DNA of 64,000 bases, taken from positions 248,001-312,000 of the forward strand of contig NZ_JNIO01000002.1 of NCBI RefSeq assembly GCF_000702545.1, in the 5' to 3' direction. A program made the translations under genes and the position numbers. Of this stretch, positions 1 through 64,000 are shown piece by piece. The notes under the pieces were generated by a model that did no database searches, had not been told where the DNA came from, and saw only the letters and a program-made list of their open reading frames with translations. Numbering within the stretch: the first letter of the stretch is position 1; each line of letters opens with the position of its first letter. This DNA is from Selenomonas sp. AB3002 (lineage in GTDB: Bacteria; Bacillota; Negativicutes; Selenomonadales; Selenomonadaceae).

Positions 1-1740
<1,740 letters not shown>

Positions 1741-1942
1741 TATTGAAGAACTTAATCAAGCTCTCATTTGTTTAAAGAAATTGCCGATTGCTATGTTGTT
1801 CATACCAATCGATGTTTTATTTCAAACCAAAAGGTTTGACTAACATCTGGCTTGAATCATGTTGCATGATTCATTTTGCATTGTTTAGTTTTCAAGGAAC
1901 AACTTGTTTTCTCAAGCATCGCTCTCTTGAAGCGACTTGTTT

Positions 1943-1971
1943 ATTATATCTTGTCTCTTCCAGAGTGTCAA
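1943..1971 (-). promoter_or_regulatory. rRNA promoter P2 (perfect consensus)
   Basis: On the minus strand a TTGACA at 1971-1966 and a TATAAT at 1948-1943 are separated by exactly 17 bp. This is a perfect sigma-A promoter about 200 bp upstream of 16S. The leader between it and the gene is AT-rich and holds no gene. Confidence 0.88.
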
Positions 1972-2078
1972 GCACTTTTTTGAATTTCTTTTTTCAATTT
2001 CCAGCAACCAATCAAGGTGCTCATATTATTGAAGAAAATTCATTCTTGCGCTTGCCGTTCCCGTTAGCGACTTGTATT

Positions 2079-2107
2079 ATGATACACGCACAAAGAAGGT
2101 TTGTCAA
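2079..2107 (-). promoter_or_regulatory. rRNA promoter P1
   Basis: On the minus strand a TTGACA at 2107-2102 and a TATCAT at 2084-2079 are separated by 17 bp. It lies about 135 bp upstream of P2, giving the tandem arrangement usual for rrn operons. The -35 abuts the hairpin that ends the bofA operon. Confidence 0.82.
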
Positions 2108-2139
2108 CAACTTTTTTGAGATTTCCTCAAAAAAGTTGT
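2107..2139 (-). terminator. Perfect hairpin after bofA
   Basis: ACAACTTTTTTGAG and its exact complement flank a 5-nt loop, a 14-bp stem starting 6 bp after the bofA stop. It probably terminates the dnaX-ybaB-recR-bofA transcript. Its distal arm shares one base with the -35 of rRNA promoter P1, so terminator and promoter are butted together with no spacer. The A/T tracts could also act as an UP element. Confidence 0.6.
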
Positions 2140-2144
2140 CCACC

Positions 2145-2390
2145 TTATCCCATATACTTGAGCAAAAGCACTACAATCACGCCCGGCACGCCGAAAATGC
2201 CTGCTATCAGGGCATTCAGAATGCTTATCTCTACGCCTGCCCCAAAGAGGTTTACCACCCAGAGGATAATAGCGCCTGCAATGCTATTGGTGATCAGTTT
2301 CCATACTACTTGCAAAGGCAGTGTGATAACCTTTGCTATCAGCGCCAGTACGATGATGCCCACAGCAAAAGCTACAATAAGTTCCAACAT
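2145..2390 (-). CDS. bofA: BofA-family membrane protein
   Basis: The 81-residue hydrophobic protein belongs to the family named for the inhibitor of pro-sigma-K processing. It is nearly all membrane: an N-terminal helix (residues ~2-30) and a second hydrophobic span (~55-78) with glycine-rich turns. BofA in sporulating Firmicutes holds the SpoIVFB protease inactive. Homologues also occur in non-sporulating Negativicutes, where their role is unclear. It lies 2 bp after recR, the standard recR-bofA pairing, and is last in the dnaX operon before a hairpin and the rRNA promoters. Family assignment rests on composition, size and synteny. Confidence 0.8.
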   Translation of the reverse strand: MLELIVAFAVGIIVLALIAKVITLPLQVVWKLITNSIAGAIILWVVNLFGAGVEISILNALIAGIFGVPGVIVVLLLKYMG

Positions 2391-2392
2391 TA

Positions 2393-2989
2393 TCAGATTT
2401 CCCTCCGATTTTCCATGGCCTTGGACAAGGTTACCTCATCAGCATACTCCAAATCTCCCCCTACAGGCAGCCCGTGAGCTATGCGGGTGACCTTGATGCC
2501 CATGGGCTTTAAGAGCCTGGCCAGATACATGGCAGTAGCCTCTCCCTCTACATTGGGATTGGTGGCCATGATGATTTCCTTGACAGACTCATCTTCCAGA
2601 CGCCCCAGAAGTTCCTTGATGCGTATATCGCCGGGCCCAACCCCTTCCAAAGGAGAAAGGGCTCCGTGCAGCACATGGTAAAGCCCCTTGTAATCTCTCA
2701 TGCGCTCCATGGCTGCCACATCCTGGGGCTGCTCCACCACGCAGATGACAGAGTGATCACGCTCGGCAGAAGCACAGATAGCACAGGGATTGCGGTCACT
2801 TAGGTTGAAGCAGGTATTGCAGAAGCCTATCTTTTCCTTGGCCTCGATGATAGCCCCCGCCAGTGCCCTTGCCTCTCCCGCATCCATATCCAGTACATGA
2901 TAAGCAAGGCGCACTGCCGTTTTGGCACCAATGCCCGGCAGTGCGCGAAAATGCTCTATGAGTTTTGCAAGGGGTGCAATGTGCTCCAC
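2393..2989 (-). CDS. recR: Recombination mediator protein RecR
   Basis: RecR is a 198-residue protein that with RecO and RecF loads RecA at gapped DNA. Visible parts are an N-terminal helix-hairpin-helix segment ([14 protein letters not shown], residues ~15-29), a four-Cys zinc finger (CNTC...CAIC, ~57-72) and a Toprim domain (ICVVE, ~80 on). The C-terminal Walker-like stretch ([11 protein letters not shown]) is present. The length matches the family norm of about 198-200. It lies directly after ybaB (stop/start adjacent) and before bofA, a cluster widely conserved in Firmicutes. Confidence 0.97.
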
Positions 2990-3325
2990 TTAGAACAACC
3001 CCGGGGGCAGGCCAAGACCAGCCGTCATCTTCTGCATTTCTGAGGCCATCATGTCATCAACCTTTTTCACAGACTCATTGAAGGCAGCAGAGATGAGATC
3101 CTGCAGCATCTCCACATCCTCCGGATCTACAGCTGCCGGAGAAATGGTAAGCGCCTGCACGCGCTTCTCGCCGTCCATGACAATCTTCACGGCACCGCCG
3201 CCAGCAGTCACTTCCACAGTCTTGCGCTTCAATTCCTCCTGCATCTTCTTCATGTCGTTCTGCATCTTCTGGACTTTCTTCATCATACCGGCCATATTGC
3301 CCATATTGCCCATGCCACCAAACAT
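2990..3325 (-). CDS. ybaB: YbaB/EbfC nucleoid-associated protein
   Basis: This 111-residue DNA-binding protein is of the YbaB/EbfC family, which forms dimers that bind nucleoid DNA. The N-terminus is glycine- and methionine-rich (MFGGMGNMGNMAGMM), followed by a long helix with KKVQKMQNDMKKMQEEL and the conserved VTAGGGAVKIVMDG core. The start at 3325 is chosen over an upstream in-frame start because GAGAGGTG lies about 8 nt before it and the upstream 23 residues match nothing in the family. It sits between dnaX and recR, its usual place. Confidence 0.95.
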   Translation of the reverse strand: MFGGMGNMGNMAGMMKKVQKMQNDMKKMQEELKRKTVEVTAGGGAVKIVMDGEKRVQALTISPAAVDPEDVEMLQDLISAAFNESVKKVDDMMASEMQKMTAGLGLPPGLF

Positions 3326-3390
3326 TAGCAGACACCTCTCTTTTCTATCTTGATCAACTCTACTTAGACTACCAAAACCCATGGCGGTAG

Positions 3391-5103
3391 TCAACTGTTT
3401 TCCTCTTCCACAGCCACGATATTATCCCCGAAAACCTCCATGGCTTTCGCAAGAGCCGGTGGCCTTTCCTCCGGCGGAATCTCCACCCGGGGAGGTGATT
3501 CTATCTGCACCTCTGGTTCCTTCCTTGGACGGGGAGCAGGCGGCGGTGCCAGGGGAGCATCTTCACCTCTGGCCACCAGACGCAGGGCCCTTCCTGCCAG
3601 ATTTGCCAGTATCTCCTCGCAAAGAGCCCTGTAGTTGCGGGCAGTCAGGGAAGCCATCAGGCTGTTGCCGAAAGCTATGACAAACTGGCTCTGGTTCATG
3701 CCCACAAAACGTCCCTGCTGCAGGCAGGCCAGCACAGGCGCCTTATTCCGGGCCTTAAGTTCCTGCAAAAGGCCATGCCAAAGCTGCACGCCAGACTCAT
3801 CTGCCGTCAGCGCCCCCACCGGCTCTCCCGAAGAAGCAGTAGGACGGGGCTGTGCAGGACGGGCAGGCCGGGGCGCAGGCATAGCCGCCACCGGGGCAGC
3901 AGCTGCCGCTCCCTTGGCCAGGGCCGCCGTGACCTGTGCCAGTTTGGCCTCCAATTGGGCCAGTCTGGCCTCATCTGCCGGAGCAGCCACAGCCTGCACG
4001 GCGGCAGCCTCTCCATTCCCCTCCTCACGGCACAGGGAAAGCAACGCCACCTCCACCGTAATGCGGGGCTGTGGTGACCATTTCAATTCCGTCAGAGCCT
4101 CATGCAGCCGCCCTATCATCTGCATCAAGCGGTCCGCAGGGAAGAACTTCGCCTGCTCCTCCAGAGCCTCCTGCTTTTCCTCATAAAGGTCGAGCTGCTC
4201 CAAACTGCCTGCCGCCTGATAGATCATCAGGCTACGCAGATGCAGGGAAAGTTCCACCAGAATCTGCTTCAAGTCCTGCCCCTCCCGCAAGAGCTCTGCC
4301 AGGATTTCCAGCACTTCCTGGGTCTTTTTGCCAGCCAGGGCCGCCGTAAGCTTATAAATCCAGTCATGGCCCACCAGCCCCAGGATGCGCCGCACCCTGT
4401 CAGCCGTCACCGTGCCCTCGGCCAGAGAAGCACACTGGTCAAGAATGGAAAGGGCATCACGCAGGCCGCCGTCTGCCTGCAAAGCTATCATAGACAGCGC
4501 TTCGGGCTCTGCCTCTATATCCATGGACGCCACAATGTGAGCCATGCGCGCCTCGATTTCTTTCGCTGTGATGCGCCGGAAATCATAGCGCTGGCAGCGT
4601 GACTGGATGGTAGCCGGCACCTTGTGGGCTTCCGTAGTGGCCAGGATAAAGACCACATGTGCAGGAGGTTCCTCCAGGGTCTTCAAGAGAGCATTGAAAG
4701 CCTCCGTGGTGAGCATGTGCACCTCGTCTATGATGTAGACCTTGTATCTGCCATCCACCGGGGCGAAATTCACCGTCTCGCGCAAGTCACGGATTTCATC
4801 GATGCCACGGTTGGAAGCCGCATCGATTTCAAAGACGTCCATAGAGGAGCCATCGCCGATTTTCCGACAAGGCTCACACTCACCGCAAGGGTCAGGCGTA
4901 GGGCCTTGCTCGCAGTTCAAAGCCCGGGCAAAAATCTTGGCGGTACTGGTCTTGCCTGTACCCCGGGGGCCGGAGAAAAGATAGGCATGGCCAATGCGGC
5001 CGGAAGTGATAGCGTTGGACAGAGTACGACTGATATGCTCCTGCCCCACCAGATCTTTGAAGGTTTCCGGTCTCCACTTGCGATATAAAGCTACATAAGC
5101 CAT
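3391..5103 (-). CDS. dnaX: DNA polymerase III subunits gamma and tau
   Basis: This clamp-loader ATPase of the replisome has 570 residues. The start at 5103 gives the canonical MAYVALYRKWRP and is preceded by AGGGGTGA; an in-frame start 69 bp upstream lies closer to the SRP RNA and is not favoured. Seen in order: Walker A GPRGTGKT (45-52), the zinc module with Cys 64, 73, 76 and 79, Walker B IIDEVHML, the SRC motif (TIQSRCQRY), then AAA+ lid and oligomerisation domains. A long Ala/Pro-rich linker (~residues 395-450) leads to a tau-like C-terminal domain. It heads dnaX-ybaB-recR-bofA and follows the SRP RNA. No clear A-AAA-AAG frameshift site is seen. Confidence 0.97.
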   Translation of the reverse strand: MAYVALYRKWRPETFKDLVGQEHISRTLSNAITSGRIGHAYLFSGPRGTGKTSTAKIFARALNCEQGPTPDPCGECEPCRKIGDGSSMDVFEIDAASNRGIDEIRDLRETVNFAPVDGRYKVYIIDEVHMLTTEAFNALLKTLEEPPAHVVFILATTEAHKVPATIQSRCQRYDFRRITAKEIEARMAHIVASMDIEAEPEALSMIALQADGGLRDALSILDQCASLAEGTVTADRVRRILGLVGHDWIYKLTAALAGKKTQEVLEILAELLREGQDLKQILVELSLHLRSLMIYQAAGSLEQLDLYEEKQEALEEQAKFFPADRLMQMIGRLHEALTELKWSPQPRITVEVALLSLCREEGNGEAAAVQAVAAPADEARLAQLEAKLAQVTAALAKGAAAAAPVAAMPAPRPARPAQPRPTASSGEPVGALTADESGVQLWHGLLQELKARNKAPVLACLQQGRFVGMNQSQFVIAFGNSLMASLTARNYRALCEEILANLAGRALRLVARGEDAPLAPPPAPRPRKEPEVQIESPPRVEIPPEERPPALAKAMEVFGDNIVAVEEENS

Positions 5104-5163
5104 GAACTCACCCCTAAACACACGAAAAGCAGCCTTGCGGCTGCTCATATCTGCTTTTTCACG

Positions 5164-5284
5164 TCGGACCACAGCCCTCAGGCGACCTCACGGCACAGTG
5201 AATGATCCGCTTATCGCTGCTTCCTTCCGGACCTGACGAGGTTCGCGGGATTCCCTTGCGCGAGACCCAAACGCTATGGCCCGA
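5164..5284 (-). ncRNA. ffs: Signal recognition particle RNA (4.5S type)
   Basis: The SRP RNA core is read on the minus strand as GTCAGGTCCGGAAGGAAGCAG, here split as GTCAGGTCC and GGAAGGAAGCAG, which is the Ffh-binding domain IV. The ends pair: TCGGGCCATAGC at the 5' side with GCTGTGGTCCGA at the 3' side. The 121-nt span fits the short bacterial form without an Alu domain. It lies between tRNA-Ser and dnaX, a frequent Firmicute arrangement, and is probably transcribed from the promoter before the tRNA. Confidence 0.93.
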
Positions 5285-5332
5285 CCTGAAAAAGCTTCCT
5301 GCTTCTTTACATAAGGCATTTAGATAAAAAAA

Positions 5333-5424
5333 TGGCGGAGAGTCGGGGATTCGAACCCCGGATACAGTGTTCGCCGTATACACGCTTTCCAGGCGTGCTC
5401 CTTCAACCACTCGGACAACTCTCC
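5333..5424 (-). tRNA. tRNA-Ser (anticodon GGA)
   Basis: This is a class II tRNA of 92 nt with encoded CCA. The acceptor arms GGAGAGT and ACTCTCC pair, the anticodon loop reads CTGGAAA (anticodon GGA, reads UCC/UCU), a long variable arm follows and the T arm is GGGGTTCGAATCCCC. A consensus promoter lies about 65 bp upstream. Confidence 0.97.
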
Positions 5425-5489
5425 ACAATGCTCTACCAAAGAAGCTATTCAGTTTTTGTTGTTTGCGTCTGTCGCTTGCAACGATGATT

Positions 5490-5518
5490 ATTATACGGGC
5501 TTTTAACACTACTGTCAA
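5490..5518 (-). promoter_or_regulatory. Consensus promoter of tRNA-Ser/ffs/dnaX
   Basis: On the minus strand a TTGACA (5518-5513) and a TATAAT (5495-5490) are separated by exactly 17 bp. A/T tracts upstream could serve as an UP element. Confidence 0.85.
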
Positions 5519-5559
5519 CACCTTTTTTGAAAAAAGTTTAAAAAACTTTTCAGGCATTC

Positions 5560-5580
5560 AAAAAGGGAGCCTGCGCTCCC
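5560..5580 (-). terminator. Rho-independent terminator after cheX-like gene
   Basis: GGGAGC-GCAG-GCTCCC followed by TTTTT on the minus strand begins directly after the stop codon at 5582. Confidence 0.85.
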
Positions 5581-5581
5581 T

Positions 5582-6229
5582 TCATTCAAGCTCTATGAAC
5601 TCCTCTGCCGACAGTACAGCTTCGAAGCTGCCAAAGGCAGTAATGACCCGCAGCCGCAGCTGCTCATTGCCAAAAGGCTGTACATTTTCCCCGGACTTTG
5701 GCAGGCCAAGTTCTGCTGTTAGCTTCTCCTTGGCCAGCTGGATAGTGAAAAGGCCGTTCACCACATTCAGCAGTTCCTCCACGCTGTCTATGGCCAGCTC
5801 GTCTATCTCCGGCAGCTCCTCCTGACTATAGCGCCTGGCAATTTCCAGAAACACATCATCGGTAGCAATGATGCCCGGCACGAAGCCCAATGCGCATTTC
5901 AGCGCCTGTGAGGTGCCGTGGTTTGGTTCCCAGGCCATTTCCGTTATGGACACAGGGCTGATGACTGCCTGGGTGGCGGCCATGCTCTGCAGCGAATCCA
6001 GAAGCAGCTCCATGTATTCAGCATATAGTTCCAGCCTGTCCTGAGTGGTATTTGCTGCCGCCCTCATGACTGCCGTCCTTACGGGTCTGGGGTCTACCTC
6101 CACATCATCGGAGAGATAACTCACCAACACGGACTCGTCAGTCTCTGCCTCAGCCAATATGTCCTGCATTTCATCCGTGGAGTAGCCTCCGCCATTCATC
6201 AGGCACTGTGCCACGTTGAAGTCAGCCAT
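5582..6229 (-). CDS. CheX/CheC-like chemotaxis phosphatase-type protein
   Basis: This 215-residue protein is not strongly recognised over its first ~100 residues. The C-terminal half resembles the CheX/CheC fold. The stretch DSVEELLNVVNGLF (~residues 148-161) fits the D-x3-E-x2-N signature with which CheC/CheX proteins dephosphorylate CheY-P. The gene overlaps the preceding CheY-like receiver by 8 bp, so the two are translationally coupled and likely partners. It could instead be a signalling protein of non-flagellar systems. No other chemotaxis genes are in the window. A terminator follows directly. Confidence 0.6.
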   Translation of the reverse strand: MADFNVAQCLMNGGGYSTDEMQDILAEAETDESVLVSYLSDDVEVDPRPVRTAVMRAAANTTQDRLELYAEYMELLLDSLQSMAATQAVISPVSITEMAWEPNHGTSQALKCALGFVPGIIATDDVFLEIARRYSQEELPEIDELAIDSVEELLNVVNGLFTIQLAKEKLTAELGLPKSGENVQPFGNEQLRLRVITAFGSFEAVLSAEEFIELE

Positions 6230-6605
6230 CCAGGCCCACCTTCTTCCGGATGGTTTCCACCACCTTCTGTATCTGCTCGCTCTTGTATGGTTTTTGGATG
6301 AATTCCATAGCTCCCATCTTGAGGGTAGTCATGAGTTTCTGGGGAGAGCCTGCCGAGGACAACATGACCACGGGAATCTCCGGGCTCACCTCCTTGATGA
6401 CCTGCAGTGCCTCGATGCCTCCCACCTCGGGCATGACGATGTCAAGAAAGACACAATCAGGCATCTGCTGCAGCACTATCTCCACCGACTCTTTGCCGTT
6501 GACAGCCTCCAGCACCTCACAGTCCAGCTTCTCCAACTCCGTGCGGAGCTTCTTGCGCAGGAGCTTTGAATCATCGGTAATGAGTATCTTGAGTTTTCTA
6601 TCCAA
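6222..6605 (-). CDS. CheY-like single-domain response regulator
   Basis: The 127-residue protein is a stand-alone receiver domain. The acidic pair is DD near residues 11-12, the phosphoacceptor Asp lies in CVFLDIVMPEVGG (~residue 55), the conserved Ser follows in VVMLSSAGS and the conserved Lys in IQKPYKS. With no output domain it must act through protein contacts, as CheY does. It overlaps the next gene, a CheX-like protein, by 8 bp, which suggests a phospho-switch and its phosphatase. The cognate kinase is not in the window. Confidence 0.88.
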   Translation of the reverse strand: MDRKLKILITDDSKLLRKKLRTELEKLDCEVLEAVNGKESVEIVLQQMPDCVFLDIVMPEVGGIEALQVIKEVSPEIPVVMLSSAGSPQKLMTTLKMGAMEFIQKPYKSEQIQKVVETIRKKVGLDG

Positions 6606-6716
6606 ATTTGCCGCCTCCCCAGCTGCATACTGAGTTATGATTTAATTGCCATTTGCAGTGAATAATGTTTTAAGTGCTATATTCGTCAAACTTTCCCTAT
6701 TTCCTCTCCCCTGCAC

Positions 6717-6751
6717 AAAAAAGGCCTCTCCTTCAAAGAAGGAAAGACCTT
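6717..6751 (-). terminator. Terminator after nupC
   Basis: On the minus strand AAGGTCTTTCCTTC pairs imperfectly with GAAGGAGAGGCCTT and is followed by TTTTTT, beginning 7 bp after the nupC stop. Confidence 0.85.
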
Positions 6752-6758
6752 AAAGATA

Positions 6759-7958
6759 TTACCAGATGAAAAGACCGGTAATGCCTGCGGTAAGCAGCGA
6801 CACCAGGATGCCGGAAAGCATCATGTAAGCCACATTGCGGGAAATGAGCTCATTCTTGCTGTCATCCACCATGCCCTTGAAGCAGCCGATGATCATGCCC
6901 AAGGTGCCGAAGTTGGCAAAGCTGGTGATGAAAGTAGTGAGCACGGCCTGCATGTGGGGGCTGAACTCGCCCATGATATCCTGCACATTCAGCATGACCA
7001 CGAACTCGTTGGTGATGAGCTTGGTGCCCATGTACTGGGCCAGCTTGAAGGCCTCGGACACATCCAGGCCCATGAGCCAGGCAAAGGGGAACATGATGAT
7101 GCCCAAAGTATTTTCCAAAGTGAACTCGGGGTGAATGAGCATCAGTACCTTGTCAATGAGAGCAGCCAGGGCCACAAAGGCGATGACGTTGGCGCAGATG
7201 ATGAGAATCAGCCTGCCTGCCCCCAGGATGGAGTTGCCCAGGAAAGAGAAGAAGGGCTCCCTGCCCTGTCCGCCGTCTGTAACCTGTGCCACCGTGTCTT
7301 CTTCCTCGGAGATCTTCACGGGGTGCAGGATATTGGTGACAATCAGGGCATTGATCACGTTCAGAGGAATAGCGGTGAGGATGAACTCTGCGGGCATCAT
7401 CTTGGTGTAGATGCCCACCATGGCAGCAGTGATGCAGCTCATGGACATCATGGCCAATGTCAGACAGCGGTCAGCCTTCATGCGCTTGAGCTGCAGGCTG
7501 GACACGGCCAGAGCCTCGGTGTTGCCCAGGAACATCATCTCAATGGCAAAGAAGGACTCGAACTTCGGCTGATGGGTGAGCACTGCCAGCCCCTTGCCGA
7601 TCCACTTGATGATGAAGGGCAGCACGCCGATATAGGTGAGGATATCGAACATGGGCACTACCAGCAGAATAGGCAGCAGAGCGGAGGTGAAGAAGTTCAT
7701 CTGCGGCACATTCACCCAGTCCGGAAAGGCAAAGGCAATGCCGTCATAAGCCACGCTCACCAGCCACACGAAGGCCGCCGCCGCACCGCTGACAATCTCA
7801 CGTCCGATGGAGAAGGAGGTGAGGAACCAGGCAATGAAGAGATTCAGCAGAAGCAAGACTCCCACACCCCGCCAGTTGATGCGGTTGCGCTTCTTGGAAA
7901 GCAGGACGCCCACAGCCAGAAAGACCAGTACGCCCAGCACGTTGATGGCAAAATACAT
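6759..7958 (-). CDS. nupC: Concentrative nucleoside transporter, NupC/CNT family
   Basis: This 399-residue inner-membrane nucleoside:cation symporter has about ten hydrophobic segments. Family signatures seen include GNTEALAV (~residues 152-159), the CITAAMVGIY stretch and FAWLMGLDV in the second half. Length matches the ~400-residue CNT norm. It follows cdd in the same orientation and would supply nucleosides to the deoC-deoB-pdp-cdd pathway. A separate promoter and an unusual palindrome precede it, so it can be controlled apart from the deo genes. A terminator follows. Confidence 0.93.
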   Translation of the reverse strand: MYFAINVLGVLVFLAVGVLLSKKRNRINWRGVGVLLLLNLFIAWFLTSFSIGREIVSGAAAAFVWLVSVAYDGIAFAFPDWVNVPQMNFFTSALLPILLVVPMFDILTYIGVLPFIIKWIGKGLAVLTHQPKFESFFAIEMMFLGNTEALAVSSLQLKRMKADRCLTLAMMSMSCITAAMVGIYTKMMPAEFILTAIPLNVINALIVTNILHPVKISEEEDTVAQVTDGGQGREPFFSFLGNSILGAGRLILIICANVIAFVALAALIDKVLMLIHPEFTLENTLGIIMFPFAWLMGLDVSEAFKLAQYMGTKLITNEFVVMLNVQDIMGEFSPHMQAVLTTFITSFANFGTLGMIIGCFKGMVDDSKNELISRNVAYMMLSGILVSLLTAGITGLFIW

Positions 7959-8011
7959 AATAAAAAACTCCCTTGATAAATTGTATGACTGCGACGAAAG
8001 TCACAAGTCCC

Positions 8012-8040
8012 ATTGTCTCACAATAGGACAAAGGTGTCAA
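8012..8040 (-). promoter_or_regulatory. Probable nupC promoter
   Basis: On the minus strand a TTGACA (8040-8035) and a GACAAT (8017-8012) are separated by 17 bp. The -10 is weak, which would fit an activated promoter. It lies 54 bp before the nupC start. Confidence 0.6.
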
Positions 8041-8051
8041 TCCACACGCCC

Positions 8052-8087
8052 AATCTAATGATTTACTCTGTTGCAACTCATTAGATT
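8052..8087. promoter_or_regulatory. Perfect 10-bp inverted repeat upstream of nupC promoter
   Basis: AATCTAATGA and TCATTAGATT are exact complements separated by 16 bp. The site lies 12 bp upstream of the probable nupC -35. No T-tract follows on either strand, so a terminator is unlikely. A position just upstream of a weak promoter suggests a binding site for a dimeric regulator, possibly an activator. The regulator is unknown. Confidence 0.5.
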
Positions 8088-8122
8088 AACCTATTTTTTC
8101 CGTCAATTCTGTCTAAAGGCAA

Positions 8123-8141
8123 GGCCGCCTCCAAGGCGGCC
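8123..8141 (-). terminator. Hairpin after cdd
   Basis: GGCCGCC pairs perfectly with GGCGGCC, followed on the minus strand by TTGCCTTT. It lies 8 bp after the cdd stop. The T-tract is interrupted, so read-through into nupC is possible. Confidence 0.55.
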
Positions 8142-8148
8142 CTGTCAG

Positions 8149-8535
8149 TTACAGATCCTTCTCAGAAAAGGCAAAGGGCAGGACCTCTTCCAGGGTCACA
8201 ACCTTCTTGTCTCCCTTGAGATTAGCCATGATAATCCTGTTTATCTTGAACTCTCCCATGACTTGGCGGCAGGCACCGCAGGGGGAGCAGGGACCTTCCG
8301 TGTCAGCTATGAGGGCGATGGCTTCAATCTCCCTCTCCCCCTCGGACACAGCTTTGAAGATAGCCGTGCGCTCGGCACAGTTGGTGACGGGATAGGAGGA
8401 ATTCTCTATGTTGCACCCGCCGAAAACCTTGCCGGATTTCGTGAGCACTGCCGCCCCCACCTTGAACTTGGAGTACGGGCTATAGGAAAACTCCCTGTAT
8501 TTCTTGGCAACTTCAATCAGTTCTTCATCTGTCAT
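8149..8535 (-). CDS. cdd: Cytidine deaminase
   Basis: The 128-residue zinc enzyme converts cytidine and deoxycytidine to uridine and deoxyuridine. The catalytic motifs are NCAERTAIF (Cys and Glu, ~residues 52-60) and GPCSPCGACRQVM (two zinc Cys, ~80-92), as in the small tetrameric form. YSPYSKFKVGAA near the N-terminus is conserved. The start at 8535 is 1 bp beyond the pdp stop, preceded by a GGAG; the longer reading would overlap pdp by 13 codons. The coupling to pdp points to joint pyrimidine-nucleoside salvage. Confidence 0.96.
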   Translation of the reverse strand: MTDEELIEVAKKYREFSYSPYSKFKVGAAVLTKSGKVFGGCNIENSSYPVTNCAERTAIFKAVSEGEREIEAIALIADTEGPCSPCGACRQVMGEFKINRIIMANLKGDKKVVTLEEVLPFAFSEKDL

Positions 8536-8536
8536 C

Positions 8537-9862
8537 TCAGTATTTCTCCACTTTATCTTTCTCAACACGGGCATAAACCAGGGGCTCCACAGCAGGCTTC
8601 TCGCTGCCGATAATCACGGCCTCGCGGTACATGCGCTCAGCTTCTGCCAGAGCTTCCTTCTTTGAAGTATAGAGGGTTACCAGGCTCTCGCCCTTCTTCA
8701 CCTCATCGCCGGGCTTCTTGTGGATCACAAGGCCTGCGGAGAAGTCAATGTCGCTTTCCTTGGTCTCGCGGCCTGCCCCCAGCACCACGGAGGTCACGCC
8801 CACTTCCTCAGCGTTCATCCTGGTCACGAAGCCATCCTTGTCAGCCAGCACTTCCTGAGTGTAGGGAGCCTGGGCAAATTTCGTGTAGTCACGGAGCACG
8901 CTGTCATCGCCCCCCTGCTCTTTGACCATGGTGCAGAAAGCCTCGAAGGCGCTGCCATCCTCAATGACCTTCTCAGCAGCCTTGCGGCACTCATCCAGAT
9001 CATCATGCACACCAATGAGGTAGAGCATATTGGCAGCCAGCTGCAGGCAGACTTCCGTGAGGTCCTTGGGCCCCTTGCCCTTCAGCACGTCCATGGACTC
9101 CATGACCTCCAGGCTGTTGCCGATGCCGTAGCCCAGGGGAGTATCCATATCTGTAATGAGAGCCATGGTGCGGCGGCCGGCACCCTCGCCGATAGCCACC
9201 ATAGTCTGAGCCAGCTTGATGGAATCATCCAGGGTCTTCATGAAGGCACCGCTGCCGGTCTTCACATCCAGCAGGATGCAGTCAGAGCCTGCAGCCAGCT
9301 TCTTGCTCATGATGGAGGAAGCGATGAGGGGAATGCTGTCCACGGTAGCCGTCACATCACGCAGGGCATAGAGCTTCTTGTCAGCAGGCGCAAGATTGCC
9401 CGACTGGCCGATGAGGCTCATGCCGCACTTATTCACAGTATCAAAGAATTCCTTGCGGTCAAGGGTGGTACGGTAGCCCGGGATAGCTTCCAGCTTGTCC
9501 ACCGTGCCTCCGGTATGACCCAGGCCGCGGCCGCTCATCTTGGCCACCTTGCCGCCGCAGGCAGCTACGATAGGAGATACCACCAAAGTAGTCTTGTCCC
9601 CCACGCCGCCAGTGGAGTGCTTGTCCACCTTCAGGCCCTCAATGGCAGACAGGTCAATCATGTCCCCGGACTTGGCCATGTTCATAGTGAGCTCGGTGAT
9701 TTCCTCATCATTCATGCCCTTGAACCAAATAGCCATCAACATGGAAGACATCTGATAGTCGGGAATCTCTCCTTTCACATATCCCTCCACCATGAACTTT
9801 ATCTCTTCATTGGTGAGTGCCTCACCGTGTTTCTTCTTGGTAATCAGGTCATACATTCTCAT
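8537..9862 (-). CDS. pdp: Pyrimidine-nucleoside phosphorylase
   Basis: The 441-residue enzyme splits thymidine, uridine or deoxyuridine with phosphate into base and (deoxy)ribose-1-phosphate. The start at 9862 (MRMYDLITKKKHG) has GGGAGAG 6 nt upstream. Conserved parts seen include the phosphate-binding KHSTGGVGDKT (~residues 81-91), the SGRGLGHTGGT stretch and DVKTGSGAFM. The Firmicute Pdp and the proteobacterial DeoA are paralogous and share the fold; length and context fit Pdp. It lies between deoB and cdd. The gap to deoB holds a strong hairpin. Confidence 0.94.
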   Translation of the reverse strand: MRMYDLITKKKHGEALTNEEIKFMVEGYVKGEIPDYQMSSMLMAIWFKGMNDEEITELTMNMAKSGDMIDLSAIEGLKVDKHSTGGVGDKTTLVVSPIVAACGGKVAKMSGRGLGHTGGTVDKLEAIPGYRTTLDRKEFFDTVNKCGMSLIGQSGNLAPADKKLYALRDVTATVDSIPLIASSIMSKKLAAGSDCILLDVKTGSGAFMKTLDDSIKLAQTMVAIGEGAGRRTMALITDMDTPLGYGIGNSLEVMESMDVLKGKGPKDLTEVCLQLAANMLYLIGVHDDLDECRKAAEKVIEDGSAFEAFCTMVKEQGGDDSVLRDYTKFAQAPYTQEVLADKDGFVTRMNAEEVGVTSVVLGAGRETKESDIDFSAGLVIHKKPGDEVKKGESLVTLYTSKKEALAEAERMYREAVIIGSEKPAVEPLVYARVEKDKVEKY

Positions 9863-9920
9863 GGAAATCTCTCCCTTGATAAAATTCACTTAACAGGGCG
9901 CATAGCCTGCTAAGGCGTTC

Positions 9921-10004
9921 AGGTCAAAGGCATAGCAACGCTTCACTTGAAATTTTTCCTGCGGAAAAATTTCACACGTTCCGCTTATGCTATGTCTGCG
10001 ACCC
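9921..10004. repeat. Long intergenic hairpin between deoB and pdp
   Basis: The centre is a perfect 12-bp palindrome, TGAAATTTTTCC-TGC-GGAAAAATTTCA (9948-9974). Further pairing flanks it: GCATAGC/GCTATG and GGTC/GACC, so the ~83-bp stretch can fold into one interrupted hairpin. No T-run follows. It lies in the leader of pdp within the presumed deo transcript and could be a processing signal, a partial attenuator or a small foldback element. Confidence 0.55.
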
Positions 10005-10008
10005 TCAC

Positions 10009-11187
10009 TTACTTCACGATTCTGGCCAAAATGCTCTCGCCCTTGGTCTTAAGGTCTGCCCCGAACATATCGGAAATGGTGGCGCCAATCATGGCAAAGG
10101 TGGGATAGGTGCCCAGGTTCACGCCAGCCTTGATGTGCTCGCCGTAAATCAGCAGGGGCACATACTCACGGGTGTGGTCAGTGCCGGGAGCCCCGGGGTC
10201 GCAGCCGTGGTCAGCGGTAATCATGAGCACATCGTCCTCACGCATCTTGGCCATAAACTCGCCCAGCTGGCGGTCAAATACCGTAGCCGCTTCAGCATAG
10301 CCGTCCACATCACGACGATGGCCATAAGCCATATCAAAGTCCACCAAGTTCACGAAGCACAGGCCCTCGAAGTCCTCGTCCATGACCTTCAGAGTCTTTT
10401 CCATGCCATCCACGTTGTCCTTGTTGATGCCCAGGCTGCGGCTGATGCTGCGGCCTGCAAAGATATCGGAAATCTTGCCCACGCCGATAGTATCGAGGCC
10501 CTTGCGCTGCAAAGCGTCCATCATGGTGTCCCCCGTGGGATCCAGGGAGAAGTCATGACGGCGGGAGGTGCGCTGGTAGTTGGGGTACTCACCCACATAA
10601 GGGCGGGCAATGACCCGGCCTACCCCATGCTCTCCCTGCAGGATCTCACGAGCGGTCCTGCAGTAGCCATAAAGCTCATCCACCGGTACATCTGCCTCGT
10701 TGGCAGCAATCTGGAACACGCTGTCAGCTGAGGTGTAGACAATGAGGCCGCCGGTCTCCTCCTGCTCCCGGCCATAATCATTGATGACGGCCGTACCGGA
10801 GTAGGGCTTGTTGCAGAGGATTTTCTTGCCAAAGGCCTTCTCCAGCTTCTCAATCAAGTCAGCCGGGAAACCATCCGGGTAAGTGGGCATGGGACGCTCG
10901 GACACAATGCCTGCAATTTCCCAATGGCCCGTAGTGGTGTCCTTGCCACGGGAAAGCTCACGCAGGCGGGCAAAGCTGCCAATGGGCGTCTCCACAGGCT
11001 TGCCGCAGCCCACCCCGTCAATATTGAAGAGGCCCAGCTTTTCCATATTGGGCGTGGAGTATTTGGGCGAAGCCACGATGGAAGCCAGGGTGTTGCACTT
11101 CCCGTCTCCGAACTCCGCTGCATCAGGCTCCTGGCCAATGCCGTAGCTGTCCAGCACAATGATAAAAGCACGCTTGAACTTGCTCAA
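10009..11187 (-). CDS. deoB: Phosphopentomutase
   Basis: The 392-residue metalloenzyme of the alkaline-phosphatase superfamily interconverts (deoxy)ribose-1-phosphate and -5-phosphate. Seen are the N-terminal metal site VLDSYGIGQEPDA (~residues 11-23), the catalytic-Thr region RGKDTTTGHWE (~80-90) and C-terminal metal ligands in NLVDFDMAYGHRRD and TADHGCDPG. Length matches the ~390 norm. It lies 28 bp after deoC and makes the substrate for DeoC, so deoC-deoB-pdp-cdd forms a degradative nucleoside pathway. Confidence 0.97.
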   Translation of the reverse strand: MSKFKRAFIIVLDSYGIGQEPDAAEFGDGKCNTLASIVASPKYSTPNMEKLGLFNIDGVGCGKPVETPIGSFARLRELSRGKDTTTGHWEIAGIVSERPMPTYPDGFPADLIEKLEKAFGKKILCNKPYSGTAVINDYGREQEETGGLIVYTSADSVFQIAANEADVPVDELYGYCRTAREILQGEHGVGRVIARPYVGEYPNYQRTSRRHDFSLDPTGDTMMDALQRKGLDTIGVGKISDIFAGRSISRSLGINKDNVDGMEKTLKVMDEDFEGLCFVNLVDFDMAYGHRRDVDGYAEAATVFDRQLGEFMAKMREDDVLMITADHGCDPGAPGTDHTREYVPLLIYGEHIKAGVNLGTYPTFAMIGATISDMFGADLKTKGESILARIVK

Positions 11188-11215
11188 TTTAGATAACCTC
11201 CTGCCAACCAGAGAA

Positions 11216-11869
11216 TCAGATTTCGTCTTTCAGCACCTTCACAGCAGCGCTGGCCCCCAGGCGGGTGCAGCCTGCCTCGATAAAGGCTTCCATTTCCTCG
11301 CGGGTATGGATGCCGCCGGCTGCCTTCATCTGCACGCCCTCACCGATATGCTCCTTAAAGAGCCTGATATCCTCCAGAGTTGCTCCTGCAGTGCCAAAAC
11401 CCGTGGAAGTCTTGATGAAGTCCGCGCCGCCCTCGGTGACGCACTTGCAAGCGGTAATCTTTTCCTCTTCCGTCAGGAAGCAGGTCTCCACAATGACCTT
11501 CAGCACCCGCTCGCCGCAGAGCTGCTTCAGGGCCTTGATTTCATCAGTTACGTATTTTGTCTCCCCGGCCTTGAGGGCTCCCACATTGATGACCATGTCG
11601 ATTTCCTCGGCGCCATCAGCCAGGGCCTGGGCAGTCTCAGCTATCTTGGCCGCCGTATTGCAGTTGCCGTTGGGGAATCCAACCACCGTAGCTGCCTTCA
11701 CGCTCTCGCCGTAGGTTTCCTTGATGCGGGCGATGAAGCAGGAGGGCACCATCACCGTAGCAGTGTGATAAGTCTTTGCCTCCTCGCAAATACGCTGTAT
11801 CTCTGCCCAAGTTGCCGTCTGCTTCAAAAGGGTGTGGTCAACCCTTGCCAAAATCTCTGCTGCTTTCAT
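11216..11869 (-). CDS. deoC: Deoxyribose-phosphate aldolase
   Basis: The 217-residue class I aldolase splits 2-deoxyribose-5-phosphate to glyceraldehyde-3-phosphate and acetaldehyde. The start at 11869 (MKAAEILARVDHTLL) has AAGGAGG 8 nt upstream; a longer reading would run through the upstream foldback repeat and is rejected. Seen are VVGFPNG, EIDMVINVGALK, the Schiff-base Lys in VLKVIVETCFL, and DFIKTSTGF with the second conserved Lys, then AAGGIHT. It is first in the deo operon. The -10 box may come from the end of the repeat element. Confidence 0.96.
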   Translation of the reverse strand: MKAAEILARVDHTLLKQTATWAEIQRICEEAKTYHTATVMVPSCFIARIKETYGESVKAATVVGFPNGNCNTAAKIAETAQALADGAEEIDMVINVGALKAGETKYVTDEIKALKQLCGERVLKVIVETCFLTEEEKITACKCVTEGGADFIKTSTGFGTAGATLEDIRLFKEHIGEGVQMKAAGGIHTREEMEAFIEAGCTRLGASAAVKVLKDEI

Positions 11870-11892
11870 TTTGCAGGCCTCCTTAAAATCGT

Positions 11893-12050
11893 AGGAACTA
11901 TCACGAAATAAATTATACATCTTGCTTGCCCAAATTCCCCTAGGCTGCGTTGTCGTCAGTCGACGTAGCACCGCTACGTCTCCTTCCTTCGCCTTGCCTA
12001 TGAAAATTTGTTCTGCGCCATCTGTACAATTTATCCCGCTCCAGTTCCTT
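11893..12050. repeat. Foldback (MITE-like) element upstream of deoC
   Basis: This ~158-bp element has imperfect terminal inverted repeats: AGGAACT...ATAAATTATACA at the left and the complement of AGGAACT...ATAAATTGTACA at the right. Pairing continues inward (CAAATT and TAGGC on both arms) to a central palindrome GACGTAGC-GG(T)-GCTACGTC. The core matches the element at 28922-29083 (GGAGGCATAGC-GGC-GCTATGTC), so the two are diverged copies of one family. The left end reads TGTATAAT toward deoC and could provide its -10 box. No transposase is encoded. Confidence 0.7.
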
Positions 12051-12098
12051 GCGCCTTGTTTCTTTGTTGTTCTTATTGTATCTTTTTTTATCCCAAAT

Positions 12099-12125
12099 AA
12101 AAAGGACACATGTCTGCATGTGCCC
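12099..12125 (-). terminator. Terminator after GNAT gene
   Basis: On the minus strand GGGGCACATG-CAGA-CATGTGTCC is followed by TTTTTATTT, 35 bp after the stop codon. Confidence 0.8.
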
Positions 12126-12160
12126 CAAAATCCGTAATTTTTTTATTTACAGAAGATTAT

Positions 12161-12730
12161 TTAATATTCCAGATACTGCTGGCGCCTTGCCTCATATTCG
12201 CGCTCCAGCATGCCCAGAATAACCAGATTCTCGTACTTGCCATTGGTTATGATGGTATCGCGTATCAGGCCTTCCCTTACCATGCCTTCTGACTGATAGA
12301 GGTGCAGGGCTCTGGCGTTATAATCCTTGCAGTCCAGCCAGGCCCGGTGAAAGCCCAGCTCCCTGAAGGTCAGGGCCTTGATCAGCTTCATGGCCTCATG
12401 GCCGTACCCCTTGCCTTTCTCCCCCATGATGAAGTGAGTCCACTCCGCCTCCTTAGCCTCCGTCAGCAAGCCATTCATCAGGATATAGCCCACTGGCGTG
12501 CCGTCAGGTCTCTCCACGATGATATCCAGTGAAGCCTTCCCTTCCGTGATGATCTTATGATGGAAAGCCTCTTCAAAGGGCACGATGAACTTAAGGTTAT
12601 CCGGTGCAAATTCCAGCTTCATGATATAAGGCAGATCACTCTCCTCCGCCCTCCTGAGCCTAAGCCGCGGCCCCTCTGCCAGAATTCCCTTTATCTTTTC
12701 CTCTGGAAAGCTGTATGTCAATGTTTCCAC
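12161..12730 (-). CDS. GNAT family N-acetyltransferase
   Basis: The 189-residue acetyltransferase is of the RimJ/RimL/SpeG type. The N-terminal LRLRRAEESDLPYI (~residues 22-35) is the usual beta1-alpha1 start. The acetyl-CoA loop reads GEKGKGYGHEAMKLI (~103-117), fitting Q/R-x-x-G-x-G/A. The tail has FHRAWLDCKDYNARALHLYQSEGM, the conserved N-x-R/A-A-x-x-x-Y-x-x-x-G-F/M element. The substrate cannot be told; relatives act on spermidine, ribosomal N-termini or antibiotics. It is monocistronic, with its own terminator and divergent from the mscS-type gene. Confidence 0.88.
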   Translation of the reverse strand: METLTYSFPEEKIKGILAEGPRLRLRRAEESDLPYIMKLEFAPDNLKFIVPFEEAFHHKIITEGKASLDIIVERPDGTPVGYILMNGLLTEAKEAEWTHFIMGEKGKGYGHEAMKLIKALTFRELGFHRAWLDCKDYNARALHLYQSEGMVREGLIRDTIITNGKYENLVILGMLEREYEARRQQYLEY

Positions 12731-12839
12731 AATTATTCACCCTCATCTAAAATTTATTTATGAAAAGTTCCTAATGTAATCAATTTCTGCATATAGTATA
12801 ATAGTAGTGTTATTCTATTGCAACTAGGGAGGACTTATC

Positions 12840-13904
12840 ATGCTAGAACTATTGGGAATTTCCGGCTGGGACGAATTCGCCGGCCGTGTAATGATGCCCC
12901 TCTTGCCCCCGACCCTGGTGATGCTGGCATCCCTTGCGGTCGGCATAGCCATCAACAAGCTCCTGAACCGCCGCCTCAATCAGCATCTGCAAGGGGAAGA
13001 AGGCACCTGGACGCATCTGTTCCTGAATGCCCTCAGGGGAGTCCCTATTTCTCTCTGCCTCATCATAGGCCTTTACTGGAGCATCAGCCTCATTGACTTC
13101 ATCCAGTCCTTCGTGAAGCTCTTCTCCTATATACTCTTTACGGTCATCGTGCTTTCCATCACGCGGGTCATAGCCCGCACCGTGTCCGGCTTCGTGGATA
13201 TGCAGATAGCCAAGTCCAGGGACCTGCCCCGCACCACTCTTTTGAACGCCATCGTCAATGTCATCATCTACGCCATGGGCGTATTGGTGGTCCTGCAATA
13301 CTACGGCATTTCCATCGCCCCCATCCTCACCGCCCTGGGCGTCGGTGGTATGGCCGTGGCCCTGGCCCTGCAGGAGACCCTGGCCAACATCTTCTCCGGC
13401 CTCCATCTGATACTCTCCAAGCAGCTGCGGCTGGGGGACTATATCAAGCTCAGCTCCAACGAGGAAGGCCGGGTCACGGACATCACCTGGCGCTTCACCA
13501 CCATCACCCCTGTAGGGGACGGCAATATGGTGGTCATTCCCAACCAGAAGATCGCCTCCGCCATCATCACCAACTACAGCCTGCCCCGCAAGGATATCAT
13601 CATCAAGATTCCCATTGGCGTAGCCTATGGCAGCGACCTGGAGCAGGTAGAGCGGGTCACGCTGGAGGTGGCTACCAAGGTCATGGAAGAAGTTGACAGG
13701 GAGCTTGACATCCCCCCCACCGTGAGATTCCACACCTTCGGAGAATCCTCCATCGACTTCAACGTCATCATGCACAGCAGCAACTTTGATCATCAGTTCC
13801 TGCTGAAGCACGAATTCATCAAGGCCCTGACCAAGCGCTACCGCCAGGAAGGCATCGAAATTCCCTTCCCCATCAGGACCATTGTGCAGAATAAAAGCGA
13901 ATAA
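12840..13904 (+). CDS. MscS-family mechanosensitive ion channel
   Basis: The 354-residue inner-membrane channel opens under membrane tension to release solutes. Four hydrophobic spans lie in residues ~20-175. The pore-lining TM3 region is ALGVGGMAVALALQETLANIFSG (given here as ALGVGGMAVALALQ then ETLANIFSG), the hallmark of the family. The beta domain carries VIPNQKIASAIITNYSLP, like MscS PN-x-x-(I/L)-x-S...-N-(Y/W)-S. Length is slightly above E. coli MscS (286). A TATAAT lies at 12797-12802 without a clear -35, and GGGAGG precedes the start. A terminator follows. Confidence 0.94.
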   Translation: MLELLGISGWDEFAGRVMMPLLPPTLVMLASLAVGIAINKLLNRRLNQHLQGEEGTWTHLFLNALRGVPISLCLIIGLYWSISLIDFIQSFVKLFSYILFTVIVLSITRVIARTVSGFVDMQIAKSRDLPRTTLLNAIVNVIIYAMGVLVVLQYYGISIAPILTALGVGGMAVALALQETLANIFSGLHLILSKQLRLGDYIKLSSNEEGRVTDITWRFTTITPVGDGNMVVIPNQKIASAIITNYSLPRKDIIIKIPIGVAYGSDLEQVERVTLEVATKVMEEVDRELDIPPTVRFHTFGESSIDFNVIMHSSNFDHQFLLKHEFIKALTKRYRQEGIEIPFPIRTIVQNKSE

Positions 13905-13910
13905 AACACG

Positions 13911-13940
13911 GGAGGCTTGCCCTAGAGCGGCCTCTTTTTT
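13911..13940 (+). terminator. Terminator after mscS-type gene
   Basis: GAGGC pairs with GCCTC across a 13-nt loop, then TTTTTT, shortly after the stop codon at 13904. Confidence 0.75.
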
Positions 13941-14018
13941 GTGTCCGGGCAGGAAATACGCCTTCCTTGCAGAAATGGTATGTGAGTCGGCAAGAAATCT
14001 ATTCAGGAGGCTGAAAGC

Positions 14019-14894
14019 ATGAGCATAAAGAAAATCGGCTTTATCGGCACTGGCATCATGGGAGCGGCCATGGCAGGTCATCTGCTGGCAGCAGGCTTTG
14101 AAGTCAGCGTCTACAACCGCACCAAGGCCAAGGCGGAAGGGCTCATAGAAAAGGGAGCCAGGTGGTGTGGCAGCCCCGGCGAATGCGCCAGGGGACAGGA
14201 CGCAGTCATCACCATCGTGGGTTATCCCAAAGACGTGGAAGAAGTCTATCTGGGCAAGGACGGGATACTTTCAAGCGCCGGGGAAGGCGCCTATGTCATT
14301 GATATGACTACCAGCTCTCCCATTCTGGCAGAAAGGATCTTCACCGCGGCAAAGCAGAAAGGCATCCACGCCGTGGACGCTCCGGTGACCGGGGGCGATG
14401 TGGGAGCAAAGAATGCCACCCTATCCATCCTGGTGGGCGGCGAGGAAAGCTCCTTCGAGGCCCTGAAGCCCGTCTTTTCCGCCATGGGAAAGAATCTGGT
14501 CTACATGGGCAGCGCAGGGGCAGGGCAGAAAGCCAAGGCCTGCAACCAGATTGCCATTGCCGGGGCTTTGGCAGGGGCCTGCGAAGCCTATGCTTACGCC
14601 CAGGCTTCAGGACTGGATCTTGAGAAAACCTTCCAGGCTATCTCCGCAGGTGCCGCCGGCAGTTTCCAGATGTCAAATGTGGTGCACCGGGGCCTCGATG
14701 GTGATTTCGAACCCGGCTTCATGCTCAAGCACTTCGGCAAGGACCTGGCCATCGGCACTGAAACCTCCGCCGCCTATGGTGCCGCCCTGCCAGTGCTGGG
14801 ACAGGTGCTCTCGGAAGTCAGGCAGATGGAAAGGCAGGGCAAGGGAGACAAGGGCACGCAGGCCCTGCTGTGGTATTATGGCTTAGATAAGTGA
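14019..14894 (+). CDS. NAD(P)-dependent beta-hydroxyacid dehydrogenase
   Basis: The 291-residue protein belongs to the 3-hydroxyisobutyrate dehydrogenase / tartronate semialdehyde reductase (GarR/GlxR) family. Seen are the Rossmann motif IGFIGTGIMGAAMAGHL (residues ~5-21), the substrate-binding DAPVTGGDVGA (~120-130) and the catalytic-Lys segment GAGQKAKACNQ (~168-178), with the Lys in G-x-x-x-K-x-x-x-N. AGGAGG precedes the start. It is alone between two terminators, so context does not fix the substrate; tartronate semialdehyde and 3-hydroxyisobutyrate are the main candidates. Confidence 0.88.
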   Translation: MSIKKIGFIGTGIMGAAMAGHLLAAGFEVSVYNRTKAKAEGLIEKGARWCGSPGECARGQDAVITIVGYPKDVEEVYLGKDGILSSAGEGAYVIDMTTSSPILAERIFTAAKQKGIHAVDAPVTGGDVGAKNATLSILVGGEESSFEALKPVFSAMGKNLVYMGSAGAGQKAKACNQIAIAGALAGACEAYAYAQASGLDLEKTFQAISAGAAGSFQMSNVVHRGLDGDFEPGFMLKHFGKDLAIGTETSAAYGAALPVLGQVLSEVRQMERQGKGDKGTQALLWYYGLDK

Positions 14895-14901
14895 ATCTGA
14901 A

Positions 14902-14933
14902 GGGGCTGGCGCAAAAGCCGGTCCTTTTCATTT
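14902..14933 (+). terminator. Terminator after hydroxyacid dehydrogenase gene
   Basis: GGGCTGGC-GCAAAA-GCCGGTCC hairpin followed by TTTTCATTT, 8 bp after the stop codon. Confidence 0.8.
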
Positions 14934-15000
14934 GCCTGCAGATAAATGCGAACAAAAGTGCTATAATATTGCCTATCAGCAAGCACAGGAGGCAAACCGC

Positions 15001-16167
15001 ATGAAATTTTTCCATCTCTCTGACCTGCATATCGGTCTGAAACTTATGAACCATGACCTCAGCCATGACCAGGCATATATATTGGATAAGATCATTGAGT
15101 CTGCCAGGGAAAGGCAGCCCGAGGCCCTCATCATAGCCGGGGACATCTACGACAAGTCCGTCCCCTCAGCAGAGGCAGTAGCCATTTTCGACAGATTCAT
15201 CACAGAACTTTCCCATGCCCTGCCCCAAATGGAAATCATGCTGATTTCCGGCAACCATGACAGCGCCCAGCGGGTGAACGCATTCCGCTCACTGCTCTCC
15301 GACCATCACCTGCACATGATTGGCCTGCCTCCCTTGGAACCAGAGGAACACATCGAGAAAATCACCCTCACTGACAAATACGGCCCGGTGCATTTCTACC
15401 TGCTGCCCTTCGTGAAGCCCTCCATGGTCAAGGCCATCACCGGCACCGATGAAAATGGCACGAACCTGACCTATGATGCCGCCCTCCACGCCTTGATAGG
15501 ACGGGAAAACATAGATCCGACGGCCCGCAATGTACTGGTAAGCCATCAGTTCTATCTCTCCACTGGCAAGAGCGCCGCTGACATTCCCAGAGCAGACTCG
15601 GAAATCGTCACCGTGGGCAATATCGACTCCGTCAAGGGAGATATCCTGGAGCGCTTCGACTATGCGGCTCTCGGCCATATCCACCAGCCCATGCAGCTGA
15701 ACGGCAAGGACTGCTACCGCTACTGCGGCACGCCCCTGCCCTGCTCTGTCAGCGAGGCAGGGCAGGCGAAGGGCATTGTTGAAGTCGAACTTGAAGCAAA
15801 GGGCACGGTCAGGACTTCCGTTATCCCTCTCAAGCCCCTCCACGATGTCCGCAAAATAAAAGGCAAACTGGCCGAAGTGCTCTCTGCCCCTTCGGAAGAC
15901 TATGTGAGCATCACCCTGACGGACGAAAATGACCTGGACGTCTTTGATATGCAGGACCGTCTCAGCGCCGCCTTCCCTAACCTGCTGGAAGTGCGCCGCA
16001 ACACCCGCCACAGTGCCGACTATGAAGCCGGACTTGCACCTCAGGAAAGCCTCTCCCCCTTCCAGCTCTGCCAATCTTTCCTCAGTGACCTGGCCCCGGA
16101 GGACGAGGCCCTGCTGGCAGAAATAATCAACAGCGTACAGCATAGCGCCAGGGAGGCTAAGATATGA
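15001..16167 (+). CDS. sbcD: Exonuclease subunit SbcD
   Basis: SbcD is the nuclease subunit of SbcCD (the bacterial Mre11), which cleaves hairpins and processes DNA ends. The product has 388 residues. The start at 15001 (MKFFHLSDLHIG) has AGGAGG 8 nt upstream and a TATAAT at 14962-14967. Phosphoesterase motifs seen are SDLHIG (7-12), AGDIYD, SGNHDS, VSHQF and ALGHIH, covering all manganese ligands. The stop overlaps the sbcC start by 4 bp (ATGA), the normal coupling. Palindrome cleavage by SbcCD is relevant because the window holds several foldback repeats. Confidence 0.97.
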   Translation: MKFFHLSDLHIGLKLMNHDLSHDQAYILDKIIESARERQPEALIIAGDIYDKSVPSAEAVAIFDRFITELSHALPQMEIMLISGNHDSAQRVNAFRSLLSDHHLHMIGLPPLEPEEHIEKITLTDKYGPVHFYLLPFVKPSMVKAITGTDENGTNLTYDAALHALIGRENIDPTARNVLVSHQFYLSTGKSAADIPRADSEIVTVGNIDSVKGDILERFDYAALGHIHQPMQLNGKDCYRYCGTPLPCSVSEAGQAKGIVEVELEAKGTVRTSVIPLKPLHDVRKIKGKLAEVLSAPSEDYVSITLTDENDLDVFDMQDRLSAAFPNLLEVRRNTRHSADYEAGLAPQESLSPFQLCQSFLSDLAPEDEALLAEIINSVQHSAREAKI

Positions 16168-19010
16168 AACCCATCAAACTGACCCTGCAGGCCTTTGGCT
16201 CCTACGGGACAAAAACTGAGATTGACTTCACAGCCCCCCGGCAGAACCTCTTTCTCATCACTGGTGACACCGGCGCAGGCAAGACCACCATCTTCGATGC
16301 CCTGGTCTTTGCCCTCTACGGGGAAAACAGCTCCAATAACAATAAAAAAGCCAGCACCGATATGCAAAGCCAGTATATCGGCAGGGAAGTCACCCCTTTT
16401 GTGGAGCTGACTTTCAGCGAGCTTAACGGAGGACATGAAGATAGGTACACAGTCCGCCGCGTCCCCCACCACTTCCGCAAGCGTCTGCGGGGCAAGGGTG
16501 AGGATATTGAAACTAAGGAAGAAATCACCCTGACCCTGCCCGATGGCAGCGACTTCCTTGGCAAGATCAACGAAATCAACGCCAAACTGCAGGAAATCGT
16601 AGGGCTCACCAAGGAGCAATTCATGCAGGTGGGCATGATTGCCCAGGGAGAGTTCATGGAACTCTTGCGACTGGACTCCTCCAAGAAAAAGGAAATCTTC
16701 CGCCGCCTCTTCGGCACGGAAATCTTCGATGCCATTGTAAATGAACTGCGCTTGCGCAATAGCAGCATGCAGGGAGAAATGAATGACCTCCTGCAAAACT
16801 GCCAGAGCCGGGCAGAGGATATCTGCCTGCCCAAAGATCTCACCCTGGAAAATCCCCTGCCGGAACTCAAAGCAAGAGTGCTGGACAAGAAGAACAAGCC
16901 CAACATCGCAGAGCTGGAAAAGCTGGCAGAAGAACTTGCTGCCCTTACAGACAATCAGCATACCGAGCTGGACGAAATAACCAAGTCCTGGGAAGACACC
17001 ACCAGGAAGCGGGACGAGATAAACTCCCAGCTGGCCAAAGCTCAGGAACTGGAGAAAGCCTACCGACAGCTGGACAATATTTCGGGACAGGAAACAACAA
17101 AAGAGGAATTGCTGGCAAAACTGGAAAGCAGCACAAGGGCAGCACAGGAAAAAGAAAAATCTGCCCAGACTGCCGCCCAAGCCGCCCTGGCTTCCTATAC
17201 CGCCACCAAAACAAAAGTGGATGCCGCCCTCAGCCAGCTGGCAGAACTTGAAAACACCCAGAAATTGCTGGCAAGCACTAAAGCGCAACTTGAGGGTGCA
17301 GAGAAAAAGCTCAATGAAACAAAAACAACACAATCAGACTACACAGCTAAAATAAACAGCTGGCAACAGCAGGTGACAGCCCTCCCCGAAATCAAGGAAA
17401 AACTGGAACGAGCTAGGGGACAGCAGGAAAAGACCCGGGGCTGGGAAAACAAGCGTCTGAGCCTGCTTGACCTGCAAGCCAGGCTGACCACTGCCACCCA
17501 AAAAACTGCCGCCGCCCAGTCAGCCTATCTGGCACAGAAAAAGGTGTACCAGGAGAAGCTGGATTCATACCACAGGGAGCATCAGCGCTTCCTTGACGCC
17601 CAGGCCGGCGTGCTGGCCCAGAGCCTCAAAGATGGCTCTCCCTGCCCAGTATGCGGTTCCCTTGAGCACCCCCATCCCCACCAATTCGACCAGCAGGACA
17701 AGCCCCTGGAACGCCATGAACTGGAACTATTGCAAGCGAAAGCAGCCGAACTGAACAATCTGCAGATAGAGGCCTCCAATCGGGCCCAGAAGGAAAAAAC
17801 TGCCAAACAGGCGCTGGAAGAGCAGTTCAGCTCACAACTCAAAGAACTTTGCGAAGACCTGCACCAGCAGGCCAAGCTCATTGTCCCGGAAGATACCCCC
17901 CTCTCCTTTATAGAAGCCAGCCTGAAAAAATGGCAGAATCAAATAGCCGCCAAGCTGCAGGAATTGACCAAACAGGAAAATGACCTGACAGCCATACAGC
18001 AGGCCCTCTCCCAAAGCAGTGAAAAACTGCAGAAACTGCAGGAAGCCGCCGACCAAGCCGCAGAAAACAAGCAGAAGGCCGAGGGCGAAGTCCGGGCACT
18101 GGAGGGAAAGAGCAAGGCTCTCCAAGCCCAGCAAACGTACCCTGACAGCCAGGCAGCCCGAGCCGAACTAGCCGGCGCGGAAAGCACCCAAAAGGCAGCC
18201 CAAGACAAACTGCAGGAGGCCCAAAAGGCCAGCCAGTCAGCCCAGGCTGCCCTGCAACAGGCCAAAACCATCATAGCCTCCCTTGGCAATGCTCCCCGTC
18301 CGGATATGGAAGGGATAACCGCCCGCCAGCAGGAGATAAATGCCCTTTGGCAGACGCAGAACAGCAAGCAGCAGCATTTGCGGGATATGCTGAACCGGAA
18401 CGAAGCAGTGACCAAATATCTGAAAAGGAATCTGTCAGCCCGCCAGGACAAACTCCAGGAAGCCGCCTCGCTGGAAAGTCTCTACAACCGACTGTCGGGA
18501 AAAATCAGCGGCAGCCGCATGGACATCGAAACCTTCGTCCAGCGCCACTACCTGAGCCAGATTCTCATAGCCGCCAACCGGCGCTTTGCCGAAATGTCCG
18601 CTGGACAGTTTGAACTGCGGCTCATGCCCATTGAGGATGCAGGCCAGGGAAAAAACCGTGGCCTTGACCTGCGGGTCTACTCCACCGTCACCGGCCAGGA
18701 ACGGGACATCCGCACCCTCTCCGGTGGCGAGTCCTTTATGGCCGCCCTATCTCTTGCTCTCGGCCTCTCCGACCAGATTCAGGCCAACACCTCTGCCATC
18801 AATCTGGATATCATGTTCATAGACGAGGGCTTCGGCTCCCTGGACGATCACGCCAGAAGCCAGGCCATAAAAGTTCTCAAACGCCTCTCCGGCGGTGACA
18901 AGCTCATCGGCATCATCAGCCATGTGACAGAGCTCAAGCAGGAAATGGACAACCAGCTCCTGGTCACCAAGGACGAACACGGCAGCCACGCCCAGTGGCA
19001 GATAAGCTGA
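16164..19010 (+). CDS. sbcC: Exonuclease subunit SbcC (SMC-like ATPase)
   Basis: SbcC is the Rad50-like ATPase partner of SbcD; the product has 948 residues. Order: N-terminal Walker A GDTGAGKTTIFDAL (~residues 34-47), a first coiled coil rich in Glu/Lys/Gln, the zinc hook CPVCG (~residue 494) in SPCPVCGSLEHPHPH, a second coiled coil, then the ABC signature LSGGESFMAAL, Walker B LDIMFIDEGFGSLD and the switch His near the C-terminus. At 948 residues it is near the family norm of ~1,000-1,050, slightly short. It is followed by a strong terminator shared with the convergent ilvA. Confidence 0.97.
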   Translation: MKPIKLTLQAFGSYGTKTEIDFTAPRQNLFLITGDTGAGKTTIFDALVFALYGENSSNNNKKASTDMQSQYIGREVTPFVELTFSELNGGHEDRYTVRRVPHHFRKRLRGKGEDIETKEEITLTLPDGSDFLGKINEINAKLQEIVGLTKEQFMQVGMIAQGEFMELLRLDSSKKKEIFRRLFGTEIFDAIVNELRLRNSSMQGEMNDLLQNCQSRAEDICLPKDLTLENPLPELKARVLDKKNKPNIAELEKLAEELAALTDNQHTELDEITKSWEDTTRKRDEINSQLAKAQELEKAYRQLDNISGQETTKEELLAKLESSTRAAQEKEKSAQTAAQAALASYTATKTKVDAALSQLAELENTQKLLASTKAQLEGAEKKLNETKTTQSDYTAKINSWQQQVTALPEIKEKLERARGQQEKTRGWENKRLSLLDLQARLTTATQKTAAAQSAYLAQKKVYQEKLDSYHREHQRFLDAQAGVLAQSLKDGSPCPVCGSLEHPHPHQFDQQDKPLERHELELLQAKAAELNNLQIEASNRAQKEKTAKQALEEQFSSQLKELCEDLHQQAKLIVPEDTPLSFIEASLKKWQNQIAAKLQELTKQENDLTAIQQALSQSSEKLQKLQEAADQAAENKQKAEGEVRALEGKSKALQAQQTYPDSQAARAELAGAESTQKAAQDKLQEAQKASQSAQAALQQAKTIIASLGNAPRPDMEGITARQQEINALWQTQNSKQQHLRDMLNRNEAVTKYLKRNLSARQDKLQEAASLESLYNRLSGKISGSRMDIETFVQRHYLSQILIAANRRFAEMSAGQFELRLMPIEDAGQGKNRGLDLRVYSTVTGQERDIRTLSGGESFMAALSLALGLSDQIQANTSAINLDIMFIDEGFGSLDDHARSQAIKVLKRLSGGDKLIGIISHVTELKQEMDNQLLVTKDEHGSHAQWQIS

Positions 19011-19046
19011 AAAAGGGGACTGACCAAATTCCGGTCAGTCCCCTTT
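19011..19046. terminator. Bidirectional terminator between sbcC and ilvA
   Basis: AAGGGGACTGACC and its complement GGTCAGTCCCCTT flank a 7-nt loop, with an A-run on the left and a T-run on the right. It lies between convergent genes and can serve both. Confidence 0.9.
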
Positions 19047-19058
19047 GCCTTTCAAGCT

Positions 19059-20327
19059 TCAATAAACCCTGCTGATTTCAAACCCGTTCTTCTCCAGGGC
19101 CTTCACAATCCGCTGGATATGTTCCTCATTGTGGGTCTCACAAGTCACGGTCAGCTGTACCTTCTTGAAGGAGTCCGTCACCATGGCCTGGTTGTGGTCC
19201 AGCTTGATGACATTGGCATTCTCATCTGTGAGGATCTGCGCCACCTTCAGCAGCTGGCCCGGCTTGTCCGGCAACTGCACGGCGAAGGCGAAGACACGAC
19301 CGCGGGCGATAAGGGCCTTGTCTATGAGGGCAGAAATGGTGGAGATGTCGATATTGCCGCCGCTGACGATGGGCACCACCTTCTTGCCCTTGAGGCTCTC
19401 AGGCAGCTTGTCAAGGCCGGCCAGAGCCAGCACCCCTGCCCCCTCGGCAATGAGCTTGTGCTTCTCAATGAGGGAAAGCAGTGCGCCCATGATTTCCATT
19501 TCCGACACGGTGATGATACCATCCAGATATTTCTTGCAGAACTCATAGGTGAGGGTTCCTGCCGTCTTCACAGCGCAGCCGTCAGCCACCGTATCAGCGC
19601 TGGACAGGGTCACAATCTTGCCCTGCTGCTGGGCGGCCTGCATGCAAGCGGCATTCTCCGGCTCCACGCCGTAGACCTTCACATGGGGAGCCGCCAGTTT
19701 CGTAGCCAGAGCCACTCCGGAGGCAAAACCGCCGCCGCCGATGGGCACCAGGATAGCATCCACATCCTTCAGGTCCTGCACGATTTCCAGAGCCGTAGTG
19801 CCCTGTCCCAGAAGCACCTGCAGGTCATTGAAGGGATGCACATACACATAGCCGTGCTTCTTCTGCAGTTCCAGGCTGTGAGCATAGGCATCATCAAAGC
19901 CATCACCAAAGAGCACAACTTCTGCCCCCAGCGCCTTGGTGCCCTCAACTTTGAGGATAGGCGTGGTGGCCGGCATGCAGATGACCGCCTTCACACCCAG
20001 CTTCTGGGCGGCATAGGCCACCCCCTGGGCATGATTGCCAGCGGAAGCGGTGATAACCCCGCGCTTCCTCTCTTCCTCACTGAGCTGGCTGATCTTGTTG
20101 TAAGCCCCACGCAGCTTGAATGCCCCCGTATGCTGCAGATTCTCCGGCTTCATATAGACATCGCAGCCAGATATTTCAGAGAAGAAATCACTGTGGACAA
20201 GCTCCGTATGCCGGGCTACTCCCTCCAGCTGCTGGGCTGCTTTATACACATCGGCAATGGTGGTATTCGCCACTACATCTGCCTCGCTCTTTTTGACAAC
20301 CTTTTCCTGCTGTTCCTCTTTCGACAT
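19059..20327 (-). CDS. ilvA: Threonine ammonia-lyase with ACT domain
   Basis: The 422-residue PLP enzyme converts threonine to 2-oxobutyrate. The PLP Lys lies in HTGAFKLRGA (~residues 66-75), the phosphate-binding loop in GGGGFASG (~197-204), and ASAGNHAQGVA (~93-103) is conserved. An ACT domain occupies the last ~85 residues (DKPGQLLKVAQIL). The length, with a single ACT domain, matches the shorter form of the enzyme. A ~25-residue Lys/Glu-rich extension precedes the core. The promoter overlaps a palindrome, so repression is likely. Both biosynthetic (isoleucine) and catabolic roles remain open; no ilv genes are adjacent. Confidence 0.93.
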   Translation of the reverse strand: MSKEEQQEKVVKKSEADVVANTTIADVYKAAQQLEGVARHTELVHSDFFSEISGCDVYMKPENLQHTGAFKLRGAYNKISQLSEEERKRGVITASAGNHAQGVAYAAQKLGVKAVICMPATTPILKVEGTKALGAEVVLFGDGFDDAYAHSLELQKKHGYVYVHPFNDLQVLLGQGTTALEIVQDLKDVDAILVPIGGGGFASGVALATKLAAPHVKVYGVEPENAACMQAAQQQGKIVTLSSADTVADGCAVKTAGTLTYEFCKKYLDGIITVSEMEIMGALLSLIEKHKLIAEGAGVLALAGLDKLPESLKGKKVVPIVSGGNIDISTISALIDKALIARGRVFAFAVQLPDKPGQLLKVAQILTDENANVIKLDHNQAMVTDSFKKVQLTVTCETHNEEHIQRIVKALEKNGFEISRVY

Positions 20328-20350
20328 TATGACGGCCCCCTGTTTTACAA

Positions 20351-20403
20351 TGTTACACCTTTTCGTTCATTAAAGTGTAACATCAGAGAGGACGCTTTGT
20401 CAA
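20351..20403 (-). promoter_or_regulatory. ilvA promoter with overlapping operator-like palindrome
   Basis: On the minus strand TTGACA (20403-20398) is followed after 17 bp by a TTACAC-type -10. That -10 lies within TGTTACAC, which repeats as its exact complement GTGTAACA 16 bp away (20351-20358 and 20375-20382). The palindrome thus covers the -10 and the early transcribed region, the usual place for a repressor. The half-site spacing (24 bp centre to centre) puts both on nearly the same DNA face. The regulator is unknown. Confidence 0.6.
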
Positions 20404-20420
20404 TCAGAAACAGGCACACA

Positions 20421-21116
20421 TTACGCAGAGATATTTCTCAACCGTTCTTCCAGCTTATCCCGCAGTTCCTGCAAACCTCCCACATACTTATCAAATATAG
20501 CCTGCAGCACCACCTGTGCTTTCTCTTCATCATATACATGGATAGCCACATTCCTGTTTTTCAGCATTTCCAACCATACCTTCTCATCTGTCAGCCACCC
20601 TAGTCCATAAGCTGCCTTGAATATTTCCCTAGGCGAGCCAGTGGCTGCTTCTGCCACACCGTACAAGGTCAGTACCTCTTTCAATGCCTTCCATGCCAGT
20701 TCAAAAGTGAGGTTGAACTGGCCAATGACTCCCATACGGTAAATCTCGTTCCTTGACGACATTTCTATATCCACTTGTTCAAGAACCTTCAAGCAGCCTG
20801 CGAATGCCTGATATTTTTTCATCTCTCCGCCCAATTCATACATATCTATCCCATCCCTATCTATCTCTTTCTGCAATTCAGCAGAAATTCCCTCATCCAA
20901 ATTGACTACATCAAAGGAGAGCAAAGTATCGGTATTATCTTCCACCTCAAGGGAAAACCCCAGCACATCTCCGCCTGCCACCGCTAAATCTATATCACTG
21001 CGAGGATGATTTGTCCCCCGTGCCCGTGAGCCAAAAAGCAATAATTTCTCTATCTTATACTTTCTGGCCAGTGTCACAATTTCCCTCACCAATCTATCAG
21101 GTATATCCAGCTTCAT
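20421..21116 (-). CDS. Fused MNT nucleotidyltransferase and HEPN (HI0074-like) protein
   Basis: This 231-residue protein joins two domains that are usually separate genes. Residues ~1-100 are a minimal nucleotidyltransferase: LLLFGSRARGTNHPRSDIDLAV fits GS-x10-D-x-D (LLLFGSRARG then TNHPRSDIDLAV), with a third acidic residue in LLSFDVVNL. Residues ~101-231 resemble the HI0074/HepT 'substrate-binding' domain, with FELAWKALKEVL and the R-x4-H motif RNVAIH (~188-193) of HEPN ribonucleases. Separate MntA/HepT pairs are toxin-antitoxin modules in which MntA AMPylates HepT. A fusion would place both in cis. It stands alone between ilvA and usp genes. Function is inferred from motifs only. Confidence 0.8.
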   Translation of the reverse strand: MKLDIPDRLVREIVTLARKYKIEKLLLFGSRARGTNHPRSDIDLAVAGGDVLGFSLEVEDNTDTLLSFDVVNLDEGISAELQKEIDRDGIDMYELGGEMKKYQAFAGCLKVLEQVDIEMSSRNEIYRMGVIGQFNLTFELAWKALKEVLTLYGVAEAATGSPREIFKAAYGLGWLTDEKVWLEMLKNRNVAIHVYDEEKAQVVLQAIFDKYVGGLQELRDKLEERLRNISA

Positions 21117-21253
21117 TATTTCACCTGCGCTTCCCAGTATCTACAATGTTTCTTTGCCATCATCATAACTAAAAGCAAGAAAACTTTCAAGCTCTGGAGG
21201 GTTTTTCCCCTCTTAGCACGAATATCTCAAGTAAACAACAAGGGGGAATGTCC

Positions 21254-21781
21254 ATGAAAAGAAAAAGAATCCTGGTACCGGTGGACGGCTCGGAGGGTTC
21301 GGCCCAGGCCATCAGCCTGGCAGGAGATTTGGCACTTTCCACCGGCTGCACCTTGGACATACTCCATGTTTCCTACTTCGACAGTAAGACAGACAGTCAG
21401 GCAGACAGCTGGTTGCCTGAGGAAGTGGCCGGTGCCGTAGGCGACCAGCAGCAGGAAGTGCTGGACAGGGCACGGAAGAGCCTGCCTGAGGGGTTGTCGG
21501 CTGATTTTCACCTGCGCACAGGGAATCCCGTAGAAGAAATCCTGCGCTTCGCCCACCAGCAGCAGGACTGGCTCATTGTGGTTGGAGGCAGAGGCCTGGG
21601 AGCCGTGGAAGGTTTCCTCATGGGCAGCATCAGCCAGCAGCTGCTGGAAGAATCCCCTGTATCGGTACTGATTGCCAGGAATCCAAAGGATGTGCCTCAT
21701 AGAGAAGAAGGCATGTTCTCAAGTTTTTCCCAATTGACGGATCTGGTGAAGAAAACCCTTCCCCCATTGAACCGAAAGTAA
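21254..21781 (+). CDS. Universal stress protein, UspA family (copy 1)
   Basis: The 175-residue cytoplasmic Usp has the N-terminal ILVPVDGSEGSAQA and the ATP-binding signature G-x2-G-x9-G-S/T seen in GRGLGAVEGFLMGS (~residues 115-128). A ~35-residue tail beyond the Usp core is unlike copy 2. The start at 21254 is chosen because AAGGGGG lies 7 nt before it, whereas the ATG at 21248 would touch that site. It lies 30 bp before a second Usp gene, so the two form an operon. Roles in stress survival are known for the family; the trigger here is unknown. Confidence 0.93.
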   Translation: MKRKRILVPVDGSEGSAQAISLAGDLALSTGCTLDILHVSYFDSKTDSQADSWLPEEVAGAVGDQQQEVLDRARKSLPEGLSADFHLRTGNPVEEILRFAHQQQDWLIVVGGRGLGAVEGFLMGSISQQLLEESPVSVLIARNPKDVPHREEGMFSSFSQLTDLVKKTLPPLNRK

Positions 21782-21811
21782 ATTTACAAATAAAGTCAGG
21801 AGGTCTTTTAT

Positions 21812-22231
21812 ATGGAAATCAAAAACATTCTGGTGCCCGTAGACGGCTCCGAAGGCTCTGACCGCGCCATCACCCATGCCATCTCCATGGCAGAGGTCTG
21901 CAATGCCAAATTGAACTTCCTATATGTGGCCAACATCAACCAGCTGGCCATCAACGCATGTCTCTCCGACGCCATCCTGGAAGCCGTCACCAAGGCCGGC
22001 AACGTCATCCTTGACCGGGCCATGGAAATGGTGCCCTCGGGCATCGCGAAGGAAGCCTTCTCAGAAACGGGCTCTCCTGCTGTGGTCATCCTGGACTTTG
22101 CCACCAGCAACAACGCCGACCTCATCGTCATGGGCAGCCGTGGCCTGGGTATCGTCAAAGGCGTGCTTCTGGGCAGTGTCAGCCAGTACATCGTAGAGCA
22201 GGCCAAGTGCCCCGTACTGGTAGTCAAATAG
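21812..22231 (+). CDS. Universal stress protein, UspA family (copy 2)
   Basis: The 139-residue Usp has NILVPVDGSEGSDRA at the N-terminus and GSRGLGIVKGVLLGS (~residues 108-122) as ATP-binding loop, ending VEQAKCPVLVVK as is typical. Its length equals the family core, unlike the longer copy 1. AGGAGG precedes the start. The pair looks like a tandem duplication that has diverged well. A terminator follows. Confidence 0.95.
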   Translation: MEIKNILVPVDGSEGSDRAITHAISMAEVCNAKLNFLYVANINQLAINACLSDAILEAVTKAGNVILDRAMEMVPSGIAKEAFSETGSPAVVILDFATSNNADLIVMGSRGLGIVKGVLLGSVSQYIVEQAKCPVLVVK

Positions 22232-22260
22232 CTCCCCCATAATACCATTTTCCATAGAGA

Positions 22261-22284
22261 AAGCCCGGCCGAAAAGCCGGGCTT
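22261..22284. terminator. Terminator after usp genes
   Basis: AAGCCCGGC-CGAAAA-GCCGGGCTT hairpin followed by T-rich sequence on the plus strand. It lies between convergent genes and may serve both. Confidence 0.85.
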
Positions 22285-22310
22285 TCTTGTTGCCTGTGGA
22301 ATTACAGCTT

Positions 22311-22874
22311 TCAAAACTTCAGATACTCTCTCAGCTTAGGGAAGTCGATGAAGCTCTTTTCTTCCGGGTGCTTCTCAAAGTAGTGCTGATGCTCCTCCTC
22401 TGCCCTTTGGAAATTTCTCAAGGGCAGGGCCAGAGCATGGCATTGACGGGCCAGCTTTGGATTGCTGTTGGGGTCATTGAGGGTCAGCCCCCCTTCACTC
22501 ACCGCCGAAGGCTTGCCCCGGCTGGCAATGAAATTCAGATGCAGCTGCACCTGTGGCTCGTCCTCACCGGAGGCGTAGAACACACCTGCCCGGTACTGCT
22601 CCCCCCTGGCTTCCCCCTGTCCGTCAGGCACATAGGGATTCACCACAGCAAAAAGCACATCCATCAGCTGGGACAGGTCCGTTTTCTTGGGGTTGAAAGC
22701 TACTTCCACCCCCATATAGGCACGGGCAGTGCCAGAGGAAACGGACTCAAAGTCCGTCTCCCCTTCACCGTTGATATAGCCTGTGCAGGTATCTGTCACG
22801 CCAGGCAGGCTCCTGAATACCTCCTGCAGCTCGTGGAAGTCTCCCCCGGAAAAATAGATTTTCTTGGTATACAT
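22311..22874 (-). CDS. MsrA-fold protein lacking the catalytic cysteine
   Basis: The 187-residue protein aligns by eye with peptide methionine sulfoxide reductase A but the active-site GCFW is replaced. YFSGGDFHELQEVF (residues ~7-20) stands where MsrA has Y-F-A-G-G-C-F-W-G: Cys becomes Asp (codon GAC) and Trp becomes His. The conserved H-A-E is also changed (YMGVEVAFNP). Fold-specific parts remain, such as TGYINGEGE, RGEQYRAGVFY and the C-terminal EEEHQHYFEKHP. Methionine sulfoxide reduction by the usual mechanism is therefore unlikely. It starts 1 bp after the meaB stop, so it is coupled to the methylmalonyl-CoA mutase operon. Its true role is unknown. Confidence 0.75.
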   Translation of the reverse strand: MYTKKIYFSGGDFHELQEVFRSLPGVTDTCTGYINGEGETDFESVSSGTARAYMGVEVAFNPKKTDLSQLMDVLFAVVNPYVPDGQGEARGEQYRAGVFYASGEDEPQVQLHLNFIASRGKPSAVSEGGLTLNDPNSNPKLARQCHALALPLRNFQRAEEEHQHYFEKHPEEKSFIDFPKLREYLKF

Positions 22875-22875
22875 C

Positions 22876-24066
22876 TCACTTCTCCTTTTCCGGGTGGAAG
22901 AGATCCACCTGCCGCATGGCGGCCCGCTTCACGTCAAAGAGGTTGATAAGCTCCGCCACTGCCTGGGTGGGCGACACCACGCCTTGCAGCACCGCCTCCC
23001 GGATTTCCGGCATGCGGCCTGTCACCACCGCATCCTCAAAGAATAGGTTGTGCAGGTGCTCGTCAATCATGCTGTGCATCCAGTCCAGCAGTTGCCCGTC
23101 ACGGCGCTTCTGCCAGACACCGCTTTCAGTGGTCATCTTCTGGAAGGCCCGGATGACCTCCCACAGCTCCTTCAGGCCCGTTTTTTCCAGCGCGGAGCAC
23201 AGGTAAGCATGGGTGGGCCAGCCCGGCGTAGCAGGGCGGATATACTCTATCATGCGCTCGTACTGTCCCCGGGACACCTGGGCCTTGGTCAGGTTGTCGC
23301 CATCAGCCTTGTTGATGACGATGGCATCTGCCAGTTCCATGATGCCCTTCTTGATGCCCTGCAGCTCATCACCCGCCCCTGTCAGCACCACCAGCAGGAA
23401 GAAATCCACCATGGAGCGCACGGTAGTTTCCGACTGGCCTACACCTACGGTTTCGATGATGATGACATCATAGCCCGCCGCCTCGCACATGAGCATGGTC
23501 TCCCGGCTCTTGCGGGCCACGCCCCCCAAAGTCCCCCCTGCGGGGGAAGGGCGGATAAAGGCCTCAGGCCGTCTGGACAGGGTCCCCATCCGGGTCTTGT
23601 CTCCCAGTATGGAGCCCTTGGTGACGGAACTGGTGGGGTCAACAGTGAGCACTGCCACCCTGTGGCCTGCATCGCAGAGCATATTGCCGAAGGCCTCTAT
23701 CATGGTGCTCTTGCCCGCCCCCGGCACGCCGGTGATGCCGATGCGCAGGGCCTTGCCTGTCCTGGGCAGCAGCCTCTGCAGCACCCGCTGAGCCTTGGCA
23801 AAGTGCCTGGGGCTGTTGCTCTCAATGAGGGTGATGGCCCGGGAAAGGGTCATGCGGTCACCCCGCGCAACCCCTTCCACATAGTCATCCTCAGACATTA
23901 TCATCTTCCGCTTGGGCTTCAGCTTCCCGCTGGCCAGAGCGGGATTGATATTGCCCACGGTAGTGTCCTTGATGCCGTCAATGCCGCTCATGACGGAACA
24001 GGCGAATTTGTCATTCTTTTCCTCAGGCACCCAGCTTGGCTTACTGGTAGTATATTTTTGCTCCAT
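22876..24066 (-). CDS. meaB: Methylmalonyl-CoA mutase-associated GTPase MeaB
   Basis: The 396-residue P-loop GTPase of the ArgK/MeaB family guards and reloads adenosylcobalamin in methylmalonyl-CoA mutase. Walker A is GVPGAGKST (~residues 114-122), followed by VDPTSSVTKGSILGDKTRM with the switch residues, ETVGVGQSE and the NKADGDN guanine-specificity motif. An N-terminal tail of ~60 residues precedes the family core. GGGGAGGAGG precedes the start. It lies 160 bp after mutB, with a three-hairpin repeat in the gap, and its stop is 1 bp from the MsrA-like start. Confidence 0.95.
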   Translation of the reverse strand: MEQKYTTSKPSWVPEEKNDKFACSVMSGIDGIKDTTVGNINPALASGKLKPKRKMIMSEDDYVEGVARGDRMTLSRAITLIESNSPRHFAKAQRVLQRLLPRTGKALRIGITGVPGAGKSTMIEAFGNMLCDAGHRVAVLTVDPTSSVTKGSILGDKTRMGTLSRRPEAFIRPSPAGGTLGGVARKSRETMLMCEAAGYDVIIIETVGVGQSETTVRSMVDFFLLVVLTGAGDELQGIKKGIMELADAIVINKADGDNLTKAQVSRGQYERMIEYIRPATPGWPTHAYLCSALEKTGLKELWEVIRAFQKMTTESGVWQKRRDGQLLDWMHSMIDEHLHNLFFEDAVVTGRMPEIREAVLQGVVSPTQAVAELINLFDVKRAAMRQVDLFHPEKEK

Positions 24067-24097
24067 TAGTTCCTCCTCCCCAAAAGACCATTGTAAC

Positions 24098-24208
24098 GGC
24101 GTCCATGGATGGACGCCTCCTGTGGCCGTGTGAATTTAGGATAAATTCAAGGACACGTTTTCTTTTGGTTCGTTTTCTTTGCGCCAAAGAAAATGAACAG
24201 CCGAAACT
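24098..24208. repeat. Three-hairpin repeat, copy 1 (mutB-meaB gap)
   Basis: The 111-bp module has three foldbacks in a row: GGCGTCCATGGATGGACGCC, then GTG..TGAATTT-AGGA-TAAATTCA..CAC, then TTTTCTTTG-CGC-CAAAGAAAA. It ends with GAACAGCCGAAAC. A second copy is at 32725-32828 in the same orientation with paired substitutions. Both lie just 3' of a minus-strand stop codon. Confidence 0.75.
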
Positions 24209-24226
24209 AAAATAAGCAATCTAAAC

Positions 24227-26425
24227 TTACTCTTCAGCAAGTTCTTCCTTGACGCGATCCATCAACAGTGTCAGCAACTTGATCCCTGCCTCAGGAATAT
24301 TGGTGCCCGGGGCGAAGATAGCCACGGCCCCATGCTCATAGAGGTTGTCATAATCCTGCACGGGAATGACGCCGCCGATGGCCACCATGATATCCTCGCG
24401 GCCCAGCTTCTTGAGCTCCTCAACCAGCTGCGGCAGCAGGGTATTGTGGCCTGCTGCCAGGGAACTAAACCCTACCATGTGCACATCGTTGTCCACTGCA
24501 TCCTGGGCGGTCTCGGCAGGAGTCTGGAACAGCGGTCCCACATCTACATCCCAGCCCATGTCCGCGAAGGAAGAAGCGATGACCTTCTGGCCGCGGTCGT
24601 GGCCGTCCTGGCCCATCTTGGCCACGAAGATGCGGGGACGGCGGCCCGTGAGGCGCTCGAACTCGTCAGCCATGCTGCGGGCTTTGTCCAGCTCCGTCTT
24701 ATCAGTGAACTCGGAGGAATAGACCCCGGAAATGGTGTGGATCACAGCCTGATAGCGGCCCGATACCTTCTCCACCGCATCGGAAATCTCGCCCAAAGAG
24801 GCCCGCACACGTGCTGCCTCCACCGCGCATTCCAGGAGGTTGCCGTTGTCGCGGGAATCTGCTGCCTTGGTGATAGCTTCCAAGGCCCGGCGCACATCAT
24901 CATCATTGCGCTCACGACGCAATTTTTCCAGACGTTCCACCTGGGCATTGCGCACAGCGGTATTGTCGATGGCCAAAATTTCCAGCGGATCTTCCTTTTC
25001 CAGACGGTACTTGTTCAGGCCCACGATGGTCTCGTTGCCGGAGTCGATCTGGGCCTGACGGCGGGCAGCCGCCTCCTCGATGCGCATCTTGGGCAGGCCC
25101 GTGGAAATAGCCTTGGCCATGCCGCCCAAAGCCTCCACTTCCTGGATATGAGCCCAGGCCCGGCGAATGATCTCGTTGGTGAGAGCTTCCACATAGTAGG
25201 AACCGCCCCAGGGATCGATAATCTTGCAGACGCTGGTCTCATCCTGGATATAGAGCTGGGTGTTGCGGGCAATGCGGGCAGAGAAGTCCGTGGGCAGGGC
25301 GATGGCCTCATCCAGCGCATTGGTATGCAGGGACTGGGTATGGCCCAAAGCCGCCCCCATGGCCTCCATGGCGGTGCGGGAAATATTGTTGAAGGGATCC
25401 TGGGCCGTAAGCGACCAGCCGGAAGTCTGGCTGTGGGTACGGAGGGCCATGGACTTGGGATCCTCTGCCCCAAAGGACTTGACGATCTTGGCCCAGAGGA
25501 CACGGGCTGCCCGCATTTTGGCCACTTCCATGAAGTAGTTCTTGCCGATGGCCCAGAAGAAGGACAGGCGCTTGGCAAAGGCATCCACCGGCAGGCCAGC
25601 CTTGATGCCCGTGCGAATATACTCAAGGCCATCTGCCAGGGTATAGCCCAGCTCAATGTCTGCCGGTGCCCCTGCCTCCTGCATGTGGTAGCCGGAAATG
25701 GAAATGCTGTTGAACTTGGGCATGTATTTGGTGGTGTACTCGAAGATATCGCCGATGATGCGCATGGACATCTCAGGCGGATAAATATAGGTATTGCGCA
25801 CCATGAACTCTTTGAGGATATCGTTCTGGATGGTGCCTGCCATGATCTTCTTGTCCACGCCCTGCTCCACGCCGGACTGGATAAAGAAGGCCAAAATGGG
25901 CAGCACCGCCCCGTTCATGGTCATGGACACAGACATCTGGTCCAGGGGAATGCCGGAGAACAGGATATTCATATCAAGCATAGAGCAGACCGACACGCCA
26001 GCCTTGCCCACATCGCCCACTACTCTGGGGTTATCCGCATCGTAGCCGCGGTGGGTGGGCAGGTCAAAGGCGATGGAAAGCCCCTTCTGGCCTGCAGCCA
26101 GATTCCTGCGATAGAAGGCATTTGACTCCTCTGCTGTGGAGAAGCCTGCGTACTGGCGCACCGTCCAGGGACGGAAGACGTACATGGTGGAGTAAGGCCC
26201 CCGCAGGCAGGGAGGAATACCGCTGGCAAAGTCCAGATGGTTCATGTGGTCATATTCGTCATGGCCATAAAGGGGCTTCACGGGCACATGCTCCATGGTA
26301 CGGCGGGTGAGAGCCTCAAACTCCGCCCCGGCCTGGGCCTCGAAAAGCTTCTTCCAGTCCCCTGCCGCCCCCTGGGGAGCATCTTTCAGGCTTATCTGGG
26401 TGAAATCAGGATTTGTGTAAGCCAT
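24227..26425 (-). CDS. mutB: Methylmalonyl-CoA mutase large (catalytic) subunit
   Basis: The 732-residue adenosylcobalamin enzyme interconverts succinyl-CoA and (R)-methylmalonyl-CoA, the key step of succinate-propionate fermentation. The N-terminal TIM-barrel part has [23 protein letters not shown] (given as [12 protein letters not shown] and [11 protein letters not shown]), contacting CoA. The cobalamin domain has QDGHDRG (~residue 607), the D-x-H-x-x-G ligand motif, then GFSSLAAGH and [10 protein letters not shown]. Length fits the ~720-735 norm. It overlaps mutA by one base (TAATG). The next genes are meaB and an MsrA-like gene. Upstream control is by a cobalamin riboswitch. Confidence 0.98.
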
Positions 26426-28617
26426 TATGCAATCATCCCTTTCTTCTTCTGCAGGAGCTGCAGGATCTGATAGCAGTTGGCACGGACGTGGATATACTCA
26501 TCAATGCCCGCCTGGTTGTAGGTTTCCAGCATATCCTGGGGAGCAGCCCCGGCCAGGAATACTGTGGCTTTGGGCAGTACCTCATGGAGCTTCGGCGCCA
26601 GGGCCGGCACAATCTCGGGATAAGTGGCATCAGTAGAGCAGATGACCACGGCATCTGCCCCGGACTCCTTGGCAGCCAGGGCTGCTTCCTCCACAGTCTG
26701 GAAGCCATTGTTGCCAAGCACCTCAAAGGCACCCACCTGCAGGAAGCCCGTGGTGAAATCAGCCCTGGCCTTGTGCTGGGGGATGGGGCCCATATTGGCC
26801 AGGAAAATCTTCACATTATCATCATGCTCAGCCTTGAACCCCTCTGTAAGCTTCCTCAAGGCCTCAAAGCGCTCGCTCCAGCGGTGGGGCTCGATGGCTT
26901 TCACCTGTTCCTCACCCTTGTTCCCCCCATGGAGGGCTTCTGCCAGTTCCTCAATGGTGGCGCCAGCGCAGGCAGCAGCTACGGCAGCTTCCGTCACTCC
27001 AGCCTTGGCAGAGGAAAGTTCAGCCAGCTTTTCTTCTTTGAACTGCTCGTCAATATCGGCCAGATAGCTTTCCACCTCAGCCTTGCGCTGCTGCTTGATT
27101 TCCTCCACATCTTCGGGACGCGGATCAAGCAAAGTCTCCGTCATGTTGGGATACATATTGTTGCCTACGATACGGTCCTTGCGGGTCTCGGCTGCCTTGA
27201 AACGGGCGCTCAGGACGCTGGCAATCTCATCCTGGGGATAGCCCTCCTGCAGAGCCTTCAGGATACCGCCCTTGGCCTCTATCTTCTGGAACTCCTCCCA
27301 GATTTTTTCTTTCATCTGCTTGGTAAGAGTCTCCACCGCCCAGGAACCGCCAGCTGGGTCAATGGGCTGCAAGAGGCCGAATTCCTCCTGCAGGATGATC
27401 TGCACATTGCGGGCAATGCGGCGGGAGAACTCATCCCCCTTGCGGATGGGCTCGTCAAAGGGACTGCTCTCGAAGGAATCAATGCCCCCCACTACCCCTG
27501 AGAAAATTTCCGTGGTATTGCGGAGCATATTGACGTAAGGGTCATAGACGGTCTTGAAGAACAGGGCGGGCTTGGCATGGATGTGCATGCGCCTTGCCTC
27601 CTGGCTGCCGCCGAAGGCTTCAACAATCTGCGCCCAGAGGGGACGCAGGGCCCTGAGCTTGGCAATCTGCAGGAAGAAATTGGCCCCCATGGAGAAGCCG
27701 AAGACAATCTGCTTCGCCGCCTCGTCGATAGTCAGCCCTCTGTCCATCAGCGCCCGCAGATAAGCCACCGCCATGGCAAGGGCATAGGCAGCCTCCTGCA
27801 CATCATTGGCACCGCCCCGGCTGAATACATCACTGCGGACAAAGACCGTGGCCAGGCCCGGAGCGTTTTCCTTAGCCCACTTGGCGGCTTCCGCCATCTC
27901 ATCATAGAGCTTGTCCAAAGAAGCAGGCAGTTCCCCTTCTTCAACCAAAGCCCCCAGGGGATTTGCTCCCACAAATCCCTTGAGCTGCTTCAGGTCCGTG
28001 CCGGAGGACTTCAAGGCCCCCACTGCCAGAGCCAGCATGGGCAGAGCCGTGGCCCCGGCGTAGATATAGAGGGGGTACTTGTCCAGCTTCAGCCCCTCCA
28101 GCAGGGTATGCACATCATCAAGGGTGGTCAGGGACACGCCCTCATCACCGGGGGTCTCCGCCTTTCTCACATCCCTGGCAGCCAGGGTGGCCTTGTCCAG
28201 GCGGATATTGTAGACCGTGGAACCCTTCTCCTGCTCATGGCGCAGCAGCTCATTGTTTTCCTTGGGGCTGGTCTCATCGCAGGACTGGGCAATGCCCCAG
28301 GGCCTCCCAACATAGCCGCTGGGCTGTGCCCCCCTGAGGTAATCCCCCATGCCGGGGAACTCCCCCTTGGGCAGGATATCCTCCGTATCCTTGCGGAAGT
28401 ACATGGGGTCGAAGGTAATGCCCTCATAGGTCTTGGTATACATTTTCTTCTCAAAGGGTGCCCCCTTCAAGAGAGTGATGCAGGCCTCCTTCCACTCCTC
28501 ATAGGTGGGAGGAGTGAATTCATCCAGTGGCACATCGGGAAAGTCCGTCTGCTGCTCGGCCTTTTTCAGGATAGCCTGAAGGTCGAGCTCGCCGCTTTTT
28601 TCCAGCTCGTTGCTCAT
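26425..28617 (-). CDS. mutA: Methylmalonyl-CoA mutase small subunit
   Basis: The 730-residue partner of MutB keeps the barrel-plus-flavodoxin-like architecture but lacks the D-x-H-x-x-G cobalamin ligand: the matching segment reads [17 protein letters not shown]. It is therefore the non-catalytic subunit of a heterodimeric mutase. The start at 28617 ([13 protein letters not shown]) has AAGGAGG 7 nt upstream; a longer reading would extend 31 codons into the riboswitch leader and is rejected. It is first in mutA-mutB-meaB-msrA-like and lies ~180 bp downstream of the cobalamin aptamer. Confidence 0.96.
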
Positions 28618-28708
28618 ACTGCAGCCTCCTTGTGTGATTTGTGAAACCCAACAGAAAAGGCAACCCACCTGCAAGCGCGCAGACGGATTGCCTAAAAATG
28701 GCCACAGC

Positions 28709-28783
28709 AAAAAAGCCCTAAGCCCAATCCCCTACCCATCGCTCGCAGGCACATAAGGGAACCAGGCACGATGCTTCGGCTCT
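28709..28783 (-). terminator. Candidate riboswitch terminator (expression platform)
   Basis: On the minus strand AGCCGAAGCATCG can pair with CGATG...GCTTAGGGCT, enclosing a large loop, and TTTTTT follows at 28714-28709. It lies between the aptamer and the mutA ribosome site, as expected for transcription attenuation. The stem has internal mismatches, so this is a by-eye proposal. Confidence 0.45.
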
Positions 28784-28797
28784 CTTATACGGTGATG

Positions 28798-29136
28798 ACA
28801 GAACAGGCAGTTCTCCTGGCTCGGCTTCATGGCCCTGCACGCCTTCCCAAGGTAAGCATATCTACCCCAGTGACCTCATGTGCAGGACTCCACCCTACAG
28901 TGGCGGGACCGCTCCGGCTTAGGGCGTGTTGATTAAATGAGCTTTGCCCAGATTTGCGGGGATTGGCTGTCCATTGCAAGGCGACAAACCGGAGGCATAG
29001 CGGCGCTATGTCGAGGATTTGTCAACGAAGCAGGGACAGTCAAGACCCGTGAAGATGGGCTGAGCGAATTAATCAACACGCCCCACACCGGATTCCCTAT
29101 TAAGTACCTAAGTACACCTGTTCCCAGCCATATTAA
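28798..29136 (-). promoter_or_regulatory. Cobalamin riboswitch, interrupted by a foldback element
   Basis: The aptamer is read on the minus strand in two parts. The 5' part (29136-29084) has ACAGGTG...CTTAATAGGGAATCCGGTGTG, closely matching the E. coli btuB element (GTTAATAGGGAATCCAGTG). The 3' part (28921-28798) resumes with TAAGCCGGAGCGGTCCCGCCACTG, continues with GGGAAGG and ends with the B12 box AGCCAGGAGAACTGCC. The two arms CCGG and CCGG of one small hairpin now enclose a 162-bp insertion (28922-29083). AACAGG near the 5' end can pair with CCTGTT after the B12 box. It controls mutA-mutB-meaB, whose product needs this cofactor. Confidence 0.9.
28922..29083. mobile_element. 162-bp foldback MITE-like element inside the riboswitch
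   Basis: The terminal inverted repeats GGGCGTGTTGATTAA and TTAATCAACACGCCC are perfect over 15 bp. The interior keeps pairing with interruptions: GAGC/GCTGAGC, TTGCCCA/TGGGC, CGGG/CCCG, TTGGCTGTCC/GGACAGTCAA, GACAAA/TTTGTC, down to GGCATAGC-GGC-GCTATGTC. The whole unit is one long hairpin with no coding capacity. No clear target duplication is seen. The core resembles the element at 11893-12050. Confidence 0.82.
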
Positions 29137-29148
29137 GTTGCTATTTAA

Positions 29149-29177
29149 ATATTATTATCATTTATAATTTTTGTCAA
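29149..29177 (-). promoter_or_regulatory. Promoter of the riboswitch-mutA operon
   Basis: On the minus strand TTGACA (29177-29172) and TAATAT (29154-29149) are 17 bp apart. Transcription would start near 29142, just before the aptamer. Confidence 0.8.
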
Positions 29178-29320
29178 TATTCCCTGCTCCATTTCTGAAG
29201 TCCCTTTCCTCTTGCCTTTTCCCGGCCCGGCTGCATGATATACATGAGGAAAAGCAGGAAAAACAGGCATGCTGATAGAATAGAACCTCTGCATGAGTGC
29301 GATATGATGGAGGTGTGTTT

Positions 29321-30856
29321 ATGGATAAATCATTTGCAATCCCTATATCCAGGCGCAGTTTTATGAAGATGATGGGCCTGGCCGCAGCTGGGACAGTGCT
29401 CGGCCTCAAAGATGATGCCGCAAGAGTGGAAGCTGCTTCTTCCATGATAAATGCGATGGATTTCAACAACGCGGAGCTTCCCGTACTCTTCAATGCGGAT
29501 GTCTGCGTGGTTGGCGGCGGTGCGGCTGGTACGGCGGCTGCTGTCAGCGCTGCACGGAAGGGAGCGAAGGTTGTCCTTGTGGAGCGCGGCATTTCCCTCG
29601 GAGGTCTGGCGACCCAAGGGTGCGTTTTCCCCTGCATGCCTACTTTTGTCGAAGGCAGTGATACTCCCTACATCACGGACCTGAACAAGCGCATGGAAAA
29701 ACAGGGGTCCTCGCCCTCCCTTGGCATAACTACCGATACATATTATGGAGGCGGCAGATCACAATATGTGCCAGAATATCTTGCCTACGTCTACGATGAA
29801 ATGTGCGAAGAGGCCGGCGTAAATATACTTTACAACGCTTCCCTGGTGGGAGCGGTGACCAATGAGGGCAGGATTGTCTCCTGTATTCTCCAAACCATGG
29901 AGGGATTGGCAAGGATAAACGCCAAGGTGTTCATCGATGGCACGGGAGACGCATTGCTTTCCCGGTTTGCCGGCGTTCCAGTGGAAAAAGGCTCAGAAAA
30001 GACGGGGCACAACCAGCCCATGAGCCTGCGTTTTGAAATGGGCGGCATTGATGTAGGCAAGGTCTTCCATTTCTTCACGAAGAATCTGAAAGATGATTAT
30101 ACCCGTGGGCTTTTCGTCAAGATTGTGGAGGAAGCTCTGAAGGAGAAGAGACCGCCCTTCTTCGAGTTCGCGAAGTGGAAAAAGAATGAGCAATTCTTCA
30201 ATGACGGTGTCACCCACGGTGAGTTGACCGAAGATGATATCCTGTACATACAAGCCTTCACCATTCCAGGCAAACCCACCGTAATGTCCATGAACTGCCC
30301 GGAGATGCCGCCGCTGGGCTTCAGCTCCACGGATGCTGTGTCCTACAGCAAGGCTGTGACCTTCGGCCGGAAAATGATGCGCCGTCTGGCAGGATTCTTC
30401 ATCAAGAATATTCCTGGCTTTGAGAAAGCATATATCAGCCGCGAAGCAAGCATGGTGGGCGTGCGGGAATCATGGCGGATCCGCGGGAAATATTATATGG
30501 ATGCCGAAGATTATCTGAAAGCACATCATTTCCCCGATGCTGTCTGCTGCACTGCATACCCCATCGACATCCATGATGTGAAGCTGGAGCTCTTTGAAAA
30601 GCTGAAAAAAGGACAGTATTACGAAATCCCCTACCGGGCCTTGGTGACCAACGAGATTTCCAACCTGCTGGTAGTGGGACGCTGCGCCAGCGGCAGCTTC
30701 GCCGCCCAGGCTTCCTTCCGCATCCAGCCCACCTGCATGAGCATGGGTGAGGCAGCGGGCATCGCTGCAGCCTGGGGAATATCCAAGGGAACTCCGGTAA
30801 ACGAAATCAAATGGGAAGAGATGCCGGAAGAAATGCGCAGTTATGTAAGTAAATAA
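29321..30856 (+). CDS. Tat-exported FAD-dependent oxidoreductase
   Basis: The 511-residue flavoprotein is of the FAD_oxidored type. The start at 29321 has GGAGGTG 5 nt upstream. The N-terminus carries a twin-arginine signal, SRRSFMK followed by MMGLAAAGTVLGL (~residues 10-30), so the folded, FAD-loaded protein is exported. The dinucleotide-binding motif is VCVVGGGAAGTAAAVSAAR (~residues 62-80), then VLVERGISLGGLATQG. A GEAAGIAAAWG near the end is the second FAD contact. The substrate is not evident; fumarate-reductase-like and succinate-type relatives exist. It lies 33 bp before a secreted hydrolase-like gene, suggesting a shared extracytoplasmic role. Confidence 0.85.
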   Translation: MDKSFAIPISRRSFMKMMGLAAAGTVLGLKDDAARVEAASSMINAMDFNNAELPVLFNADVCVVGGGAAGTAAAVSAARKGAKVVLVERGISLGGLATQGCVFPCMPTFVEGSDTPYITDLNKRMEKQGSSPSLGITTDTYYGGGRSQYVPEYLAYVYDEMCEEAGVNILYNASLVGAVTNEGRIVSCILQTMEGLARINAKVFIDGTGDALLSRFAGVPVEKGSEKTGHNQPMSLRFEMGGIDVGKVFHFFTKNLKDDYTRGLFVKIVEEALKEKRPPFFEFAKWKKNEQFFNDGVTHGELTEDDILYIQAFTIPGKPTVMSMNCPEMPPLGFSSTDAVSYSKAVTFGRKMMRRLAGFFIKNIPGFEKAYISREASMVGVRESWRIRGKYYMDAEDYLKAHHFPDAVCCTAYPIDIHDVKLELFEKLKKGQYYEIPYRALVTNEISNLLVVGRCASGSFAAQASFRIQPTCMSMGEAAGIAAAWGISKGTPVNEIKWEEMPEEMRSYVSK

Positions 30857-30889
30857 ATAACCGACCACAAGACTAAGGAGGTCATCATC

Positions 30890-31564
30890 ATGGAAAAGAA
30901 AAAGATCCTGACGGCTGTTGCTATTGCTGCCTTTGGTTTCAATGTTGGCTTTGGCGCCATGGCACATGCGGAGTTCCGTCCTGCTACTCAGGAAGCCCTT
31001 GAGACCCATACGGGGGTGAAAGTAGCTCCCGGTCAGGATTCGTCCGAGGATAAGCTGCCTGCTTCCCAGCGTTTTGTAAGTACAGAAGGAAAAATTCCCT
31101 ATCAGCTTTGCCTGCCGCGCTGGTATGATTCTGCCAAGACTTACCCCCTGATTGTCGTAGTCAATGATGTGGCCGGGGAAACAGATGAAAAGGCCTTGCT
31201 GAAGCAGACGGACGGTGTCACTGCCTGGGCAGATGAACTGGAGAACAACCAACAGTATGCAATCATGCTGACCATTCAGGGAACGAAGGACTCAGAAGCG
31301 CGTGTTGGCCGCCTGTCCAGTACAGAGGGCATGGATACCATCCGGTATATATTGAAAGATGTCCGGCAGAACTATGGTGTCAACAAGGATGCCATTTACG
31401 GCATCGGCGAGAATAAAGGCGCCTGGGTGATTCAGCTCATCAATGAAGAATTGCCCAGCTATTTCAAAGCGACCTATCTTGATGAAAATACGGAAGATGG
31501 AAAGGCAGATAACAAGGCCATCCACGACTGGCTGATGAAGGAAATGGCATCACAGGCAAAATGA
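30890..31564 (+). CDS. Secreted alpha/beta-hydrolase-like protein
   Basis: The 224-residue protein has a Sec signal peptide (KKK start, hydrophobic core, cleavage near AHA-EF at ~residue 26). The mature part resembles small esterase/PHB-depolymerase-type alpha/beta hydrolases: LPRWYDSAKTYPLIVVVNDVAG, then KDVRQNYGVNKDAIYGIGENKGAW (given as KDVRQNYGVNKDAIYG and IGENKGAW). The usual nucleophile elbow G-x-S-x-G reads G-I-G-E-N, so the catalytic Ser is absent. It may be a binding or inactive relative. It sits after the Tat flavoprotein with a good AAGGAGG and is followed by a terminator. Confidence 0.6.
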   Translation: MEKKKILTAVAIAAFGFNVGFGAMAHAEFRPATQEALETHTGVKVAPGQDSSEDKLPASQRFVSTEGKIPYQLCLPRWYDSAKTYPLIVVVNDVAGETDEKALLKQTDGVTAWADELENNQQYAIMLTIQGTKDSEARVGRLSSTEGMDTIRYILKDVRQNYGVNKDAIYGIGENKGAWVIQLINEELPSYFKATYLDENTEDGKADNKAIHDWLMKEMASQAK

Positions 31565-31570
31565 CATAAA

Positions 31571-31600
31571 AAGAGGGGCTGCGTTATCGCAGCCCCTTTT
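31571..31600. terminator. Bidirectional terminator
   Basis: AAGAGGGGCTGCG-TTAT-CGCAGCCCCTTTT hairpin between convergent genes, with A- and T-runs on opposite sides. Confidence 0.88.
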
Positions 31601-31639
31601 GGGTTGGTCAGATGCGTAAATTTCACGTTCCTGACTATA

Positions 31640-32164
31640 TCATGCGCTCTGTTCGTTTTCTTCTTCCTGGTAGAGAAGCACCAGTCTCTTCTGTTTGCGG
31701 CTGGCCTTCATGTCTATGATGCGCTGGTTGCGGGAACCCCGAAACATCAGGGTGAGGTCTCGTTCTCCCTCTCTGTACTCCCCGTCCACCAGCACATCAA
31801 CCTCTGAGAGCAGGGCTTCCACCGCCGTATCGTGGCGGGCGTGGAGTTCCTGCAGGGTGAAGCCAGTGTAGCTCCAGATGTCTAGCCCTCTGCCGTGGCA
31901 GGCACGGGCTATCTCCACCAGCGGTACCGGCTGCATGAAGGGCTCGCCGCCGCTGAAGGTAACCCCTGTCAGCAAGGGATTGGCTTCAATCTCTGCCAGC
32001 AGCTCGTCAGTGCTCACGACCCTGCCCCCCTCGAAACACTGGGTTTCAGGGTTGTGGCATCCGGGGCAGCGACGGGGACAGCCCTGGACGAAGATAGTAT
32101 AACGGAGGCCTTCCCCATCCACGATAGAATCATCTACCGTACCCGCTATGCGAATCTCGCTCAT
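31640..32164 (-). CDS. nrdG: Anaerobic ribonucleotide reductase activating protein NrdG
   Basis: The 174-residue radical-SAM enzyme makes the glycyl radical on class III ribonucleotide reductase. The [4Fe-4S] motif is C-x3-C-x2-C in QGCPRRCPGCHNPETQ (~residues 27-42), followed by GVTFSGGEPFMQ, the SAM-binding GGE element. Length fits the family (~150-175). It lies 31 bp after a small NrdD-like gene. A promoter with an NrdR-type box precedes the pair. Confidence 0.93.
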   Translation of the reverse strand: MSEIRIAGTVDDSIVDGEGLRYTIFVQGCPRRCPGCHNPETQCFEGGRVVSTDELLAEIEANPLLTGVTFSGGEPFMQPVPLVEIARACHGRGLDIWSYTGFTLQELHARHDTAVEALLSEVDVLVDGEYREGERDLTLMFRGSRNQRIIDMKASRKQKRLVLLYQEEENEQSA

Positions 32165-32195
32165 CTCTGTCCCCTCCTCTCTCTATTCTGATGAC

Positions 32196-32483
32196 TCAGT
32201 GCCTGACACCATGCTTTACCCGGTCATGCTCCTCAGCCTGCTTGGCATCGTTCCAGCGGTCAATGGTGCCCACCAGATAGCCTGTGATGCGGCGGATGCG
32301 CTCGAACTTCTGAGGCATCAAGGCGTAGTTGAGCGTCACATTGCCATCGCCTGCAGCAGAGATGCAGAGCTTGCCCAGACGGTTCTCAGTATGCTCATTC
32401 ACATAGTCAATGTACCCCAGAATTTCCTGCTCAGAGACATCCTCCAGACCTTCCACAGTCACATCAATGCCGTTGACTACCAT
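32196..32483 (-). CDS. Small NrdD-like protein with glycyl-radical-type tail
   Basis: This 95-residue protein ends like the C-terminus of class III ribonucleotide reductase: FERIRRITGYLVGT then IDRWNDAKQAEEHDRVKH (~residues 59-90). R-x-x-G-Y matches the site where NrdD carries its glycyl radical. The first ~58 residues do not resemble NrdD. No large NrdD gene is in the window. It is the first gene of a pair with nrdG, the activase. It may be a detached radical domain, a spare part comparable in idea to GrcA, or a regulator. Seen: motif and neighbour. Inferred: function. Confidence 0.6.
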   Translation of the reverse strand: MVVNGIDVTVEGLEDVSEQEILGYIDYVNEHTENRLGKLCISAAGDGNVTLNYALMPQKFERIRRITGYLVGTIDRWNDAKQAEEHDRVKHGVRH

Positions 32484-32544
32484 GCTTTGTCACCTGTTCC
32501 TTCCACTTGTATTTCATGTATTTTTCATCTCTTGTTGTAAGCAA

Positions 32545-32595
32545 ATTATACAACATCTAGGATTTACCTGTCAATAACCATACTATATGTGGTAT
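32545..32595 (-). promoter_or_regulatory. nrd promoter with NrdR-like box
   Basis: On the minus strand TTGACA (32574-32569) and TATAAT (32550-32545) are 18 bp apart. Just upstream at 32580-32595 the plus strand reads ATACTATATGTGGTAT, matching 12 of 16 positions of the NrdR box ACACTATATATAGTGT. NrdR boxes usually come in pairs; a clear second box was not seen. Confidence 0.65.
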
Positions 32596-32605
32596 AAATC
32601 ACAAA

Positions 32606-32650
32606 ACGCCCCCCACCCGCACAGCAAGCGGGCGGAGGACGTTTTTTAGA
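32606..32650. terminator. Terminator region between lldP and the nrd promoter
   Basis: CGCCCCCCACCCGC pairs imperfectly with GCGGGCGGAGGACG across a 7-nt loop, followed by TTTTTT on the plus strand and TTTT on the minus strand. It probably ends the lldP transcript. Confidence 0.6.
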
Positions 32651-32724
32651 TTTTTTTCAGGACAAACTGCCCCTGTGTATCGACACAAGTGACACAAACT
32701 AACCCAAAGAGAACTCAAACTTCA

Positions 32725-32828
32725 GCCCATGGATGGGCGTTCCGCGGCCGTTGGCTTTCAAGGATGAAAGGCAAGGCCGCTGTTTCTTTGGTTCGTTTCT
32801 TTGCGTCAAAGAAATGAACAGCCGAAAC
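32725..32828. repeat. Three-hairpin repeat, copy 2 (3' of lldP)
   Basis: This 104-bp module matches the one at 24098-24208: GCCCATGGATGGGC, then CGGCC..GCTTTC-AAGGAT-GAAAGGC..GGCCG, then TTTCTTTG-CGT-CAAAGAAA and the same end GAACAGCCGAAAC. Stem sequences differ between copies while pairing is kept. It begins directly after the lldP stop codon. Confidence 0.75.
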
Positions 32829-34367
32829 TTATCCAACGAGGGTCTGACCGAAATACACAATGCACCCCATAACGATGATGAAGGGAATATACACCTTCAC
32901 CGCGAACTGCAGCAGCTCTCCATCAATGCCCTTGGCACCGATAGCGGCCACGCCGATGGCAATGCTCTGAGGGGAAATCATCTTGCCTGCGCAGGCACCG
33001 GTAGCATTGGAAGCCGCAATCCAGGCCTGCACCGTCTCGCTGGCGCCGATAGCCTGGGCAGAACCAGTCTGGAGCTTGCCGAAGAGCACGCAGGAAGAAG
33101 TAGCGGAACCGGTGATGAAGGTACCGATGGAGCCGATGAAGGCTGCCACCAGCGGATACATGGTGCCGGTGACGGCTACAGCCGTGCGGGCCAGTTCCAA
33201 AGTCATGCCGCTGTGATCCATGACCTTGGCGGTAGCGATGACCGTGATGATGGTGACAATGGTAAAGCGCAGGTTGAAGATAGTCCTCTTCAATACTCCC
33301 AGCATCTCGCCCATGCCGGCTCCCTGTACGCTGCCGCCGATGAAGGCTGCCAGGAAGATCAGGATACCGGGAGTGTTCACCCAGGTAAAGGTATAGGGAG
33401 TGCCGCCCTCACCACTGTAGATGAGCACAGAGCTCTTGATAGCAGACAGGGGATCATGGATGCCAGGCACCAGCTTGGAAGTGAGCAGCAGGAACACGAA
33501 GATCAGGATGAAGGGCAGCCAGGCCACCAGCCCCTTGCTGGCGGTAACTTCCTCCTCGGTGCCCGTGTGGTCAGGATGCATCTCGTACTCGGGATTATTC
33601 ACGGGGAACATCTTGGCGCAGGCCACAATGGCGGCCATGGCGCCGATGGAACCGGCCACCACAGCCAGCTCAGGGCCCATGGTGCTGGCAATGAGATACT
33701 CAGGAATCAGGAAAGCCAGGCCCGCTGCCAGGCACATGATGCCCATGCCCTTGAGGCCCTTCAGGCCCTCGCCGGACACAATAGTCATGAGGAAGGGGCA
33801 AAGGAGGGTAAGAGGAGCCAGCTGCAGGGAAGTGTAGCCGGCCAGAGTAGTGGCATCAATGCCCGTGACACTGCCCAGAGTCACCAGAGGGATGCCGATG
33901 GAGCCATAGGCCGTAGGCACAGAGTTGGCGATGAGGCAGACGCCCACAGCCATGACAGGGGGAATGCCGATCCCTGCCAGCATGCCGGCAGGGATGGCGA
34001 TAGCAGTACCGAAGCCTGCCATGCCCTCCAAAAAGCCGCCGAAGCCCCAGCCGATGAGGAGAATCAGGGCGCGGCGGTCAGAGCTCACCGAGGACAGCAT
34101 GGACTTGATGACCTCCATGCCTTTGGTGTGTACCACCAGGTTGTAAGTAAAAATCGCTGCGATAATGACCAGAAGGATTGGCCAGCACGCAAGTGCCACG
34201 CCATCCAGGGCGGCCTCCGCCGCCAATTTGCCATCGAGACCAAACATGGTCATGGCTGCCGCAATCGCGATGACGAGAGCTGCCGAGCAAGCCTTATGCG
34301 CCGGCATGTGCAGTACAGACAGGGCGATAACCAGCCAGAGAATCGGTGAGAGTGCTATGAGAAACAA
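32829..34367 (-). CDS. lldP: L-lactate permease
   Basis: The 512-residue inner-membrane transporter of the LctP family has about 12-13 hydrophobic spans. Conserved stretches seen are GWGFGGFLEGMAGFGTAIAIPAG (given as GWGFGGFLEGMAGFG and TAIAIPAG, ~residues 108-130), IGSIGTFITGSATSSCVLFG and AGKMISPQSIAIG near the C-terminus. Length is near the family norm of ~500-560. Selenomonads both form and consume lactate, so uptake or export is possible. It has a perfect consensus promoter and its own terminator region. Confidence 0.95.
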   Translation of the reverse strand: MFLIALSPILWLVIALSVLHMPAHKACSAALVIAIAAAMTMFGLDGKLAAEAALDGVALACWPILLVIIAAIFTYNLVVHTKGMEVIKSMLSSVSSDRRALILLIGWGFGGFLEGMAGFGTAIAIPAGMLAGIGIPPVMAVGVCLIANSVPTAYGSIGIPLVTLGSVTGIDATTLAGYTSLQLAPLTLLCPFLMTIVSGEGLKGLKGMGIMCLAAGLAFLIPEYLIASTMGPELAVVAGSIGAMAAIVACAKMFPVNNPEYEMHPDHTGTEEEVTASKGLVAWLPFILIFVFLLLTSKLVPGIHDPLSAIKSSVLIYSGEGGTPYTFTWVNTPGILIFLAAFIGGSVQGAGMGEMLGVLKRTIFNLRFTIVTIITVIATAKVMDHSGMTLELARTAVAVTGTMYPLVAAFIGSIGTFITGSATSSCVLFGKLQTGSAQAIGASETVQAWIAASNATGACAGKMISPQSIAIGVAAIGAKGIDGELLQFAVKVYIPFIIVMGCIVYFGQTLVG

Positions 34368-34416
34368 AGCAATACATCCTTTCTGCTGATATGAAAAATT
34401 GATGAATGATATTTAG

Positions 34417-34445
34417 ATTATATAAGTAGGTACTAAGGCTGTCAA
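34417..34445 (-). promoter_or_regulatory. lldP promoter (perfect consensus)
   Basis: On the minus strand TTGACA (34445-34440) and TATAAT (34422-34417) are separated by exactly 17 bp, 50 bp before the lldP start. No operator-like palindrome is obvious, so expression may be high and constitutive. Confidence 0.85.
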
Positions 34446-34518
34446 TGCAAAATCAATAAGGTTCTATCTTGGAAAAAATAAGACAATTAAGCCAGTAAGG
34501 AAAGGTTATCACAGATTA

Positions 34519-34527
34519 TGTTATACT
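34519..34527 (+). promoter_or_regulatory. Extended -10 element before murQ
   Basis: TGTTATACT is an extended -10 (TG-n-TATACT) about 58 bp upstream of the murQ start. No convincing -35 was found. Confidence 0.5.
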
Positions 34528-34584
34528 ATAGATAGGAATTAGCCAAATAAAGGCGAATAATTAAAAACAAGGGAGAAATCACAC

Positions 34585-35487
34585 GTGATAGCACTTGACA
34601 AACTAACCACCGAGCAAAGGAATCCTGCCACTGAGCACATCGATGAATTGTCCACTCTGGACATGGTGACCCTGATAAATGCAGAAGACAAGAAGGTTGC
34701 CGAAGCTGTAGGAAAAATCCTGCCTGAGATTGCCCAAGCCATCGACCTCATTGCCGAAAAGCTGCAAAAGGGAGGCCGCCTCTTCTACATGGGAGCAGGA
34801 ACCTCCGGCCGCCTGGGCATCCTCGATGCAGTGGAGTGCCCTCCCACCTACGGCACCGACTATGAAATGGTGCAGGGACTCATCGCCGGCGGTGCTACAG
34901 CCATCTTCCGCGCCAAGGAAGGGGCTGAGGACGACCCGCAGCTGGGACGCGCCGACCTGGAAGAAGCAGGCTTTACCAATAAGGATGTGCTGGTGGGCAT
35001 TGCCGCCTCAGGCCGCACTCCCTATGTCAAAGGGGGGCTCATTTACGCCAGAGAGCTGGGCGCAGCCACCGTTGCCCTGGCCTGCGCAGAAAAAGCAGAG
35101 ATTGCAGAGCTCTCAGACATCGCCCTGCTGCCCGTCACTGGCCCGGAGGTCATCACCGGTTCCACCCGCCTGAAGGCAGGCACTGCCCAAAAGATGGTAC
35201 TGAATATGCTTTCCACAGGCACCATGATTAAGCTGGGCAAGGTCTACGGCAACCTCATGGTAGATGTGAAAGCCACCAATGAAAAACTATCTGAGCGGGC
35301 CCTGCGCATTGTCATGGCGGCAGCAGGCTGCAAGCGCAAAGAAGCTGAGGACACCCTGATGAAAGCAGGGGGACAGGCGAAGCTTGCCATTCTCATCGCT
35401 CTCACCGGCTGCTCACCCGCTGAAGGGAGGCTGCAGCTTGGGCTCACCCAGGGACATCTGGCCAATGCGCTGAAACGCACAAATTAA
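34585..35487 (+). CDS. murQ: N-acetylmuramic acid 6-phosphate etherase
   Basis: The 300-residue SIS-domain enzyme removes lactate from MurNAc-6-phosphate, giving GlcNAc-6-phosphate. It starts with GTG and has GGGAG 9 nt upstream. Seen are [16 protein letters not shown] (residues ~8-23), the sugar-phosphate loop [14 protein letters not shown] (~67-80), ECPPTYG and [20 protein letters not shown] (given as [12 protein letters not shown] and AEDDPQLG) with catalytic Glu residues, and a C-terminal helical tail. It opens an operon with a PTS permease and MupG. Confidence 0.97.
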
Positions 35488-35509
35488 ATAAAAAGAAAGG
35501 AGCATGACT

Positions 35510-36631
35510 ATGAAACTACGCGACCTCGCACGCAAGCCTCTGGCCCCCGGCGAGGCCCTCCCGGACCAGATTCCCGATACGTCTGCGCTCCCACCTCTCA
35601 GAAGATTCCTGCTGAAGCTAAGCTCCATTTTCCTGCCTCTGGTCCCTGCCCTCATTGCCTGCGGACTTATCACCAGTGCTCTGAACATCGCCCGCTACAA
35701 CTATCCCGTACTGGAAGCCAACAACCTTTTCCAGCTCTTTGTAATCGTAGGCAACACAGCCTTCTGGGGCATCAATATCTTTGTGGGCTTCAACTCTGCC
35801 AAAGAATTTGGCGGCACCCCTGTTATAGGCGGCATCCTGGGAGCACTTATCAGCCACCCGAACCTGGCTGCCATCACCCTGAACGGCTATCCCCTGACTC
35901 CGGGCAGGGGCGGGGTTGTGGCGGTGCTGCTGGTAGCAGCCCTTGGGGCCCTGTTTGAGAAAAAGCTGAAAAAAATCATACCGGGTGCGCTCAATCTGCT
36001 GCTTACCCCCCTGCTTACCTACATCACAGCAGCAGCCTTTGCCATCTTTTTCCTGCAGCCCTTTGCGGGACTCATTGCCTTTACCATTGCAGATATAGCA
36101 GTAGGAGTCATCCATCAGGGCAGCATCATCTCGGGCTTCCTGCTCTCAGGCACCTTCCTGCCCATGGTCATGCTGGGCATCCATCATACTCTGACTCCCA
36201 TCCACTCGGAACTTATCTCCCGCTATGGGGTCACCCTGCTGCTGCCCATTCTGGCTATGGCAGGTGCAGGACAGGTAGGAGCCAGTCTGGCGGTCTTTGT
36301 GAAAACAAGAAACAGGCATCTGAAGAAAACCATTCTTTCAGCCCTGCCCGTGGGCCTGCTGGGCATAGGTGAGCCCCTGATCTACGGCGTTACCTTGCCT
36401 CTGGGGCGGCCTTTCCTGGCGGCCTGCCTGGGTGGTGCCTTTGGAGGTGCCTGGCAGTCATACTACATGGTAGGCGCTGCCGCCAGCGGCATTTCCGGCC
36501 TGCCGCTGGCCCTGGCCGCAAATAAGATCAATATCTATATCGCAGGACTTCTCATCTCTTACGTGGCAGGTTTCATCGCCGCCTGGCTTATAGGCTTTGA
36601 CGACCTGCCGGAGACATCCGAGGACACATAG
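35510..36631 (+). CDS. PTS EIIC permease, MurNAc/MurP-like, without EIIB
   Basis: The 373-residue sugar channel of the glucose-type PTS superfamily has ~10 membrane spans. The motif GIGEPLIYGVTLPL (~residues 286-299) is the substrate-binding G-I-x-E-P element of EIIC. E. coli MurP fuses EIIB and EIIC; here the ~35 residues before the first span have no EIIB and no phosphorylatable Cys. Phosphate must come from a separate EIIB/EIIA encoded elsewhere. The start at 35510 is chosen because AAGGAG lies 7 nt before it. Placement between murQ and mupG points to MurNAc or MurNAc-GlcNAc uptake. Confidence 0.88.
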   Translation: MKLRDLARKPLAPGEALPDQIPDTSALPPLRRFLLKLSSIFLPLVPALIACGLITSALNIARYNYPVLEANNLFQLFVIVGNTAFWGINIFVGFNSAKEFGGTPVIGGILGALISHPNLAAITLNGYPLTPGRGGVVAVLLVAALGALFEKKLKKIIPGALNLLLTPLLTYITAAAFAIFFLQPFAGLIAFTIADIAVGVIHQGSIISGFLLSGTFLPMVMLGIHHTLTPIHSELISRYGVTLLLPILAMAGAGQVGASLAVFVKTRNRHLKKTILSALPVGLLGIGEPLIYGVTLPLGRPFLAACLGGAFGGAWQSYYMVGAAASGISGLPLALAANKINIYIAGLLISYVAGFIAAWLIGFDDLPETSEDT

Positions 36632-36656
36632 GAAGACCCAGGAAAGGGGCTCAGAC

Positions 36657-37742
36657 ATGGAAAACGGAATTTCAATCTATCCCGGACTGGACAACACCTT
36701 GGAAGAAAATCTGGATTTGATTCAAAGAGCTCAGACTCTGGGACTGAAACGGCTCTTTACCTCCCTGCATATACCAGAAACGGACATGGAAACCCTGAAG
36801 AGGGATTTGGGCACTATCCTCCATGCCGCCCATGATGCAGGCATGGAAATAATCTCGGATATCAGCCCCGAGACCATGAAGCTTCTGGGCATCAAGGAAT
36901 TCAAGATCTCTGCCTTCCGCATGCTTGGCATAACCACCCTGCGGCTGGACTATGGCTTCGGTCTGGAGCAGATTGCTCACATGTCCCGGCATCCCCATGG
37001 GGTGCGGCTCCAGCTTAACGCCTCCACCATCACGGGACATATCCTCTCCGCGCTGGTGGAACTGAAGACGGATTTTTCCGTCATAGATGCCTTGCACAAT
37101 TTCTACCCCAGGGTGGGCACAGGGCTGTCAGAAGAAGCACTGGTGCGAAAAAATGTCATGCTCCACAAGCTGGGCATCAAAGTAGGGGCCTTCGTCCCCA
37201 GTCAGAAGGGCAGGAAGCGAAGCCCCCTGAAAGACGGTCTCCCCACCCTGGAGGACCACCGGCCTGAGCCCAGCGACCTCTCCGCCCGCCATCTGGTAGC
37301 CCTTGGTACGGACTATGTGCTGCTGTCCGATTCCCTGCCCACAGACGAAGAAATGGGCGCTCTGGGCAGCCTTTCCGGTGACAGGGTTACCCTCTCTGCC
37401 AAACTTCTGAGCCAGGATGAAGACCTTCGCCGCTTCCTGAACCAGACCTTCACCGCCAGGCTGGATGAAGCCAGAGACGCCATCCGCGCCCAGGAAAGCC
37501 GCACCCGCATGAAGGAAATGGGCATCACCATAGCCCCTGAGAACGCAGCCTCCCGCCCAGTGGGAGCCGTGACTTTAGACAACGTGGACTACGGCAGGTA
37601 TATGGGGGAACTGCAGATTATCAAAACACCTCAGGATGCCGACCCCCGCGCCAATGTGGTGGCCATAATAGATGAAGAAGAACTGGGCCTCCTGCAGTAC
37701 ATAACTCCCGGCAGAAAATTTTCTTTTAGATTTCATGACTGA
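36657..37742 (+). CDS. mupG: 6-phospho-N-acetylmuramidase MupG (DUF871 family)
   Basis: The 361-residue cytoplasmic glycosidase is of the DUF871 family, of which S. aureus MupG cuts MurNAc-6P-GlcNAc. The N-terminus GISIYPGLDN opens a TIM barrel (to ~residue 235), with LFTSLHIPE and LDYGFG conserved. DALHNFYPRVGTGLS (~140-154) contains the conserved N-F-Y-P-R. A small C-terminal beta domain (VTLDNVDYGRYMGELQI) follows. The start at 36657 avoids a 20-residue extension overlapping the EIIC gene. With murQ and the EIIC it makes a complete uptake-cleavage-etherase route for recycled wall sugar. Confidence 0.92.
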   Translation: MENGISIYPGLDNTLEENLDLIQRAQTLGLKRLFTSLHIPETDMETLKRDLGTILHAAHDAGMEIISDISPETMKLLGIKEFKISAFRMLGITTLRLDYGFGLEQIAHMSRHPHGVRLQLNASTITGHILSALVELKTDFSVIDALHNFYPRVGTGLSEEALVRKNVMLHKLGIKVGAFVPSQKGRKRSPLKDGLPTLEDHRPEPSDLSARHLVALGTDYVLLSDSLPTDEEMGALGSLSGDRVTLSAKLLSQDEDLRRFLNQTFTARLDEARDAIRAQESRTRMKEMGITIAPENAASRPVGAVTLDNVDYGRYMGELQIIKTPQDADPRANVVAIIDEEELGLLQYITPGRKFSFRFHD

Positions 37743-37745
37743 AAG

Positions 37746-37754
37746 TGATATACT
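37746..37754 (+). promoter_or_regulatory. Extended -10 before arsR-type gene
   Basis: TGATATACT (TG-n-TATACT) lies directly after the mupG stop and 25 bp before the regulator start. The -35 is weak. Confidence 0.5.
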
Positions 37755-37778
37755 ATAAAGAAAAACCTGGAGGAAAGA

Positions 37779-38156
37779 ATGCCCGATATAGAAAAAAATG
37801 ACAGCTGCGATTGCTGCGAAATCCATTGCACCCACCCGGAAAAAATTAAAGCAGCCTGCCTGCACAAAGTGGACAGCGAGACCGCACTGGCGCTGGCCGA
37901 AGTCTTCAAAGTCCTGGGTGACCAGACCCGCATCAAAATACTGTCGCTGCTGGCCGCCGAGGAAGAACTCTGCGTCTGCGATATAGCCGAGACTCTGGAA
38001 ATGGGCCAGTCTGCCATCTCACATCAGCTCCGCGTCCTGCGCACAGCCCGACTGGTGAAGTTCCGCAAGGAAGGTAAGGAAGCCCTCTACTCCCTGGATG
38101 ATCATCATGTGCTGACCCTGATGGGCCAGGGATTGGAGCATGTACAGGAGAAATAA
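37779..38156 (+). CDS. ArsR/SmtB-family metal-sensing repressor
   Basis: The 125-residue winged-helix regulator has the alpha3 metal-site motif ELCVCDIAE (~residues 69-77) and the recognition helix QSAISHQLRVLRTARLV (~83-99). An N-terminal Cys/His cluster, CDCCEIHCTH (~residues 10-19), matches the CadC-type arrangement in which N-terminal and alpha3 Cys bind Cd/Pb/Zn. HH near the C-terminus (DDHHVL) could add an alpha5 site. Cognate transporters usually lie next door, but the next gene is an NlpC/P60 enzyme. The metal is not known. Confidence 0.9.
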   Translation: MPDIEKNDSCDCCEIHCTHPEKIKAACLHKVDSETALALAEVFKVLGDQTRIKILSLLAAEEELCVCDIAETLEMGQSAISHQLRVLRTARLVKFRKEGKEALYSLDDHHVLTLMGQGLEHVQEK

Positions 38157-38205
38157 GATAAAATAAGAAATCTACCAGCACCATAAGAAGGAAAGGACGA
38201 TACCT

Positions 38206-39036
38206 ATGCACTTTCGTACCCTTCGTATCCTCTATGCCCTGCACAAAATCCATCAGCGACGCAAAAAACACAGGCGGCATCCCCACCTGAAAGCTCTCCT
38301 GATGCCTCTGGCCGCGGGGATAATCCTCACCGCCAGCCAGCTGACGGCAGCGGCCTCTCCCACCCTCCAGCAAGGCAGCCACGGACACGAAGTCATGGTG
38401 CTTCAGCAAAAATTAAACAGCATAGGCTACAAGATCAAGAGCCTGGACGGCGTCTACGGAGCAGAGACCGAGCGGGCCGTGGCCGAGTTCCAGCGGGACC
38501 AGAAGATCCGCATCACCGGCATCGTCAACAATGCCACCTGGCGGGCTCTGAAAAAGGCCAAGCCCCGCACCTGGGGGGTAGACATGGAGAAGCCCAAGGA
38601 CAAAGGCGAAGCCATCAGCTCCAAAGGCCCCCTGGCTCCCAACGGTCAGACCATCCTGCCCCAGAACAAGGTCAAACCTCTCATAGCCACAGCCAAATCC
38701 TATATCGGAGTGCCATACCAGTTCGGCGGCACCACTCCCAAAGCCTTTGACTGCTCCGGCTATCTCCAGTACATCTTCGGCAAGCAGGGCATTAACATCC
38801 CCCGCACTGCCGACGAGCAGTACAAGCTGGGGTTGCGCACCAAAACCTCCAAGGAACTCGTCCCCGGAGATCTGGTCTTCTTTGAAACCTACGAGAAAGG
38901 CGCCTCCCACTGCGGCCTGTACCTGGGCAGCGGCGAGTTCATCCATACCAGTTCCAGCAAAGGCGTGCGCATAGACAAACTCTCAGATGATTACTGGTCT
39001 CCAAGATTCCTGGGAGGGAAGCATATAGTTAAATAA
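38206..39036 (+). CDS. NlpC/P60 peptidoglycan endopeptidase with PG-binding domain
   Basis: The 276-residue exported hydrolase begins with a basic tail (HQRRKKHRRH) and a hydrophobic segment ending at TAAAS (~residue 50), a signal peptide or anchor. A PG_binding_1 domain follows (GSHGHEVMVLQQKLNSIGYK to ATWRALKK, ~57-116). The NlpC/P60 domain has the catalytic Cys in FDCSGYLQ (~residue 182) and His in GASHCGLYLG (~236), and VPYQFGGTTPKA is typical. It probably cuts D-Glu-diaminopimelate bonds in wall peptides. Terminator follows. Confidence 0.94.
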   Translation: MHFRTLRILYALHKIHQRRKKHRRHPHLKALLMPLAAGIILTASQLTAAASPTLQQGSHGHEVMVLQQKLNSIGYKIKSLDGVYGAETERAVAEFQRDQKIRITGIVNNATWRALKKAKPRTWGVDMEKPKDKGEAISSKGPLAPNGQTILPQNKVKPLIATAKSYIGVPYQFGGTTPKAFDCSGYLQYIFGKQGINIPRTADEQYKLGLRTKTSKELVPGDLVFFETYEKGASHCGLYLGSGEFIHTSSSKGVRIDKLSDDYWSPRFLGGKHIVK

Positions 39037-39037
39037 G

Positions 39038-39077
39038 GACATGAAAAAAGCTGCCAGCCGGCAGCTTTTTTCATGTC
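39038..39077. terminator. Bidirectional terminator between NlpC/P60 and tpsB genes
   Basis: GACATGAAAAAAGCTGCC and its full complement enclose AGCC, an 18-bp perfect stem with A- and T-runs in the arms. It lies between convergent genes. Confidence 0.9.
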
Positions 39078-39085
39078 TTCGTATC

Positions 39086-40765
39086 TTACCAAATCTTGCC
39101 TGCCATAAACCACAGGCGTCCCTTGGCCTTTTCATCCTCAGTCAGCATCTTGCTTCCACCGATGCGGCGGGCATAGTCCAGACGGGCAAACCAGTCCCCG
39201 GGAGCAGTGTAGCTAAGACCTACGCCCCAGCCCTGCAGGTGGATGGAACTGCCCACAGCCCCGTCGCGGGTCATATATAACTCCCCGCCATGGTTGTACT
39301 TCACAAAGCCCGTATCATAATAAGTGCTGAAAACAAGCCCCTTCACCGGGGTATAGAAACGCAGTTCAGCCGTGGCGAGGATACCTTCGTCACCGGAGCC
39401 CGTACCCTGTGGATAAGCCCGGATGGCATTGGCACCTCCCAGGTAAATCTCCTCGGAGCCGTCCAGATTCTTGCTGGCCACCTGCCCGGAAGCCTTCACC
39501 ATTAGATCTGCCATATTGCCCAGCCGCTTCACAGCAGTAGCATTAGCCTCCAGCTTGCTGTAGTTGCCCTTGGTGCCGGCCAGTTCAATCTGTTGCTCCC
39601 CATAGTCGGAGTCAGCCCCCAGCCAGCCCGTGCGGGCAGTGAGACCGTAGCCGAAGTACAGGCCTTCCACCCGGAGGAACCCGTCCACACCCACATGCAC
39701 GTTGGTGGAGTGCTTCTTGGTATTGAAGCCAAAGGCCTTGATCTCATCTTTCAGCTTGCGGAAATCAAGACCGTAGTTCACATTGAGCTGCTTGTCGTGC
39801 AGATGGTATATGGGACGATGCCCGAAGAGGCTGATGGTATCTGCCGTACCTTCGGCCCCGATGCTGCCCAGAGCCCCGCCCACCTGATAGTCCATGCGGC
39901 TGTAGCCCAGGCCCAGGGTGGTGCCGCCGTGGCCTATCAAAGCTTCATAGTTGGCATAGTAGTTGTGCAGGTGGTCATTGGAAATAAGGGTACCCACATT
40001 GATGCGCGCCCCGGTGCCTCCCACATCATATATGCTGTGCTGCAGACCATAGCGATAGCGGCCTGTATTCTTGCTGCCGTAGTTCTCCACATAGAGAATG
40101 GTATTGGTGCTCTTGCCCTTCTCAATCCGCACTGTCAGGTCACTGGTGCCGAACTCCGCTCCCGGGGACAGCACGCCCACGGCCTTGTTGCCGCTGGCAT
40201 CAGACAGGGAGAACAAGGTGGTTTCCAAATCCTCCGTGCGGATAATCTTGCCTTTTTCTTTAGTCAGGCCATTGAGGAAGCCCTGAATGACCCTTTCCTT
40301 CAGCTTGCTCTGGTTGTCGATCTTCACTTCCCCATAGCGGCCGGGGATGACTTTCAGCACCACCACGCCGTCGGTGCTGGTCTGGGGCGGCAGGTAAGCC
40401 GCCGCCGCAGGATAGCCATGCTGACGGCAGTAGCCCGTGATCTTCCTGATGGTCTCATTGAGCCCCGTGAGGGTCTGGTCATCCTTCATGCCCTCCTGGA
40501 GAATCTTCACCAGCGGTTCCTTCGCGATATGCAGTTCAGGTGCCTCCAGGCGGAAGTTCTCCACCTTGAAATGCACTTCCTCCTGCATCCCTTCCCCGGT
40601 AGGGGCATTATCATGCACCTCGGCCTCCGGCAGCGGCGCATGAGCCTCGATGTCCTGACCGGGCTGTGAAAGTGAGGGAGCCGCCAGGGCCGTGCCCTGC
40701 AAGGACCCCGCCATCAGGCAGGCCCCCACCGCCTGCATCATTCTTTTCTCTAAAAGCTTTTTCAT
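39086..40765 (-). CDS. Two-partner secretion outer-membrane transporter (TpsB)
   Basis: The 559-residue ShlB/FhaC/HecB-type pore exports a TpsA partner across the outer membrane. A signal peptide (KKLLEKRMM, hydrophobic core, cleavage near ALA-AP) starts at the ATG at 40765, with AAGGGG 8 nt upstream; a TTG two codons earlier is an alternative. A POTRA_2/ShlB-type domain lies at ~residues 50-140 (FRLEAPELHI, YCRQHGYPAAAAYLPPQ, VIPGRYGEV). The rest is a beta barrel with amphipathic strands and ends in an aromatic residue (AGKIW). It lies 128 bp after the giant adhesin gene. Its presence shows a diderm cell envelope. Confidence 0.93.
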   Translation of the reverse strand: MKKLLEKRMMQAVGACLMAGSLQGTALAAPSLSQPGQDIEAHAPLPEAEVHDNAPTGEGMQEEVHFKVENFRLEAPELHIAKEPLVKILQEGMKDDQTLTGLNETIRKITGYCRQHGYPAAAAYLPPQTSTDGVVVLKVIPGRYGEVKIDNQSKLKERVIQGFLNGLTKEKGKIIRTEDLETTLFSLSDASGNKAVGVLSPGAEFGTSDLTVRIEKGKSTNTILYVENYGSKNTGRYRYGLQHSIYDVGGTGARINVGTLISNDHLHNYYANYEALIGHGGTTLGLGYSRMDYQVGGALGSIGAEGTADTISLFGHRPIYHLHDKQLNVNYGLDFRKLKDEIKAFGFNTKKHSTNVHVGVDGFLRVEGLYFGYGLTARTGWLGADSDYGEQQIELAGTKGNYSKLEANATAVKRLGNMADLMVKASGQVASKNLDGSEEIYLGGANAIRAYPQGTGSGDEGILATAELRFYTPVKGLVFSTYYDTGFVKYNHGGELYMTRDGAVGSSIHLQGWGVGLSYTAPGDWFARLDYARRIGGSKMLTEDEKAKGRLWFMAGKIW

Positions 40766-40857
40766 CCCCAAAACCCCTTATACGGCCATTATTCCAGCAG
40801 TGTCAATTTTCCTCAATTTCCTCCTCATTTTATCACAATTCACCCCCAAAAGTCCAC

Positions 40858-40890
40858 AAAAGGCCCTGCCAAACTCCCGGCAGGGCCTTT
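40858..40890 (-). terminator. Hairpin after tpsA adhesin gene
   Basis: AAAGGCCCTGCC and GGCAGGGCCTTT flank an 8-nt loop right after the adhesin stop. It lies between adhesin and pore genes and may lower the pore transcript relative to the adhesin. Confidence 0.75.
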
Positions 40891-40893
40891 CTG

Positions 40894-43800
40894 TTATGCT
40901 ACATCGCTATAGGTAATAGCTGCCTTTCCTTCACGGCTTTCGTCTTCTTCACTGTTTTCCTTGTCCTTGTCCTCCTTTTCCTCCTTGTCCTTCTTATTCT
41001 CGTTATCCTCAAGAGGCACCAGGCTGTCATCACCGGTGATAGTCAGGTCACTGTCGCTGTCCTGTGTTTCCAGACTGATTCTGCCATTCCTTCCGTTGGA
41101 AGAAGAACTGCTGCCGGAGCCATCGCCTGTACCTTCATCAGCTTCGGAAAGTTCTGCCGTCAGGAGTTCTTTCCTCCGCCCGGAATTTAGCAAAGTGCCA
41201 TCTTCTGTTTCAATTCCGATAGTTCCCTCCTTGCTCCCGGCCTCTGCCACAAGCGCTCCATCTTCTGTCTCGATGCTTATAGAGCCTTCGCCATCAGCAG
41301 CACCCACGCTGAGGTAACCTTCTTCTGTGCTCTCCACATAAAGTTCCTTGCCCTTGTCCGTGTTGCTGAGGCTCATGCTGCCGTCACTTGCCACATCCTC
41401 ACCCAGGAGATTTACCACCTCAGCCATTTCAATAGCCACAGTACCGGAAGAACCGGTTGTCCCATTGACGGAGGAAACAGCCGTGGTATCTTCGCCATAC
41501 TGAATGGTAGCTGAAGCCCCATTGCCGGTGGCTGTGCTCTGATCCTTGGAAACATTCTTGTATACATTGCTGTCCGGGACAATAGGCTTTTCTACATAGC
41601 CGATATCCGCTAATACAGGCTCTGCCTCAGGCGCAGGAACCGGCGTCGGGGTCGGCGTCGGCGTCGGGGTTGGCGTCGGGGTCGGCGTCGGGGTCGGCGT
41701 CGGGGTTGGCGTCGGGGTTGGCGTCGGTTCCGGAGTTGGGGTCGGCGTATAGCCACCGCCACCACCAGAATAAGGATTCACCACGAAATTGCCCGGCTCC
41801 TGTTTCTTCAAAGTATAATTCTTGTCTAAGTTAGCCTCCTTATACAGATCCAAATAATGGTTATAGACCTGATTGCCGTTCTCATCTACCTTAAGGGTAC
41901 CATCTTCATTATAGGCCAGTTCCGTTCTGGGGATGCGATACCATCCGTAGACATCATGCTCACCTACGCTGTACTTGGTAACACTGGCCTCAGGCCCCCA
42001 ATAAATGTGTTCGGCATCATTGTAATACTCTGCCAGCGGCACCTGTTTGGTGGTAGTGCCGGTAGAAGTTGTACCATCTTCATTCTTGATGGTTTCCGTA
42101 ACGTTCACAGGCATGGTCTCGCCGTCCACAAAACCTGTCAATGTTCCGGTAAATGTCGGCATATCCTGGCCGGCCGTAATGGTAGCGCTGCTGCCATGAG
42201 CAGTGATAACGGCCCTGTTGATGATGCCTGTACCGTCAAATTCATCCTTGTCCAGCTCATAGTTGCCATTACCCAGGGCAAGGCTATTGTATACCACTTG
42301 ATGCTGGAAGGGAGCCGATGTCCTGTTGAAAGCGGCATCCTTGGGGGCAGCTTCTGCTATATCCTTATCAGATATGCTTTCATCCCTCTTAGCTGCCTCC
42401 AATGCTTTCTTCGTAGGAGCACCATAGGTAGCCTTGCCCACAGTCAGCCCCAGGAAATCCTGAATGTTGCCATCGCCAGCCATCTTCCTGTTAATCATAT
42501 CCTGATTGACAAACGCCGCTCCAGCCTCATCAATAGTAAACTCATTGACTGTGAGATTATTATTATTGGCCACCCTGGTTCCATCGTAAGTCTTGGAAGA
42601 ATCTATGGATTTCACAGAAATGGTATACGGCGTGATCTCACCGGCATTATCCTGAAGCACGCCAGTGCGGGTCTCGCCGTTCCCGGAAGTGTAGCCGTTA
42701 GTGCCATCGGCGGTGAAATTGCCTGCCAGATCGTAGTTGGAATTGTTCCAGCTGAGCTTGTAGAAGGTAGCCTTGTCCTTCTGCACCTTGCCGTTCTTCC
42801 TGCTGACATTCTCATCATCATAGGTGGGAGTATCCGTCAGCGTCACATCAAAGCTTTCCGTTTCGCCGCTGCCCGGGTCTAGGCTCAAGGTCATATTGTT
42901 GGCATTGCCAAAGGACCTGCTGACCTTCGCACCATCGGCTGCAGCCGTCAGGTTGGAAGCTGACGCATAAGACACCTTATTGCCATCTTCATCCTCATAT
43001 TCGCCCTTGACCAGCTTGTCCTGATCATACTGCTTGGTAGGACTCTTCCTGATGGCGACGGTGATGTTCTTGGGATCTATCCTGCCTCCTTCCTTCTCAG
43101 TGATCTCTATGCCCTCATCAGTGACAGCATAGTTGATGCTGCCGTCAGAGCTGCTGCCGTCTTTGATGGCCAGGGCATAGTTGCCTGCATCATTGCCATC
43201 GGCAGTCTTGCTGTCCTCCAGCTCAAACTTCTTGAAGGTCACATCCTTATTGATGACATTGCCGCTCTTATCGCGGGCCACATCCTTGGTATCGTACTCG
43301 CCTCTGATGGCAGAGTAATTCAGGCCCACCCCGGCATCAATGATGCCGCTCTCATCCTCGTCATTCCTGCCCTCCAGCACGAACCTGCCAGACAGATCCG
43401 CATCCTTGGACAAGACCTTCCTGCCATCATATTCCTTGCTGAGCAGCTCGCCTCCTTTGTCCTCCACATAGACCTTGCGCTGGCGGATATCGCCATAGCC
43501 CTGATAGTCGGACGTCTGGCCACCGTTGCCGTCAGCAAAGATATAATTCTTGTTCGCCATGTCCTTGGCATCTGCCCAGGCCATGGCGTAGTTGATTACC
43601 TTGCCGCCCTCGGCCGTGGCCTCAGGACTGATACTGGCATTCTTGTCCTCATAGGCTGCTTTCACATTGACCGTAGAAACAAGCTCGCCATTTGCCCTGT
43701 CCAGATTGATGACATCCAGATCTTCCTCATCGATGGCAAAATACGGAGTCCCGTCCTCTGCCACCAACTTGGCGCTGTCATTGCCATCATAAATCTTCTC

Positions 43801-46800
43801 TTGCAGGGCGCTTCTGGCCTTGCCGGAAATGACCCTCTGGGTAATCGTGCCTGCCTTGTCGTCACGGGTAAAGTACCTGTGATAGGACTCGGAAGTATAG
43901 CCATCAGCCAGCTTGAAATTCTTCAGGGATTCATCTGACAGGCCATCAATCTTGTAGTACACAGGCAGATTCTCACCCACATCCTTTATGGGACCCGTGG
44001 GGGTATCATCATAGGCATAGGCATATCCATAACCAGCATCTACCAGATTGTAGCCAATGGGAACCTTTACTTCCTCGTCCCCTGCTTTATACACGCCTAA
44101 AATCTTGAAGCCATCGCTTGCATCCTTGCCCACCAGTTTATTGGTGCCATCATATTCCTTGACCACCTCGCCAGACCACTGTGTCTCAGTGCCGGTAATA
44201 AGGCGCCTGGTGATTTTGCCCTTTTCCTGGTCAGCCGTGAAGGTCAGGGTATCCGTGTCAGCATCGTAGCTACCATTGGTTTCGGCAATCCTGTAGTTGG
44301 TGCCCAAGGTGCCCTCTTCTATGCCGATCAGCGAGCCATGCACATTACTATACTGCACCGCTTTGAATGTTACATCACTGTCATCATAGTTTACCGTGCC
44401 ACCCTTATAAGCCACATTCTCATCTTCGGTGAACACGCCGTCATTGTAATTGCCATAGCTGCCTTTAATGAGCGTATCGCCATTGATGGCAACCTGAAGA
44501 TTCTCTCCCTCAATTGTGCCGCTAACCTCAAAAGTCGGGTACTTATCATCATCAGCGCTGGTATCAGTTTTCACCAGATTGACATCTGACTTGGCATCAT
44601 AGGCTTTCTCTGCATAACCAACCTTAAGGTTGATTTCCTTCTGATTGATAGTGCCATCGCCCACCAGCGTATCATTGGGCTTAGCACTGATATTTCCATC
44701 AGCGTCTTTGGTATACAGGTTGTAATTGCCATTGACACCGCTAATAACATAGTTAATAGCATTCTTGCCAGCCTGAGCCTTGCCCTTGTCATCAACTTCT
44801 ACATTCTTATTCTGATAAGTCGGCGTAACAGTAATGTTATCTTCCCCATCCAACAGGCCCTTGAGGTTCACAAAGGAGTTGGCCGCAGCCTGATCTATGG
44901 CATCACCTTCATTATTATTCTTTGCCGCGCCAATCACTGTGATAGTGCCATCATAGACCTTAGTGGGATTGAGGTTGTCAACCAGAGAAGCATAGACGTT
45001 CTTGGGAGTAATGGAATTCTTGTTGGTTTCCTTAGTAAAAGTAAAGCTGTAGTCATCATTCCAATTGCCAAGGCCTTCAGCCACATCGTAATTGCTGATA
45101 ACGTCGCTGTTTACTCTCAAAGTATAGGTAATTGCCTTGTCCCCAATGCTAACGCCGGCATTATCGAACTTAGTATTTGCCTCTTCAACGGAGTAATCAT
45201 CTGCTTCAATGGCATAAGTTCCCAAGGTAACGCCATTGATATTAGTTATCGCAGCTTTCTGCTCAACCTGATTAGGATCTTCATAATCACTTGCCGTGTG
45301 GTTATAAATCAGAGAAGCAGTTCCATCATAAACCTTGCTGAACGGGTCTATATCGGCATCGACAGCAGCAATGCCCCGCTTGGTGATAAGACCCTTCTGC
45401 GTATCAGCTGCAAAGACCCAATCCCCATCTGTAAGCACAGCCTCGCCGTCAACCAGCTTGTAGTTCTTCAAATCAGTATCTTTGTTGCCTTCAGACAACG
45501 TTACGCCGCTGTACTTGACAGCCTTGTAAGCTGCATTTCTGTCAGCATCAAGAGCAACATTGGCATCCTCATTGAAAGTCCCATCGACAATATTGCCGTA
45601 AACACCGCTGCTGACACTGGTATTGATGCTCTCTCCCTTTACCCCGGTTTCTACCCTAAGATTAGGCAGACTATCACCGGTTTCGAGATTCTCATTCGTC
45701 AGCTTCACATTGGCATTCTGGTCATAAGTCTTCTGGGCCAAATCAGACTCCAGCTTGATCTCACGCGGAGTGATGGTGCCGGTCCCCGTCAGGGTTGCCG
45801 TGTTCTTATCATTGTGATTGTCATCAACATCATGAAGCTTATAATTGTCATCGATACCATCTACCGTATAAGTTACCTTATGCGCTTTAGTCTGAACTTC
45901 GCCATTATCATCGACTACTACATTCTTGTCGTTATATACGGCATCTACCTTATACTTGTCCTTGTCATCACCAACCAGGCCCTTTACCTTCACATAGGAC
46001 TTGGCCTTTGCCTCGTCAACAACTTTTCCACCATCAACTGTCACATTCAGAACATCAGTCGTACCATCATATTCCTTGGTAGGATTGGCAGCCAAACCAT
46101 CATCATTCAGTGAAGCATAGATGTTCTTTGCCGTAATAGTGTTGCCCTTAGTGGTCTCGGTCAGGATGAAATTGCCATCACTATCATATTCACCATTCTT
46201 AATGGAATCCATCTCGTAGTTTCTGGCGAAATCTACGCCCATGGTCATCTTATAAGTGATGTCCTTATTCTCTCCTGCCTTGGCAGTATCATAATCTGCA
46301 GCAACACTATAAACAGCATCCACATTTTTCTGCTGGTCAGTAGTCAAGGTCACGCCATGGACATAATCCGAAGCGTTTGACTTATCCTTATTCTGAGTAT
46401 CGTCATACTCCAAATCTTCAGCCGTATGGTCATAAGTAAGGGAAGTCTCTCCATCATAGACCTTGTCTACAATTTCATCAATGACCGTCCCAATCTCATT
46501 AACCTTACGCTTGGTAATAAGACCTTTCTCCTTGGCAGCCAGGAACGTCAGTTCATCAGTAGCGCTGTTGTAAAGGTGAGCATCCTTGTAGTTGACCAAT
46601 TTGTAATTGGACATATCCGTCTGGTCATTACCTGCAGACAAAGATTTACCCACATTGCTATACTGAACAGCCTTATAGGTTGCCTTATTGTTGCCATCAA
46701 GGGCAACATTGGCATCAGCCACAAATCCATCAGCATCCGTGTAGGTGCCATATACACCAGTAATGATGCTGGAATCAAGCTTAATTTCCTCTCCTTCTAC

Positions 46801-49800
46801 CCCGGTAGGAAGGCTGAACGTAGGAACTTTATCGCCATCTTCCGTTATCTCAAACTTCACATTGGCATTTCCATCATAGGTCTTTTGCGCAAGGTCAGCG
46901 GACAAAGTCAAGCCACGCGGAGTGATAGTACCTCCACCCATAAGGGAATTACTTTCGCTTACTTCACCATCGCTATCCTTTGTGTAAAGTTTATAGTTCG
47001 GGCTGACATCCTTAATAGTGTACTTAATAGAACGAGCCTTCTTAACATTCTTGTTATTGTAGGCCGCACTAACTGTATAACTGTCATTGTCCACAAACCC
47101 TGGGAGATCTATATAGGACTCTTTGACCTTGTTCTCGTCAACGACAGTCTCTCCATCCATAGCCTTGCCAAAGACTTCTTTGGTGCCGTCATACTCCTTA
47201 GTAGGATCGGCCTTTTCACCTTCATCAGTCAGGGAAGCATAGATATTCTTGGGCGTAATAGTATTGTTATTGGTTTCTTCCTCAAAGTTGAAGTCACCAT
47301 CTTTGTAGAAACCGCCCTCCAGAGTACCCAGATTGTAATTCCTGGCAAAGTCCTTGGCTATGGACAATTTATAGGTAACTTTCTTATCCGTGTCTACATC
47401 CGGCGTCTCGTAGTTGCCTACAACACTGTAAGAATCACGATTAACATCTACATCACCCAAGCCATCAGTAGTCAGAGTAATGCTATTGACGAAATCTTTA
47501 GCTTTGCCCGTGATTGCCTGGTCAGTGTCATAGTGCAAATCTTTAACAGTGTGATCGTAGTCAAGGGGAGTATCTCCATCGTAGACTTTGGTGGCTGCCT
47601 TAAAGTCCGGGGTAATCGCAGTAACATTACGCTTGGTGATAAGCCCCATCTTCTTATCAGCCGCAAAGACCAATTTATCCTCTACGATATCATAAGAATG
47701 ATGTTCTTCATCGTCAGCAAAGGTGTAGTTGGTCAGTTTTGTACCATTATCAGACGTCAGATGTCCCCTTACAGAGCTATACCTTACAGCCTTGTAAGTT
47801 GCATCATTATTCTTATCCAGCGCCACATTCGGATCTGAAGTAAACTTTTTTTCATCTGTTGCATAAGTACCATACTCACCTGTAACAGCACCAAACTGCA
47901 CAGACTCCCCTTTTTCCGTCAGCACATTGTTCAGAGTGAACGTAGGCAGCACGTCACCATCTTCCAGATTATAATTTTTATTATCCATTTTGACGGTAGA
48001 CGTCTTGTCATAGGTTTTCTGGGCAATAGTAGCTGTCAACGTAAGCGGACGCGGCGTTATAGTGCCTTTCCCTACCAAAGTCACCGTATTGTCATCATTA
48101 GTGGTTCCAAATAAACCATCAGCTTTAATTTTATAATTGTTGCCAACACCGCCAACTGTGTAGTCAATTTTGTTAGCTTCCTCAACAGGCAGTGCCTTAA
48201 TGTTTACTTCGACATCCTTGCTTTGATAGGCAGCCGCATTAACGGAATATTTATCACTATCCTCGTCTCTCAGACCTGTAATATTCACATACTTCTTAGC
48301 CGTATCAGCAGTAACAGTTTCTTCACCATCTTTGGCAATACCGAAGACCGTCGTTTCGCCATCGTACACCTTGGTAGGATTAGCCTCTTCGCCAGTTTCA
48401 CTCAAAGAAGCATAGACATTCTTTGGCGTAATGGTATTTCCTTCCTTCACCTGGGTAAAGGTATAGTTGCCATTACTTTCAGGTTTAATCTTATCCCCGG
48501 TCAATTCAAGGTTCTTTATGACGCTGCTGTCTACTGTAAATTCATAGGTAACATCCTTGTTATTTTCCCCTGCATTCGCATTATCAAAGTGTGTATTCTC
48601 ATTATTAACGGTATAACCATAATCAAGGGTCACCAAGTCACCCAGTTTAATGTTATTGACCTTGTCCCCTGCACTGGCTTTCTTGCGCTGGCTTTCATCA
48701 TAGCTCAAATCATTAGTATAATCATAAGTAAGGGAAGTATTACCATCATAGACCTTCGTAACAATATCAATATCCGCTTCAATCGTATCTACTGCCAGTT
48801 TGGTAATCTTGCCCTTTTCCTTATCCTTGGTAAAGGTAAGAGTATCACTGTCGGCATCATAAAGATGGTCACTACTATTAGCCAGTGTATAGTTAGTGAG
48901 TTTAGTGCTGCCATTACCAGCTTTAAAAGAGCCTGTTGCATTGCTGTACTGAACAGCTTTATAGGTTACCTCACTGGCATCGAATTTCTCAGCATTATCA
49001 ACAAAGGCCACATTGGGGTCAACCGTAAAGGTGCCATTAGCATAAGTACCATAGTTACCCTCAATGGCATTATCGCCAGTGGTAGCAATAGTGATACTGT
49101 CGGTGCCCACCAGCCCCTTCAGGGTAAGGGTAGGAACAGAGGTCACACCTGTGCCGGTGGTCAAATCCACATCACTGTGGGTATCATAAACCTTCTCTGC
49201 CAAGGTAGCATCCAAAGTAAGCGCCTTAGGCTCAATGGTCCCCTTACCATAGAATTCGATTTCCTTATCGGTTTCATTCACCGTAGCTGTGTCGTCTTTG
49301 GTCCTCAGGTTATAGTTCTTACTGAGGCCGTTCACCACATAGTTGACCACATTCTCCTTGGCCGCAACTTTCCCATCAGCCACAGCTACGTCCTTGCTTG
49401 CATAAGTAGGCGTAACAGTATAAGCTGTATCTACAGTCTCCATGCCGCTGATGGTCACATAGGAATTGGCTGCCGTCTGGTCCACCGTGCTGCCGTTGCT
49501 CTTGGCCAGATTCAGGAGATTGGTAGTGCCGTCATAACTCTTGGTGGGATTAGCCGCCTGTCCCTTGTCGTTCAGGGACGCATAAACATTCTTGGCCGTG
49601 ATGGCGTTGTTATTGGTATCCTTGGTAAAGACAAAATTGCCATCGCTGTCGTAATTGCCCAAACCATCTTCCAGTTCAAAGTTCCCAAGCGCATCCTTCT
49701 CCAAAACCAAAGTATAGGTAATGGCCTTGCTGCTGCCTACATTGGCATCAGCATACTTGGTATTGCCCTCGTCCACATGGAAGCCAGTAGTGATAGTCAA

Positions 49801-52800
49801 TTTTCCCAGAGTAAGGCTCTTGACAGAGGTAATCTTGTCCACCGTTGCCTTCTGGCTATCATCATAACCATTAGACGCATTGTGGACATAGGTAAGGGAA
49901 GTACCGCCATCATAAACCTTGGATACCTTGTCAATGACTGCAGTAATCTCATCAATCGTCCGCTTGTCAATAGTTCCCTTGCCATAGGCAGTGACTGTGT
50001 AGCCATCATCAGTCTTGGTAAATTCTAAAGCTTTACTGCCGTCACTGTTCACCAGACGGTAGTTCTTGAGGTCCGAGCTGGTGGAAACCAGGTCATACTT
50101 CACCTCATGCTCGCCAACATCCTCGGCGCCCAGCTTATCTGTGGCTTGGAAGGCACTGGTAGCTTGTGTAGTAAGGCTAATGGTATCCCCAGTTGCCACA
50201 CCCGTAAGGCTGGCATCAGTATTATCTTTGCCGGCAGTCAAAGTTACAGTGTGAGTAGTGCCCCCACTGTCCTTATAATCCATGACATAGGCATTGCCGT
50301 CATAGATTTTTTCAATGTCACTGAAGGAGACTTTCAAATCTTTCTGCTTGATATTGCCGCCATACTTAGCATCTCCAACAGTATAGGTATTCCCATCATC
50401 CTTGGCGCTTGCAAACTTGCCATCATAGTTAGTGTCCTTAAAGACTTCATAGTCAGTGTCAGCATAAGTGCCGGAAAGCTTTACTGTGTACTTGACCTTC
50501 TTGTTGCCGCTCACTGATTCCTGTACACCATCAGTATAGATATTGGCATCCTTGGCAGCATAACCATCCCGAAGATCCCCGGCATATTCTGCCACGGAGA
50601 CATTGGTCACACCATCATTACCTGTCAAACCAGTGACTTCTGTCTTAGCCTCAAACTTGACTACTTTATCCCCCGTCAGCTTATTGCCGTTGTCATCCAC
50701 CACATCCGTGGTACCGTCATAGGTCTTGGTAAGCCCGGTCACACCTGAAGTTTTAAGCACACGGGCAGTAATCAGGTTCTTATTTTCCTTGTCAATCAGT
50801 GCCAAACCAGTAGAGGATTTGGTATAGCCAGAACCAGAATCTGCCAGCACATAGTCGCCATTATCGGCATCTAATTCCACTGCGTAAACAATCTTGCTGA
50901 CGTCCTTCACATGGGCGCTGTCATAAAGAGTTTTGTTGGTATCTACACTATAAGCATCATCCGCCAGATCAACACTTACTTTTTTGCCGCCTACGCCTTC
51001 GCCTTTGATGGTAACAGTGCCAAGTTTTGACTTCACTTCATCACTGGAAATTTTTTTATTCTCAATAGTTATGTCACCATTATCAGCATAAGTTGCAGTC
51101 ATCTGATAGCCGCCCACAACGTTTTTAGTACCGTCGTAGACCTTGTTAACTTCACCCGTGCCACTAGTGGTAATAGTATCTATGGTCAAGGGGTTGATAG
51201 TCCCTTTGCCATACTGAGTATCATCCATGCCATCAGTAGTGTAATTGTGATTGCTGCTGGTCAGACTCTGGACGCCAGTATACTGCACCTGGCGGCTCTT
51301 GCCAGTGGCGCTGCCGCTGTCGGCATGGGCATGTTCATCAGCCTTAAAGGCAGTGCTGCTGCTTGTGGTCCAGCCCGGAGTACCATAGGTGCCCTTAATT
51401 TTTTTGCTGGCCTCACTGCCCGCGGAAATCACACCGCCAGTAGTGCCCAGCACCGCATCATAGGTATCATCACCCAGCAGGCCACTTTCGTTCAGAGTAA
51501 GTCCATCTGAATCATCAATAGTCACACCTGCAATAGTAATCTGATTGCTGGTCTGGGTAACACCATTTACCTCGCCTACCGTTGCCGTACCATCATATTT
51601 CTTGGACACATCGCCAAACTTAATGACAGTAATCTTGCGGGGATTGATGGTTCCCGTTGCCTCAAGCTCCACCTCATTGCTGTCCTTGCCATTCAAGGTG
51701 TAGTTTGCCGCATTATCTCCCGTCAAAGATACAGTGTACTTGATTTTCTTGGCAGCTGCATTTTTATTGTCATCCACATAAACATCTGCCGCATTGGTAG
51801 TCGTACCGTTCCCAACAGCAGCTGCAGTGGTGTACTCAGCACTAATTGAGAAGGCAGTCCCATCATTGCGGGTCTTGCCATAATCATCCACTACAAGTTT
51901 ATGGTCAGTATCACCAGCATAGCCCACGTAGCCCTTGGTAGTAGTGGTGCCGCTAGCCCCAGTCCCCTTAAAATCCAGATAGCCTTTATTGCTCCCATCC
52001 ACCACGGCTGCCTTGGCATCATAGGTCTTGTCAATGCCAGAATCAGTCAGCATAGCCACAGAAATAGCCCGCTTCTCAATCTCGCCTTCACGATAGACGG
52101 ACACAGTTCCGTTGGTTATCGCCTCGCCGTTTAGGGTATAGTTCTTAAGGACATCTGCATCACCTGCAGTTGCCAGAGTATACTTTATGTATTTGGCATC
52201 GCTAACAGTCTTTGCTTCCTTAGGCGTACCAGTATTGCTGTCGTAGAATTTAGGCGAATTGGTGGTAGTGTCCAAGGTAAAATTAAAGCTGCCCTTGTCA
52301 TCCTTAAGGATTCCTGTGACCTTAGTCTGAGCGAGTGCTTCCTCTTCAGTTGCCACCGCATCAGACTCAAAGCTCACCTGAGTCGCATCCGTATAGGCAG
52401 AGGTATAGTCATAGGTTTTCTTGTTATCTACTTCCTTGCCGTCTTTGTCCAAAAAGGCAATATTGTCCAACGTCACATTACGCTTGGCAATGGTGCCGGT
52501 ACCTGTAAGGACATTATCGGTCAGATCATTTCCGCTCTTATCCTGGAATTTATAGTTCTTAATCTTGGTGGAATCGCCGCTGAATTCCAAGTTATAAACC
52601 GCTTTGTAAGCATTTGCCGTATCATTGGCCTGAGCTATCTTCTTGGCCGCCGTCCCATCGGTGGAATAGTAGGCACTATTTACAGCCACTTCGACCTTTT
52701 TAAGGTCATCAGTAATAATCCCCCTGCCTTTATCATCGCTGGCATTGTATTTTTCTTCGGTAATGTTGCCAGTTAGATACTTATGCTTTTCAGGATTATC

Positions 52801-55368
52801 CTTCTCTGCATCCGCTGGAGCTACGGCGTCAATGACTTGCGAAGTTCCATCATAAATCTTGTCAATACCGGTGGCCTGGGTCAGCGACACCTGCACAGGC
52901 CTCTGTGTGATGTCGCCGATAACTTTTATAGCCTTAGTATCAAATGGCGTAGTATCAAACGTATAGTTAGTATAATCCGTTGCATGATCAGTGTCAGAAG
53001 AGGCCTTCAGCATTGAATCAGGATCATTCGGGAAAATCAGATTTACTGTATCCTTGGTTACAACATTCTCACCAGAAGCATAAGTTGCCGTCAAACCAGA
53101 AGTATCCAGGGTAACAGCGTCCGTCTTAACTACAGTACCATCGCTTTTGGTAACCTTAACCAAGCCGGTTTCCACTAAGGTGCCAGCCTTATAAGTTATG
53201 CCATTTACTGTGCCACCATTATTATAAATATCTGCCACATCGACAGCATTATTAGACAGCGTCAAGGCATTACTAAAAGCTTTGCTTGCGTCGTCAGTAC
53301 CATCATAAACCTTGGTGATATGAACATCACCGCTAACAGGCAACAAGTTGCGTGCTACCACTTTGATGGAACTGTCCGCTAGGTCATAGCCATCCTGTCC
53401 GCCTAAAGAATAGAAGAAATTAACGCCAGACTCACCTTCAGCAGTTACATCACGAACTTTCGTATCATTGTAGCCAATCTTGCTGCTGTCAAGCCCCTGT
53501 GCACCACTTGAAGACAGTACGCTCCCGTTTTTCTTGGCTACTCCCATATAGTAGCCATTATAAGTAAGATCCTTGGCAGCAGAACCTGGAATCACTGCTC
53601 TGGGAGTGGTATCGTTTTCTTCTGCATAAAGACCGACATTGTAATTTAATGCTACTGTACCATGACTGTTGGCCTTCAGGAAACTGCGGAGTAAAGGCAG
53701 ACTATGCCCTTCATAGATACGCCAAGTATCATTTGCTGTTTCTGTACCAGAAAAAAGTCCTGGATAATCACTTTGACTTGTAGATGTTGCATTATCAATG
53801 CAGTTAGTACCACCGGACGGACCAATAGTATGACTACTGGTATCCTCTGAACCCGAGCTATTATAAAATTTCCCCGCATTATATGAATTAGTAATTTTTG
53901 ATGCTGTTGCTTCTCCACCATACAAACCATAATATTTTATGTTGCTATCATCTGTACCATACTTCATATCACCTATATTGTAAGAATTATTTAACTTTAA
54001 ACCTTTTTCAACAACCTGACCGACCAAACCACTTCCATCACCTATAGTTGCCTCATTATAGGCGTTTGAAATACTAGTTGTTCCTGCGGACCACCCGACT
54101 AAGCCTCCAGCAGCTCCCTCGACCGTAAGACCACTCACTGTGCCTGCATTTGCAACTACCGAAACCTCACCAAATGAGTCTAATGTACCAGATACCGAAT
54201 TAGCAACATTTATAAAAGTTGTATTATTTGCATAACCTGCAATCCCCCCAGCACCATATTGTGACTTAGGATTATCTTCATCAAGAGCTGCAGTAATAGA
54301 TACATCAACCAACTTGACATTTTCTATTCTTGCACCATCAGTACAGCCAAACAGCCCCGCATATTGTACATAATCATCATATTGTATGCTAATATTTTTT
54401 ATACTAAAAAAATTACCATCAAACTTTCCTTTAAAAGCATCAGACTTATCCTTGCCTATTGGTTTGAAATTTGACTTTGGAATTTTAACCCCCCATGACG
54501 TAGTATATTCTACTGGTAATTCTATGTTATCAGCAAGCATATAATTACCAGATAAATTATTATTAATATTTTTTAGTTCATCTTCATTATTAACCAACAT
54601 ATAATCGACAATTTTAGTATCTCCATATAAGAAAGATGCTTTATTAGCTTTACCTGCATTTTTATCTTTATAATCAGCCTCGCCTGGATCTGCAGTCAAA
54701 TATCCCACATGCACATATCCATCAGAACTGCTCTTAAGGGTGACCTTTTTCAAAACTTCGCCATCATCGGCAGAAACAATATCAGCAGTGTTAAGAAAAC
54801 GGATATTAGTGCCTTCAACATAGACAGAATTAGCCGTTATTTTTCCCATGTTAACAACTTCAGCCTGAACGGTTGAAGGGCTCAAAACACTGCTGCTTGT
54901 GCCATCCCACTTATCTTTACCATCAATTATATTTTTAAGGTTTGACAAATCTTGAGTAGAAACGTATAAATTCCCCACATCAATATTGGCAGACTCCCCC
55001 ATTATAACGCCTTGGGGATTTACCAGATAAACATCATTCCCCCCCCTCATAGCGCCATTTATGTATGAAGTACCATTCCCTGTAACCACATTTAGATAAT
55101 TATGCGCACCGTTAGCAACAGACTTCTCCCCACCGTCAAAAGTCACACTTTCCCCACTGCCAACAGAAAAATCTGCCCAGTTTATGACATTATTGTCAAT
55201 CGTAGACGTGATAGTCGTATCTGTTCCTGTAGTAATAGTAGCTCCACCAGTCACATCTTTATCCAGCACTGGTGCCGCATGAACCGTAGGCACAAAACTG
55301 AACATGCCGGCAACCAAAGCAAGACTGACCTGCAGTGCCAGCTTATCTTTATTCGTCAACGTGTTCAT
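40894..55368 (-). CDS. Giant two-partner secretion adhesin (TpsA) with YDG/MBG repeats
   Basis: This 4,824-residue exported protein has a signal peptide (residues ~1-32, ending VHA-AP), a TPS domain (~35-200) with VINWADFSVG and LVNPQGVIMG, and GLUG-type repeats (~290-520: GLFG, GGIAGYA, GGLVGW). From ~686 to ~4300 come about 28 units, each opening with a K-x-Y-D-G-type motif as in YDG/MBG adhesin domains. Five three-unit super-repeats occupy ~1800-3740. A (TP)n spacer (~4540-4576) and an acidic Glu/Lys/Asp-rich tail finish it. The start at 55368 has GGAGTG 7 nt upstream. It looks more AT-rich than its neighbours. Partner: the TpsB gene downstream. Confidence 0.93.
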   Translation of the reverse strand: MNTLTNKDKLALQVSLALVAGMFSFVPTVHAAPVLDKDVTGGATITTGTDTTITSTIDNNVINWADFSVGSGESVTFDGGEKSVANGAHNYLNVVTGNGTSYINGAMRGGNDVYLVNPQGVIMGESANIDVGNLYVSTQDLSNLKNIIDGKDKWDGTSSSVLSPSTVQAEVVNMGKITANSVYVEGTNIRFLNTADIVSADDGEVLKKVTLKSSSDGYVHVGYLTADPGEADYKDKNAGKANKASFLYGDTKIVDYMLVNNEDELKNINNNLSGNYMLADNIELPVEYTTSWGVKIPKSNFKPIGKDKSDAFKGKFDGNFFSIKNISIQYDDYVQYAGLFGCTDGARIENVKLVDVSITAALDEDNPKSQYGAGGIAGYANNTTFINVANSVSGTLDSFGEVSVVANAGTVSGLTVEGAAGGLVGWSAGTTSISNAYNEATIGDGSGLVGQVVEKGLKLNNSYNIGDMKYGTDDSNIKYYGLYGGEATASKITNSYNAGKFYNSSGSEDTSSHTIGPSGGTNCIDNATSTSQSDYPGLFSGTETANDTWRIYEGHSLPLLRSFLKANSHGTVALNYNVGLYAEENDTTPRAVIPGSAAKDLTYNGYYMGVAKKNGSVLSSSGAQGLDSSKIGYNDTKVRDVTAEGESGVNFFYSLGGQDGYDLADSSIKVVARNLLPVSGDVHITKVYDGTDDASKAFSNALTLSNNAVDVADIYNNGGTVNGITYKAGTLVETGLVKVTKSDGTVVKTDAVTLDTSGLTATYASGENVVTKDTVNLIFPNDPDSMLKASSDTDHATDYTNYTFDTTPFDTKAIKVIGDITQRPVQVSLTQATGIDKIYDGTSQVIDAVAPADAEKDNPEKHKYLTGNITEEKYNASDDKGRGIITDDLKKVEVAVNSAYYSTDGTAAKKIAQANDTANAYKAVYNLEFSGDSTKIKNYKFQDKSGNDLTDNVLTGTGTIAKRNVTLDNIAFLDKDGKEVDNKKTYDYTSAYTDATQVSFESDAVATEEEALAQTKVTGILKDDKGSFNFTLDTTTNSPKFYDSNTGTPKEAKTVSDAKYIKYTLATAGDADVLKNYTLNGEAITNGTVSVYREGEIEKRAISVAMLTDSGIDKTYDAKAAVVDGSNKGYLDFKGTGASGTTTTKGYVGYAGDTDHKLVVDDYGKTRNDGTAFSISAEYTTAAAVGNGTTTNAADVYVDDNKNAAAKKIKYTVSLTGDNAANYTLNGKDSNEVELEATGTINPRKITVIKFGDVSKKYDGTATVGEVNGVTQTSNQITIAGVTIDDSDGLTLNESGLLGDDTYDAVLGTTGGVISAGSEASKKIKGTYGTPGWTTSSSTAFKADEHAHADSGSATGKSRQVQYTGVQSLTSSNHNYTTDGMDDTQYGKGTINPLTIDTITTSGTGEVNKVYDGTKNVVGGYQMTATYADNGDITIENKKISSDEVKSKLGTVTIKGEGVGGKKVSVDLADDAYSVDTNKTLYDSAHVKDVSKIVYAVELDADNGDYVLADSGSGYTKSSTGLALIDKENKNLITARVLKTSGVTGLTKTYDGTTDVVDDNGNKLTGDKVVKFEAKTEVTGLTGNDGVTNVSVAEYAGDLRDGYAAKDANIYTDGVQESVSGNKKVKYTVKLSGTYADTDYEVFKDTNYDGKFASAKDDGNTYTVGDAKYGGNIKQKDLKVSFSDIEKIYDGNAYVMDYKDSGGTTHTVTLTAGKDNTDASLTGVATGDTISLTTQATSAFQATDKLGAEDVGEHEVKYDLVSTSSDLKNYRLVNSDGSKALEFTKTDDGYTVTAYGKGTIDKRTIDEITAVIDKVSKVYDGGTSLTYVHNASNGYDDSQKATVDKITSVKSLTLGKLTITTGFHVDEGNTKYADANVGSSKAITYTLVLEKDALGNFELEDGLGNYDSDGNFVFTKDTNNNAITAKNVYASLNDKGQAANPTKSYDGTTNLLNLAKSNGSTVDQTAANSYVTISGMETVDTAYTVTPTYASKDVAVADGKVAAKENVVNYVVNGLSKNYNLRTKDDTATVNETDKEIEFYGKGTIEPKALTLDATLAEKVYDTHSDVDLTTGTGVTSVPTLTLKGLVGTDSITIATTGDNAIEGNYGTYANGTFTVDPNVAFVDNAEKFDASEVTYKAVQYSNATGSFKAGNGSTKLTNYTLANSSDHLYDADSDTLTFTKDKEKGKITKLAVDTIEADIDIVTKVYDGNTSLTYDYTNDLSYDESQRKKASAGDKVNNIKLGDLVTLDYGYTVNNENTHFDNANAGENNKDVTYEFTVDSSVIKNLELTGDKIKPESNGNYTFTQVKEGNTITPKNVYASLSETGEEANPTKVYDGETTVFGIAKDGEETVTADTAKKYVNITGLRDEDSDKYSVNAAAYQSKDVEVNIKALPVEEANKIDYTVGGVGNNYKIKADGLFGTTNDDNTVTLVGKGTITPRPLTLTATIAQKTYDKTSTVKMDNKNYNLEDGDVLPTFTLNNVLTEKGESVQFGAVTGEYGTYATDEKKFTSDPNVALDKNNDATYKAVRYSSVRGHLTSDNGTKLTNYTFADDEEHHSYDIVEDKLVFAADKKMGLITKRNVTAITPDFKAATKVYDGDTPLDYDHTVKDLHYDTDQAITGKAKDFVNSITLTTDGLGDVDVNRDSYSVVGNYETPDVDTDKKVTYKLSIAKDFARNYNLGTLEGGFYKDGDFNFEEETNNNTITPKNIYASLTDEGEKADPTKEYDGTKEVFGKAMDGETVVDENKVKESYIDLPGFVDNDSYTVSAAYNNKNVKKARSIKYTIKDVSPNYKLYTKDSDGEVSESNSLMGGGTITPRGLTLSADLAQKTYDGNANVKFEITEDGDKVPTFSLPTGVEGEEIKLDSSIITGVYGTYTDADGFVADANVALDGNNKATYKAVQYSNVGKSLSAGNDQTDMSNYKLVNYKDAHLYNSATDELTFLAAKEKGLITKRKVNEIGTVIDEIVDKVYDGETSLTYDHTAEDLEYDDTQNKDKSNASDYVHGVTLTTDQQKNVDAVYSVAADYDTAKAGENKDITYKMTMGVDFARNYEMDSIKNGEYDSDGNFILTETTKGNTITAKNIYASLNDDGLAANPTKEYDGTTDVLNVTVDGGKVVDEAKAKSYVKVKGLVGDDKDKYKVDAVYNDKNVVVDDNGEVQTKAHKVTYTVDGIDDNYKLHDVDDNHNDKNTATLTGTGTITPREIKLESDLAQKTYDQNANVKLTNENLETGDSLPNLRVETGVKGESINTSVSSGVYGNIVDGTFNEDANVALDADRNAAYKAVKYSGVTLSEGNKDTDLKNYKLVDGEAVLTDGDWVFAADTQKGLITKRGIAAVDADIDPFSKVYDGTASLIYNHTASDYEDPNQVEQKAAITNINGVTLGTYAIEADDYSVEEANTKFDNAGVSIGDKAITYTLRVNSDVISNYDVAEGLGNWNDDYSFTFTKETNKNSITPKNVYASLVDNLNPTKVYDGTITVIGAAKNNNEGDAIDQAAANSFVNLKGLLDGEDNITVTPTYQNKNVEVDDKGKAQAGKNAINYVISGVNGNYNLYTKDADGNISAKPNDTLVGDGTINQKEINLKVGYAEKAYDAKSDVNLVKTDTSADDDKYPTFEVSGTIEGENLQVAINGDTLIKGSYGNYNDGVFTEDENVAYKGGTVNYDDSDVTFKAVQYSNVHGSLIGIEEGTLGTNYRIAETNGSYDADTDTLTFTADQEKGKITRRLITGTETQWSGEVVKEYDGTNKLVGKDASDGFKILGVYKAGDEEVKVPIGYNLVDAGYGYAYAYDDTPTGPIKDVGENLPVYYKIDGLSDESLKNFKLADGYTSESYHRYFTRDDKAGTITQRVISGKARSALQEKIYDGNDSAKLVAEDGTPYFAIDEEDLDVINLDRANGELVSTVNVKAAYEDKNASISPEATAEGGKVINYAMAWADAKDMANKNYIFADGNGGQTSDYQGYGDIRQRKVYVEDKGGELLSKEYDGRKVLSKDADLSGRFVLEGRNDEDESGIIDAGVGLNYSAIRGEYDTKDVARDKSGNVINKDVTFKKFELEDSKTADGNDAGNYALAIKDGSSSDGSINYAVTDEGIEITEKEGGRIDPKNITVAIRKSPTKQYDQDKLVKGEYEDEDGNKVSYASASNLTAAADGAKVSRSFGNANNMTLSLDPGSGETESFDVTLTDTPTYDDENVSRKNGKVQKDKATFYKLSWNNSNYDLAGNFTADGTNGYTSGNGETRTGVLQDNAGEITPYTISVKSIDSSKTYDGTRVANNNNLTVNEFTIDEAGAAFVNQDMINRKMAGDGNIQDFLGLTVGKATYGAPTKKALEAAKRDESISDKDIAEAAPKDAAFNRTSAPFQHQVVYNSLALGNGNYELDKDEFDGTGIINRAVITAHGSSATITAGQDMPTFTGTLTGFVDGETMPVNVTETIKNEDGTTSTGTTTKQVPLAEYYNDAEHIYWGPEASVTKYSVGEHDVYGWYRIPRTELAYNEDGTLKVDENGNQVYNHYLDLYKEANLDKNYTLKKQEPGNFVVNPYSGGGGGYTPTPTPEPTPTPTPTPTPTPTPTPTPTPTPTPTPTPVPAPEAEPVLADIGYVEKPIVPDSNVYKNVSKDQSTATGNGASATIQYGEDTTAVSSVNGTTGSSGTVAIEMAEVVNLLGEDVASDGSMSLSNTDKGKELYVESTEEGYLSVGAADGEGSISIETEDGALVAEAGSKEGTIGIETEDGTLLNSGRRKELLTAELSEADEGTGDGSGSSSSSNGRNGRISLETQDSDSDLTITGDDSLVPLEDNENKKDKEEKEDKDKENSEEDESREGKAAITYSDVA
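41636..41750 (-). repeat. Hexanucleotide repeat coding for (Thr-Pro)n
   Basis: Tandem GGCGTC/GGGGTC/GGGGTT units encode an alternating Thr-Pro run near the adhesin C-terminus. Units are 6 bp, so copy changes stay in frame and only alter spacer length. Slight unit variation (GTC/GTT) should slow slippage. Confidence 0.85.
44200..50030 (-). repeat. Five tandem ~1.15-kb super-repeats in the adhesin
   Basis: Motif order recurs as three unit types: K-V-Y-D-G-x-T/S-L-x-Y, then T-K-x-Y-D-G-T-x-x-V/L, then Q/E-K-x-Y-D-x-x-x-x-V. First-unit motifs fall near 49905, 48745, 47572, 46449 and 45327, a period of 1,122-1,173 bp. Linking phrases recur too, such as NVYASLxxxG before the second unit and KGxIT(K/P)R between units. 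Copies differ at many residues, so this is an old amplification rather than a recent one. Confidence 0.85.
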
Positions 55369-55415
55369 AAAAATACACTCCATTCCTCACTATATCCCTG
55401 ATGATATAAAATACC

Positions 55416-55443
55416 GAAAGAGGCACCAAAAGGTGCCCCTCTC
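55416..55443 (-). terminator. Hairpin after flagellin gene
   Basis: GAGGGGCACC-TTTT-GGTGCCTC on the minus strand followed by TTTC, ~20 bp after the flagellin stop. The T-run is short, so read-through into the adhesin gene is possible. Confidence 0.6.
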
Positions 55444-55462
55444 CATATCCTTAAAAATCAAA

Positions 55463-56851
55463 TCATTGTAACAAACTAAGCACTGAACTGCTGTTCTGAT
55501 TCGACTGCGCCAACATCGCTTGCACCGCCTGAGTCAAGATACTGTCCCTAGCATAGGCTGTCTGCTCTTTAGCCATATCCGCATCGCGAATGACTGATTC
55601 AGCCGCTTGAGTATTCTCGCTATTCATTACTATGTTGGCAGACGTATATTCCAAACGGCTAAGTTCTGCTCCTACCCCCGTCTGCTGATTCAACACTTTC
55701 TGCAAAGCGTTGTCCAAAACATTTATAGCCACATTGGCATTCGTCTGAGTTGAAACACTCAAAGTCGCCATCCCGTCACTATACGAACGAAGTCCCAATG
55801 CAATTGCCCGAACATCAGCAAACCCTGCGCGCAACGACTGATTAGCCTGTGTTCCAATCTGGAAGACCATTGCGTTATCCTCTGAGGAATTTTCTGCACT
55901 AATGCTTTCTTCAAAGAAATCAAATACCTTATTGGCATTGTCTCTAATTTCCCCTCCAGCATCAGTGATTTTAAAAGTTATTCCCGCAATCTGACCTGCC
56001 AATCCTGGCTGACTAGCTTTCAGTGTAATAGCATTACTGCCATCAGCCGTATAAACTTCTTCACCAGACTTGTCTGTACCTATATAATTGCTGGTGCTGT
56101 TTAATGTTATCACACCACCCAACTTATCTACCAATTCCGTTAAAGTGTATGGCCTTGTGAAATAATAATACTTAGGCCCCCTTTCAGGATGTAACGGATG
56201 ATAGTTAGGATTTCTCTTACTATCTTCTTTCTCAAGCGGGCTCACTTCCACAGTATGCGTTTCACCATTTTGAACCCAGGAAATAGCAACTGTATCAGTA
56301 GTTTGCAAACCGAGATTGTTGCCATCCTTGTTGGTCAAGTCAAGCACACTAGTATCGCCAGTGGTATCATCGGCAAACCTATAATTGGAAAGGTGCGTAT
56401 ACGTGCCCCCTTCCACCACACTGTAATTATGACTGCCATCCAGCATGGTGATACCATTGTAGCTCACCAAAGCATTATCATCAATCTGCTTGATATACTC
56501 ATCAAAAACCTTCTGAATATTAGCACGGTCAGCATCAGTATTATGATCGTTAGCCGAATCTATAGCCTTCTCCTTCATAGTGCGAAGAATATTGATAGTG
56601 CTGTCTAGAGCCCCAGCAGCCGTATTCAGAATGCTAATACCATTCTGCGCATTCTGATCATCCTGATCTAAGGACTTGACCTGAACCCTCATACGCTCAG
56701 AGATTGCATACTCGGATGCCCCATCAGCTGCACTGGTAATCTTCTCACCGCTGGACAGCCTCTTCAAATCCTTATTCATGGCCTCGTTGTTCTTGCTGAG
56801 GTTCTTCAGTGCATTAACGCTGTCCATGTTGTTCTTGACTATGAGTGCCAT
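55463..56851 (-). CDS. fliC: Flagellin
   Basis: The 462-residue filament protein has conserved ends and a variable centre. The N-terminal D0/D1 region (residues 1-~150) has MALIVKNNMDSVNAL, LSSGEKITSAADGASEYAISERMR (given as LSSGEKITSAADG and ASEYAISERMR) and QNGISILNTAAGAL. The C-terminal D1/D0 (~350-462) has LRAGFADVRA, VLNQQTGVGAELSRLEYT and ends QAMLAQSNQNSSSVLSLLQ. A ~200-residue D2/D3-like surface insert lies between. GAGGAGG precedes the start, and a sigma-28-type promoter lies ~110 bp upstream. Unusually, the adhesin gene follows only 94 bp downstream. Confidence 0.97.
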   Translation of the reverse strand: MALIVKNNMDSVNALKNLSKNNEAMNKDLKRLSSGEKITSAADGASEYAISERMRVQVKSLDQDDQNAQNGISILNTAAGALDSTINILRTMKEKAIDSANDHNTDADRANIQKVFDEYIKQIDDNALVSYNGITMLDGSHNYSVVEGGTYTHLSNYRFADDTTGDTSVLDLTNKDGNNLGLQTTDTVAISWVQNGETHTVEVSPLEKEDSKRNPNYHPLHPERGPKYYYFTRPYTLTELVDKLGGVITLNSTSNYIGTDKSGEEVYTADGSNAITLKASQPGLAGQIAGITFKITDAGGEIRDNANKVFDFFEESISAENSSEDNAMVFQIGTQANQSLRAGFADVRAIALGLRSYSDGMATLSVSTQTNANVAINVLDNALQKVLNQQTGVGAELSRLEYTSANIVMNSENTQAAESVIRDADMAKEQTAYARDSILTQAVQAMLAQSNQNSSSVLSLLQ

Positions 56852-56961
56852 AGGGGCCGCCTCCTCTTTAACATATTCCCAACCAAGCCAGGAGCCATCT
56901 CCGGCCCCTTATCTTCACTGCCTCCCAAGCCCTGGAAGACACGCTCAACTCTCTATGTAGT

Positions 56962-56988
56962 ATATCGAATGAACCCTAGATTTTCTTA
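56962..56988 (-). promoter_or_regulatory. Sigma-28 (FliA/SigD) promoter of flagellin
   Basis: On the minus strand TAAG (56988-56985), 15 bp, then TTCGATAT (56969-56962) fits the flagellar consensus TAAA-N15-GCCGATAA. The 5' leader of ~100 nt holds no gene. Confidence 0.75.
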
Positions 56989-57047
56989 AGCACAAAATAA
57001 GGGTTTCCAGAAAAAATTCATAAAAAATTTTCCCATAAAATGGTTTA

Positions 57048-57072
57048 GGCGGGAGCATTGCTGCTCCCGCCC
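57048..57072 (-). terminator. Hairpin after yjfB-like gene
   Basis: GGCGGGAGCA and TGCTCCCGCC form a perfect 10-bp stem with a 5-nt loop, 10 bp after the stop codon. No real T-run follows on the minus strand, so it may stabilise the 3' end rather than terminate strongly. Confidence 0.55.
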
Positions 57073-57081
57073 ATTTTGGAC

Positions 57082-57267
57082 TCACGCCAGTATGTCTACA
57101 TTTGCGCCCAGATTCGGATCTGAGCTGAGTTCGCCCAAGAGCTGCTCCGTGCCGCTCTCGGCCGTCTCCATCGCTTTTTTCAGCACCGCGGTGCCCAGGT
57201 CCTGAGCTGCCTGTTGTTGATGCATGCTCACGGACATGGCCGCAATGCTCATGTAATTGTCACCCAT
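57082..57267 (-). CDS. YjfB-family putative motility protein
   Basis: This 61-residue protein fits the small YjfB_motility family: MSIAAMSVSMHQQQAAQDLGTAVLKKAMETAE (given as MSIAAMSVSMHQQQ and AQDLGTAVLKKAMETAE) covers residues 6-37, the conserved helix. The family is tied to flagellar gene sets, but its function is not established. AGGAGGTG lies 5 nt before the start at 57267. It lies directly upstream of flagellin on the same strand, which supports a motility link. Confidence 0.8.
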   Translation of the reverse strand: MGDNYMSIAAMSVSMHQQQAAQDLGTAVLKKAMETAESGTEQLLGELSSDPNLGANVDILA

Positions 57268-57341
57268 AGGCGCACCTCCTAGTAAAACACTTCCGTGTTA
57301 CCCTTATTATCGATGTTTTGCGGGGAAAACTTAAGTGTTTT

Positions 57342-58475
57342 TTATAGCAGGAACTCTGCGAAGACCTGGTTGCCAACCTTGGCCCCTGCTTTGGTAAGGG
57401 AGATGGACTTCTTGTTTTCCTGCAAGAGGCCCTCCCGCACCAGGCGGTTGATTTTCTTGCCATAGACGGAGCGCAGATCCTTGCCGAATGTCTCCTTGAA
57501 TTTCTTCTTGTCCAGCCCCTTGGCAGTGCGCAGGGCCAGGAAGGCAAATTCTTCCATGTGATGCTGCTCGCTGGGATCTTCCTCGGAGCGCAGGGGGAGG
57601 CTGCCGGACTTGATAGTATTGATGTATTCATCCAGGTCAGCCACATTCTCAAGGCGCATGCCGTCAAGATAGGAGTGGGCCGCAGCGCCTAAGCCCAGAT
57701 AGGGCACATCCTGCCAATAGCTGAGGTTATGCTTGCTCTCAAGCCCGGGCTTGGCGAAATTGGAGATCTCATAGCGGCGCCATCCCTTCTCCGGCAGGAA
57801 CTCAGTCATGTAGTCGTACATGGCCTCGGTGTCTGCCTCCGGCGGCAAGGCCAGTTTTCCTTCCTGCTGGTCACGGTAGAAGGGAGTGCCCTCCTCCACC
57901 TGCAGGCCGTAGATGGAGATATGCTGAGGGGCAAGCTCAAGGGCTTTCTCCACGCTGTCTTTCAATATCTCCATGGTCTGCCCCGGCAGGCCGTACATGA
58001 GGTCAAGGCTGAGATTCTCAAAACCTGCCTCACGGGCGGCCCTGATGGTTTCCTCTGCCTGCGCCGCCGTATGGATGCGGCCCAGCCTTTTGAGGATATC
58101 ATCATCGAAGCTCTGGACGCCGATGCTCAGGCGGTTGGCCCCCCACTCCCGGAGTTTTTTCAGGTATTCCTCGTCCACAGTGCCGGGATTCACCTCTACG
58201 GTGAATTCCTCCGGCTCCCCGAAGACGCTTTTCATCAGGGCCATGACGGTGCCCATCTGTTCGAGAGTCAGGGCCGTGGGAGTGCCCCCCCCCATGTAAA
58301 GGGTAGCAGGACGACCATGCTTCAAAACCATTTCCTGCCCCCGCACCAGAGTCTCTACCCCCAGGGCATCAACATAGGCCTCTCTGGCTTCTTCCCGGCC
58401 TCCATAGGAGGCAAAGTCACAGTAATTGCACTTCCGCTTGCAGAAGGGAATATGCACATAAACGCCCCATTGCAT
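57342..58475 (-). CDS. hemW: Radical SAM protein HemW (heme chaperone family)
   Basis: The 377-residue protein has the radical-SAM motif CKRKCNYCDF (C-x3-C-x2-C, ~residues 12-21) after VYVHIPF. GGGTPTAL and the SIGVQSFDDDILKRLGRIH stretch follow, as in HemN/HemW. Length and lack of the N-terminal HemN extension favour HemW, which binds heme, over coproporphyrinogen oxidase HemN. The start at 58475 (MQWGVYVHIPF) has GGGAGG ~9 nt upstream; the longer frame runs through the foldback repeat at 58496-58663 and is rejected. It follows lepA, the common lepA-hemW order. Confidence 0.95.
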   Translation of the reverse strand: MQWGVYVHIPFCKRKCNYCDFASYGGREEAREAYVDALGVETLVRGQEMVLKHGRPATLYMGGGTPTALTLEQMGTVMALMKSVFGEPEEFTVEVNPGTVDEEYLKKLREWGANRLSIGVQSFDDDILKRLGRIHTAAQAEETIRAAREAGFENLSLDLMYGLPGQTMEILKDSVEKALELAPQHISIYGLQVEEGTPFYRDQQEGKLALPPEADTEAMYDYMTEFLPEKGWRRYEISNFAKPGLESKHNLSYWQDVPYLGLGAAAHSYLDGMRLENVADLDEYINTIKSGSLPLRSEEDPSEQHHMEEFAFLALRTAKGLDKKKFKETFGKDLRSVYGKKINRLVREGLLQENKKSISLTKAGAKVGNQVFAEFLL

Positions 58476-58495
58476 TAGGACAAACCTCCCTATAT

Positions 58496-58663
58496 GCCTT
58501 CCCCTTAAGGGGGCGGCGAAGCCGCGGGTGTCCGGTGGACACCCTGGAAGGTGGCAGCCAAAGGCTGACGGATGAGGTGCCAATTAACTAACCACGGCAG
58601 ATAACCGAGTCAGCGTTCCACCTCATCCGCCCCTACGGGGCACCTTCCCCTCAAGGGGAAGGC
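58496..58663. repeat. 168-bp foldback repeat between lepA and hemW
   Basis: The ends GCCTTCCCCTTAAGGGG and CCCCTCAAGGGGAAGGC are inverted repeats with one mismatch, each itself near-palindromic. Inward, GAAGGTG pairs with CACCTTC and GGATGAGGTG with CACCTCATCC. The left arm holds extra small hairpins (GCGGCGAAGCCGC and GGGTGTCCGGTGGACACCC). No coding capacity. Repeats with CCTTCCCCTTGAGGGG ends are familiar in gut Firmicutes, but this copy's relatives were not searched. Confidence 0.75.
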
Positions 58664-58673
58664 TTTTGTTATG

Positions 58674-60470
58674 TCAATCTATCTTCAATATGGCCATAAA
58701 TGCTTCCTGGGGAATCTCCACGGAGCCTACGGCTTTCATGCGCTTCTTGCCTTCCTTCTGCTTTTCAAGGAGTTTGCGCTTGCGGGAGATATCGCCGCCG
58801 TAGCACTTGGCCAGCACGTCCTTGCGGCGGGCTCTTACGTTCTCTCTGGCGATGACCTTGCTGCCGATGGCGGCCTGGATGGGAATCTCGAACATCTGCT
58901 GGGGGATGATTTCCTTCAGTTTGGCAGCCAGCTGACGGCCGCGAATGGCGGCCCGATCACGATGGACGATGGTTGACAGGGCATCCACCGCATCGCCGTT
59001 CAAAAGGATATCCACCTTCACCAGCTTGGACTCCTGATAGTCTGCCAGCTCGTAGTCCAGGGAAGCATAGCCCCGGGTAGCGGATTTCAGGCGGTCGAAG
59101 TAGTCGTAGATGATTTCGTTCAGGGGGATATGGTAGGTGATCAGCACCCGGTTGGTGTCCAGGTAGTCCATGGTCTTGAACTCCCCGCGCTTGTCCTGGG
59201 AAATCTCCATGACTGCGCCTACAAAGTCGTTGGGCACAATGACAGTGGCCTTCACATAAGGCTCCTCCATGTGCTGGATTTCCGTCTGGGGCGGCAGCTC
59301 GGCAGGGTTGCTGACCTTCACCATATCGCCGTTGGTCTTGTAGACGTGATAGATAACAGAAGGAGCAGTGATGATGAGCTTCAGCTTGTACTCGCGCTCC
59401 AGACGCTCCTGGATGACGTCCATGTGCAGGAGGCCCAGGAAGCCGCAGCGGAAGCCGAAGCCCAGGGCCACGGAAGTCTCAGGCTCGAAGACCAGGGCAG
59501 CATCATTGAGCTGCAGCTTTTCTAGCGCATCCTTCAGGTTGTCGTAGTCGGCACTGTCCACGGGGTAAAGGCCGCAGTAGACCATGGGAGTCACGCCGCG
59601 GTAGCCGGGCAGAGGCTCTTTGGCTCCCCGCTCGGCGGTGGTGATGGTGTCACCCACCCGCACATCCCGCACGTCCTTCAGAGAGCCAGCCACGAAGCCG
59701 ACTTCGCCTACGTTCAGTTCGCCCAGCTCCACAGGCTGGGGCTTGAAGCAGCCCACGTCCGTGACCTCGAAGACCTTGCCCGTAGCCATCATCTTCAGCT
59801 TCATGCCCTTCTTGATGCGGCCCTGCTTCACCCTGATATGGGCAATGGCCCCCTTGTAAGAGTCGAAATATGAGTCAAAGATCAAAGCCTGCAAAGGCGC
59901 ATCCTTGTCACCCTCCGGAGCAGGGATATGCTCCACCACTGCATCCAGGATTTCCTCAATGCCGATGCCCGCCTTGGCCGATGCCAGGATGGCGTTTTCC
60001 GTATCCAGACCGATGGTGTCCTCAACTTCCTGCTTCACCCGGTCAGGCTCGGCACTGGGCAGGTCTATCTTGTTGATGACGGGGATGATTTCCAGGTCGT
60101 GCTCCAAGGCCATATAGACATTGGCCAGGGTCTGAGCCTCCACCCCCTGGGCAGCATCCACCACCAGGAGAGCGCCTTCGCAGGCGGCTAGCGACCGGGA
60201 GACTTCGTAGGTGAAGTCAACATGGCCCGGGGTGTCGATGAGGTTCAGCTGATACATCTCCCCGTCCTTGCCCCGGTAGTCCAGGCGCACGGTCTGGGCC
60301 TTGATGGTGATGCCGCGCTCCCGTTCCAAATCCATATTGTCCAGCACCTGGGCCTCCATCTCACGCTGGGTCAGAGTGCCAGTGTACTCGATGAGACGGT
60401 CGGCAATGGTGGACTTGCCGTGGTCGATATGGGCAATGATAGAAAAGTTGCGGATATGCTTGCTTTCCAT
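58674..60470 (-). CDS. lepA: Elongation factor 4 (LepA)
   Basis: The 598-residue GTPase binds ribosomes and back-translocates or aids initiation. G1 is AHIDHGKST (~residues 13-21), G3 DTPGHVDF, G4 NKIDLPSA. Domains II, III ([14 protein letters not shown]) and V follow, and the C-terminal domain ends [22 protein letters not shown] (given as [13 protein letters not shown] and SVEIPQEAF), specific to LepA. Length matches the ~600 norm. It lies between rpsT and hemW on the same strand. Confidence 0.98.
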
Positions 60471-60548
60471 TCACATTTTCCTTTCAATATTACAAAAGCC
60501 ACCCATGCGAAAAGCACAGGCGGCTCCATTGTATCGTAATCGCGAGAA

Positions 60549-60815
60549 TTACTTTGCCATAGCGTTGACCTTGCGGGCAAGGCGGGACTTCTTGCGGCTG
60601 GCAGCGTTCTTGTGATACACATGGTTAGCAGCAGCCTGGTCGATAGTCTTGCAAGCAACCGTAAGGAGGGATTTCGCTTCTTCAGCGTTACCAGCCTCAA
60701 CAGCGTCGAGCACTTTACGGGAAGCCGTGCGGACACGGGACTTCTCAGCAGCGTTCTTAGCATGGCGCTTCGCGTCAGTCTTAACACTAAGGATAGATGC
60801 TTTGATATTCGGCAA
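60549..60815 (-). CDS. rpsT: 30S ribosomal protein S20
   Basis: The 88-residue protein binds the 5' domain of 16S rRNA. It starts (M)PNIKASILSVKTDAKRHAKN and ends KSRLARKVNAMAK, both typical. The start is the TTG at 60815: it gives the usual second residue Pro, and GAGGGGGGTGA lies 5 nt upstream. An in-frame GTG at 60824 falls within that ribosome-binding site and is rejected. It lies ~80 bp before lepA, its frequent neighbour. Confidence 0.95.
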   Translation of the reverse strand: MPNIKASILSVKTDAKRHAKNAAEKSRVRTASRKVLDAVEAGNAEEAKSLLTVACKTIDQAAANHVYHKNAASRKKSRLARKVNAMAK

Positions 60816-60884
60816 ACGATTCACCCCCCTCGAAATTTCAGTACCTTGCTATTTTAGCATGAAGGACGGAGAAATGCAAGCTAT

Positions 60885-62102
<1,218 letters not shown>

Positions 62103-62130
62103 TTTACTTACTCCTCTACCTTGAAAATCC

Positions 62131-62168
62131 AAAAACCAACCTCGCAATCTTACTGAGGTTGGTTTTTT
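62131..62168 (-). terminator. Terminator after amidase gene
   Basis: AAAAACCAACCTC and GAGGTTGGTTTTT flank an 11-nt loop, with a T-run on the minus strand, starting 9 bp after the amidase stop. It also rules out a 5' extension of the SEC-C gene. Confidence 0.88.
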
Positions 62169-62176
62169 GAAAAACC

Positions 62177-63448
62177 TTAATTGAAATAATCCTCTATGCC
62201 ATCCAGTATCCCCTGGGCAGCCTTCTTGGCGCCGGCATCGCTGTACAGGAGCTTCTCCTCCGCACGGTTGGAAATGAAGGCCAGCTCCACCAACGTGGCA
62301 GGCATATCCGTATGCTTCACCACGTAGAAGTTGCAGCTCTGGGTGCCGCGGCTCTGGGTGCCTATCTGGTCTATGACCCCCTGGCGGATCTTATCCGCCA
62401 ATTCCCGGGACTTCTTGGAGCCCCTGGCGTAATAATACCCCGTGGTGCCTTTGGCGGCAGCATTGGTGAAGGAATCCATGTGGATGGAAATGAAGATGTC
62501 TGCGTCCTTCGCATTGGCAATATCACAACGGGCCTGCAGTTCCTCAATGTCTGTAGCCCGACCTTTCTTGGGGGACACTTCCGTATCTTTGGTACGGGTC
62601 ATATAGACCGTAGCCCCCTCTGCCACCAGGAGATTCTTGAGCTCCGTAGCGACTTTCAGGGTGATGGTCTTTTCCATGACCCCCGTGGGTCCGATGGCGC
62701 CGGAATCACTGCCGCCATGACCTGCATCAATGGCGATTTTCCTGCCCTTGAGGCCTGTGATCTTATCCAGCTCATCACCGCTGTCCTTGTCACTGCCTTC
62801 AAAGATGCCTCCGCTGGGAGTTTCCTCCACCTTGATGGGATTTTTCTTTTCAGTCTCTTTCTTGCCAGTGTCCTGAGGCTCCTCCGTCCTTTCGGACTTG
62901 TCCGGGGAAGCCATCTCCTTCTCCACCTCATCCGTCTCGGAAGCCGGCGGTGTATAGGCAGGCTCAGGCTGCTGGGCACTTCCATCCGGCAGATCTATCT
63001 TGCGGTTATCCGAGCTTTCCGAGATGTCCCCGAAGTCCAACACTATGCGGCAGGCCGTAGCTCCGCCTGTCAGCTTGAACACATTGTAGTTGTTCCTGCC
63101 TACCTTGGTTTCCACCACGATACGCACAGTCTGCTTGTCGAACTGTGCCACCTTGAGCCGTCCGGCGAAGGGACTGTCTAAATCAAGATCTTTCCTGGCC
63201 TTGGGACTGAGCCAGGCATTGGGCAAATCCACCACCACCCTGTCCGGGTTGGAAAGGATTATTTTCTTGAAGGCCATATCTTTCGTGGCTTCCACCACGA
63301 TGCGGACTTTGTCACTATGGCTGCTGATGCGCACCCCCGTGACCTCCGCCATGCCGCTGACCCGCTCCCCAAAGTCCGAAGCCGAAGCCTGCAGAGGTAA
63401 GAGGATCAAGGCCAAAAGCATAAATATCAAGAGCCTTAAGTGTCTCAT
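62177..63448 (-). CDS. N-acetylmuramoyl-L-alanine amidase with AMIN domain
   Basis: The 423-residue exported enzyme cleaves peptide stems from glycan during cell separation. A signal peptide (residues 1-24, ASAS-D) leads to an AMIN domain (~35-135: VRIVVEATKDMAFKKIILS, VVVDLPNAWL), a Ser/Glu/Lys-rich linker (~150-230) and an Amidase_3 domain (~235-423). Zinc ligands lie in IAIDAGHGGSDSGAIG (His), VMEKTITLKVA (Glu) and ISIHMDSF (His). The C-terminal LVELAFISNRAEEKLL carries the catalytic Glu. AGGAGG precedes the start and a TATAAT lies at 63526-63521. Terminator follows. Confidence 0.96.
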   Translation of the reverse strand: MRHLRLLIFMLLALILLPLQASASDFGERVSGMAEVTGVRISSHSDKVRIVVEATKDMAFKKIILSNPDRVVVDLPNAWLSPKARKDLDLDSPFAGRLKVAQFDKQTVRIVVETKVGRNNYNVFKLTGGATACRIVLDFGDISESSDNRKIDLPDGSAQQPEPAYTPPASETDEVEKEMASPDKSERTEEPQDTGKKETEKKNPIKVEETPSGGIFEGSDKDSGDELDKITGLKGRKIAIDAGHGGSDSGAIGPTGVMEKTITLKVATELKNLLVAEGATVYMTRTKDTEVSPKKGRATDIEELQARCDIANAKDADIFISIHMDSFTNAAAKGTTGYYYARGSKKSRELADKIRQGVIDQIGTQSRGTQSCNFYVVKHTDMPATLVELAFISNRAEEKLLYSDAGAKKAAQGILDGIEDYFN

Positions 63449-63531
63449 AGAAACCTCCTACTTGGAAATGTGAACATTATTTCTATGTACACCAACGCTT
63501 CCACACACACTACATTCAATATTATAATGCA

Positions 63532-63568
63532 AATGGAGCTATTTTGCCACTGGCAAAATAGCTCCATT
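63532..63568. terminator. Perfect 18-bp hairpin between glnQ-type and amidase genes
   Basis: AATGGAGCTATTTTGCCA and its exact complement are separated by a single base, so the effective loop is CACTG-like. It lies 7 bp after the ABC ATPase stop. The better T-run (TTTTTATTTTA) is on the plus strand, although the gene to be ended is on the minus strand. Confidence 0.65.
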
Positions 63569-63574
63569 TTTATT

Positions 63575-64000
63575 TTATAACATATTTTTTAAGAAAGCCC
63601 TCGTCCTTTCTTCCTTCGGACTCCCAAAGAACTCTTTAGGTGAGTTTTCTTCGACTATATTCCCATCCGCCATAAATATCACATGGCTGGCGGCCTCTCT
63701 GGCGAAGGCCATCTCGTGGGTCACCACCACCATGGTCATGTGCTCGGCAGCAAGCTCCCGCATGGTCTTCAGCACCTCGCCAGTAAGCTCCGGGTCAAGG
63801 GCCGAAGTGGGCTCGTCAAAGAGCATGATATCAGGCTTCATACAGAGAGCCCGGGCGATGGCTACACGCTGCTGCTGGCCGCCGGAGAGCTGGCTGGGGT
63901 AGTAGTCCTCACGGTCGCTGAGGCCTACTTTCTTCAGCAATTCCCTGGCATAAGGGAGAATATCCGCCTTTTTCATGCCCTGCACCTGCACTGGCGCCTC
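63575..64000 (-). CDS. Polar amino-acid ABC transporter ATPase, partial (5' end outside window)
   Basis: Only the C-terminal ~141 residues are present; the frame is open to the window edge. Seen are the ABC signature [19 protein letters not shown], Walker [14 protein letters not shown], the D-loop and the switch His in [13 protein letters not shown], then [19 protein letters not shown], all typical of the GlnQ/HisP type. Walker A lies outside. The substrate is probably a polar amino acid, inferred from the family only. A strong hairpin follows the stop. Confidence 0.93.

Follow-up and report, generated by a model that had tools for sequence, protein, structure and literature searches.

A Negativicutes family of predicted MsrA pseudoenzymes linked to a cobalamin riboswitch-controlled methylmalonyl-CoA mutase operon

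In the 64,000-nucleotide stretch of Selenomonas sp. AB3002 DNA analysed here (the window), the riboswitch-run mutA-mutB-meaB operon carries a gene (hereafter Q; 22311-22874, minus strand, ATG start) for a 187-aa protein with the fold of methionine sulfoxide reductase A (MsrA) but without its catalytic cysteine. We consider this putative MsrA pseudoenzyme most likely to be a non-catalytic partner of MutA/MutB and/or MeaB, with a probability of roughly 0.55. The gene was characterized via its open reading frame, Pfam, an NCBI family model, Foldseek and alignment. PF01625 (PMSR) matched residues 5-172 with an E-value of 8.2e-28 and 98 bits (cut-off 23.7), thus the resemblance to MsrA is not due to chance; on the NCBI MsrA equivalog model TIGR00401, Q scored 92.7, below the cut-off of 108.1. 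An AlphaFold2 model based on 37 relatives reached a mean pLDDT of 87.1 and a pTM of 0.82, and with this model Foldseek returned MsrA crystal structures as best matches (3bqg, the MsrA of N. meningitidis PilB: E 8.1e-16, TM 0.78, 30% identity), bearing out the MsrA likeness and retained fold proposed in a preliminary description of this DNA. No nucleotide-binding family matched Q in the Pfam and NCBI family scans.

The active site of Q was found as that description had read it: the G-G-C-F-W-G motif of MsrA has become G-G-D-F-H-E (within Y-F-S-G-G-D-F-H-E), and H-A-E has become A-Y-M. The Asp codon is GAC and not an in-frame TGA, which leaves neither Cys nor selenocysteine at the catalytic place, again as claimed. 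In MsrA numbering (that of the E. coli and Neisseria enzymes, counted along the E. coli sequence), C51, F52, W53, E94, D129 and Y134 correspond to D12, F13, H14, M54, A89 and Y94 of Q. The catalytic Cys51, the general acid Glu94 and Asp129 of the QGNDxGxQYR loop, which we take to be catalytic too, are all missing, the equivalents of Phe52 and Tyr134 are retained (Phe13 and Tyr94), and Phe42 occupies the Tyr82 position. The roles of Cys51, Glu94, Tyr82 and Tyr134 in MsrA are as given in excerpts of PMC6210582. A hidden nucleophilic cysteine elsewhere, which would have contradicted the earlier reading, was ruled out: no Cys column is conserved, the best being C145 in 61 of the 91 loci from Selenomonadaceae. 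Since the nucleophile is missing, Q, judged from its residues, cannot reduce methionine sulfoxide through the known MsrA mechanism.

By its relatives, Q is a member of a real Negativicutes family of predicted MsrA pseudoenzymes and not a single odd gene, and bacteria from gut, rumen and breweries carry this Cys-less, MsrA-fold family. When 151 genomes of Selenomonadaceae (f1, the family of Q) were searched at the protein level, 124 gave a match, though a weak one in G024 and G048, and loci from most of the matching genomes provided 89 distinct proteins for alignment. The named relatives (77 loci with one motif pattern) were from Selenomonas, Mitsuokella, Schwartzia, Anaerovibrio, Pectinatus, Megamonas and unclassified Selenomonadaceae/Veillonellaceae. 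Three further Negativicutes families (f35, f15 and f28) were added by a profile search across 350 genomes from the class, while a search of 299 genomes of the phylum (E <= 1e-28) gave eight matches, five of them from Selenomonadaceae and three being frames of 334-344 aa that matched residues 4-127 alone and were taken for ordinary MsrA. Some of the orthologues scored below the PF01625 cut-off (L184, L089 and L090 with 20.2, 18.6 and 15.4 bits respectively) or had no match (L199). The Q-type MsrA subfamily is marked by an extra segment of about 25 residues, E-D-x-P...N-F...R-G...N-D, at about residues 104-134.

At the Cys51 position, Cys was present in 22/22 canonical MsrA and in 4/4 sequences of f28, but in none of the 102 sequences of the Cys-less group with a residue there (91 from f1, five of six from f35 and six from f15): the residues were D (54), S (21), N (15) and A (1) in f1 (n=91), P (4), S (1) and a gap (1) in f35 (n=6), and S (2), E (2), Y (1) and K (1) in f15 (n=6). 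This variety suggests no special role for the Asp. Glu at the Glu94 position was found in 2/91 of f1, 5/6 of f35 and 0/6 of f15, Asp at the Asp129 position in none of the three families, and Trp53 was lost in all Q sequences. It is very unlikely that Q is still a sulfoxide reductase employing another nucleophile. In favour of such an enzyme, the f35 proteins mostly keep Glu94 and the two that were scanned (L170 and L173) pass the TIGR00401 cut-off despite having no Cys (124.8 and 109.5 vs 108.1; f15 proteins gave 68.8, 75.1 and, for two, no match); however, besides the absence of any conserved Cys column, the residue at the catalytic position varies among Ser, Asp, Asn, Ala and Pro, and the loss of Asp129 extends to all Q groups.

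Conservation has instead settled on other residues. K63, D66, S68, D72, E104, D105 and F115 are invariant in f1 (91/91), none of them being an old catalytic residue, and D66, E104 and D105 are also invariant in f35 and f15 (12/12). The first six could in principle support a new enzymatic activity, which we regard as improbable: in the model, D66 and E104/D105 are placed where helices 67-77 and 103-118 begin, as would be expected of structural caps, conservation of S68 and D72 does not extend to f35 or f15, and no polar pair in the old pocket is common to all groups.

The nearest relatives of the Q group in the tree were the Cys-bearing MsrA of f28 (L169, L171, L175 and L177). The tree was computed with IQ-TREE from 70 sequences (LG+G4, 158 columns; 33/91 of f1 and 5/6 of f35 were used and the truncated L180 was omitted). 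Canonical MsrA was set apart from all other sequences (UFBoot 100), and f1, f35 and f15, all Cys-less, formed one group (UFBoot 100). The four f28 sequences branched between these two, basally and not as a clade. With canonical MsrA as the root, a single loss of the Cys is implied, while the finer branching order is uncertain owing to the long branches of f15. Two of the f28 proteins (L169 and L171) share K63, D66, E104-D105 and the extra segment with Q; unlike Q, the f28 proteins have the full active site (C, E, D and Y in 4/4) and high TIGR00401 scores (184, 179 and 187 bits for the three scanned).

Purifying selection on Q is clear: the median dN/dS was 0.124 and the maximum 0.61 (Nei-Gojobori; 100 non-independent pairs, dS 0.1-1.2). 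This bears on the idea that Q is a mere passenger, a decaying MsrA gene sitting in the operon by chance, for which one could cite the far advanced decay of the active site, the loss of the gene in some lineages and one copy that is cut short (L090). We hold this to be most improbable: i) frames are open and residues invariant across many genera; ii) a median dN/dS so far below 1 contradicts decay; iii) Q persists in the operon in two alternative positions; iv) Q was retained in genus g12 after leaving the operon. In g12 the QGxDxGxQYR active-site loop is deleted, and the model of such a loop-less protein (pLDDT 82.6) retains the fold, with MsrA structures as top matches (E 2.2e-9). Shortened copies of 144-152 aa were seen in this genus (L090, L084 and L086-L088), of which L090 ends before the C-terminal part, possibly an ongoing loss of Q.

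On the minus strand of the window, a promoter-like site, a cobalamin riboswitch, mutA, mutB, meaB and Q follow one another. The riboswitch (RF00174, 28789-29136, 79.7 bits) lies upstream of mutA, and a single base (22875) separates the meaB stop, at 22876, from the Q start, so that both the cobalamin-controlled operon and the 1-bp spacing of the preliminary description stand. All these genes are on the minus strand: meaB (22876-24066, from family scans) encodes a long form of 396 aa, which shares 43% identity over a 201-aa segment with the second, shorter MeaB of this genome; mutB (24227-26425; NF006944, 1238.9 bits) encodes the large subunit of methylmalonyl-CoA mutase; and mutA (26425-28617), the small subunit, had TIGR00642 as best match at 391.7 bits, below the cut-off of 617.25, and we infer its start to be an internal ATG (MSNELEK). 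Between riboswitch and mutA, a terminator-like stem with a T-rich tail (28658-28693, minus strand) is a possible expression platform, from a scan that gave 8 stems vs 6.3 expected in shuffles. The promoter-like site (29177-29149, minus strand) came from a scan with 5 sites vs 3.6 expected. The operon likely ends at a G+C-rich hairpin (22258-22287), which was found by eye and is absent from the stem-scan list. It lies between Q and two tandem universal-stress-like genes (21248-21781 and 21812-22231, plus strand), which were identified from their translations and are convergent to the mutase operon.

The mutase at Q is a second, riboswitch-controlled set and not the propionate operon of the genome. 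A separate, complete succinate-propionate operon (L228, region G000:C2:198740-200272) encodes succinate CoA-transferase, mutase N and C chains, the short MeaB, methylmalonyl-CoA epimerase and decarboxylase alpha and gamma; it holds no Q and no cobalamin riboswitch above the Rfam threshold, which assigns Q to the second set. One genome thus has two differently regulated mutase sets, one preceded by a riboswitch and the other, at the propionate operon, not. Cobalamin riboswitches usually repress.

Across Selenomonadaceae, Q directly follows meaB in 74/91 loci, 60 by frame count and 14 with negative offsets that were re-read by true gaps, the offsets being negative because stop-to-stop frames were used. 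In one further locus (L086) Q is 726 bases from meaB, and the stretch lacks meaB in 16/91, namely 15 loci from genus g12 and the chimeric contig of L021. In f35 the relative of Q follows meaB in 5/6 loci, the sixth being at a contig start, while in f15 it directly precedes mutA in 6/6 and, in the two checked (L199 and L200), sits between the cobalamin riboswitch and mutA. A cobalamin riboswitch was present upstream of mutA in the window and in 16/16 further Q-bearing operons fetched far enough. No mutase genes were on the stretch at the four f28 MsrA loci examined, and two genomes of f28 (G311 and G244) have a mutAB-meaB operon located elsewhere, without Q. That Q was kept with the mutase operon though the gene swapped operon ends is the strongest sign of a probable shared function. 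Hence, of the expectation that orthologues with the same Asp would adjoin meaB in Negativicutes, the linkage largely held but the Asp did not, being found in 54/91 only; and conservation of the linkage itself is broad but incomplete, given the 16 loci above and some operons lacking Q. Neither of the two objections foreseen in the preliminary description, a nucleophilic Cys elsewhere or an unconserved meaB linkage, thus materialised.

Such operons (mutAB-meaB or its meaB end, without Q on the stretch) were found in four g21 genomes, three f15-g78 loci and two f28 loci, thus Q is dispensable. Among the 159 genomes of f1 that could be placed, Q and long MeaB co-occurred in 123, Q alone was found in 6, long MeaB alone in 11 and neither in 19 (Fisher p 3e-12, relatedness ignored). 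Thresholds were E < 1e-28 for Q and E <= 1e-120 for long MeaB, so that G024, G048 and G355, with weaker matches, were counted as without Q. Some of the six genomes with Q alone are incompletely assembled or break off at a contig edge; among the 11 with long MeaB alone, the operon extends as far as meaB and the stretch lacks Q in four of genus g21 (G047, G093, G099 and G118), which we read as true losses. Residues tracking the presence of Q amounted to zero positions in MeaB and weak ones in MutA (two) and MutB (one), with no interface signature. No cobalamin riboswitch preceded the unlinked g12 copies in the 16 g12 stretches scanned, and a putative LytR-type gene (so named from its sequence) was 3' of 8/16 of them, an uninformative neighbour. 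Two irregular arrangements were set aside: in L021 (G065) mutB runs straight into Q inside both genes, which we read as a misassembly or chimeric contig, and a MeaB-Q fusion suggested by long frames in G012, G116 and G130 was rejected, these being due to a repeated contig edge (L070) or an unrelated upstream frame (L065 and L067).

Genomics thus lends good support to a probable functional link between Q and the mutase, and with the catalytic Cys lost, the MsrA fold retained and the operon linkage conserved, the earlier suggestion of a former redox enzyme turned binding protein appears to be the reading that fits best. Comparison of living relatives shows that, within Negativicutes, the MsrA subfamily with the extra segment has lost Cys51, Asp129 and, for the most part, Glu94, and has joined the cobalamin riboswitch-controlled mutA-mutB-meaB operon. 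There Q may bind the mutase and/or its GTPase chaperone MeaB and, under cobalamin shortage, may help to load or retain the cofactor or to assemble and stabilise the complex. The Q-bearing set would serve at low cobalamin, as suggested by the V. parvula mutA riboswitch, which was repressing in a reporter assay (excerpts of PMC9600662), and by the lack of a riboswitch at the propionate operon. Counting against the partner role are the lineages without Q, the g12 copies without meaB or cobalamin riboswitch on the stretch and the lack of convincing Q-tracking residues in the mutase and MeaB.

A different use of the old pocket is conceivable, as Tyr134 retention in f1 would allow some ligand binding. 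The equivalents of Tyr82, Tyr134 and Phe52 are kept in 49/91, 62/91 and 64/91 of f1 respectively (Tyr as such for the first two), and the last two would suit a sensor protein in control of the mutase, with methionine sulfoxide or some other small molecule as its ligand. We think this unlikely, however, since Trp53 is lost in all and about 20/91 of f1 and most of f15 have no pocket loop or none that can be aligned, whereas a ligand site under conservation should not disappear.

Returning to the partner role, a narrower and more tentative proposal is that an MsrA fold became a dedicated third accessory factor of the B12-dependent mutase, keeping cobalamin-limited MutAB-MeaB loaded or assembled. 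Its steps may survive in living relatives: f28 active and unlinked, f35 with Cys lost, Glu kept and linked, f1 and f15 with the active site gone and linked, and g12 lacking the loop and once more without linkage. MeaB/MMAA and the adenosyltransferase MMAB are accessory proteins of methylmalonyl-CoA mutase (excerpts of PMC10356863); they are likewise small proteins devoted to a B12-dependent mutase, and MeaB directly adjoins Q. The fold of Q is, however, unrelated to the MeaB GTPase, and its role is deduced from neighbourhood. The V. parvula riboswitch is a further case of a mutA of Negativicutes under this type of control, with no Q-like gene mentioned in the excerpts of that report (PMC9600662). 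Compared with MsrA (PF01625, TIGR00401), most of Q agrees in both fold and sequence, but Q differs in lacking catalytic Cys, Glu94 and Asp129, in the extra segment and in its place in a mutase operon. We found no description of a Cys-less MsrA, or of an MsrA beside a mutase, in the open-access literature searched.

Q and its relatives thus make up a large MsrA-derived family without catalytic residues, and its close Cys-bearing relatives, available for comparison, open the presumed change from redox enzyme to binding protein to stepwise study. The family hints at a component of B12-dependent propionate metabolism that may have gone unrecognised in bacteria of rumen and gut. Moreover, the Cys-less f35 proteins above the TIGR00401 cut-off make automatic MsrA annotation in Negativicutes unsafe. 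In the genome of the window, Q is the only PF01625 match, and family searches found no second MsrA and no MsrB (SelR). Within f28, L169 and L171 are themselves an unusual type of MsrA, being Cys-bearing with an EDEP...NF..RG...VNE segment.

Follow-up and report, generated by a model that had tools for sequence, protein, structure and literature searches.

The window, a stretch of 64,000 nucleotides from the rumen bacterium Selenomonas sp. AB3002, encodes a real and well-conserved system: a giant two-partner-secretion (TPS) adhesin, TpsA, which possesses an inherited three-domain register and is genetically tied to a special flagellin. We consider it fairly probable that TpsA is secreted by the TPS route, forms a giant adhesin fibre and is part of the motility programme; we infer its secretion, fibre shape, adhesion, co-transcription and functional flagellar link.

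The giant exoprotein and its transporter

The tpsA gene and its partner comprise the following features:

40894–55368, minus strand: tpsA, giant TPS exoprotein of 4,824 residues, a single intact ORF
55276–55368, minus strand: signal peptide MNTLTNKDKLALQVSLALVAGMFSFVPTVHA, conserved across genera
54919–55239, minus strand: TPS secretion domain, residues 44–150 (Pfam PF05860, 60.4 bits; TIGR01901, 56.1 bits)
54043–54117, minus strand: GLUG-like motif (Pfam score 19.6, just under the cut-off of 20.5)
41629–41748, minus strand: Pro-Thr-rich stalk of 40 residues
40897–41628, minus strand: acidic C-terminal tail, no domain found
39086–40771, minus strand: tpsB, outer-membrane transporter with POTRA_2 and a ShlB/FhaC barrel, directly downstream of tpsA

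The start at 55368 fits the conserved signal peptide, an alternative in-frame ATG being located five codons upstream, at 55383. The 4,824-residue TPS ORF described in the earlier note is confirmed: its frame is intact, and it encodes a signal peptide followed by a TPS domain and 28 YDG-like units. The signal peptide, the N-terminal TPS domain and the adjoining cognate TpsB are the features that define two-partner secretion, and the predicted export of TpsA by this route is well supported at the sequence level. Among relatives, TpsB adjoins the giant tpsA at 12 of 18 loci, as counted within the examined stretch. A PDB sequence search with the TPS domain reports EtpA as the best solved match (8cpk, E=9.4e-11), yet HxuA and HMW1 follow closely; the TPS similarity, being also common to these two proteins, is not evidence for flagellin binding.

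Pfam analysis of the entire TpsA protein did not return any family, and the scan was repeated on pieces. Compared with the YDG (PF18657)/MBG (PF17883) repeat adhesins, the window units match the YDG model, one segment being above the cut-off (26.1 vs 25), but most units fall below it (17–22 in the other segments), and MBG gave no significant match in the pieces. The HMM scan for YDG, MBG and GLUG that had been proposed earlier is thus positive for YDG in one segment, and negative for GLUG (below its cut-off) and for MBG. Among the units of the family, 39 out of 63 match the YDG model at E≤1, the best at 5.5e-15.

The last 421 residues, formed by the Pro-Thr-rich stalk and the acidic tail, are conserved in the genus, and the Pfam scan detected no domain in them. 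This segment bears on whether TpsA could be a CdiA-type toxin stick serving contact-dependent inhibition, a reading that its TPS architecture and giant size would accommodate. However, the conserved segment is not a variable toxin tip, neither a C-terminal toxin module nor a neighbouring immunity gene is present, and no small gene lies between tpsA and tpsB; we reject this reading as very improbable. The giant TpsA ends in a motif conserved in the genus, xAxITYxDVA (window 40897–40930), while the giants of other genera end with IGIETxGxGVNL-like sequences, and these conserved motifs are possibly an anchor or a processing signal. Downstream of tpsB, on the opposite strand, window positions 34585–39036 likely form a cell-wall sugar recycling cluster, with genes for a SIS-domain protein, PTS EIIC, MupG, an ArsR-type regulator and NlpC/P60. 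The same genome contains a second TPS gene (C2:742986–749201) encoding 2,071 residues and devoid of a YDG array; its TpsB is located upstream, and a same-strand flagellin follows about 5 kb downstream.

The three-unit register of the YDG-like array

The 28 YDG-like motif units cover residues 676–4384 of TpsA and are arranged as follows:

49951–53343, minus strand: YDG-like units 1–8, three-unit phase absent
48787–49950, minus strand: A-B-C block 1, residues 1807–2194 (388 residues)
47620–48786, minus strand: A-B-C block 2, residues 2195–2583 (389 residues)
46495–47619, minus strand: A-B-C block 3, residues 2584–2958 (375 residues)
45367–46494, minus strand: A-B-C block 4, residues 2959–3334 (376 residues)
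44191–45366, minus strand: A-B-C block 5, residues 3335–3726 (392 residues)
42217–44190, minus strand: YDG-like units 24–28, three-unit phase absent

Units 9–23 (residues 1807–3726) form five A-B-C blocks in strict order, of 1.13–1.18 kb each, in agreement with the earlier note, which had counted about 28 units and placed three-type blocks at residues ~1800–3740. All-against-all global alignment reports scores of 156–271 for A-A, 155–233 for B-B and 159–294 for C-C pairs, vs 19–83 for cross-type pairs within the array. None of 500 permutations of the unit order reaches the value observed for period 3, and periods 2, 4 and 5 gave no signal in the same test. The unit scores cluster by type, and an equal similarity between all units with no three-unit phase, which had been set as the refuting outcome, is therefore not what the array displays. 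The claim that the blocks were duplicated after the three unit types had diverged is supported. A segmentation-free offset spectrum of the window protein reports the three-unit offset alone, with none in residue shuffles. A scan of the genome contigs with the block sequence found nothing, while an alignment of the TPS domain did recover relatives, and a PDB sequence search with the block profile did not return any match.

Repeats are prone to assembly error, and the five blocks could have been an assembly or duplication artefact. However, the block-to-block DNA identity of 52–60% is far under the level that confuses assemblers, the contig measures 958 kb, and the same architecture is found in many independent assemblies; we reject the artefact as hardly conceivable. 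The low identity also supports the claim that the array is old. As for its upkeep by selection, the measurable parts are under purifying selection, with dN/dS values vs congeners of about 0.2–0.4 for the TPS domain and about 0.1 for TpsB. Judged from sequence, the TpsA cargo evolves far faster than the TpsB transporter. Identity to congeners amounts to 87–90% for TpsB, vs 45–67% for the TpsA N-terminal domain.

The block tree pairs the outermost blocks 1 and 5, and blocks 3 and 4, with block 2 next to the latter (support 91/92, 90/92, 92/95), and within every unit type blocks 1 and 5 rank first or close to first among the pairs. The kinship of the outermost pair points to a separate origin or homogenisation of the middle blocks. 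The grouping of the window blocks together vs those of the sister species has a support of 41/11 and occurs in 44% of bootstraps, and the support of the unit trees is too weak for dating the amplification.

The segmentation-free method identifies self-similarity in 27 of 46 giants, the window protein included, and the three-unit offset is dominant in 24 of these 27 informative giants. The A, B and C models were trained on the window alone and then run on the other giants: adjacent unit calls follow the A-B, B-C, C-A order 44 times and the reverse 8 times, and calls two apart fit the cycle in 40 cases with 12 against, these counts omitting same-class neighbours (mostly weak A-A calls) and including calls inside one protein, which are not independent. 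A one-off amplification, private to the window tpsA, is rejected, as the A-B-C cyclic order and the period of about 375 residues occur in other Selenomonadaceae genera. The triplet is therefore an ancestral register of the family, in which blocks are gained and lost, and the window gene appears to be its best-preserved or most repeated case, not its origin. The simplest account of its upkeep is that, after the types diverged, unequal exchange pairs only like with like, and a three-domain repeat of the fibre may be its structural cause. To our knowledge, no such three-type register has been described for the YDG/MBG family. The self-similarity spectra of the two Succiniclasticum giants include short offsets, which are not dominant in the flagellin-linked giants.

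Structure prediction of a single unit with 63 aligned relatives yields a compact β domain (pLDDT 88.7) made up of short mixed strands and helices, and not a β-helix. The prediction of a three-unit block, suggested in the earlier note, did produce a model, but of only moderate confidence (pLDDT 60.8); TpsA would presumably adopt the shape of a very long fibre. Foldseek analysis of the block and unit models reports no match at E≤0.001, the best, weak matches being β-sandwich, Ig-like or S-layer.

The linked flagellin class

The strongest feature of the locus, a flagellin gene linked to tpsA, is not mentioned in the earlier note. Upstream of tpsA, the window exhibits the following features:

55416–55443, minus strand: intrinsic-terminator-like hairpin with a 12-bp stem, between the flagellin and tpsA
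55463–56851, minus strand: companion flagellin of 462 residues, of the tpsA-linked flagellin class, 94 bases upstream of tpsA
56963–56989, minus strand: sigma-28-like promoter TTAAG-N17-CGATA, upstream of the flagellin
57082–57267, minus strand: yjfB-like putative motility protein of about 61 residues (Pfam PF14070)
57308–57334, minus strand: second sigma-28-like promoter, upstream of yjfB

Selenomonadaceae commonly carry giant YDG TpsA proteins, about 2,500–4,500 residues in length; among the named carriers are Selenomonas ruminantium, S. bovis, S. noxia, S. flueggei, Centipeda periodontii, Mitsuokella and Schwartzia. A flagellin is located at most 2 kb upstream on the same strand for 39 of 42 named giants, i.e., 39 of the 40 from Selenomonadaceae; at the 40th, it lies 5.4 kb upstream, with order and strand kept despite intervening genes, and the remaining two belong to Succiniclasticum and are devoid of a flagellin neighbour. 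None of 16 short TPS genes has a flagellin so placed within 2 kb (Fisher p=1.2e-11 vs the giants, a descriptive value, since the loci share ancestry and the linkage may have arisen once, so that independence is overstated). In a separate set of relatives, whose genomes partly overlap those of the named giants, a flagellin is the nearest recognised upstream neighbour of 17 out of 18 YDG giants, at 15 to about 1,700 bases; for the 18th, other genes intervene and the flagellin, likewise on the tpsA strand, lies about 5 kb upstream. Several flagellated Selenomonadaceae genera have no giant tpsA. Succiniclasticum is non-motile, and its giants have no flagellin neighbour; dependence on flagellin is therefore not absolute. 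The linkage points to a joint action of the fibre and the swimming apparatus. No report of it was found in a literature search within whose reach most subscription journals did not fall.

Such a neighbourhood could also be a relic of vertical inheritance without any functional link, as a single origin would fit the linked flagellins and all carrier genera belong to one family. However, the genes outside flagellin-tpsA-tpsB are replaced between genera, while the pair stays together at 39 of the 40 named Selenomonadaceae loci, and the sole locus with intervening genes retains order and strand, so that we hold a mere relic to be improbable. The other genes of the window accompany this trio within the genus alone, the flanks differing between genera; yjfB, for instance, is not conserved beside the linked flagellin at other loci.

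The window genome reports 11 flagellin-like matches, and in most carriers the best match over the full length is the linked flagellin. On trees that also contain the remaining flagellins of these genomes, the linked class requires 2–3 label changes vs 15.7–16.2 in shuffles, and its constraint to one clade is not rejected (p-AU 0.545); therefore, one flagellin lineage probably stayed with the giant tpsA. One relative's flagellin groups weakly with the linked class yet has no adjoining TPS gene. The tpsA-linked flagellins display longer branches than the common flagellins from the same genomes.

The motif TTAAG-N15-18-CGATA, which we take to resemble the sigma-28 (SigD/FliA) promoter, returns two matches in the 64 kb window, where a mean of 0.18 is expected, and none of 100 shuffles contains two. 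A sigma-28-like site precedes the linked flagellin at 17 of 18 and 38 of 42 loci in the two sets. Directly before the window tpsA, no such site is present and the terminator-like hairpin intervenes; no sigma-70-like site was found in this gap, and read-through is therefore the likeliest route of tpsA expression here. Elsewhere, the flagellin-tpsA gaps of several genera contain sigma-70-like promoters, as judged by eye, and most gaps a terminator-like hairpin; tight co-transcription is therefore not general.

These sigma-70-like promoters of its own, together with the Succiniclasticum giants that have no flagellin neighbour, favour the view that TpsA is an ordinary cell-surface adhesin, merely co-regulated with motility in the manner of Vibrio cholerae FrhA, and does not touch the flagellum. 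Flagellar-regulated giant adhesins using another secretion route are known (PMC10865825). FrhA resembles TpsA in being a giant adhesin made of repeats and linked to flagellar regulation, but it is an RTX adhesin with other domains, not a TPS protein, and no flagellin gene neighbour is described for it in the consulted passages (PMC10865825). We rate co-regulation alone as a strong contender, a little under an even chance; it leaves unexplained why a specific, faster-evolving flagellin class adjoins tpsA, and not another motility gene.

Proposed function and related systems

In the reading that we favour, a fibre belonging to the motility programme, Sec would export TpsA, the adjacent TpsB pore would then accept its TPS domain, and the about 28 YDG-like β domains would fold outside the cell to form a long flexible fibre, whose adhesive role would be that of its family. 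With the A-B-C register ancestral to the family, and copy-number change possible only between same-type units once the types had diverged, the fibre would grow or shrink in steps of about 375 residues. The tpsA gene would belong to the motility programme by being passed on jointly with a dedicated flagellin, whose gene bears a sigma-28-type promoter, and the window tpsA, devoid of a recognisable promoter of its own, would probably be transcribed by read-through past the terminator-like hairpin. Gene order, the dedicated flagellin and the promoter context point to a flagellar link, and the fibre would probably act on or with flagella, e.g., in surface contact or in attachment to host or particles.

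A precedent is found in EtpA of enterotoxigenic E. coli, a TPS exoprotein whose N-terminal region attaches to flagellin at the tips of flagella (PMC10284417). Both are TPS exoproteins with a cognate TpsB and an association with flagellin, but EtpA is a β-helical protein of 1,767 residues, whereas the window TpsA comprises 4,824 residues and YDG domains, and its association with flagellin is one of gene linkage. An EtpA-like physical docking of TpsA on the companion flagellin is plausible. Similarly, TpsA shares with the FHA/HMW-type TPS adhesins the TPS domain, TpsB and a very large size, but differs from them by its long YDG array in place of a β-helix and by its flagellin neighbour. More tentatively, and on balance doubtfully, the two genes might encode a dedicated two-part organelle, in which a specialised flagellin in the filament or at its tip docks the giant TPS fibre; flagella would thereby be adhesive throughout Selenomonadaceae, and fibre length would be tuned in three-domain steps.

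The linkage points to a specific candidate flagellin partner for the giant TpsA, and the three-domain register offers a rare instance of a giant surface protein whose length evolution shows its step size directly. A conserved, family-wide flagellin-tpsA module in diderm Firmicutes of the rumen and the mouth would make flagellum-coupled TPS adhesins look like a strategy of long standing, and not a pathogen's curiosity.
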